From: Kiritimatiellia bacterium
GTDB taxonomy: Bacteria; Verrucomicrobiota; Kiritimatiellia; RFP12; UBA1067
DNA: 32,878 nt
Assembly: GCA_016284515.1 (NCBI GenBank)
Contig: JAEEOY010000150.1
Location: 1 to 32,878 of the forward strand
Direction of reading: 5' to 3'
Shown: one piece after another, positions 1 to 32,878 of the stretch
Layout of the letters: each line of letters starts with the position of its first letter
Numbering within the stretch: the stretch's first letter is position 1
Translations under genes and position numbers: made by a program
Notes under the pieces: model-generated
The model's database searches: none
The model's input: only the letters and a program-made list of their open reading frames with translations
Told to the model about the DNA's origin: nothing

Positions 1-222
1 CTCGAGACGCTTTCCGTCGACCTCTCGGTCTCGGAGCGGCTTCTCGGGGAGATTCCCGATGGGATCTTGCGCGTCGCGGAAAGCGGCGTGCGCACGCGCG
101 CCGACATCGAGCGCCTCGCAGCAGCCGGCGCGGACGCCTTTCTCATCGGAACGACGCTCATGAAGTCGTCCGATCCCGTCGCGCAGCTCCGCGCGCTCAG
201 GGGCTCGGGGTCCTTAAAGTAA
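1..222 (+). CDS. trpC: Indole-3-glycerol-phosphate synthase, C-terminal part (5' truncated by window edge)
   Basis: Frame 1 is open from the first base to a TAA at 220-222 and gives 73 residues. The text VDLSVSERLLGEIPDG, then VAESGVRTRADIERL and GADAFLIGTTLMKS, matches the last strands of the TrpC (beta/alpha)8 barrel, where the AESG loop and the G(A/T)DAFLIG segment bind the substrate phosphate. The enzyme closes the indole ring from CdRP in tryptophan synthesis, in the cytoplasm. It is absent from the ORF track because its start lies outside. A short tail (RALRGSGSLK) follows the barrel. The next gene originally began only 32 bases downstream. No other trp gene is visible in the window. 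Confidence 0.9.
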   Translation, partial: LETLSVDLSVSERLLGEIPDGILRVAESGVRTRADIERLAAAGADAFLIGTTLMKSSDPVAQLRALRGSGSLK

Positions 223-238
223 AAGGGCTGCAGTTTTA

Positions 239-257
239 GGGGGGGGGATTCTTCATG
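239..257 (+). promoter_or_regulatory. Poly-G tract (G9) and orphaned native start codon of the GH106 gene
   Basis: Nine consecutive G residues (239-247) lie 7 nt before an ATG at 255-257. This ATG is followed by AAC and then by the IS left end. In the reconstructed pre-insertion sequence the same ATG-AAC runs in frame into the GH106 signal peptide, so this is the native start. The G run occupies the SD position. Homopolymeric G tracts of this length are prone to slippage, so phase variation of translation strength is possible but not shown. No extended -10 box like those of the other genes is visible between trpC and this ATG. Confidence 0.6.
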
Positions 258-260
258 AAC
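258..260. repeat. Target-site duplication AAC, left copy
   Basis: AAC at 258-260 directly abuts the left inverted repeat, and the same AAC stands at 1956-1958 directly after the right inverted repeat. A 3-bp duplication is usual for the IS150-like branch of the IS3 family. AAC is codon 2 of the interrupted gene. Confidence 0.75.
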
Positions 261-285
261 TGCACTATTCCCCGAATTTGAGACA
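261..285 (+). repeat. IS left terminal inverted repeat (IRL)
   Basis: It begins TGCACTATTCCCCGAA and ends TTTGAGACA, in the general style of IS150-group ends (TGnACT..CCCC..GACA). Its reverse complement matches 1931-1955 at 21 of 25 positions. Confidence 0.85.
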
Positions 286-307
286 CTCTAAATAAGCCGT
301 AGTGGTT

Positions 308-334
308 GTCTCCTTTCTCAAGAAGGAAGGAGAC
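308..334 (+). promoter_or_regulatory. Hairpin sequestering the SD of the first IS reading frame
   Basis: GTCTCCTT (308-315) pairs perfectly with AAGGAGAC (327-334) across an 11-nt loop. The 3' arm contains the SD (GGAAGGAG, 325-332) of the ATG at 339. Hairpins that hide the transposase ribosome-binding site are a known IS device: read-through transcripts from outside fold and are not translated. Its function here is inferred. Confidence 0.6.
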
Positions 335-338
335 TGTA

Positions 339-1733
339 ATGGATGAAGGAAACGGGATGACCGGGGAATGGGCTGCGCATTGTGTTGCAGCCAGACCTAT
401 AGACGTCGAAGTCAAGCAGGAGTGCCTGAGATTGTTTAGGCAAGGAATGGGATACCATCGTGCGGCAAAGAGTCTTGGACTCAAGCCGTACACGGTCAGA
501 GACTGGCTCAGGCGTTTCAAGCGTCTGGACGACAGTTGGGCGACAACCGACGGATGGGGGCACTGGCGTCGCGCCGAGGCTCGAGATTTGGTAAAATACC
601 AACATGAGTTCGAAAGCAATCCAGAATGCCGTCTCCCGCATGATGCAGGCGACCGATCCGGATGCGATACCAAAGGAGGTGTCGTTGGAGGAGAGGGTCA
701 GGCTGCTAGAGATGCAGAACAAGATTCTGCGCTTCCACCTTTCAGCGCAGCTGGAGCGTGGTCAGCAATCCTCGCCGGAGGATGTCGTAAAAAAAAAGAG
801 ATAGAGGCGGTCGAGAATCTTGTTGCGCAAGGATACGACCGCAAGTCCGCCTGCATTGCAGCCGGCATCAGCCGTGCGACATACTATCGAGCCAAGAAGA
901 TCTCGCCTAAGGCCGAGAGCGACGCCGAGCTTGTCGAACTAATGTGCAGGATCGAGAATGATCGCCACGTGTCGCAGACGTATGGCGTCGACAGGCTGAC
1001 CGCTGAGATCAACAGGCAACTCCAGATCATCGACGAGGCCACTTCCGCAAAGATCCTCGGCAATAGCGCCAGGGTGAATCGCAAACGCACACACAGGCTC
1101 ATGAAGCTGTACGGAGTGCATTCGCGCCTGCGCCGAAGAAGGCATCCCGACAACTATTACAAGGGCATCGGCGAGATGCTCAAGGTCAACAAGGCGCCAA
1201 ACATCCTGCACCGGGAGTTCAAGTCCGCCCGCCCAATGCTGAAGATGGCAACAGACGTTACATACATCCCCTGTAGTGACTCAAAGTTTTTATATCTCAG
1301 CACACTTCTCGACCTCTTCAACAAGGAGGTCGTGTCCTATACGATGAGCACCGTCAACTCTGTGGAGTTCGCAATCCGGATGATTCGCCTACTGCCGCCT
1401 GAATTACTGAAGAATGCCTTGCTGCATTCTGACCAGGGCAATCTCTACTGGTCAAATGCGTGGGTGGCGCTCTGCGACGAACTAGCCATCGTCCGCAGCA
1501 TGTCCAGGCGCGGCAACTGCTGGGACAATTCGCTCTGCGAAGGTTTCTTCTCTCACATGAAGAGCGATTTGGGCCTCTGCAAGTGCGACTACAGGCATCT
1601 ATTACCGGAAAGGACGATCAGGGCAATGATCGACGATTACATACCGTGGTACAACGAGGGCCGCATCCAAAAGAGTCTTAGTTACATGTCCCCGGTGGAA
1701 TACAAGAAGGCATTCGCAAGCGCTCTGAGCTGA
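339..1733 (+). CDS. IS3-family transposase, continuous frame (HTH N-terminus plus OrfB DDE integrase domain)
   Basis: The start at 339 is chosen because GGAAGGAG lies 6 nt upstream; the tracked start at 306 (TTG) has no SD. The first ~85 residues hold a helix-turn-helix (VEVKQECLRLFRQGMG, then KSLGLKPYTVRDWLRR). From about 789 onward the frame is OrfB: IAAGISRATYYRA, the HTH_21-like segment (YGVDRLTAEINRQL), and the rve/DDE core with D in ATDVTYIP, D in LHSDQGNLYWS and E in NSLCEGFFSHMKSD. The intervening stretch (about 604-790) looks like an out-of-frame reading, whereas frame 1 there encodes a leucine zipper. A ribosome starting at 339 would nevertheless reach OrfB without any shift. Either this is an unusual dual-route design or a 1-nt indel near 590-600 has split OrfA. 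Confidence 0.8.
   Translation: MDEGNGMTGEWAAHCVAARPIDVEVKQECLRLFRQGMGYHRAAKSLGLKPYTVRDWLRRFKRLDDSWATTDGWGHWRRAEARDLVKYQHEFESNPECRLPHDAGDRSGCDTKGGVVGGEGQAARDAEQDSALPPFSAAGAWSAILAGGCRKKKEIEAVENLVAQGYDRKSACIAAGISRATYYRAKKISPKAESDAELVELMCRIENDRHVSQTYGVDRLTAEINRQLQIIDEATSAKILGNSARVNRKRTHRLMKLYGVHSRLRRRRHPDNYYKGIGEMLKVNKAPNILHREFKSARPMLKMATDVTYIPCSDSKFLYLSTLLDLFNKEVVSYTMSTVNSVEFAIRMIRLLPPELLKNALLHSDQGNLYWSNAWVALCDELAIVRSMSRRGNCWDNSLCEGFFSHMKSDLGLCKCDYRHLLPERTIRAMIDDYIPWYNEGRIQKSLSYMSPVEYKKAFASALS
587..603 (+). promoter_or_regulatory. Internal extended -10 promoter, leaderless type, inside the IS
   Basis: TTTGGTAAAAT (587-597) matches the window's TTTGGTATAAT promoter box with one mismatch. The hexamer TAAAAT ends 6 nt before the ATG at 604, the same spacing as in the gene at 5532. 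The predicted +1 is therefore the A of that ATG. No SD precedes it. Confidence 0.4.
604..804 (+). CDS. IS3 OrfA segment with leucine zipper; source frame for -1 frameshift into OrfB
   Basis: This 66-aa frame (MSSKAIQNAVSRMMQ...) contains SLEERVRLLEMQNKILR, the heptad leucine pattern by which IS3 OrfA and OrfAB proteins multimerise. It ends KKKR-TAG at 804, directly over the A_AAA_AAG slip site, exactly as OrfA does in the family. Frame 1 is closed by TAA at 592-594, so it cannot be read from upstream in this frame. Translation either starts at ATG 604 (possibly on a leaderless transcript) or arrives by a +1 shift from the HTH frame. Slippage by -1 would give a fusion of about 376 aa with OrfB. 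Confidence 0.65.
   Translation: MSSKAIQNAVSRMMQATDPDAIPKEVSLEERVRLLEMQNKILRFHLSAQLERGQQSSPEDVVKKKR
777..842 (+). promoter_or_regulatory. Programmed -1 ribosomal frameshift signal (A_AAA_AAG)
   Basis: Nine A residues (789-797) followed by G provide the heptamer A_AAA_AAG at 792-798 in the OrfA frame. An SD-like GGAGGA (777-782) lies about 10 nt upstream. A 7-bp stem, GCGGTCG (807-813) with CGACCGC (836-842), begins 8 nt downstream. Slip site, upstream SD-like stimulator and downstream stem-loop form the classic set known from dnaX and IS3-family elements. Confidence 0.8.
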
Positions 1734-1774
1734 TACATAGCGCAAAGGCTAATCGACTACATGTCGGACTTGGA

Positions 1775-1855
1775 GTTCCAGGTGCGGATCGTCGCCGCCT
1801 CGGCCCTTTGGGCCGCCTCCTTCGGAGGACGGCGCCTCCTCCCCGCACCTGGAAC
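1775..1855. other. Cloverleaf-like secondary structure in the IS right end
   Basis: A perfect 13-bp outer stem (GTTCCAGGTGCGG 1775-1787 with 1843-1855) encloses a 5-bp stem (CGCCG 1793-1797 with CGGCG 1830-1834). That stem encloses two adjacent hairpins: CGGCCC-TTT-GGGCCG (1801-1815) and CCTCC-TTC-GGAGG (1816-1828). The helices are nested and side by side, so the fold resembles a three-way junction. It starts 41 nt after the transposase stop. No T run follows, so it is not a standard intrinsic terminator. It may block read-through transcription, protect the transposase mRNA, act as a DNA hairpin, or be a small repeat element lodged in the IS. Confidence 0.7.
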
Positions 1856-1894
1856 CGGAGGAGCTTGCCCATCTTCCCGAAGTTCCGTCTTTTA

Positions 1895-1932
1895 TGCTAC
1901 AATACAGTCACTCTCGAGATTGGAGGCTCATG
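1895..1932 (+). promoter_or_regulatory. Outward promoter with SD and ATG at the IS right end
   Basis: TGCTACAAT (1895-1903) is an extended -10 box (TGN plus TACAAT) with a predicted +1 near 1910. TTGGAGG (1920-1926) lies 3 nt before the ATG at 1930-1932. This ATG and the one at 1948 are in frame 1, while the GH106 frame is frame 0, so the SD-supported starts do not produce GH106. In the GH106 frame the closest start-like codon after the promoter is TTG 1920. Confidence 0.5.
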
Positions 1933-1955
1933 TCTCACTTTCGGGGCATGGTGCA
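1931..1955 (-). repeat. IS right terminal inverted repeat (IRR)
   Basis: TGTCTCACTTTCGGGG followed by CATGGTGCA is the inverted partner of 261-285, differing at four positions. It is followed immediately by the right AAC duplication (1956-1958). Confidence 0.85.
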
Positions 1956-4900
1956 AACGTATTTGCGACGGCGGTGGTTTCAGTGTTTGCGGCGGCGGGA
2001 CTCCAGGCGGCGCCGACGCTCGAGGAGGGCTTTGCGAATCCGCCGGATTCCGCGAAGCCGCACACGTGGTACCACATGATGAACGGCAACGTCACGAAGG
2101 AGGGCATCACCTGCGACTTCGAGGCGCTCGCCAGGGTCGGCATCGGCGGAGTGCAGATGTTCGACGCGGGATGCGACATCCCGCCAGGCCCGCTCAAGTT
2201 CAATTCGGACGAATGGTTCGACATGTTCCGCCACGCGCAGAAGGAGGCGAAGCGGCTTGGACTTGAGATATGCATCCCCAACTGCTCCGGATGGTCCAGC
2301 TCGGGCGGTCCGTGGAACCCTCCCGCCAATGCGATGAAGGTAGTCGTCTTCACAGAGACGCCCGCGAAGGGTCCGTCGAGTTTCTCCGGGAAACTCCCGC
2401 GCACGTCCGACGACCACGGCTTCTACGATGACATAGCGGTTCTCGCCTATCCGACGCCGAAGCCGGGCGCGAAGCTTGACCGCCTCGACAACAAGACGTT
2501 CCGCGAGCGCGGGGACACGTGGCACGTTTCGCCGGAGTTCCCGAAGGACCAGCTCGTCGCGCGCGGAAGCGAAATCGACCTCACGGAGAGGATGACGAAG
2601 GACGGCTCGCTCGAGTGGGACGTCCCGGAAGGGGACTGGACTATTCTCCGCATAGGTTATATCTGCAACGGGCGCTGCAACCACCCCGCGTCCGAGAAGG
2701 GACGAGGACTCGAGGTGGACAAGCTTTCCGCCTCCGCGATGGACTACCACTTCGACCAGTACGTGACGCGCCTCTGCCGCGACCTCGGCATCACCGCGCA
2801 GACCGACAACTCGACTGGATTCAACAACATCCTGGTCGATTCGTACGAAGTCGGATGCCAGAACTGGACGCAGGGGCTCGACGCAGAGTTTGAACGGCGC
2901 ATGGGCTACTCGCCGCGTCCGTACCTCCCCGTCTTCGCCGGACGCGTCGTAGGCTCGGCGGACGAGAGCGAGCGCTTCCTCGAGGACTTCCGCCGCGTCG
3001 TCGCCGATCTCTTCGCGGAGAACTACGCCGGCAGGCTCACGAAGCTCTGCCACGACCACGGACTTATGTGCTCCATAGAGCCGTACGGGAACTGCACCTC
3101 CGACGACCTCCAGTACGGACAGGACATAGACGTTCCGATGGCCGAGTTCTGGTCCAACGCCGCTCTCGGCGCTCACGGTTCCGGTGATGTCGGAAACTCG
3201 CGCCACGCTGCGCATATCGCGCACGTGTGGGGACGCCGCTACGCCGCCACGGAGTCGTTCACGGCAGATCCCGGCTACGGCGGAAGATGGCGCACCACGC
3301 CGTTCTCGATCAAGAGCCAGGGAGACAAGGTCTTCGCCGCCGGCATAAACCGCATCATCTACCACCGCTTCACGCATCAGCCCTGGCCGGGGAGCGCGTA
3401 CCTTCCCGGAATGACGATGGGCCGCTGGGGGATGCACCTCGACCGCACGCAGACGTGGTGGGAGCTTTCGCCGGCGTGGTTCAGGTACCAGGCGCGCTGC
3501 CAGTGGATGCTGCAGGAGGGGGTGTTCGCCGCGGATGCGCTCTACTGGACCGGCGAGGAGGTCCCGAACGGAGGCGGCATGCCAGTCCCGATGCCCGACG
3601 GATACTCCTACGACGTCTGCGCGACGAAGGCCGTCGAAATGCTGTCCGTGAAGGACGGCAAGGTCGTCGCGCCGGGCGGGGTGGAGTATTCGCTCCTCGT
3701 CCTTCCCGAGACGGACACGATGAGCGAGCGGATGGTCCGCCGCATCGGCGAGCTCCTCGCCCAGGGCGCGAAGATCTGCGGACGCAGAAGGCCGACGCGC
3801 GCGCCTGGCCTGCGCGGATATCCCGACGCCGACGAGTCCGTCAGGAATCTCGCGGCGGAAGTGTGGTCGCGCGGCGTGATGGAGTGCAGCCCCGCGGACG
3901 CGTTTGCGAAGCTCGGCGTCAGGCCGGACTTCGCGGGGCAAGGCCTCTCGTGGATACACCGCAGGAGCGCAGCGTCCGCCAAGGGCGACAAGGCGGAGTG
4001 GTACTTCGTCGCGATGGACAACGAGGAGCCGGCGACGGTCGAGGCGTCGTTCCGCCAGCAGGGGCTCGAGCCCGAGATATGGGACGCGGAGACGGGATCG
4101 ATGCGTCCGGCGCGCGTGTGGCGCGAGGATGGCGGACGGACAGTTGTGCGCCTCGAGTTCCGTCCGAGCGGCTCCGCGTTTGTCGTCTTCAGGAAGCCCG
4201 CCAGGGGTCCGCATCTCGTCGCCGTCAAGGCGTCCGTCTCGCCGAATCCCGAGCCTGCGACTGGTGAGAAGGAGGTCCACACTCTCGTAGTAAAGAAGGC
4301 AGAGTACGGCACGGCGGCGAAGGACATCCGTCCGAAGTGCGTCGAAGTCTCGCCGTTCATCAAGCCGGGAGAGGCGGTGCGAATCGACAACACGCTCGCG
4401 GGTGATCCGGCGCAGGGAAAGGTCAAGACGACGGAGATCACGTACGCTGAGGGAGGAAAATCCATTACAAAGACAATCGGCGAGGGCGCGACGTTCACGC
4501 TGCCGAAGGGCGCGGAGCTGGTGGGCGCGTGGTACGGACTTCCCGAGCCCGGCTGGAAGAAGCCCGAGTCTCCGGCCGCGGACATCACCGCGAAGCTCAA
4601 CGCGCTCGTGAAGGACGGATATCTTTCAGTCGTCGTGAACAACGCTTTCGTCGGATACGATCCGGTTCCGGATGTCAGGAAGCGCACGAAGGTTGTGTAC
4701 GAGTATGACGGACGCGAGTCGACGGTCGAGGTGGGGGAGGGCACGCGCATCGTTATTCCCGCCCCTGTCGAAAAGAGCCAGCCACCGCCGGAGTGGGAGT
4801 GGACGGGCGACAGTGGTGTGCTTGCCTGGCAGCCGCTTGAAATGGAGCTCGAGTCGTCCGATGGCTCGAGGCGCACGCTCTCCGCGAAGCCTGCCGCGCC

Positions 4901-5504
4901 CGTTGCTGTCGAGGGCGAGTGGAAGGTCTCGTTCCCGTCCGGATGGGACGCGCCCGAGTCGACTGTGTTCCCGAAGCTGATTGCTTGGGACCGCCACGAG
5001 GACGAAGGCGTGAAGTACTTCTCCGGGACGGCGACGTATTCGAGGAAGGTCGCGCTGCCCGCTCCGCGTGCGGAAGGGCGCGTGATGCTCGACCTCGGGG
5101 TCGTCAAGGACTTCGCCGAGGTCAAGGTGAACGGGAGGGCGTATCCGGTCCTGTGGAAGCCTCCGTTCCGCGTGGACGTCACGGACGCGCTGCAGGATGG
5201 CTGCGAGTCGTTCGATCTCGAGGTGAAGGTCACGAACCTCTGGGCGAACAGGCTCATCGGTGACGACGGGCTCTATGCCGACGACTGCGAGTGGAGCGGC
5301 GCGAGCCACGCGGGGAAGAAGGAGATCGCGATCAGGGAGATTCCGCAGTGGGTGAAGGAGGGTCGCAAGTCCCCGACCGGACGCCACACCTTCACGACGT
5401 GGAAGCACTGGTCGAAGGAGGACGACCTTCTTCCGTCGGGCCTTATCGGTCCCGTCGTCCTCCGCTTCGGCGAGCCCGCAACCTGTCGCTCGACTGCTGA
5501 GTAA
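1956..5504 (+). pseudogene. GH106 alpha-L-rhamnosidase, separated from its start codon by the IS
   Basis: The coding sequence is open for 1182 codons and looks undamaged apart from the 5' insertion. The original product would be MNVFATAVVSVFAAAGLQA-AP..., a short signal peptide, giving about 1183 aa, normal for GH106. The N-terminal catalytic region is recognisable (TWYHMMNGNVTKEGITCDFEAL, GIGGVQMFDAG, CIPNCSGWSSSGGPWNPP). The C-terminal part has a jelly-roll, galactose-binding-like domain (KYFSGTATYSRK, VMLDLGVVKDFAEVKVNG). GH106 enzymes release L-rhamnose from pectins such as rhamnogalacturonan II. The ORF track extends the frame back to ATG 1761 in the IS; a product from there would carry about 65 IS-encoded residues before the signal peptide. 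The gene is either silenced or re-expressed from IS sequences. Confidence 0.8.
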
Positions 5505-5510
5505 TAGGAA

Positions 5511-5531
5511 TTTTTTTGGTATAATATAGCC
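5511..5531 (+). promoter_or_regulatory. Extended -10 promoter, leaderless spacing
   Basis: A run of seven T is followed by GG-TATAAT, the hexamer at 5520-5525. The ATG stands at 5532, where transcription would start (7 nt after the last T of the box). No SD is present between box and ATG. Confidence 0.7.
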
Positions 5532-8500
5532 ATGAAAACGAAATTCCTCCGCTTCTGCGGCGCGATTGCGTCCGCAATTTCGCTCATTGCCGTGCCGGCG
5601 TCAGACGCGTCGGCGGAATCCGCCGCGTTCGTTTCGGGCGAGATCGCGGCCGAATACGAGACGGGTGCGGAGATTGCGCCTGTTGTGCTGTCCGTCGGCG
5701 GGCAGGCTCCGCTGACCGTGAGGGCGTCGGGACTTCCGTCTGGACTCAAGTTCACCGCGAAGGCGCTATCCGTGAAAGCGACAAGGACGACGCCCGCCCG
5801 CGAATACGAGGCGAACACGATCTACGGAATTCCGACGAGAAGCGGAATCTACAACGCGACCGTTTCCGTGACGGCGGCGGACAAGTCGAAGGCGTCGGAG
5901 GTGTTCAAGTTCGTCATTCGCAGGGAAGGTGAAAAAGTGATCGACCTCGTTGCTGGGGCCGAGGGATGCAAGGTTTCCGGAGCGGGCGTGTACCTTCCCG
6001 GGAAGAAGGTGTCGCTGAAGGCGACGGCGGCGCGTGGATACGTCTTCGCCGGATGGTATTCGGACGAGTCCTATTCGCAGCCGATCGACGGAAGCGCCGA
6101 CTTCCGCACTGCGTCGTATCCGTACGTCGTAGAAGACTCCGACGCGACATTCTACGCGAAGTTCATCCCGACGACCGACGACTGGGCGACTGTCGACGCG
6201 ACTGCCGAGGCCGAGTACGCGACTGGATCGGAGATCATTCCGATCGCGGTGGCGGCGGACGGAGGGAGCCTTCCGACGGCCAAGGTCGCTGGGCTGCCCT
6301 CGGGGTTGAAGTTCACGGCCAAGGAACTCGTCATCAAGGGACGCAACGGCACGGTGGAGCGCGAGTACGCGGCGAACACGATATACGGCACGCCGACGAA
6401 GAGCGGAATCTACAACGCGACGGTGACTGTCACCACTGCAGGAAAGGCAAAGGCGGAGAAGACCCTGAAATTCATAGTCCGCAAGGATGGCGAGATCATC
6501 CTCGATGCCGTCGCCTCCGCTCCTGGCTGCAAGACCGCCGGCGCCGGCGTGTACGCGGCAGGCAAGAAGGTGTCTCTTAGGGCGACTGCCGCACGCGGGT
6601 ACGTCTTCGCCGGATGGTACGCCGACTCGGGATTCTCGGTACCAGCCGAGACGCCGGTGGATTTCCGCACGGCGTCCATGTCGTACATCGCGCCAGAGTC
6701 CGACACGACGCTGTACGCAAAGTTCGTGGAGTCTTCCGAAGACGGCTCCATCGTGATCGACACGGCGGACTCGTATGCGTATTCCGACGCCGTTGACCTC
6801 AAGATCGGCGTCGAGTCGACGAGCCTTCCGAAGGTCACGGTCTCGACTCTTCCCGCTGGCCTCAAGTTCGATGCGTCGACGCTGACGATCAAGAAGGGCT
6901 CGGCGACTGTTCCGAAGCCCGGAACCTATCCGGTGACGGTAAAGGCGACGAACGCAACGGTGAAGAAGGCGGTGACGAAGACGTTCTCGATCATCGTGGA
7001 CAACTTCACGGACGCCAACGGGCTCTTCGTCGGCGGAATCGCCAATGGCCCAGGGGAGAAGTACGTCGCTACCGTCGGCGTGGAAGGAGGCGACCTGCCG
7101 TCGCTTGAGCTTCTGGACGAGACGATGAAGCTCAAGGTGTCCGGACTCCCCTCCGGCATGACGTACAACGCGTCCGAGAAGCGCATCGCCGGCGCGCCGT
7201 CCAAGGCGGGAACGTTCACCGTGACGCTCACGGTCGGGACGGCTGTCTCGACGTTCACGCTCGTCGTGGAGCCGCTTCCGGCGTGGCTCGTCGGCGACTT
7301 CGGATTCGAGCTCGACCTCACCGATGAAAGCGGCGCGACGAACCGCGTCACTTGGCAGGACATGACGGTGACTTCCGCCGGAAAGGTGAGCGGCAGGGGC
7401 AGGTGCTTCGCGCTCGCGAAGTCCGGCGACTGGACCGACGCGTGGCTCGGGAGCTGGACTGGACGCATCGTCTCGCGCTCCGGCGAGGGGAACTCCCTCA
7501 AGTTCGTCGTCCGCCGCGAGGTCGTGGCGAAGTCCGGCGACGCGACCGTAACATACGTTCTCAACCTCGAGGTGAAGCCCGAAGTCCTCAACGATGCCAC
7601 TGTGGCGTCGATCTCCGGAGCTCTCGAGCCCATTGACCACGGTATCACCGGCGGCGATGGCGACGGCATTGGCGCCGCAGTGTCCAACGGAGGCGCGAAC
7701 GTCTGGACGAAGGCCGCGGGCACCTCCGTAGCGCCGGCGTTCGAGTCCGGTCTGGCGATGAACCTGGACATCACGGCTCCGCAGACGAGGGTCTGGGATG
7801 CGAATGTGTCGTTCGAGTACGAGGGCACGCTGCACCTCGCGTTCGGGAAGTCCGGAAGCGTCACGTACTACTACGTATCGCCTGAGGACGGGTCCGTTTC
7901 CGGTACAGGAACGGCAACGCCCGTGCTCTCCAGCCAGACCGGCGGATCTGGCGGCGGCGGAATCATCGGCGGCGGCGATGCGCCCAAGCCCGCAGGCAAC
8001 GTCTGGCATTTCCCGGTCGTCTGCGCGCCGAAGGAGAGGACTCCGTTTGTCGCGATCGTTGAGATGAAGGCGTCCGCGGAGGAGAAGACCCTCTCCGCCG
8101 AAACGGTTGAGCTCTCCGTGCTGAAGATATGCGCCCGCGAGCGCGATCCGTACTGCGGCTGGGCCGCGGGAACGTTCTACGGCTACCATCTGCTGCGGAA
8201 CTTCGACAACGGAGGCGCCTCCGGCTACCACAGGGTCGTGAAGATCGCGCTTCCGAAGTCCGGCGGACTCACCATGTACGAAGTCGGCCTCGCGGGGACC
8301 GAGCGGATCACGCAGTACTACATGACGACGAACACCGTCGAGGCCGACGGCGCGCGGATGGAGTTCAACGCGTCCTTCAGCACGACGAAGAACTCGTACG
8401 GAAACAGCTCTGCTACAATCTCGCGGATATGGGAGACGCTCAGCAACGTGGTGGAGCGCGCGGAGCTCGATGGACTTGCGGTGGGGGTACTCGAGGGAGA

Positions 8501-9050
8501 CGGCAGGGGGCAGCTTGAGGGTTCGCATACATTCGACTCCCACATCTGCCTCGTGAAGTCGCCGTGGCTCGATGACAGGGCCGACGGAATCGTGCTTGGT
8601 TTCGCGGACACGAACACGTCCGTGTCGTGCGAGCTCAATCTCAACGAAGGCGGACTTGACGTCGGCTACACGTCCGTCACCGCTGCGCTCAACATCGCGT
8701 CCAACGGAGTCGTCGACGTGCGCTTCACTCCGGCAGGCGACGCGACGCTTCCAGGAGAGCTGTACGTGGACGCCGGGAACGGGACGCGCAGGAGGGTGCA
8801 GCCTCTCAAGTACTGCTCGTCGAGGCTTGTTCCGTACGAATTCGACGGTTCCGTCCTCAAGGCGTTCGTGACGGTCAGCGGTGCGATAAAGGGCAGGAGC
8901 GGCGTTCCGCGCGAGGAGCACGGCGCGTTCTTCTCCGCCGTCGTGAACCTCGAGATCCCGGTCGACGGCGAGGGCAGGGCGGACATTCCCGGCGCGACCT
9001 GCTCGCTGCTCGAGGCGCCGGTGGTGTATCCCGTGTACGTGACGCAGTGA
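5532..9050 (+). CDS. Secreted repeat protein with Ig-like (He_PIG) and InlB B-type repeats
   Basis: Of the 1172 residues, the first ~28 form a standard signal peptide (MKTKFLRFCGAIASAISLIAV..ASDASA). Two tandem units (about 33-215 and 220-395) each combine a putative Ig domain (LPSGLKFTAK, NTIYGxPTxSGIYNATV) with an InlB-B/Flg_new type repeat (AARGYVFAGWYxD, DxTxYAKF). Two more Ig-like domains follow (about 405-580, LPAGLKFDAS and LPSGMTYNAS). A beta-rich region (VGDFGFELDLTDESGA...) and a Gly-rich linker (GGSGGGGIIGGGD) lead to a second beta-rich C-terminal module starting near WAAGTFYGYH. No catalytic motif is recognised. A cell-surface adhesin or polymer-binding role is likely by domain content but unproven. 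The start is fixed by promoter spacing and signal peptide; translation is probably leaderless. Confidence 0.85.
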   Translation: MKTKFLRFCGAIASAISLIAVPASDASAESAAFVSGEIAAEYETGAEIAPVVLSVGGQAPLTVRASGLPSGLKFTAKALSVKATRTTPAREYEANTIYGIPTRSGIYNATVSVTAADKSKASEVFKFVIRREGEKVIDLVAGAEGCKVSGAGVYLPGKKVSLKATAARGYVFAGWYSDESYSQPIDGSADFRTASYPYVVEDSDATFYAKFIPTTDDWATVDATAEAEYATGSEIIPIAVAADGGSLPTAKVAGLPSGLKFTAKELVIKGRNGTVEREYAANTIYGTPTKSGIYNATVTVTTAGKAKAEKTLKFIVRKDGEIILDAVASAPGCKTAGAGVYAAGKKVSLRATAARGYVFAGWYADSGFSVPAETPVDFRTASMSYIAPESDTTLYAKFVESSEDGSIVIDTADSYAYSDAVDLKIGVESTSLPKVTVSTLPAGLKFDASTLTIKKGSATVPKPGTYPVTVKATNATVKKAVTKTFSIIVDNFTDANGLFVGGIANGPGEKYVATVGVEGGDLPSLELLDETMKLKVSGLPSGMTYNASEKRIAGAPSKAGTFTVTLTVGTAVSTFTLVVEPLPAWLVGDFGFELDLTDESGATNRVTWQDMTVTSAGKVSGRGRCFALAKSGDWTDAWLGSWTGRIVSRSGEGNSLKFVVRREVVAKSGDATVTYVLNLEVKPEVLNDATVASISGALEPIDHGITGGDGDGIGAAVSNGGANVWTKAAGTSVAPAFESGLAMNLDITAPQTRVWDANVSFEYEGTLHLAFGKSGSVTYYYVSPEDGSVSGTGTATPVLSSQTGGSGGGGIIGGGDAPKPAGNVWHFPVVCAPKERTPFVAIVEMKASAEEKTLSAETVELSVLKICARERDPYCGWAAGTFYGYHLLRNFDNGGASGYHRVVKIALPKSGGLTMYEVGLAGTERITQYYMTTNTVEADGARMEFNASFSTTKNSYGNSSATISRIWETLSNVVERAELDGLAVGVLEGDGRGQLEGSHTFDSHICLVKSPWLDDRADGIVLGFADTNTSVSCELNLNEGGLDVGYTSVTAALNIASNGVVDVRFTPAGDATLPGELYVDAGNGTRRRVQPLKYCSSRLVPYEFDGSVLKAFVTVSGAIKGRSGVPREEHGAFFSAVVNLEIPVDGEGRADIPGATCSLLEAPVVYPVYVTQ

Positions 9051-9122
9051 TTCCACGCGGTTTCCCCGTGATTATAAAAGGGATGTCGTTGCATTTACGA
9101 ATGGGATGTGTCGTTTCTCCGG

Positions 9123-9154
9123 TTTTGGTATAATTGACGCAACCAAAGAGAGGA
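9123..9154 (+). promoter_or_regulatory. Extended -10 promoter and SD for the 760-aa gene
   Basis: TTTTGGTATAAT ends at 9134, predicting +1 near 9141. AGAGGAG (9148-9154) follows as SD, 10 nt before ATG 9165. The leader is about 24 nt. No -35 hexamer is recognisable. Confidence 0.7.
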
Positions 9155-9164
9155 GCCACAGCAC

Positions 9165-11447
9165 ATGTTCGTAATTGCATCGATTATAGCCGCGGCGCTC
9201 ACGCTGCCGCCGTTCGGCGAGGTAAAGGTGGTCGACGAGATCGACTGCACGAAGTCGGACCACCGGTTCGTCGACAGCCCGAAGGGCTCGAGCACGGTGG
9301 AGACGGTAGCAGGCAGGCAGTGCCGCGTCCTTCCCGTCCAGGGAGGGAAGTCGTCGTACCTCAACTGGCGCATAGGCGAGGGCAAGGGGCTCAAGCCGAA
9401 TGGCGCGTACGTTCTCGTGATCGAATATCCCGACGACAAGCCGCGCAGCTACTTTGTGCGCAACTACGGCAACAACTCGCGCCGTTCGTTCTACACGGGC
9501 GCGGCCACGGGCGATGCGTACGAGGGGCCGATCGTCCACCACAAGCCGGAGTCGCTCAAGATTCCGCAGAGCGGCGCGTACGAGAAGTGGACGGCCCTCT
9601 CGATACTCAGCGAGAAGGCGTCCAACCTGCGCGACCTCGATGCGAAGAAGTCGGAGGCCGCCGGAGTGAAGCAGTTCCTCGACATCGCGACGGAGGGCTT
9701 CGACGTCGTCGTCGGACAGTACCGCCGCGAGTGGAACCCCGCCTCGGAGGGCGTCGCCGTGTCGAAGATTCAGCTCTGCGAGATAGTCGACGAGAAGGCG
9801 GCGTGGGCGAACGTCAACCTGCCGCCGGCGCCGCTTCCGCGCCGCCACGTGTTCTGGCGCGAGGAGATGAGCGACGGACAGATGGACGCCCAGTGCAAGG
9901 GCAACGCGGGCGTTGACTGGTTCGAGCAGAAGTGCAGGGCGATGAAGTTCTTCGGGCAGAACACGTTCTGCAAGGACCTCCTGGAGTTCGGACACAACCA
10001 GCATTGGGACTGCAACTGGAAGCAGGGCAAGCCGGGCGGCAAGACGTGGAAGTGGATGTGGGGCACGAAGGGAGAGCTTGCGGACCTCTGGTCGAAGCTC
10101 GTTCCGATGGTCGTCGACAAGTACGGCTTCGACATCCTCCCGTACTACGAGTACGCCGGCGCGTCGGGCGATCCGTCCGAGTCGCTCGGTCCGCAGAAGA
10201 GGGCGGAGCCGCTCGACATGGACAACAAGCCCGACAGGGCCACGAAGGGCGCAAACTACACGCACATCTGGTGGACGGACGGCTCGCTTCGCGTCGACAT
10301 AACCGACCCCGACACGATCGAGGAGCTCAAGTACGTGCTCGAAGGCACGATCCTCCGCTACTCCGAGCAGGTCGCGAAGGGCGGCTTCGCCGGAGCCCTG
10401 ATGCGTCCGAGGCCCGGTCAGTGGGCCGTCGGATTCTCCGACAGGACGCGCGAGAGGTTTGCGAAGGAGGCGAACGGAGGCAAGAGCGTCTCGCGCGACG
10501 ACCTGAAGCGCGACAAGGCGCTCTACGAACGCTACATCGCGTGGTGGGGCGAGAAGCGCGCGAAGTTCATGGACGAGATTCGCAGGTATCTCGAGGAGAA
10601 CGGAGTCAAGAACGCTATGGCGATCCTCGAGAACGACGACAGCGAGACTGGACGCTTCCTCGCCGACGCTGACGGAATGGTAACCGACGATCCGGCCGCG
10701 TGGAAGGCGCGTCTGCCAGGCAAGAAGTTTACGGACATAAACGATCCGCGGCTCGTCAAGGACCATCTCTTCATGAAGTCGCTCAGGTCTCCTTCCGGAA
10801 CGTGGGGCCCGTGGGAATGGCAGCACGCCTCGCCCGCGTGCGATCCCGAGCACTACGCCGGGATGAAGAACGTCTGGATCGCGCTTCCGTTCCACGCGCT
10901 CTTCACGGTGACGGACCCCGCGTGCTTCTCCGCCTTCGGCAACGCGGACGGAACGGAGACGATCATCCGCCACTACGACCTCAACGAGGGCACGCTCGAC
11001 GATCTCGGATACGCGATGGCCGACTGGGAGCGCGCCGGAAGGGCGTGCATGCTCTCGGAGATCACCGCGGTCGCGAACGGCGATCCAGTGAACCTCGGCT
11101 ATCTCATGGGATCGAACTACACGCGCGGCTTCCCCGGTCCGGTGAGGGAGTTCAACCAGAACTTCCTCGCGCTTCCGGCCGTGAAGTCCACTGTCGTGAA
11201 GGGCGCGTGCTCCGATCCGGAAGTCGTCCTCCGCGAGATCGACTGTTCCGCGTTCGGCGTGAAGGCGAAGTACTACGCGCTTGTCCACACCGGGCTCGCC
11301 GAGAAGCATGACGTCGTCGTCAGGCTGCCGAAGGGAGCGAAGGACTCCGTGGAGTTCCTCGCGTACGGCAGGACGCGTCCGCTGAAGAACGGCGCGCTCG
11401 AGTTCAAGAAGCTCAAGCCGCTGCAGCTCATCGCCATCAGGCGCTGA
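9165..11447 (+). CDS. Secreted glycosidase-like protein of unrecognised family
   Basis: The product has 760 aa. It starts with a short hydrophobic segment (MFVIASIIAAALTLPP) that could be a minimal signal peptide, although it has no positive charge. The N-terminal ~200 residues look like a beta-sandwich (YVLVIEYPDDKPRSYFVRNYG). The central part (about 220-620) has the alternating helix/strand texture and aromatic-rich loops of a TIM-barrel hydrolase: FGHNQHWDCNW, DILPYYEYAGASGDPSESLG, THIWWTDGSLRVDITDPDTI, MAILENDDSETGRFLADADGMVTDDP. The last ~80 residues form a beta domain (VVVRLPKGAKDSVEFLAYGRTRPLKNG) like those ending many GH-A clan proteins. I cannot name the family or the catalytic residues. 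Its neighbours suggest work on plant or mucin glycans. Confidence 0.6.
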   Translation: MFVIASIIAAALTLPPFGEVKVVDEIDCTKSDHRFVDSPKGSSTVETVAGRQCRVLPVQGGKSSYLNWRIGEGKGLKPNGAYVLVIEYPDDKPRSYFVRNYGNNSRRSFYTGAATGDAYEGPIVHHKPESLKIPQSGAYEKWTALSILSEKASNLRDLDAKKSEAAGVKQFLDIATEGFDVVVGQYRREWNPASEGVAVSKIQLCEIVDEKAAWANVNLPPAPLPRRHVFWREEMSDGQMDAQCKGNAGVDWFEQKCRAMKFFGQNTFCKDLLEFGHNQHWDCNWKQGKPGGKTWKWMWGTKGELADLWSKLVPMVVDKYGFDILPYYEYAGASGDPSESLGPQKRAEPLDMDNKPDRATKGANYTHIWWTDGSLRVDITDPDTIEELKYVLEGTILRYSEQVAKGGFAGALMRPRPGQWAVGFSDRTRERFAKEANGGKSVSRDDLKRDKALYERYIAWWGEKRAKFMDEIRRYLEENGVKNAMAILENDDSETGRFLADADGMVTDDPAAWKARLPGKKFTDINDPRLVKDHLFMKSLRSPSGTWGPWEWQHASPACDPEHYAGMKNVWIALPFHALFTVTDPACFSAFGNADGTETIIRHYDLNEGTLDDLGYAMADWERAGRACMLSEITAVANGDPVNLGYLMGSNYTRGFPGPVREFNQNFLALPAVKSTVVKGACSDPEVVLREIDCSAFGVKAKYYALVHTGLAEKHDVVVRLPKGAKDSVEFLAYGRTRPLKNGALEFKKLKPLQLIAIRR

Positions 11448-11474
11448 CAGCGCGGCGTGACGTCCGGCGTTCCG

Positions 11475-11496
11475 TTTTTTTGGTACAATAGGGGGT
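11475..11496 (+). promoter_or_regulatory. Extended -10 promoter, leaderless spacing (sensor kinase)
   Basis: A run of seven T and then GG-TACAAT (hexamer 11484-11489) places +1 at about 11496, one base before ATG 11497. The AGGGGG between box and ATG lies upstream of the predicted +1, so it probably does not act as an SD. Confidence 0.65.
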
Positions 11497-12708
11497 ATGG
11501 AAGACATCTCCCATGAAAACGGGGCGCCCTGGCTGTCTGAAAAGGTGCTGAGGGCCGCGCCGGCAATTGCCGCCGCGGCCTTTGCCGTGCTTCTCGTCGC
11601 GTTTTACGCGAGCCTCATGGAGTACCGCGCCTCGATCGAGACGGACGCGCGGCGCGAGCTCGAGGCGCGCGCGGAACTTGCCGCGATGACGCTCGCCGAG
11701 CCGCTGCGCACGCAGGACTTCGCGAGCGTGCATGCGTTCGGAGAGTCGTGCCGCGCGATGGGCTACTACCTCTGCATCACGTCGTCCGCCGGCGGCAGGC
11801 TGTTCGCGAACTACCAGGGGGTCGGGCCGACGAAGGTCTCGATCCATGCGTTTGCCCATGCCGGGGAATACGACGTCATGCTCTTCCGCATGCGTGCCGA
11901 GGTGTTCGCGCCGTACCGCAAGGCGTATCGGCTCTTTCTCCTCGCCGCGCTTGCTGGCGCCGCCGGCATGTTCTTCTTCTTCTTCGCGTTCTACCGCCAG
12001 CGCGTGCGGCTGCGCGAACTCGCGCGCTCAGAGCGCTTCAGGCGCGAGTTCGTAGCGGACGTCTCGCACGAGATCAAGACTCCGCTCACCGGCATACTCG
12101 GCGCGGTCGAGATGCTTGGCGACGATCCGCCGGATCCCGCGGTGCGCGCGAGGCTCCTAGGGATGGTCGGCAAGGAGTCGAAGCGCCTCAACGCGCTCGT
12201 GCAGCAGATACTCGACCTCGCGCGCCTGGAGCGCGAGGGGGATGCGCTGGACCTCGCGGAAACTGACCTTGCGGACGTCGCGCGGGAGACTGTGGAGTCG
12301 ATGCGCGAGCGCGCCGAGGGTGCGGGCGTGCGGCTGGAACTGTCCGCAACGCCCGGTGAATGCGTGGCGAAGGTGGACGCGCGGCTTGTCGGCGAGGCGC
12401 TTGGAAACCTCGTCGCGAACGCGATAAGGCATTCCGGCTCGCCGACGGTCTCAGTGTCGGTGTCGCGCGCGGCGCGCGGCTTTTCGATTTCCGTCGAGGA
12501 TCACGGAACCGGAATTCCGCCAGAGCACGTGGAGCGCGTGTTCGAGCGCTTCCACCGCGTCGACCCTGCGCGCGCGGCGGAATCCGGCGGCGCGGGACTC
12601 GGACTTGCAATCGTGCGCCGCATCGCGCGCATGCACGGCGGCGAGGCGACGCTTGAGCCGGCGAAGCCGCACGGATGCCGTTTTTCGGTGCTCATTCCGG
12701 TCGCTTGA
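11497..12708 (+). CDS. Membrane sensor histidine kinase (orphan)
   Basis: The 403-aa protein has two membrane segments (about 20-41 and 147-166) around a ~105-residue extracytoplasmic sensor. All kinase boxes follow: H box SHEIKTPLTGI with phospho-acceptor His near 191, N box LGNLVANAIRHSG, G1 VEDHGTGIPPEH, F box FERFHRVD and G2 GGAGLGLAIVRRI. It would autophosphorylate at the His and pass the phosphate to a response regulator, in the manner of PhoR-type kinases; there is no HAMP domain. No response regulator lies beside it, so its partner must be encoded elsewhere. The sensor part shows no named fold that I recognise. Translation is likely leaderless. Confidence 0.9.
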   Translation: MEDISHENGAPWLSEKVLRAAPAIAAAAFAVLLVAFYASLMEYRASIETDARRELEARAELAAMTLAEPLRTQDFASVHAFGESCRAMGYYLCITSSAGGRLFANYQGVGPTKVSIHAFAHAGEYDVMLFRMRAEVFAPYRKAYRLFLLAALAGAAGMFFFFFAFYRQRVRLRELARSERFRREFVADVSHEIKTPLTGILGAVEMLGDDPPDPAVRARLLGMVGKESKRLNALVQQILDLARLEREGDALDLAETDLADVARETVESMRERAEGAGVRLELSATPGECVAKVDARLVGEALGNLVANAIRHSGSPTVSVSVSRAARGFSISVEDHGTGIPPEHVERVFERFHRVDPARAAESGGAGLGLAIVRRIARMHGGEATLEPAKPHGCRFSVLIPVA

Positions 12709-12732
12709 AGTTACACAGGGCAGGGGGAAATT

Positions 12733-12759
12733 TGCTATACTATTTTGCCAAACGGAGAG
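12733..12759 (+). promoter_or_regulatory. Extended -10 promoter and SD for yggS
   Basis: TTGCTATACT (TGN plus TATACT at 12736-12741) predicts +1 near 12748. CGGAGAG (about 12753-12759) is the SD, 7 nt before ATG 12767. Confidence 0.6.
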
Positions 12760-12766
12760 TAGCAAG

Positions 12767-13582
12767 ATGAGAGAGTTTGGAGAGATACTTGAAGACGTTC
12801 GCGGCAGAATCGCCGCGGCGTGCAAACGCGCGGGGCGGAGCCCCGACGAGGTGGAGATCGTCGCCGTGACGAAGACGCACGGCGCGGAGGTCGTGAAGGA
12901 GGCGTGGGACGCAGGACTGACGATCGTCGGAGAGAACAAGGTGCAGGAGGCGGCGTGGAAGAAGCCGGCGAGCGTGTCGGGTCCGTCGTGGCACCTCATC
13001 GGGCACCTCCAGTCGAACAAGGTCCGCCACGCGCTCGAGCTGTTCGACTTCATCCATTCCGTCGACTCGGTGAAGCTCGCGGACAGGATAAACCTCATTG
13101 CGGACGAGACCGGCGCGTCCCCGCACATCCTTCTCGAGGTAAACGTCTCGGGGGAGAAGTCCAAGAGCGGGATGAAGCCCGAGGACGTCCGCTCGGCGGT
13201 CGAGCACATCGTCTCGGAGTGTCCGCGCGTCACGCTCGAGGGGCTTATGACGATGGCGCCTTTCAGCGAGAACCCGGAGGACGCGAGGCCGTACTTCCGC
13301 CGGCTGCGCGAGCTGCGCGACTCGCTCGAAAGCGAGCTCGGGGTCGGGCTCCCGAGGCTGTCGATGGGGATGAGCGGAGACTACGAGGTCGCCGTCGAAG
13401 AGGGCGCGACATGGGTGAGGCTCGGCACGGTGCTTTTCGGCGAGAGGCCGAAGGTGAAGCGCGTTGCGTCGTCAGACGGCGACGACGGGTCGACCCCGTG
13501 CGGTGATTCGGACACGTACGCGGGCTTCGGAGGGCTCGACTCCTATTCCGGAGCTGGTCCGACGGCGAAGATTCTCGACTGA
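12767..13582 (+). CDS. yggS: YggS/PLPBP-family pyridoxal-phosphate homeostasis protein
   Basis: The tracked ORF starts at 12605, inside the kinase gene. I place the start at ATG 12767 because an SD and promoter sit directly before it and MREFGEILEDVRGRIAAACKRAGR is the usual N-terminus. This gives 271 aa. Family marks are EIVAVTKTHGAEVVKEA (PLP lysine in VTKTH), GENKVQEA, WHLIGHLQSNKVRHAL, VNVSGEKSKSGM, GLMTMAPF, LSMGMSGDYEVAVEEGATWVRLGTVLFGER. The fold is a single alanine-racemase-like barrel that binds PLP and buffers its level; no enzymatic reaction is established for it. After GER the protein carries about 44 extra residues rich in Gly, Ser and Asp that the family normally lacks. Confidence 0.9.
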   Translation: MREFGEILEDVRGRIAAACKRAGRSPDEVEIVAVTKTHGAEVVKEAWDAGLTIVGENKVQEAAWKKPASVSGPSWHLIGHLQSNKVRHALELFDFIHSVDSVKLADRINLIADETGASPHILLEVNVSGEKSKSGMKPEDVRSAVEHIVSECPRVTLEGLMTMAPFSENPEDARPYFRRLRELRDSLESELGVGLPRLSMGMSGDYEVAVEEGATWVRLGTVLFGERPKVKRVASSDGDDGSTPCGDSDTYAGFGGLDSYSGAGPTAKILD

Positions 13583-13617
13583 CCGCGTCAACTTTAGCCT
13601 TGTCCATTTCGGTCAAT

Positions 13618-13629
13618 ATTTGGTACAAT
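13618..13629 (+). promoter_or_regulatory. Extended -10 promoter of rnfC
   Basis: ATTTGGTACAAT, with the hexamer TACAAT at 13624-13629, predicts +1 near 13636 and a 72-nt leader before the chosen GTG at 13708, the longest leader in the window. Confidence 0.6.
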
Positions 13630-13646
13630 TTCAGTCAGAAGGGTTA

Positions 13647-13679
13647 AGGCGCGGCGGTTTGCCGTAAAGCCGCGCGCCT
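13647..13679 (+). promoter_or_regulatory. GC-rich hairpin in the rnfC leader
   Basis: AGGCGCG (13647-13653) pairs with CGCGCCT (13673-13679) in a 7-bp stem. Inside it CGGC and GCCG (13652-13655, 13661-13664) can form an alternative small hairpin. It sits between the promoter and the start codon. It may be a regulatory leader; no known riboswitch class is recognised. Confidence 0.4.
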
Positions 13680-13707
13680 CGTGTCCGTTCGAATAAGGTC
13701 GCAAGAA

Positions 13708-15090
13708 GTGAAAACAGTCAAGAGTCCATTCAAGTTCAAGGGCGGGGTTCATCCCGACTACAACAAGGAACTCGCGCGTGGCAAGGCCATCGAGACGATG
13801 CCTGTCCCGGCGGAGCTGGTCGTCTCGATGAGCCAGCACCTCGGCGCGCCGGCGAAGTGCGTCGTGAAGGCGGGCGACTATGTCGCGAAGGGACAGCTCC
13901 TCGGCGAGAAGAACGGCTTCATATCGGTGCCGGTGTACGCTTCGGCGGCAGGGCTCGTAAAGTCGGTCGAGCCGCGTCTCGGCCCGGCCGGCGGCAAGGC
14001 GCTCGCAGTCGTGATCGACACGACCGCTCCCGCGCCCGAGGGCTTTGACGCCTCCGAGTGCACGCTCCCCCCGCTCGACTGGAAGACCGCGACGAAAGAG
14101 GAGCTCCTCGCGCGCGTCAACGACGCGGGAATCTGCGGAATGGGCGGCGCGGGCTTTCCAACGTGCGTGAAGCTCAATCCCCCGCCCGGCAAGCGCTGCG
14201 AATACCTCATCCTCAACGGTGCGGAGTGCGAGCCGTACCTCTGCGCCGACCACCATCTCATGCTCGAGCGGGCGGACCGCGTCCGCCTCGGCGTTGAGAT
14301 CATGCGCAAGGTGCTCGGCATGCCCGCCGTCAGGATCGCGATCGAGGCGAACAAGCCGGACGCGATAGCGGCGATGGAGAAGGCTTTCGCCGACATCGAC
14401 GGCAACGTCGAGATAGTCGTGCTTCCGGTGCTGTATCCGCAGGGCAGCGAAAAGCACCAGATCTTCGCTACTGTCGGACGCGTCGTGCCCGAGCCGCCGG
14501 CGCTGCCGATCGACGTCGGATGCGTCGTCGAGAACGTCGGCACGGTCGCCGCGATAGCGGACGCGGTGGAGAAGGGGCACATCCTCCTCTCGCGCGTCAC
14601 GACGGTTTCGGGCGATGCCGTCGCCGAGCCGAAGAACGTCGAGGCGCCGCTCGGGACGAAGTACGCGGACCTCATCGCGTTCTGCGGAGGCGAGAAGGGA
14701 CATGTCGCCAAGCTGATCTCCGGCGGAACGATGATGGGCTTCGCCGTGTCGACGGCCGAGATCGCGACGACCAAGACGACCTCGGGTCTGCTGCTCCTTT
14801 CTGACAGCCGTGTCTTCCAGTACAGCTCGCAGGCATGCATAAACTGCGGCAGGTGCGTGAGGGCGTGTCCGATGAACCTGAACGCCGCGGAGATCGCAAA
14901 GGCGGTCGAGGCGGACGACATAAAGGCCGCGGAGGACGCGCATGTGATGACGTGCATCGAGTGCGGTGCGTGCAGCTTCAGCTGCCCCGCGTACCGTCCG
15001 ATAACCCAGTTCTGCCGCCGCGCGAAGAACTCGATCCGCGCGCGCATCGCCGCGGAGAAGGCGAAGGCCGCAGCGGCCGCGGGGAAATAG
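13708..15090 (+). CDS. rnfC: Electron transport complex subunit RnfC
   Basis: I chose GTG 13708 (AAGG 9 nt upstream) over the tracked GTG 13681, because V-KTVKSPFKFKGGVHP matches the usual RnfC start; this gives 460 aa. The family marks are FKGGVHPDYNKE, the N-terminal barrel (CVVKAGDYVAKGQLLGE), the flavin/NADH-binding GMGGAGFPTCVKL and LILNGAECEPYLCADHHLM, and two [4Fe-4S] motifs near the C-terminus (CINCGRCVRACP, CIECGACSFSCP). RnfC is the peripheral NADH- and ferredoxin-side subunit of the Rnf complex, which couples electron flow between ferredoxin and NAD to Na+ or H+ transport. rnfD follows after a repeat-filled 90-nt gap; the other subunits do not. Confidence 0.92.
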   Translation: MKTVKSPFKFKGGVHPDYNKELARGKAIETMPVPAELVVSMSQHLGAPAKCVVKAGDYVAKGQLLGEKNGFISVPVYASAAGLVKSVEPRLGPAGGKALAVVIDTTAPAPEGFDASECTLPPLDWKTATKEELLARVNDAGICGMGGAGFPTCVKLNPPPGKRCEYLILNGAECEPYLCADHHLMLERADRVRLGVEIMRKVLGMPAVRIAIEANKPDAIAAMEKAFADIDGNVEIVVLPVLYPQGSEKHQIFATVGRVVPEPPALPIDVGCVVENVGTVAAIADAVEKGHILLSRVTTVSGDAVAEPKNVEAPLGTKYADLIAFCGGEKGHVAKLISGGTMMGFAVSTAEIATTKTTSGLLLLSDSRVFQYSSQACINCGRCVRACPMNLNAAEIAKAVEADDIKAAEDAHVMTCIECGACSFSCPAYRPITQFCRRAKNSIRARIAAEKAKAAAAAGK

Positions 15091-15168
15091 TTAGGTGGTT
15101 AGGTAGTTGGGTAGTTAGGTGGTTATTAGGTAGTTGGGTAGTTAGGTGGTTGGATAGTTAGGTGGTTT
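15088..15168 (+). repeat. Octamer tandem repeat (T-R-GTT-R-GG) between rnfC and rnfD
   Basis: About ten head-to-tail units of TAGTTAGG, TGGTTAGG, TAGTTGGG and similar fill the intergenic space. The rnfC stop TAG (15088-15090) is the first three bases of the array. A longer 26-nt block, beginning TTAGGTAGTTGGG, occurs twice (15099-15124 and 15126-15151). The plus strand has many spaced GG pairs and almost no C, so a two-tier G-quadruplex is possible in DNA or mRNA. The array ends just before the rnfD SD (AAGGAG, 15169-15174). Confidence 0.9.
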
Positions 15169-15180
15169 AAGGAGAAAACG

Positions 15181-16182
15181 ATGAAGCCAAAGGAGACAGC
15201 AGAGCATTTCATTCTGAGTTCGAGTCCGCACGCGCACGCTAACTCGAGCGTGTCGCGCATCATGCTAGACGTGATAATCGCGCTTCTTCCGACGACGGCG
15301 ATGGGCATCTTCTTCTTCGGGATGCCGGCGGTCTGGACGATTGCGACATGCGTCGCGACGTGCGTCCTCACCGAGGCGCTCTGCCGCATGGCGATGAAGC
15401 GCGAGTCGACGGTAGGCGACCTTTCGGCCGTCGTCACGGGACTTCTCCTCGCGCTGAACCTCCCGGCGGGGATTCCGCTCTGGATGGCCGTCGTCGGTTC
15501 GGTGTTCGCGATAGGCGTCGCCAAGCAGGTCTTCGGCGGGCTCGGGATGAATCCGTTCAACCCGGCTCTCGCAGCGCGCGCGTTCATGCTCATCTCGTTT
15601 ACGGGTCCGATGACAACGTGGCTCAAGCCGTTCTGGTGGCGCACTCCCGACGCGATGACTACGGCGACGCCGCTCGCCTCGATGAAGACGATGTTTGCCG
15701 CCGAGGCGGCGACAACGGCGTCTCCGCACGGACTGTGCAGCGCCGCCACGGGAGGCCTGGAGGGCATCTGGAACCTCGCCATCGGCAACGTCCCCGGATG
15801 CATCGGCGAGGTGTCGGCGATCGCGCTCGCGATCGGCGCTGCGTACCTGCTCGTGCGCAAGGTGATCACGTGGCACATCCCGGTGTCGTTCATCGCGACG
15901 GTGTTCGTCTACTCGCTCATTGCGGGCGGAGCGCCGGCGATGGCGCAGGTCTTGGCGGGCGGCGTGATGATCGGCGCGTGCTTCATGGCGACGGACTACG
16001 TGACCTCTCCGACCACGGCGAAGGGCAAGCTCGTGTTCGGCTTCGGGTGCGGACTCCTCTGCATGCTGATCCGCCAGTTCGGCGGATATCCCGAGGGATG
16101 CTCGTTCGCGATTCTCATCATGAACGCCGTCTGTCCGCTCATCAACCGCTTCACCCAGCCGAAGCCCTTCGGAGCCAAGTGA
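15181..16182 (+). CDS. rnfD: Electron transport complex subunit RnfD
   Basis: The 333-aa integral membrane protein has an SD AAGGAG 6 nt before ATG. Hydrophobic helices run through the whole length (VIIALLPTTAMGIFFFGMPAVW, AVVTGLLLALNLPAGIPLWMAVV, VSFIATVFVYSLIAGGAPAM). GGLGMNPFNPALAARAF is the RnfD/NqrB signature. DAMTTATPLASMK corresponds to the S/T-x-A-T site where FMN is covalently bound through a Thr phosphoester. With RnfC it would form part of the Rnf pump. Normally rnfG, E, A and B follow; here the next gene is a helicase. Confidence 0.92.
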   Translation: MKPKETAEHFILSSSPHAHANSSVSRIMLDVIIALLPTTAMGIFFFGMPAVWTIATCVATCVLTEALCRMAMKRESTVGDLSAVVTGLLLALNLPAGIPLWMAVVGSVFAIGVAKQVFGGLGMNPFNPALAARAFMLISFTGPMTTWLKPFWWRTPDAMTTATPLASMKTMFAAEAATTASPHGLCSAATGGLEGIWNLAIGNVPGCIGEVSAIALAIGAAYLLVRKVITWHIPVSFIATVFVYSLIAGGAPAMAQVLAGGVMIGACFMATDYVTSPTTAKGKLVFGFGCGLLCMLIRQFGGYPEGCSFAILIMNAVCPLINRFTQPKPFGAK

Positions 16183-16199
16183 AGTCGGCCTGGATTCTT

Positions 16200-16214
16200 C
16201 GGGGACATTCCCCG
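16200..16214 (+). other. Small hairpin downstream of rnfD
   Basis: CGGGG-ACATT-CCCCG forms a 5-bp stem in the 52-nt gap between rnfD and the helicase. There is no T tract, so it is a doubtful terminator; it may mark an mRNA 3' end. Confidence 0.3.
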
Positions 16215-16234
16215 TGGAAACCTTCTGGCCCTGA

Positions 16235-18484
16235 ATGACTCCAGCTGAATTCATAGACGATCCGAACTGGGCGGCGTTTCTTCCTGAAATCGACCGCGCG
16301 GCGAAGTCCCGTGCGCTTCCAACGCACGAGGACTGCTCGCCGATCGACCCCGAGTCGGCCGCGATGCACCTGAGGAAGGGCGGCACTCTCGGACTTATGG
16401 ACGGATACGAGGAGCGCCCCGGACAGATCGACATGCTCTCCGCCATCGTGCGGGCGTTCAACTCGCGCGAGCACCTCATGATCGAGGCAGGAACCGGCGT
16501 CGGCAAGTCGCTCGCCTATCTGATTCCGTCCATCCTCTGGGCCGCGGCCAACGACACGCCCGTCGTGATCTCGACGGCGACCCGCAACCTGCAGAGCCAG
16601 CTCATCGGGTCCGACATCCCGCGCGCGCTGCGCGTTCTCGGCGACGGCGCGGCGAAGTTCCGCGTCGCGCTTCTCAAGGGGCGCACCAACTACCTGTGCC
16701 TGCGCGCCGTCGGAGACTTCTTCTCTGGCGGATACTGGACGATGTCGAAGGAGGAGCAGGACGAGATGCCGCACTTCATCGACTGGCTGAAGTCAACGCC
16801 CGACGGTGATCTCGACCGCTACGAGGGACTCCAGCGGAGTCTTCTCACGTGCCCGGGCGAGGAATGCGGTGGCAGGAGGTGTCCGTTCTACTCTCGCTGC
16901 TTCGTCTACCGCGCGCGCAAGAAGGCGGCGGAGGCGGACCTCATAATCGCCAACCATTCACTCGTCCTCGCCGAGGCCACGGGCGGCAACGCGACGATCC
17001 TGCCAGCCTACGGGCGGCTTGTCCTCGACGAGGCGCACAACCTCGAGGCGATTGCGACGGAATACCTGAGCTACGAGTTCTCCATGCCTGCGCTCGCGCG
17101 CCTCCTTAACCGGCTCATCCGCCGCGGGAAGGGAAAGCGCGGAAGGGCCGGCGGCATACTCGCCTCGGTGGAGCGCCAGCTCGCCAAGGGAATACTCTCC
17201 GGCTCCGACGTCGGAAACCATGTCCGGCGACTGCTCACGGAAGCGTCCTCGCTCGTCGTTCGCGTCACGGATTCCGCAGACGAGATGCTCTCGCTCGCGG
17301 AGGCGCAGGTGCTGGCGGACCACACGCGGGAGATTATCCGCTACCGCGGTCCGCTCGACATGAAGGACGCCCACGCGCGCTTCGACGACGCCGTCGCCGC
17401 GATGGTGACTCTTCTGCACGACCTCCGCGACACGCTGGACGATGCGGCCGCGCCCGGCGAGATGAATTTCATGGCCGACCTCTCGACGCAGGTAGGCGGC
17501 ATGGCCGAGAGCTTCGTGTCGTTCGCGAACGAGGCGGATTTCGTGGTGTCCGGGGACAGGGATACCCACGTCTACTGGGCGGAGCGCGTGCGGCTCGAGA
17601 AACGCCGGCGCTACGTGCGGCTAGTCGCCGCTCCGCTCTCAGTCGCCGACGCGCTGAGAAAGCTCCTCTACGACCTCAAGGATTCCGTCGTGATGTCGTC
17701 CGCCACGCTCAGGGTCGGCAACGACTTCAAGTACATGTGCAGACGGCTCGGCTTCTTCGACCCCGCGGACCGCGAGCAGCGAGCATCGACCCCCGAGCAA
17801 CGCTACCGCTGCCTGACGGCGGCTTCGCCATTCGACTACCTGAGGCAGTGCCTCGTCGTTGCGCCGGACTGCCTGCCCGATCCGTCTGCCGACGCGCCCG
17901 GCTACGCCTCCGCGCTCGCGGGGATGATGAAGGACCTCTTCGCGGCTACCGAGGGTCGTGCGCTCGTGCTGTTCACGAGCTACGAGATGATGAAGGCCGT
18001 TGCGGACCTCGCCGCTGTTCCGCTCTCCGAGGCCGGCATACGCCTGCTCGTGCAGGGCGAGGGCCTTTCGCGCGAGTCGATGACGCAGGTCCTGAAGGAC
18101 AACGCCAAGGTAGTCCTTTTCGGAGCGCAGTCGTTCTGGGAGGGAGTTGATGTCGCAGGCGAGGCGCTCAGCTGCGTCGTGATAGCGAGGCTTCCGTTCG
18201 CGCAGGTGGGCGATCCCGTTGTCGAGGCGCGCGGAGAGAAGGTCGAGCGCGAAGGCGGCAGCCCATTCCGCGACTACGCGCTCCCAGAGGCGGTGATTCG
18301 CTTCCGGCAGGGGTTCGGACGCCTCATACGCACGAAGTCGGACCGTGGGGTCGTCGTGGTGACGGATCCGAGAATCGTGACGAAGAACTATGGCGCGGTG
18401 TTCAGGAAGTCGATCCCTGCATCCGTGCACACAGTGGTGTCGTCCGACGAGCTGCTCGACCGCGTCTCGGGATTCTTCTCCTGA
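16235..18484 (+). CDS. DinG/XPD-type superfamily 2 ATP-dependent DNA helicase
   Basis: The 749-aa protein has Walker A EAGTGVGKS (about 84-92), the DEAH box LVLDEAH (about 263-268) and the late motif GFGRLIRTKSDRG. Between motifs I and II lie five cysteines (near 155, 206, 211, 216 and 222; CPGEECGGRRCPFYSRC), which fit the [4Fe-4S] domain of XPD/DinG helicases. SFWEGVDVAGEALSCVVIARLPF is the diagnostic motif V region of DinG. The family unwinds DNA 5'->3' and resolves R-loops, G-quadruplexes or damaged forks. No clear SD precedes ATG 16235, so translation may depend on the rnf transcript. It converges with hrpA, 6 bp between stops. Confidence 0.88.
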   Translation: MTPAEFIDDPNWAAFLPEIDRAAKSRALPTHEDCSPIDPESAAMHLRKGGTLGLMDGYEERPGQIDMLSAIVRAFNSREHLMIEAGTGVGKSLAYLIPSILWAAANDTPVVISTATRNLQSQLIGSDIPRALRVLGDGAAKFRVALLKGRTNYLCLRAVGDFFSGGYWTMSKEEQDEMPHFIDWLKSTPDGDLDRYEGLQRSLLTCPGEECGGRRCPFYSRCFVYRARKKAAEADLIIANHSLVLAEATGGNATILPAYGRLVLDEAHNLEAIATEYLSYEFSMPALARLLNRLIRRGKGKRGRAGGILASVERQLAKGILSGSDVGNHVRRLLTEASSLVVRVTDSADEMLSLAEAQVLADHTREIIRYRGPLDMKDAHARFDDAVAAMVTLLHDLRDTLDDAAAPGEMNFMADLSTQVGGMAESFVSFANEADFVVSGDRDTHVYWAERVRLEKRRRYVRLVAAPLSVADALRKLLYDLKDSVVMSSATLRVGNDFKYMCRRLGFFDPADREQRASTPEQRYRCLTAASPFDYLRQCLVVAPDCLPDPSADAPGYASALAGMMKDLFAATEGRALVLFTSYEMMKAVADLAAVPLSEAGIRLLVQGEGLSRESMTQVLKDNAKVVLFGAQSFWEGVDVAGEALSCVVIARLPFAQVGDPVVEARGEKVEREGGSPFRDYALPEAVIRFRQGFGRLIRTKSDRGVVVVTDPRIVTKNYGAVFRKSIPASVHTVVSSDELLDRVSGFFS

Positions 18485-18490
18485 AGCCTG

Positions 18491-21400
18491 CTACGGGCGA
18501 ACCTCAGCCCACTTCGCGTCAAGGCGCTTCTCGCTCACCGGAATCGCCGCACGCACCTCAGGCGCGAACACCGAGACGCGGAACTCCTCCACCATCCAGC
18601 GGTATTCCGCGAGCGCTTCGCGGTCGATCTTCGCGTCCTTCGAGACGATTGCCTCGCGGTAGCGCTCCCAGAAGGGCGCGACGCGCAATTCCTTCGCGCG
18701 GTCTCCCGACGGATTCGACCTCGCGCGGTCTACGCGCACCGCGATCGCCTTCATGTAGCGCGCGTAGTGGCGAAGCCGCTCCGGGGAGACGGCGCGCAGA
18801 AAGCCCGGGAACACGAGCCACGCGAGCTGGGTGTCTATAGAGTCGGCGACGTCTTCCGCCGCGTTCGAGCGTGCGAGCGCGTCCGAGCAGTTCGCTGCGG
18901 CGTCCAGCGCGGACGCGAACAGCGCCTCGATCTCCGCCTTCGCCGCGGCAAATGCGCCGCGCCGGTCCTTGAGTCGCGACTCGAATTCGTCCTTGTCGCG
19001 CACGGTGGGAAGTCCGTCGACCATCGACGACCTTACGGCCGACCAAAGTATGTCCGAGCCGATGCGCTCGGAGTCGTATCCGATTGACTTCAGGTACAGC
19101 GCCGCGCCGAGCGAGAGGCGCTTCGTCTGGAACGTCGGGCGCGACTTGCCCGCGATCCTGATGCACATCAGCCGCGCGACGCCCGCCGCGTGCGAGCGCG
19201 CGGCCTCGGCGGCCGACTTGAAGAGACGCACGACAACGCCGTCGCCGCAGTCCGAGAGCGCGGGGTAGTGCGCGAGCGTCCAGTCGCCGCTGCGCGACTC
19301 GACCTGCTCCGCGACTGCACCGAAATCCCAGTCGACGTGCTTCGCCGCTTCGCCCTGGAGGGGCTTTCGGCCGGACGACGCACCTGCCGCGGCGAGGGCT
19401 TCGTCGAGGCTGCGGGTGTCGGCGATGATGCGGCCGTCTTCGTCCTTGATCCTGTAGCGGACTATCAGATGCGGCGGATACTTCACGTTGGCCCACGCGC
19501 TCTCTGGGACTATGATTCCGTTGTGGTCGCGCAGCAGCTTCCTGAGCGCGTCGGCGAGCGGCGTGTCGTCCGGACGGAGAAGCGGCGCGAGAATCGAGAC
19601 TGTGTCCGAGATCGGCGAGACGACGCGCCGCAGCGATGAGGGAAGCGAGCTGAGCAGGAACGCTAGTTTCTCCGGGAGCGCGCCTGGAACGAGCCAGTCG
19701 GCGTTCCACAGCGCGAGCGCGCCGGCGTCCGCCTTCGCGACGGTGCACGTTATGCCGTCCGTCGCAGGATCGTCCGGCGTGTGGCGGTACGAGAGCGCGA
19801 GTCGGGCCTGGCCGATGCGGAGCGAGTCTGGGAACGCCGAGTTGGAGGTGCCGACCTTCGGGAGCCATTTGCGCCTGTCGAGCCTGAAGCGCGACTTCTC
19901 CTCGTCCGTTGCGGACCAGAGCCACTTCGCAAGGTCGCGCGCCGAGACTATCTCTGGCGGAACCGCGGCGTCGAAGTGAGCGGCGAGCGCGTCTTCGTCG
20001 AAGAGCTCAGGACGCCTCATGCGCTCCGCGCGGCGGAGCATCTCGGCGATGACGGACGAGTTCTCGCGCACTTCGCGCGGGGGATGTGGGAACTCGCGCC
20101 GGACGAGTCCGCAGAGGATGAAGAGCCTTCGCGACACGACGGGGTCGATTCTGCTGTAGTCGCGGCGCCGCGCCGGGACGATGACGAGTCCGTAGAGCGT
20201 CACCTGCTCCGTCGCGCGGACGAATCCGTTCGCCGCGTCCCACTCCGGCTCGCGGTAGCTGCGCTTCACCACGTCGGCGGCGATGGACTCGATCCAGCGC
20301 ACGTCTATGACTGCGGCGTTGCGCGCGAAGAGGCGGGAGGTGTCGACAAGTTCGCCTGCGACGATCCATTCGGGAGCGTGGTTTACGGTCCGCTGTTCGT
20401 GGTTTGCGGGGCGTGGCGCGCGAGTCTTCTTCGTCAGGACCGAGCTTGGATGCAGGGCGAAGCGAAGGGCGTGTGCGCCGCGGTAGTCGTGTTCCTCGGG
20501 ATCGAGGTGTCCGATGCGCGAGAGGAGCCCCGTCATGAGCGCTCGGTGGAGCGAGTCAGGCCCGCCGTTGTCGCTCTCCACGTCGAGTCCGAGGCGCTTC
20601 GACAGTTCCGCGAGCTGACGCGACAGGTCGCGCCATTCGCGCATCTTCGGATACGAAAGGTACGTCTTCTTCGCGAGCTTGCGCAGCTGCGACTGCGAGA
20701 GCGTCTTCGTCTGGTCGTCCCACCAGTTCCAGAGCGCGAGCGTTCCGAGGAAGTCGGAGCCCGGACGCCTGAACTGCGCATGCGCCTGGTCCGCCTTCTC
20801 GCGCTCCTCCACCGGACGCCGCTTCGGGTCGTCGCAGCTCATCGCGGCGACGACGGGGATTGCGGAGGGGAGCGTCGCGAATTCGGAGGCGGCGATGAGC
20901 ATGCGCGCGAGGCGCGGCTCAACGGGGATGCGCGCGAGGCGGCGTCCCGTTTTCGTGAGCGCGATGTCGTGTTCGGCGTCGTGCTGTATCGCGCCGAGTT
21001 CGAGGAGCTCCTTGAGTCCTTCGCGCACCATCGCCGGTTTCGGAGGGTCGATGAACGGAAATTCCTCGATGTTGCCGAGGCCAAGGTCGAGCATCGTGAG
21101 GATGACGCCGGCGAGCGAAGAGCGAAGGACTTCCGGCGGAGTGTACTTCTCGCGCGATTCGAAGTCCTCCTCCGAGTAGAGACGCACGCACGTGCCGGGT
21201 CCGAGCCTTCCGCACCTTCCCGCGCGCTGCTTCGCCGAGGCCTGCGAGACGGGCTCGATCTGCAGGCGCTGCACCTGTGTGCGGTGGATGTAGCGCGAGA
21301 TGCGCGCGAGGCCGGAGTCTATGACTGCGCGGATTCCAGGAATAGTCACCGAGGTCTCCGCGACGTTCGTCGCGAGGACGACGCGGCGGCGCGGCGAGAG

Positions 21401-22228
21401 GCGGAACGCGCGCTGCTGCTCGCCGGAGGGCAGGGACGCGAGAAGGGGGATGATGTCGTCCGCGGCGAAGGAGGGCGTGTGGCGCAGGTGGTCGGCCGTC
21501 TCGCGGATGTCTCGCTCGCCAGGGAGGAACACCAGCACGTCGTCCTTCGGCGGGAGTGTCGCGAGCGCGGCGGTTACGTCGCGCGCGAGGTCGCGCTCCT
21601 CGCGGTCCGGCGGCTCCATGTACCGCACCTCGATGGGGAAGAGCCTTCCAGGGACCGATATCGCCGGCGCGCCGTTGAAGAATGCGGAGAAGCGCTCGGA
21701 GTCGAGCGTCGCGGAGGAGACGATCACCTTCAGGTCGCGGCGTTTCGCGAGGATGCGCTTGAGGATGCCGAGGAGGAAGTCGACGTTGAGCGTGCGCTCG
21801 TGCGCTTCGTCGACGATGATCGCGTCGTAGGCGCGGAGGAGGGGATCTGCGCGCGTCTCGGCGAGAAGGACTCCGTCGGTCATGAACTTGACGCGGGTGG
21901 AGTCGGAGAGTTTTCTCGCGAACCTGTGCTGGTATCCGACGGTCGCGCCGACCTCGCATCCGAGCTCCTCGGCGACGCGTTCCGCGACGGTGACGGCGGC
22001 GAGTCGGCGAGGCTGGGTGCAGGCGATGCGGCGCCCGTGCGCGCCGAGTCCGAGCTCCATAGCCATCTTCGGCAGCTGCGTCGTTTTCCCCGAGCCGGTG
22101 TCGCCGCAGACGATAACGGCCTGGCTGCGGCGGAGCGCGTCCATGATCTCCGCGCGGTGCGCTGAGATCGGCAGCTCCTCCGGGTATCGCAGCGTGATTC
22201 CGCCGTCTTCTCTCTCGGTCTCCGTCAT
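18491..22228 (-). CDS. hrpA: ATP-dependent RNA helicase HrpA (DEAH/RHA family)
   Basis: The tracked ORF begins at 22423, but the promoter at 22238-22248 lies inside that extension. The start is therefore ATG 22228 (MTETEREDGG), giving 1245 aa, close to the family's ~1300. The motifs are Walker A GDTGSGKTTQLPK, DEAH in IIVDEAHERTLNVDFLLG, IVSSATLDSERF (motif III), NVAETSVTIPGI and QRAGRCGRLGPGTC (motif VI). HA2/OB domains follow, then a long C-terminal DUF3418-type region specific to HrpA. E. coli HrpA handles RNA processing and rescues stalled or collided ribosomes. It is divergently transcribed from the beta-propeller gene across a 184-bp spacer, and its mRNA is probably leaderless. Confidence 0.93.
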   Translation of the reverse strand: MTETEREDGGITLRYPEELPISAHRAEIMDALRRSQAVIVCGDTGSGKTTQLPKMAMELGLGAHGRRIACTQPRRLAAVTVAERVAEELGCEVGATVGYQHRFARKLSDSTRVKFMTDGVLLAETRADPLLRAYDAIIVDEAHERTLNVDFLLGILKRILAKRRDLKVIVSSATLDSERFSAFFNGAPAISVPGRLFPIEVRYMEPPDREERDLARDVTAALATLPPKDDVLVFLPGERDIRETADHLRHTPSFAADDIIPLLASLPSGEQQRAFRLSPRRRVVLATNVAETSVTIPGIRAVIDSGLARISRYIHRTQVQRLQIEPVSQASAKQRAGRCGRLGPGTCVRLYSEEDFESREKYTPPEVLRSSLAGVILTMLDLGLGNIEEFPFIDPPKPAMVREGLKELLELGAIQHDAEHDIALTKTGRRLARIPVEPRLARMLIAASEFATLPSAIPVVAAMSCDDPKRRPVEEREKADQAHAQFRRPGSDFLGTLALWNWWDDQTKTLSQSQLRKLAKKTYLSYPKMREWRDLSRQLAELSKRLGLDVESDNGGPDSLHRALMTGLLSRIGHLDPEEHDYRGAHALRFALHPSSVLTKKTRAPRPANHEQRTVNHAPEWIVAGELVDTSRLFARNAAVIDVRWIESIAADVVKRSYREPEWDAANGFVRATEQVTLYGLVIVPARRRDYSRIDPVVSRRLFILCGLVRREFPHPPREVRENSSVIAEMLRRAERMRRPELFDEDALAAHFDAAVPPEIVSARDLAKWLWSATDEEKSRFRLDRRKWLPKVGTSNSAFPDSLRIGQARLALSYRHTPDDPATDGITCTVAKADAGALALWNADWLVPGALPEKLAFLLSSLPSSLRRVVSPISDTVSILAPLLRPDDTPLADALRKLLRDHNGIIVPESAWANVKYPPHLIVRYRIKDEDGRIIADTRSLDEALAAAGASSGRKPLQGEAAKHVDWDFGAVAEQVESRSGDWTLAHYPALSDCGDGVVVRLFKSAAEAARSHAAGVARLMCIRIAGKSRPTFQTKRLSLGAALYLKSIGYDSERIGSDILWSAVRSSMVDGLPTVRDKDEFESRLKDRRGAFAAAKAEIEALFASALDAAANCSDALARSNAAEDVADSIDTQLAWLVFPGFLRAVSPERLRHYARYMKAIAVRVDRARSNPSGDRAKELRVAPFWERYREAIVSKDAKIDREALAEYRWMVEEFRVSVFAPEVRAAIPVSEKRLDAKWAEVRP

Positions 22229-22237
22229 ATGGCGGAT

Positions 22238-22248
22238 ATTATACCAAA
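22238..22248 (-). promoter_or_regulatory. Extended -10 promoter of hrpA, near-leaderless
   Basis: On the minus strand TTTGGTATAAT ends at 22238, predicting +1 near 22231, 3 nt before the ATG at 22228. No SD is available in such a leader. Confidence 0.7.
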
Positions 22249-22297
22249 TCGCAATTCGGAGATAGCTGGATCGACCGGCAAATTCGAAAATTACCTT

Positions 22298-22314
22298 TGC
22301 GGATTTTGTCCGCA
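22298..22314. promoter_or_regulatory. Inverted repeat in the divergent hrpA/beta-propeller spacer
   Basis: TGCGGA-TTTTG-TCCGCA is a perfect 6-bp inverted repeat midway between the two divergent promoters in an AT-rich spacer. It could be an operator; nothing further supports it. Confidence 0.3.
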
Positions 22315-22354
22315 TATATTTGCCGATAATTTCCGTTCCATTTTTGCAGTTTCG

Positions 22355-22404
22355 TGTATAATCTTCGGTGCATCGACGGACCGTCCCGCACGATGCACAA
22401 GGAG
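22355..22404 (+). promoter_or_regulatory. Promoter, +1 hairpin and SD of the beta-propeller gene
   Basis: TATAAT (22357-22362) predicts +1 near 22369. GTGCATCG (22368-22375) pairs perfectly with CGATGCAC (22391-22398), an 8-bp stem with a 15-nt loop at the very 5' end of the mRNA. The SD AAGGAG (22399-22404) follows at once, 8 nt before ATG 22413. Confidence 0.55.
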
Positions 22405-22412
22405 ACGCATAC

Positions 22413-24785
22413 ATGAGACACATCAGACTCGCCGCGTTCGTTTCTCTTGCCGCCGTGATTTCGGCGACGCAGACGCTTTTCTCCGAAACCGAGGGGAGGC
22501 GCTGGACCGCCTGCGGATGGGGCGGAGGCGGATGGTTCTGGAGCTCCGCGGCCGATCCGCTTGATCCCGACGTGTTCTACATGGGCGGTGACGTGGACGG
22601 CGTGTGGAAGACTGTCGACGGAGGCGAGAGCTGGCTTTTCGCGAACAGGGGGCTGTCAAACTACGCGGTCTACTCGCTCGCCGTCGCGCCGTCCAACGGA
22701 GACAGGGTCTACGCACTCACCGGGAACGGAGTGTGCGCGTCGTCCGACGGCGCGGCGCACTGGACGCACTGCGCGGCGACGAAGGGCCTCGGAATCATCG
22801 CCGGACGCGACGGATCGGTCCACGCAATCGCGGTCGATCCGAGCAATCCCGACGTTGTATACGCGGGAGGCAAGAACGGGAAGGCCGCGAAGTCGACGGA
22901 CGGCGGCACGAGCTGGAAGACGATGTCGTATGGCGGCGAGTCCGGCGGGGCGGTCTGCACAATCGCTGTCTCTGGTCGCGATCCGCGCACCGTGCTCCTG
23001 TGCAGCAGGAACGGCGGACTCTACCGTTCCGTTGACGCGGGCTCGTCGTGGTCGCGCGTATCCTCCGCTCCGTCGTCCGCGCGCGCCGTCTTCTGGGCGG
23101 GACCTGCCGCCCCGCGGAAATGGTACGGCGCGTTTGGCGCGGACGCGGTGCATGTCTCGCAGGACGACGGCGCGACGTGGGCGAAGCTCGGCGAGTCGTC
23201 TTCCTACGAGTGCCGCGACGTGGTGTGCAGCGCCGTGGATCCGCTCGTCGTGCACGCGCTGTTCGCGAGCGGATACAGCACTTTCATATCCACCTCGCGC
23301 GACGGCGGCGGGAGCTGGACGCGCAGCTGGAACTTCGCGTACGACCACGCGGCGAATCCGACGCTGCCGGGACAGGGCGCGAACGGAAGCTTCAGCGGAC
23401 TCAAGAACCTTTCGATAAGCCCGGCGGATCCCGACCGCATCCACGCGCCCGGGAACTGGAACCCGGTGATGTCGCACGACGGCGGGAGGACTTGGCGCGA
23501 GAGCTGCAGTGGTGCGGACATCTCGTGCCACCACGATCTGCAGTTCCTCGGGTCGGACGTCTACACCGCGACGATGGACGAGGGCACGCTGCGCACGTCC
23601 GACCGCGGCGCGACGTGGAGCGGACTCTGTCCGACGGTGTGGAAGGCGGGGCTTAGCGGACACCACTGGCGCGTGATCGCGCAGCGCCTCGCGAACGGAA
23701 ACACGCGCGTCGTTTCGTCCGTCTCTCCGTGGGCGAACGCGGGGATCACCTATCCGGTCAAGGTCGTGTGGAGCGAGGACGGAGGCCGCACCTTCACCGA
23801 GGCGACCGGCCTGCCCGACTACCGTCCTACCGCCAACACGATGTGGGGTGAAGGACACGGAAGGGCCATGGCGGCCGATTCCAACAATCCCGACGTCATC
23901 TATCTCGGCATCGACGCTGATCCGACGCAGGGCAGGTGCGGCGGAGGCGTGTTCAGGTCGACGGACGGAGGAAAGTCCTTCTCGCAGCTTCCGAACCAGC
24001 CCGCGTCGCGCCGCATGTTCTACGGCCTTGCGGTTGATCCGACGAATTCGAAACGCATCGTGTGGGGTGCGTGCGGAGACAACTCGGGAGTCTACGTCTC
24101 GAACGACGCAGGCGCGAGCTGGCAGAAGAAGTCTTGGATCGGAGACTGGATCTACAACGTCGAGATAACGCCTTCCGGTACGATATACGCGTCCGGCGGA
24201 AGCCTCTACCGCAGCACGGACCACGGCGAGAACTTCGCGGTCGCGGGTTCGTTCTCGGGCGGCACGGTGCTTGGCATCGCCGTCGATCCCGCGGACGAGC
24301 GGCGCGTATGGGTATCCGTCGCGCCTTGGTCTGACGATGCGACGGGAGGGATATACGAGACGACGGACGGATGTCGCACCTGGCGCGAGATATCTGGCGA
24401 CATTGGCTTCATCCAGCCGCGCGTGTTGCGGTACGATCCAGAGGGGCACGAACTGTGGGCCGCGGGAAACGGACTGTTCCGGACGAAGGTCGACGGCGTT
24501 GAAAGCGTCGACGGCATAGCGGAAGACGCCGTGGAGCGTCCGGTGATAGGGGGACTGGATGCTGCGTCCGGAGCGATCTCCGTCGCGAACGCGGAAAAGG
24601 ACGTGTCCTACGCCGTCTACGCGTGCGAACTGCTCGGCGGGGATTTCTCGCCCGCTGGCAGGCGGGTTCGGGCGAAGTCGGACGGGGCGCTCGAGCTAGG
24701 GATAGAAGTGTCCGCGCTTCCTCCGTCCATGTTCTTCAAGGTCGTCGCGTTCCCGCCCGAGACCACCGGCATCCTGCACAGGTGA
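22413..24785 (+). CDS. Secreted Asp-box (BNR) beta-propeller protein, GH74/sortilin-like
   Basis: ATG 22413 has an SD and begins a signal peptide (MRHIRLAAFVSLAAVISATQTLFS); the tracked GTG 22368 coincides with the predicted +1 and is rejected. The product is 790 aa. About twelve Asp-box motifs (S/T-x-D-x-G-x-x-W/F) are visible, among them TVDGGESW, STDGGTSW, SVDAGSSW, SQDDGATW, SRDGGGSW, SHDGGRTW, STDGGKSF and SNDAGASW. The order and the opening (WFWSSAADPLDPDVFYMGGDVDGVWKT) resemble the double seven-bladed propeller of GH74 xyloglucanases and related exo-alpha-sialidase-like proteins. Which residues are catalytic cannot be judged. A ~85-residue C-terminal beta domain follows. A role in plant or mucin glycan breakdown is inferred from context. 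Confidence 0.8.
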   Translation: MRHIRLAAFVSLAAVISATQTLFSETEGRRWTACGWGGGGWFWSSAADPLDPDVFYMGGDVDGVWKTVDGGESWLFANRGLSNYAVYSLAVAPSNGDRVYALTGNGVCASSDGAAHWTHCAATKGLGIIAGRDGSVHAIAVDPSNPDVVYAGGKNGKAAKSTDGGTSWKTMSYGGESGGAVCTIAVSGRDPRTVLLCSRNGGLYRSVDAGSSWSRVSSAPSSARAVFWAGPAAPRKWYGAFGADAVHVSQDDGATWAKLGESSSYECRDVVCSAVDPLVVHALFASGYSTFISTSRDGGGSWTRSWNFAYDHAANPTLPGQGANGSFSGLKNLSISPADPDRIHAPGNWNPVMSHDGGRTWRESCSGADISCHHDLQFLGSDVYTATMDEGTLRTSDRGATWSGLCPTVWKAGLSGHHWRVIAQRLANGNTRVVSSVSPWANAGITYPVKVVWSEDGGRTFTEATGLPDYRPTANTMWGEGHGRAMAADSNNPDVIYLGIDADPTQGRCGGGVFRSTDGGKSFSQLPNQPASRRMFYGLAVDPTNSKRIVWGACGDNSGVYVSNDAGASWQKKSWIGDWIYNVEITPSGTIYASGGSLYRSTDHGENFAVAGSFSGGTVLGIAVDPADERRVWVSVAPWSDDATGGIYETTDGCRTWREISGDIGFIQPRVLRYDPEGHELWAAGNGLFRTKVDGVESVDGIAEDAVERPVIGGLDAASGAISVANAEKDVSYAVYACELLGGDFSPAGRRVRAKSDGALELGIEVSALPPSMFFKVVAFPPETTGILHR

Positions 24786-24845
24786 CGCGGTGCGGCGGAC
24801 TCCCGCATATTTTCGCGCTTCGCGTGCGCGCGCTGTGCGGAAATA

Positions 24846-24883
24846 TGGTAGAATATTGGAAAACAACAATCCAACAAAAGGAG
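24846..24883 (+). promoter_or_regulatory. Extended -10 promoter and SD of the SPFH gene
   Basis: TGGTAGAAT (hexamer 24849-24854) predicts +1 near 24861. AAAGGAG, ending about 24883, lies 7 nt before ATG 24891. Confidence 0.6.
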
Positions 24884-24890
24884 TGCATCA

Positions 24891-25814
24891 ATGAGCGGAG
24901 GCCTTATCTTTTTCGCCATACTGGCGTTCATCGTCCTCGTCGCGGTTCTCAAGACCGCGGTGATCGTGCCGCAGAAGACGGCGTACATCGTTGAGCGGCT
25001 GGGCAAGTACCGCTGCACGCTCGACGCCGGCTTCCACATCCTCGTCCCGTTCTTCGACAGGATCGCCTACCGCCACACGCTCAAGGAGCAGGCGATCGAC
25101 GTTCCGCCGCAGGAGTGCATCACGAAGGACAACATTGCGGTGTCCGTTGACGGAATCCTCTACATGCAGGTGATGGATCCCGCGAAGGCGTCGTACGGAA
25201 TCGGAAACTACCTCTTCGCGACGACTCAGCTTGCGCAGACCACGATGCGTTCCGAGATGGGCAAGCTCGACCTCGACCGCAGCTTCGAGGAGCGCACCTC
25301 GATCAACGCGGCGATCGTTGCGGCCGTCGACAAGGCGTCCGACCCCTGGGGCATCAAGGTGACGCGCTACGAGATAAAGAACATCACCCCGCCGCGCACG
25401 ATCCGCGACGCGATGGAGAAGCAGATGCGCGCCGAGCGCGAGAAGCGCGCGATGATCGCAGAGTCCGAGGGCGAGCGCCAGGCGAAGATCAACCGCGCCG
25501 AGGGCGAGAAGCAGGAGGCGATCAACCTCTCCGAGGGCGAGAGGCAGCGCAAGATCAACGAGGCCGAGGGCCGCGCGAAGGAGATCCTTCTCGTCGCCGA
25601 GGCGCAGGCTGCCGGAATCCGCAAGGTCGCGGAGGCGATCAACTCGCAGGGCGGCATCGAGTCCGTCAACATGCAGCTCGCCCAGCAGTACCTCCAGCAG
25701 TTCGGCAACCTCGCGAAGACGAACAACACGATGATCATCCCGTCCGACCTCGCCAACGTGGCAGGCGTCATCAAGGCCTGCACGTCCATCGTCGGCAAGG
25801 TCGAGAAGGCGTGA
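24891..25814 (+). CDS. SPFH/Band 7 membrane protein (QmcA/paraslipin type)
   Basis: The 307-aa protein has one N-terminal membrane segment (LIFFAILAFIVLVAVLK). The Band 7 domain follows directly: VPQKTAYIVERLGKYRCTLDAGFHILVPFFDRI, QAIDVPPQECITKDNIAVSVDGILYMQV, RSEMGKLDLDRSFEERTSIN, WGIKVTRYEIKNITPP. Behind it is a charged coiled coil of near-repeats (ESEGERQAKINRAEGEKQ..., LSEGERQRKINEAEG) and the hydrophobic oligomerisation tail. Such proteins build ring-shaped membrane microdomains and often bind FtsH-type proteases. The usual NfeD partner is not adjacent. The stop overlaps the comF start (GTGA), so the two are translationally coupled. Confidence 0.92.
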   Translation: MSGGLIFFAILAFIVLVAVLKTAVIVPQKTAYIVERLGKYRCTLDAGFHILVPFFDRIAYRHTLKEQAIDVPPQECITKDNIAVSVDGILYMQVMDPAKASYGIGNYLFATTQLAQTTMRSEMGKLDLDRSFEERTSINAAIVAAVDKASDPWGIKVTRYEIKNITPPRTIRDAMEKQMRAEREKRAMIAESEGERQAKINRAEGEKQEAINLSEGERQRKINEAEGRAKEILLVAEAQAAGIRKVAEAINSQGGIESVNMQLAQQYLQQFGNLAKTNNTMIIPSDLANVAGVIKACTSIVGKVEKA

Positions 25815-26461
25815 GCGTCGGCGGGCGGATCCTCGACGCCGTCTGGCCGCGGCGGTGCGAGGTCTGCGGGGCGGATGTCGACAGACCGGGGCGGTACATC
25901 TGCGCCGACTGCCTGAACCGCGTTCCATTCGTGCGTCCGGAAGATGGCGTCTACGAGATTCCGGACGCCGCGAGCGCCGTCCGCTTCGAGTGCGAGACGC
26001 GCGAGATGATACTCGGCTTCAAGTTCAACCGGCGCGTGTGGCTGAGGGACGACTTCGCGGACTGGCTCGAGGCCGCCGCGGCGTCCCGCTTCGACCTTGC
26101 CGCCGTAGATCTCGTCGTCCCGATGCCGACGACGGTTCGTCACCGCATGGACCGCGGCTACAATCCGTGCGATCTGCTGGCGCGCGAGCTTGCGCGGCGC
26201 ATGTGCCGCGTCTGCCGGCGCGTCCTCGCGAGGTGCGGGAAGTTCGCGCGCCAGGGCTCTCTCAACGAAGAGGAGCGGCTCGAGAACGTGAAGGGCACTT
26301 TCGCGGTGAGGTGTCCGGAGTACGTCCGCGGCAGGACCGTCCTTGTGGTGGACGACATAATGACCACTGGTGCGACACTTGCGGAGTGCGCCAGGACGCT
26401 GAAGGCATCGGGCGCATCGCGCGTCTGGAGCGTAACGTTGGCGCGCAGCGTCCGCACATGA
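25811..26461 (+). CDS. comF: ComF-family phosphoribosyltransferase-like protein
   Basis: GTG 25811 overlaps the SPFH stop by 3 nt (GTGA). The 216-aa protein opens with a four-Cys zinc finger (RCEVCGADVD...YICADCLNR). The middle shows VDLVVPMPTTVRHRMDRGYNPCDLLA (normally VP.P....R.R.RGFNQ..LLA) and RQGSLNEEERLENVKGTF. It ends with the PRPP-binding loop VLVVDDIMTTGATLAECA. ComF is needed for DNA uptake in competent bacteria, probably at the inner face of the membrane; in other bacteria its homologues have no proven role. No other competence gene is in the window. Confidence 0.88.
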   Translation: MSVGGRILDAVWPRRCEVCGADVDRPGRYICADCLNRVPFVRPEDGVYEIPDAASAVRFECETREMILGFKFNRRVWLRDDFADWLEAAAASRFDLAAVDLVVPMPTTVRHRMDRGYNPCDLLARELARRMCRVCRRVLARCGKFARQGSLNEEERLENVKGTFAVRCPEYVRGRTVLVVDDIMTTGATLAECARTLKASGASRVWSVTLARSVRT

Positions 26462-26570
26462 CCGACTTCGGACGATAAGGCGCTGTAATCCGCGGATGAG
26501 GCGTAATTTTGCGGAATTATGTCGTCCTCAGAAAAGACTTCATTTTCCCACTCCACGCGCCGCGGCAATT

Positions 26571-26614
26571 TGGTATAATATTCGTCCGATTGCAAACATT
26601 TTCAAATTGAAAGG
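26571..26614 (+). promoter_or_regulatory. Extended -10 promoter and SD of the carB operon
   Basis: TGGTATAAT (hexamer 26574-26579) predicts +1 near 26586. GAAAGG (up to 26614) is the SD, 9 nt before ATG 26624. Confidence 0.65.
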
Positions 26615-26623
26615 CAGTTGGCT

Positions 26624-29600
26624 ATGAAGCGTGCGGACATTGACAAGGTCCTTATCATCGGTTCTGGCCCGATCGTAATCGGGCAGGCTTGCGAATTCGA
26701 CTATTCCGGAACGCAGGCGTGCAAGGCCCTGAGGGCCTGCGGATACAAGGTCGTCCTGGTGAACTCCAATCCGGCGACCATTATGACGGACCCGGTGATG
26801 GCGGACGCCACGTACATCGAGCCGCTCAACGAGGCGCGTCTCGAGCAGATAATCGAGAAGGAAAGGCCCGATGCCATTTTGCCGAACCTCGGCGGGCAGA
26901 CGGGCCTTAATCTTTCCATGGAGCTCGCGAAGAAGGGCATCCTCGACAAGTACGGCGTGAAGGTCATCGGCGTCAACCTCGGCGCGATCGAGCGCGGAGA
27001 GGACCGCGAGATCTTCAAGGAGACGATGCAGAAGCTCGGCATCGAGACGCCGAAGTCGGGCATCGTCCACTCCGTTGAGGCGGCTATCAACCTCGTCCAC
27101 GACACGATCGGCTACCCGGTCGTCGTCCGTCCCGCGTACACGATGGGCGGAGCGGGCGGAGGCTTCTGCTACAACGACGAGGAGCTGCAGACGATCTGCG
27201 CCCGCGGACTCGACGCCTCGCTCACGCACCAGTGCCTCATCGAGGAGTCGATCCTCAACTGGGAGGAGCTCGAGGTCGAGGTTGTTCGCGACGCCAAGAA
27301 CCAGATGATCGCTGTGTGCTTCATCGAGAACATCGACGCGGTGGGCGTGCATACGGGCGACAGCTTCTGCGCGGCGCCGTTCCTCACGATCTCCAAGGAC
27401 CTCGAGGAGAGGCTGAAGCGCGACGCGTTCAAGATCGTCGAGGCGATCGGCGTCATCGGCGGGACGAACGTGCAGTTCGCGCACGATCCGAAGACGGGCC
27501 GCGTCGTGATCATCGAGATCAACCCGCGCACCTCCCGCTCGTCGGCGCTCGCCTCGAAGGCGACCGGCTTCCCGATTGCGCTCGTCTCCGCCAAGCTCGC
27601 CTCGGGCATGACGATGGACGAGATTCCCTACTGGCGCGACGGAACGCTCGAGAAGTACACGCCGGACGGGGACTACGTCGTCCTCAAGTTCGCGCGCTGG
27701 GCGTTCGAGAAGTTCCGCGCAGTCGAGGACAAGCTCGGCACGCAGATGAAGGCCGTCGGCGAGGTGATGTCCATCGGCAAGACGTACAAGGAGGCCTTCC
27801 AGAAGGCTATCCGCGCGCTCGAGCGCGGCAGGGCGGGCCTCGGCTTCGTCAAGAACTTCCACGACCTCTCGCTCGAGGAGCTTCTCAAGCTCCTCTCCGT
27901 TCCGAACTCCGAGCGCCACTTCCAGATGTACGAGGCGCTCAGGAAGGGCGCGACGGACGAGCAGATCTTCGCGCGCACCGGCGTGAAGGCGTACTTCGTC
28001 CAGCAGATGCGCGAGCTCGTTCAGGAGGAGGAGGAGATCCTCAAGCACAAGGGCGCGAAGCTCCCCGACGACATGCTCGTCCAGGCGAAGAAGGACGGCT
28101 TCAGCGACAAGTACCTCGCGCAGCTCCTCGGCATCGCGGAGAAGGAGATCCGCGACCAGCGCAAGGCGCTCGGATGCAAGGAGCGCTGGTTCGCGGTTCC
28201 CGTGTCGGGAGTCGAGGGCCAGTCGTACTACTACTCGACATACAACGATCCGAAGCCGGGACACGCCGCGTTCGGCGAGGCGCCGGTGTCGTCCAACCCG
28301 AAGAAGGTGATGATTCTCGGCGGAGGGCCGAACAGGATCGGACAGGGAATCGAGTTCGACTACTGCTGCTGCCACGCCGCGATGGCGATGCGCAAGATGG
28401 GCTACGAGACGATCATCGTCAACTGCAACCCCGAGACGGTCTCGACGGACTACGACACGTCCGACAAGCTCTACTTCGAGCCCGTCACGGTCGAGGACGT
28501 CCTGCAGATCTACGAGGCCGAGAAGCCGATGGGCGTGATCGTCCAGTTCGGCGGGCAGACCCCGCTCAACATCGCGCGCGGACTCCAGGAGGCCGGGTGC
28601 AGGATCCTCGGCACGTCCGTCGACTCGATCGACGACGCGGAGGACCGCGATCTCTTCCACTCCATCATGGACCGCCTCGGCATCCCGATGCCGGAGTCGA
28701 TGATGGCGAGCGACATCGACGGCGCGCTCAAGTGCGTCGAGAAGCTCGGCTACCCGATCATCATCCGCCCCTCGTTCGTCCTCGGCGGACGCGGAATGGA
28801 GGTCATCTACGACGAGTCTGCCCTGCGCGAATACGTCGCGAAGGCCGTCGGCGTGACGCCCGACCGTCCGCTCTACCTCGACCGCTTCCTCCACCACGCG
28901 CTCGAGTGCGAGGCTGACGCGCTTTCGGACGGCAAGGACATCTTCATCCCGGCGATCATGCAGCACGTCGAGCTCGCGGGCATCCACTCCGGCGACTCCG
29001 CGTGCGTGCTGCCGCCCGTGTCGATCAGCGAGAAGAACAAGGCGACTATCCTCGACTACACGCGCCGCATCGCGACGGAGCTCAAGGTCGTCGGACTCAT
29101 GAACATGCAGTTCGCGATCGAGGACGACAAGGTGTACGTCATCGAGGCGAATCCGCGCGCGAGCCGCACGGTTCCGCTCGTGTCTAAGGTCGGCGGAGTC
29201 CAGATGGCCGGCATCGCGACGCACCTCATGCTCGGCGACACCGTGAAGTCGATGGGCCTCGACAAGAAGCACGTCGTCCCGTACTTCGGCGTGAAGGAGG
29301 CGGTGCTGCCGTTCGACAAGTTCCCGGAGGTCGACCCCGTTCTCGGACCGGAGATGCGCTCCACGGGCGAGGTTCTCGGTCTTGCGGACAACTTCGGCCT
29401 TGCGTACTTCAAGTCGCAGGAGGCCGCGGGCGCGCCGCTTCCGACGAAGCCTGGACGCGTCCTCGTCTCGCTCACGCAGAAGCAGGCCGACATCGAGTCC
29501 GCCGTCAAGAAGCTCGTGGACCTCGGCTTCACGATCCTCGCGACCGAGGGCACGGCCAACTGGCTCCGCGACCTCGGCATTCCGGCGTATCCCGTCGCGA

Positions 29601-29854
29601 AGATCGGCGAGGGGCGTCCCGACTGCCTCGACGTCGTCAAGAACCGCGAGGTCTCGCTCGTCATCAACACTCCGTCGGTGAAGGCGAACTCCATCGAGCA
29701 CCTCGGGCGCATCCGCAAGGCGTGCATCAAGTACAAGGTGCCGTACCTCACGACCATCGCCGCGGCCTACGCCGCGGCGGAGGGAATCGAGGCCGCGATG
29801 AACGGAAAGGGCGAGGTCAAGTCGCTCCAGGAGTACCACGCGACGATAAGCTAA
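26624..29854 (+). CDS. carB: Carbamoyl-phosphate synthase large subunit
   Basis: ATG 26624 is preferred over the tracked TTG 26618 because of its SD spacing; the product is 1076 aa, normal for CarB. The two homologous ATP-grasp halves are clear: KVLIIGSGPIVIGQACEFDYSGTQACKAL in the first, KVMILGGGPNRIGQGIEFDYCCCHAAMAM in the second. Other marks are VVRPAYTMGGAGGGFCYN, EINPRTSRSSALASKATGFPIA and EANPRASRTVPLVSKVGG. A C-terminal MGS-like domain (FTILATEGTANWLRDLGIPA, INTPS) binds allosteric effectors. The enzyme makes carbamoyl phosphate from bicarbonate, ATP and glutamine-derived ammonia for pyrimidines and arginine. carA is not in the window. The stop TAA directly abuts the ATG of the SWIM gene. 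Confidence 0.97.
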   Translation: MKRADIDKVLIIGSGPIVIGQACEFDYSGTQACKALRACGYKVVLVNSNPATIMTDPVMADATYIEPLNEARLEQIIEKERPDAILPNLGGQTGLNLSMELAKKGILDKYGVKVIGVNLGAIERGEDREIFKETMQKLGIETPKSGIVHSVEAAINLVHDTIGYPVVVRPAYTMGGAGGGFCYNDEELQTICARGLDASLTHQCLIEESILNWEELEVEVVRDAKNQMIAVCFIENIDAVGVHTGDSFCAAPFLTISKDLEERLKRDAFKIVEAIGVIGGTNVQFAHDPKTGRVVIIEINPRTSRSSALASKATGFPIALVSAKLASGMTMDEIPYWRDGTLEKYTPDGDYVVLKFARWAFEKFRAVEDKLGTQMKAVGEVMSIGKTYKEAFQKAIRALERGRAGLGFVKNFHDLSLEELLKLLSVPNSERHFQMYEALRKGATDEQIFARTGVKAYFVQQMRELVQEEEEILKHKGAKLPDDMLVQAKKDGFSDKYLAQLLGIAEKEIRDQRKALGCKERWFAVPVSGVEGQSYYYSTYNDPKPGHAAFGEAPVSSNPKKVMILGGGPNRIGQGIEFDYCCCHAAMAMRKMGYETIIVNCNPETVSTDYDTSDKLYFEPVTVEDVLQIYEAEKPMGVIVQFGGQTPLNIARGLQEAGCRILGTSVDSIDDAEDRDLFHSIMDRLGIPMPESMMASDIDGALKCVEKLGYPIIIRPSFVLGGRGMEVIYDESALREYVAKAVGVTPDRPLYLDRFLHHALECEADALSDGKDIFIPAIMQHVELAGIHSGDSACVLPPVSISEKNKATILDYTRRIATELKVVGLMNMQFAIEDDKVYVIEANPRASRTVPLVSKVGGVQMAGIATHLMLGDTVKSMGLDKKHVVPYFGVKEAVLPFDKFPEVDPVLGPEMRSTGEVLGLADNFGLAYFKSQEAAGAPLPTKPGRVLVSLTQKQADIESAVKKLVDLGFTILATEGTANWLRDLGIPAYPVAKIGEGRPDCLDVVKNREVSLVINTPSVKANSIEHLGRIRKACIKYKVPYLTTIAAAYAAAEGIEAAMNGKGEVKSLQEYHATIS

Positions 29855-30439
29855 ATGTCCAAGAAGCACTATCCTGTCCGGATACCGCGGTATGCCGCGG
29901 GAATCCGCGCGCAGGAGTCTCGCTCCGGCGGCGCGCGCACATGGTGGGCGCGCCGCTGGCTTGAGGTGCTGGAGCGGATGGGACTCGGCGCGCGGCTCGG
30001 GAGGGGAAAGCACTACGCCGTATCCGGACAGGTCACCGGAATGCGCATAGAGGGTCCGCACGTCGAGGCGCAGGTAGTCGGCACGCGCGAGAATCCATAT
30101 CGGGTCACGATCGACTTCCGCGTTCCCGAGGGCGCGGCGCGCGAGGCGATCGTCTCGCGCATAAAGGGCGAGCCGATGCTCGCCGCGCGGCTCATAGCGG
30201 ACGACATGCCGATGGAAGTCGAGCAGGCGTTCCGCGACTGCGGGCTCGACTTCTTCCCGGGCGGGAAGCTCGCGCCCGGCGTGTACGACATGACGACCGC
30301 GTGTTCGTGTCCGGACTACGCCAACCCCTGCAAGCACGTCTCCGCCGTGTTGCTCATCCTGGGAGAGGAGATCGCGCGGCGTCCGATGACGCTCCTGGAG
30401 CTGCGCGGAATCGGCGAGGAGGAGCTCTATGAGGAGTGA
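29855..30439 (+). CDS. SWIM zinc-finger protein
   Basis: The start ATG follows the carB stop without a gap. The 194-aa protein contains CSCPDYANPCKHVSAVLL near its C-terminus, the CxC...CxH zinc motif of SWIM domains, preceded by the typical YRVTIDFR and VYDMTTACSC segments. The N-terminus (RTWWARRWLEVLERMGLGARLGRGKHYAVSGQV) is characteristic of the bacterial SWIM family often encoded beside a SNF2/Swi2 helicase. SWIM domains bind DNA or proteins; the biochemical role is unknown. No SNF2 helicase is present here. The protein ends in LLELRGIGEEELYEE and overlaps the next small ORF by 11 nt. Confidence 0.85.
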   Translation: MSKKHYPVRIPRYAAGIRAQESRSGGARTWWARRWLEVLERMGLGARLGRGKHYAVSGQVTGMRIEGPHVEAQVVGTRENPYRVTIDFRVPEGAAREAIVSRIKGEPMLAARLIADDMPMEVEQAFRDCGLDFFPGGKLAPGVYDMTTACSCPDYANPCKHVSAVLLILGEEIARRPMTLLELRGIGEEELYEE

Positions 30440-30614
30440 GTGCGCGAAGAAGGAGAGCGCGGTCCTGAAGCGGCTCGGACCCGTTCCGTTCTGGCGAGGC
30501 GAGCGCAAGTGCCTAGACGCCCTCGGCGAGATGTACTCGCGCGCGATGGAGAGCGCCGACAGACGCCTCCTGGCGCTCGAAAAACGCCATCGTTCCAGCG
30601 ACGGAAACAAGTGA
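30429..30614 (+). CDS. Small 61-aa protein overlapping the SWIM gene
   Basis: ATG 30429 lies within the last codons of the SWIM gene in another frame. The 61-aa ORF has the strong G/C bias at third codon positions seen in real genes here. It contains LGPVPFWRGERKCLDALGEMYSRAMESADRRLLALEK. A PFW-G plus helix segment like this may correspond to the region that follows the SWIM domain in longer homologues; that is recalled, not checked. If so, this is the C-terminal part of the SWIM protein as a separate, coupled cistron, or the result of a frameshift. No other function can be offered. Confidence 0.6.
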   Translation: MRSECAKKESAVLKRLGPVPFWRGERKCLDALGEMYSRAMESADRRLLALEKRHRSSDGNK

Positions 30615-30636
30615 CGGAGATGCGCCCGAAGGGCAC

Positions 30637-30652
30637 CCCTACGATCGTAGGG
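30637..30652. promoter_or_regulatory. Perfect 16-bp palindrome upstream of the last promoter (candidate operator)
   Basis: CCCTACGATCGTAGGG is self-complementary over 16 bp and lies 24 bp before the -10 box at 30677. With no central loop it suits a dimeric DNA-binding protein better than an RNA hairpin. A short hairpin GCCC-GAA-GGGC (30624-30634) lies next to it. No T run follows, so a terminator for the carB operon is less likely. Confidence 0.5.
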
Positions 30653-30674
30653 ATTGCATCCGCGCGCCGTTGCG

Positions 30675-30707
30675 TATATAATCTTCAGTGTAAAATCTAG
30701 AGGAGGG
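30675..30707 (+). promoter_or_regulatory. Promoter and first SD of the terminal gene
   Basis: TATATAAT (hexamer 30677-30682) predicts +1 near 30689. AGGAGGG (about 30701-30707) is a strong SD 7 nt before ATG 30715, which opens a 16-codon ORF and not the large gene. Confidence 0.6.
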
Positions 30708-30714
30708 TCTGCAC

Positions 30715-30765
30715 ATGAAGATTACGGATATGAGTTTCGGCATTCGGAAGGAGGCGGTCCGATGA
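30715..30765 (+). CDS. 16-codon upstream ORF (leader peptide) coupled to the large gene
   Basis: ATG 30715, with a strong SD, opens MKITDMSFGIRKEAVR followed by TGA at 30763-30765. The stop overlaps the ATG of the large gene (30762) as ATGA, a classic coupling junction. Both have their own SD. It may be a real uORF or the remnant of an earlier N-terminus. No family is recognised. Confidence 0.45.
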   Translation: MKITDMSFGIRKEAVR

Positions 30766-32878
30766 CGGCGGCGCTTTTGCTTGCGGCGGCGATGAGCGTC
30801 TTCACGGACGATTTCGCCACGAACCAGACGCTTGCGGAGCACTGGCAGGCGGACGGCGAGATACGCAGCGAGGAAGGCCATCTCGTCGTGGCTCCGGGCG
30901 CGAAGGCGACCTGGCGCGGTTCTGTGCCTGAGAAGTACGTCCTCACGTGGGTCGAGGGCGAGGAACGCCGCTCGCGCCGCGAGGAGTGCACGAGTTCCGA
31001 AAAGCCGAAGGTCGTCTTCATCGCGGGGGCGCGCGCGCGCATCATCGACGATGTCGTCGTCTCGCTTCCGGAGGACGCAAACGCCTCGCCTAACCTGATC
31101 GTGAACTCAGGGTTCGAATTCGACGAGGACGGCATACCCCCGTACTACTGCAACCGCGGCAGCTTCAACTGGCGCAAGCACTCCGGCGACGAGTACGAGA
31201 GCTGGACGCGCGCCTTCATGGTCGACGGGAAAGAGCGGCACTCCGGCAAGCAGTCGCTGCGCATCGTCGTGAATTCGCTTTGGGGCTCGCTCAGCTTCTA
31301 TCCGTGGCGCACGGCCACGCAGAAGGGCGCGCACGGCGTCTTCACAGGGTGGATGAAGGCCGAGCGCCCGGGAATGAAGATCGAAGTCGCGATCGGGAAC
31401 GAGCGCCGCACGTTCGACCTTGCGACGGACTGGGCGCGCTACGAGTTCGCTTCCACGAACATGCCTGCGCCCGGGATCTTCAGCCCGGTGACGTTCAGCG
31501 TCCGCGACCCCGCAAAGTACAGCGGCGCCATATGGCTCGACGACCTTCAGCTCGAATACGGCGACAAGGCGACGGAGTGGCGCGCGAGCGACCTGGACGC
31601 CTCGCGCTTCGGCGCGCAGCCGAAGGTTGAGCGTCCGCCGACGGTGCAGGTGAAGAAGCTGCCAGATGGCGTGCATCCGACTACGGACCTTGCCTCCTGG
31701 GAGAAGTTCGCGGCGGACGCCGGCAGGTTCTACATCAAGCGCCAGGAGCCGATCAACCGCACGCAGGCGTTCCTCGCGTGCGACGACGACAACCTGTACA
31801 TCGGATACCGCAACTTCGGAGAGGACGTTTCGCAGCTCTCGCACAAGCCGTACTTCAAGGACGACACCGGGATATGCATGAACGACTCCGTCGAGGTTCT
31901 GCTTCGCCCGACGGAGGAGAAGAAGAACTACCACTTCTTCTGCGCGCCCAACGGAAGCCGCGCCGACGCCTACGGAGAGGACAAGACATGGGACGGAACA
32001 TGGACCGTCACCGCGCGCGACGCGGGCGGGGCCGTGGAGTACCTCGTGACCGTTCCGTTCGCCGACATCGCCGCGAACGGCATCTCGCCGCGATGGCTCT
32101 TCAACCTCGGGCGCAACGACCGCCACAGCGTGAATCCGCAGTGCCCCGGCACGTCCTACACCAAGGGCGGAGACTTCCGCGACGACGCGTATTGGGCGTC
32201 GCTCGAGCTGCCCGCCGACGTCGCCGCGAAGTGGGCGCGCGTCGCGGACGCGAAGAAGCCAGCGGCGAAGCCGGTCGTGCTAGGACGCCTCGACTTCTAC
32301 ATGAACGAGCCCGAGGCGCGCTGGCGCATATGGGACGAGAAGGGGAAGATGGAGGAGGTGTCGCTCGACATCTCGAAGATGGCGTGCGGGACGAACTCCG
32401 TGACGGTGAAGGCGCACGGACGCGACTGGCCGGTCGAGGTCGTGAAACTCCCATACTGGAAGGGCGCCACGCAGGTGAACCGCTTCTCGAGGTCCGTCAT
32501 GCACGGCGGCGAGCAGGTCCTGATGGTCTCGAACTGCCTGCTCGTGAGGGAGAATCCGAAGAACGACAACGGACGCTACGAGCAGCTGGAGATCATGAAG
32601 AAGCGCGGTTTCCGCTACGGACACCTCTGCACGTTCTCCGACAAGAAATTAACGGAGCAGACGGCCGAGATGCTCGAATACGGCAGGTCCATCGGCATGG
32701 ACTTCATCCTCTGGACCGGTGACAGGGACGGACGGGACGAGACGCGCGCCGATACGCGTGCGCGCCTCAAGGACTTCGACAACATCATCAGCCGCGTCGC
32801 GACCGACGAGCCGGAGCTCGCGCGTCCGAGCGACGAGGTGCGAGACTTCATGATCGAGGAGAAGAAGCACTATCCCTA
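30762..32878 (+). CDS. Large secreted protein with CBM-like domains (3' truncated by window edge)
   Basis: This frame is open for 705 codons to the end of the window and is missing from the ORF track only because it has no stop. ATG 30762 has AAGGAGG 7 nt upstream. The first residues (MTAALLLAAAMSVFT) form a weak signal peptide. Next comes a beta-sandwich ending in NLIVNSGFEFDEDGIPPYY, the usual opening of a CBM4/9- or jelly-roll-like module, which runs to IWLDDLQLEYG. A CBM9/DOMON-like domain follows (about 300-480: AFLACDDDNLYIGYRNF, NDSVEVLLRP, YHFFCAPNGSRADAYG, VEYLVTVPFADI). The end (GFRYGHLCTFSDKKLTEQTAEMLEYGRSIGMDFILW) looks like the beginning of a TIM-barrel catalytic domain. It probably acts on an extracellular polysaccharide; the family cannot be named. 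Confidence 0.8.
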   Translation, partial: MTAALLLAAAMSVFTDDFATNQTLAEHWQADGEIRSEEGHLVVAPGAKATWRGSVPEKYVLTWVEGEERRSRREECTSSEKPKVVFIAGARARIIDDVVVSLPEDANASPNLIVNSGFEFDEDGIPPYYCNRGSFNWRKHSGDEYESWTRAFMVDGKERHSGKQSLRIVVNSLWGSLSFYPWRTATQKGAHGVFTGWMKAERPGMKIEVAIGNERRTFDLATDWARYEFASTNMPAPGIFSPVTFSVRDPAKYSGAIWLDDLQLEYGDKATEWRASDLDASRFGAQPKVERPPTVQVKKLPDGVHPTTDLASWEKFAADAGRFYIKRQEPINRTQAFLACDDDNLYIGYRNFGEDVSQLSHKPYFKDDTGICMNDSVEVLLRPTEEKKNYHFFCAPNGSRADAYGEDKTWDGTWTVTARDAGGAVEYLVTVPFADIAANGISPRWLFNLGRNDRHSVNPQCPGTSYTKGGDFRDDAYWASLELPADVAAKWARVADAKKPAAKPVVLGRLDFYMNEPEARWRIWDEKGKMEEVSLDISKMACGTNSVTVKAHGRDWPVEVVKLPYWKGATQVNRFSRSVMHGGEQVLMVSNCLLVRENPKNDNGRYEQLEIMKKRGFRYGHLCTFSDKKLTEQTAEMLEYGRSIGMDFILWTGDRDGRDETRADTRARLKDFDNIISRVATDEPELARPSDEVRDFMIEEKKHYP

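Follow-up and report, generated by a model that had tools for sequence, protein, structure and literature searches.

The window analysed here, a stretch of 32,878 nucleotides, spans all of contig C107 in the MAG of a rumen member of the Kiritimatiellae (Verrucomicrobiota) whose genome comprises 3.86 Mb in 292 contigs at ~62% GC. The assignment comes from the CarB protein, which shows 99% identity to RUG673, catalogued as 'uncultured Lentisphaerae bacterium', and 83% to Kiritimatiellae RGIG9934. Three of its genes have start codons that stand almost directly behind an extended -10 box. The first, on the plus strand at 5532..9050, encodes a protein of 1172 aa in which Pfam recognises He_PIG (Ig-like) and InlB B-repeat domains, and is preceded by the box TGGTATAAT at 5517..5525, itself directly preceded by TTTTTT; the gap (throughout, the number of nucleotides separating the start codon from the final T of the box) is 6, which places the predicted +1 on or beside the A of the ATG at 5532. 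The second, a histidine kinase gene on the plus strand (11497..12708; Pfam HisKA and HATPase_c), has the box TGGTACAAT at 11481..11489, with a gap of 7 to the ATG at 11497. The third, an hrpA-type helicase gene on the minus strand (18491..22228; Pfam DEAD and DUF3418), has TGGTATAAT at 22238..22246, with a gap of 9 to the ATG at 22228 and a probable +1 lying 2 nt before that ATG. All three are predicted to be leaderless: as the original prediction had stated, no Shine-Dalgarno (SD) site precedes any of them, and a start call blind to the upstream sequence chose the same ATG in each case. In congeners the histidine kinase gene seems to start before the preceding response-regulator-like gene has ended (L295-L302), and the promoter of 11497 is therefore not comparable across relatives; in the window that neighbour is absent and the kinase gene has its own box-adjacent start.

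The same kind of box is found on the plus strand at greater distances from the starts of predicted leadered genes: TGGTATAAT at 9126..9134 (gap 30 to the gene at 9165, SD GAGGAG), TGCTATACT at 12733..12741 (gap 25 to the gene at 12767, SD GGAG), TGGTACAAT at 13621..13629 (78 nt upstream of the GTG at 13708 that opens an RnfC-type gene (Pfam), with an SD-like AAGG), TGGTAGAAT at 24846..24854 (gap 36 to the gene at 24891 for an SPFH/Band 7 protein (Pfam), SD AAGGAG) and TGGTATAAT at 26571..26579 (gap 44 to carB at 26624, SD AAAGG). The genes at 22413 and 30715 have a plain TATAAT at gaps of 50 and 32, respectively, each with an SD. Every box and start listed in the original prediction was re-read and found in place, and the longer leaders it described each carry an SD or SD-like site. 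Allowing at most one mismatch, TGNTATAAT occurs 13 times in the window against 1.9 expected, a number reached in none of 100 shuffles; only four of these copies are perfect, the remainder having one mismatch. The two sites proposed to lie inside the IS are weak, the one at 589-597 being TGGTAAAAT within the transposase ORF and the one at 1895-1903 lying past the end of that ORF. Imperfect repeats of the type 'ggtagttgggtagttaggtggtt' lie at 15100-15180, directly before the gene at 15181.

Across the whole genome TTTGGTATAAT occurs 177 times, and the reversed pattern not once. Detailed box statistics were compiled from 80 stretches totalling 1.2 Mb, with genes called by a simple caller that uses codon usage only and is blind to upstream sequence. 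There, 211 copies of TGNTATAAT had enough flanking sequence, and 203 of them fall outside called genes, though non-coding DNA makes up only 18% of the sequence. At gaps of 2 to 12 after the box, ATG was counted 1, 1, 1, 2, 32, 24, 22, 24, 10, 6 and 2 times, a distribution on which the partly motif-guided choice of contigs has no effect: ATG peaks at gaps 6-10 with a sharp lower edge at 6, and there is hardly any peak, or none, for GTG and TTG. A +1 about 7 nt downstream of a -10 box requires a lower edge at 6 nt, and the sharp edge found is the spacing that would be expected if transcription begins on the A of the ATG. The base before the ATG is a pyrimidine in 30 of 31 cases at gap 6 and in 21 of 24 at gap 7. 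Genome-wide, then, the box is strongly concentrated 6-9 nt before ATG, as had been anticipated, and its distribution breaks off abruptly below 6 nt; the observation behind the original prediction is confirmed, and its interpretation is supported. An unguided ranking of 6-mers upstream of first genes also placed TATAAT, GGTATA and TTTGGT at the top, with AAAGGA next.

An ATG follows at a gap of 5-11 behind 116 boxes, and 92 of these 116 ATGs open a called gene. The upstream-blind start coincides with the box ATG in 64 of the 92 genes and deviates from it in the other 28, no other offset being seen more than three times. Standard gene finders had been expected to miss or mis-start genes that have no SD; even this caller, which uses codon usage only, placed those 64 starts exactly. 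At the protein level, the N-termini of a random sample of ten predicted leaderless genes were compared with NCBIfam profiles. Read from the box ATG, residues 1-195 of V-ATPase subunit D align with profile positions 1-206, residues 2-393 of SMC with 1-393, residues 4-215 of RNase III with 3-217, and residues 4-690 of EF-G with 6-686; PDB homologues broadly agree with the box-ATG starts (one query lacked the initial Met). The 64 coinciding upstream-blind starts and the four N-terminal fits indicate that the adjacent ATG is the true protein start, and since SMC, EF-G, RNase III and V-ATPase subunit D are among the genes that fit, essential genes appear to use the predicted leaderless mode. Within a set of 19 of the 116 box ATGs, about a dozen open only ORFs of 2-29 codons that were not called as genes; such very short box-adjacent ORFs could be leaderless leader peptides, or could have arisen by chance.

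How much of the genome is organized in this way can be estimated from the same sample, in which TGNTATAAT lies at gap 5-11 before 67 of 705 well-scored genes (~10%) and TGNTANNNT at gap 5-11 before 45 of 272 putative first genes (~17%), shares that the inclusion of contigs picked for bearing the motif may inflate. The suggestion that many mRNAs are leaderless is supported with the qualification that, by these predicted shares, such genes are a minority. Start codons of box-adjacent genes are ATG in 64 cases and GTG in 4, and those of operon-internal genes are ATG in 174, GTG in 50 and TTG in 3. Operon-internal genes have SD-like signals in 60% of cases versus 25% in a control stretch, and the genome therefore appears to be mixed, with about 10% of genes leaderless and many others led by an SD. 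Boxes without a near ATG mostly lie 20-110 nt upstream of a gene. An SD was found in 41 of 63 leadered genes (those with the box 14-99 nt away) versus none of the 116 box-adjacent cases, the latter figure being partly by construction because the box leaves little room.

The pooled boxes have the consensus W-T-W-TGG-TATAAT: W-T-W stands directly before the TG, with T at 87% in its middle position, and the n position of TGn favours G (63%). When TATAAT was sought at gaps 6-9 before starts called from coding sequence only, TGN preceded it in 58 of 60 cases. The upstream T-rich run proposed from the window survives as a short W-T-W element (~3 nt), which is typical, the longer stretches of T seen at 5532 and 11497 being atypical; the description of the boxes as lacking a -35 was too strong, as pooling the boxes reveals a weak TTG-like -35 with a spacer of 18 nt. 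Extended -10 sigma-70 promoters of E. coli and Bacillus (TGn, TRTGn) have the TG one base before TATAAT and a short T-rich element upstream, and the boxes described here share the features of that class: a TG upstream of the hexamer, a weak -35, and a sigma-70 that keeps its TG-contact residues. Unlike in E. coli and Bacillus, G is favoured at n, and leaderless starts are often associated with the box.

A single protein with sigma-70 region 3 was found in the genome, and its residues contacting the -10, the TG and the -35 are the same as those of E. coli. PVHMIE is conserved across all aligned sigma-70 sequences; it includes the counterparts of E. coli His455 and Glu458, by which sigma-70 contacts the TG. 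Altered promoter-contact residues were considered as a cause, and none was found in the alignment. Loss of S1 or of the anti-SD was likewise rejected as an explanation of leaderless genes: S1 is present as a complete, multi-domain protein in a 586-aa frame, and the 16S 3' tail of a congener (G203), GGATCACCTCCTTT, has an intact anti-SD, this genome's own 16S not having been found. Nothing in these sequences suggests impaired SD initiation.

The distribution of the architecture was surveyed by counting TGGTATAAT-N6-10-ATG in 240 genomes of the phylum. Outside the window's family, counts are near background in nearly all genomes (mostly 0-5 per genome, the exceptions being a related family, f2, with 1-15, and a few isolated genomes), unlike in the carriers within the family. 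Among the 57 genomes of the family that were sampled, 32 are carriers (11-179 occurrences each, sum 2303) and 25 are non-carriers (0-11 each, sum 56), the latter including genus g138, which reaches up to 11 without a near-ATG excess. At a control gap of 26-30 the sums are 975 for carriers and 50 for non-carriers; the near/far ratio is 2.4 in carriers versus 1.1 in non-carriers, and the near-ATG excess is therefore specific to carriers. In a genus without the trait (G101, 65% GC) neither TATAAT nor TANNNT peaks before genes, and no degenerate TANNNT version was seen in 400 kb of the sister genus g3. The hrpA gene itself is box-adjacent in some genomes of genus g2, with an ATG at gap 7 in G284 and a GTG at gap 6 in G267. 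On a tree of the HrpA protein, all 11 carriers included (carrier genera g4, g136, g137 and g140 were left out) form one side of a branch supported at 100/100, consistent with a single change on the tree; the architecture appears to have been gained within the family, or lost in a sister lineage, about once.

The carriers also differ from their relatives in sigma-70 itself. At position 510 (E. coli numbering), 27 of 27 carriers (loci L325-L350 and L200) have Lys, and E. coli and 17 of 17 others (L351-L354, L191-L199, L201, L204, L209 and L210) have Pro; in carriers, 514 (Asn/Ser) and 519 (Tyr) are almost invariant as well. All three lie in or beside the region 3.2 finger, which one study implicates in template pre-organisation, initiation pausing and promoter escape (PMC12445709). 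A lineage-specific change in this finger, Pro510 to Lys, might accordingly be supposed to shift start-site choice and so to drive the architecture, a proposal that the fixed differences of the carrier clade favour and that we nevertheless consider improbable. The carriers are one clade, so that any clade-specific change co-segregates with the trait, and further fixed differences are present at 473, 480, 493 and N-terminal positions; as the trait changed once on the tree, its link with Lys510 amounts to one coincidence, and cause is unproven. Moreover G077, which belongs to another family and has Pro510, has a modest surplus of near ATGs (15 at gap 6-10 versus 3 at gap 22-26), and Lys510 is therefore not required. 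The fuller scenario, in which one change in one Kiritimatiellae family rewired promoters genome-wide (the finger substitution Pro510 to Lys, with 514 and 519, altering start-site choice or initial transcription, and leaderless mRNAs becoming standard even for essential genes), seems to us unlikely to the same degree. In another family of the order (G107, G136 and G195; L201, L209 and L210), the sigma-70 frames are much longer, with C-terminal extensions of at least 80 residues past region 4.

By far the most probable explanation, in our view, is that the box serves as the -10 element in normal housekeeping sigma-70 promoters, which are of the extended type. The box, its spacing, the start codons, the lack of room for an SD and the distribution within the family are read directly from the sequence; we infer the relative strengths of the elements, of which the TG contact and the near-consensus Pribnow box would probably carry most of the recognition, assisted by the weak TTG-like -35 ~18 nt upstream. 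Judging from the spacing, RNA polymerase would start ~7-9 nt past the box, preferably at a pyrimidine-A step. Where an ATG lies 6-10 nt past the box, the transcript would begin ~0-3 nt before the AUG, and this 5'-terminal AUG would presumably be recognised directly by 70S ribosomes or by ribosomes loaded with initiator tRNA; where the ATG is further off, the mRNA made from the same box would have a leader, in most cases with an ordinary SD.

One might instead read the box as a translation signal (a non-SD ribosome-binding element or an A/T-rich S1 element), with transcription starting further upstream; it does occupy the location of an SD, has no SD beside it, and S1 is present. We regard this as very unlikely, as the identical box with its W-T-W-TG extension is also found 20-110 nt from starts that have an SD of their own, the 6-nt lower edge and the pyrimidine before the ATG at gaps 6-7 are as at a transcription start, and the weak -35 stands at the right spacer; in Deinococcus, an SD put in place of the corresponding box abolished expression (PMC12340547). 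That the box is part of some dispersed repeat or mobile element inserting before genes, its spacing reflecting insertion and not promoter function, would fit its high copy number and clade restriction and is still less credible, given that conservation is limited to the box (positions beyond about -4 and past the start site are variable) and that the spacer from box to ATG is constant neither in sequence nor in length.

With the box taken as an extended -10 element, the architecture is of a type already known from Deinococcus, Actinobacteria and Akkermansia; what is new is the lineage, with a sharp boundary inside one family. In Deinococcus-Thermus, a -10 motif adjacent to ORFs is associated with leaderless mRNAs, and reporter mutations show that it acts as a promoter (PMC12340547). 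As here, some Deinococcus genes have the box ~6-7 nt before the start codon and others have an SD; there, however, the motif is TANNNT (often TACACT) and precedes nearly one-third of genes, whereas here it is a near-consensus TATAAT with an upstream TG, preceding ~10% of genes and almost only ATG. The genes described here also resemble the TA-led genes of Zheng et al. 2011 (PMC3160421), in which TANNNT/TATAAT stands ~10-12 bp before the translation start: the box is found at that distance above chance and with no SD between (partly forced by the lack of room), which would place them in the same class. TG was noted there in several low-GC genomes, unlike the GC-rich (~62%) genome with a strong TG found here, and the text of that paper has no mention of Verrucomicrobi*, Lentisphaer*, Chlamydi* or Planctomycet*. 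In Akkermansia muciniphila, of the same phylum, Cappable-seq mapped 10% of TSSs to annotated start codons, a leaderless share similar to our estimate, with 5' ends measured there and inferred here (PMC4782308); the pyrimidine before the ATG agrees with the pyrimidine-purine rule for initiators that the same study reports from gut bacteria. The present case differs from the known ones in its near-consensus extended box in a GC-rich genome and in its near-exclusive use of ATG. No description of such an architecture in Kiritimatiellae was found in the open-access literature searched (which omits most subscription journals), where Kiritimatiellae and 'leaderless' occurred together only in a survey of anti-SD tails (PMC10783764).

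Taken together, a TTTGG-TATAAT box 6-10 nt before the start codon probably marks roughly a tenth of the genes, essential ones among them, as read from an mRNA that starts at or within a few nucleotides of the start codon, and the same probably holds in one branch of the family. Few phyla have had their leaderless expression mapped, and here the box is close enough to consensus to be legible from sequence alone in a GC-rich, uncultured gut lineage, including before smc, fusA and rnc; it helps to fix gene starts and promoters in unculturable MAGs. Present in some genera of one family and absent from others, the trait offers a natural comparison for why genomes adopt leaderless genes.
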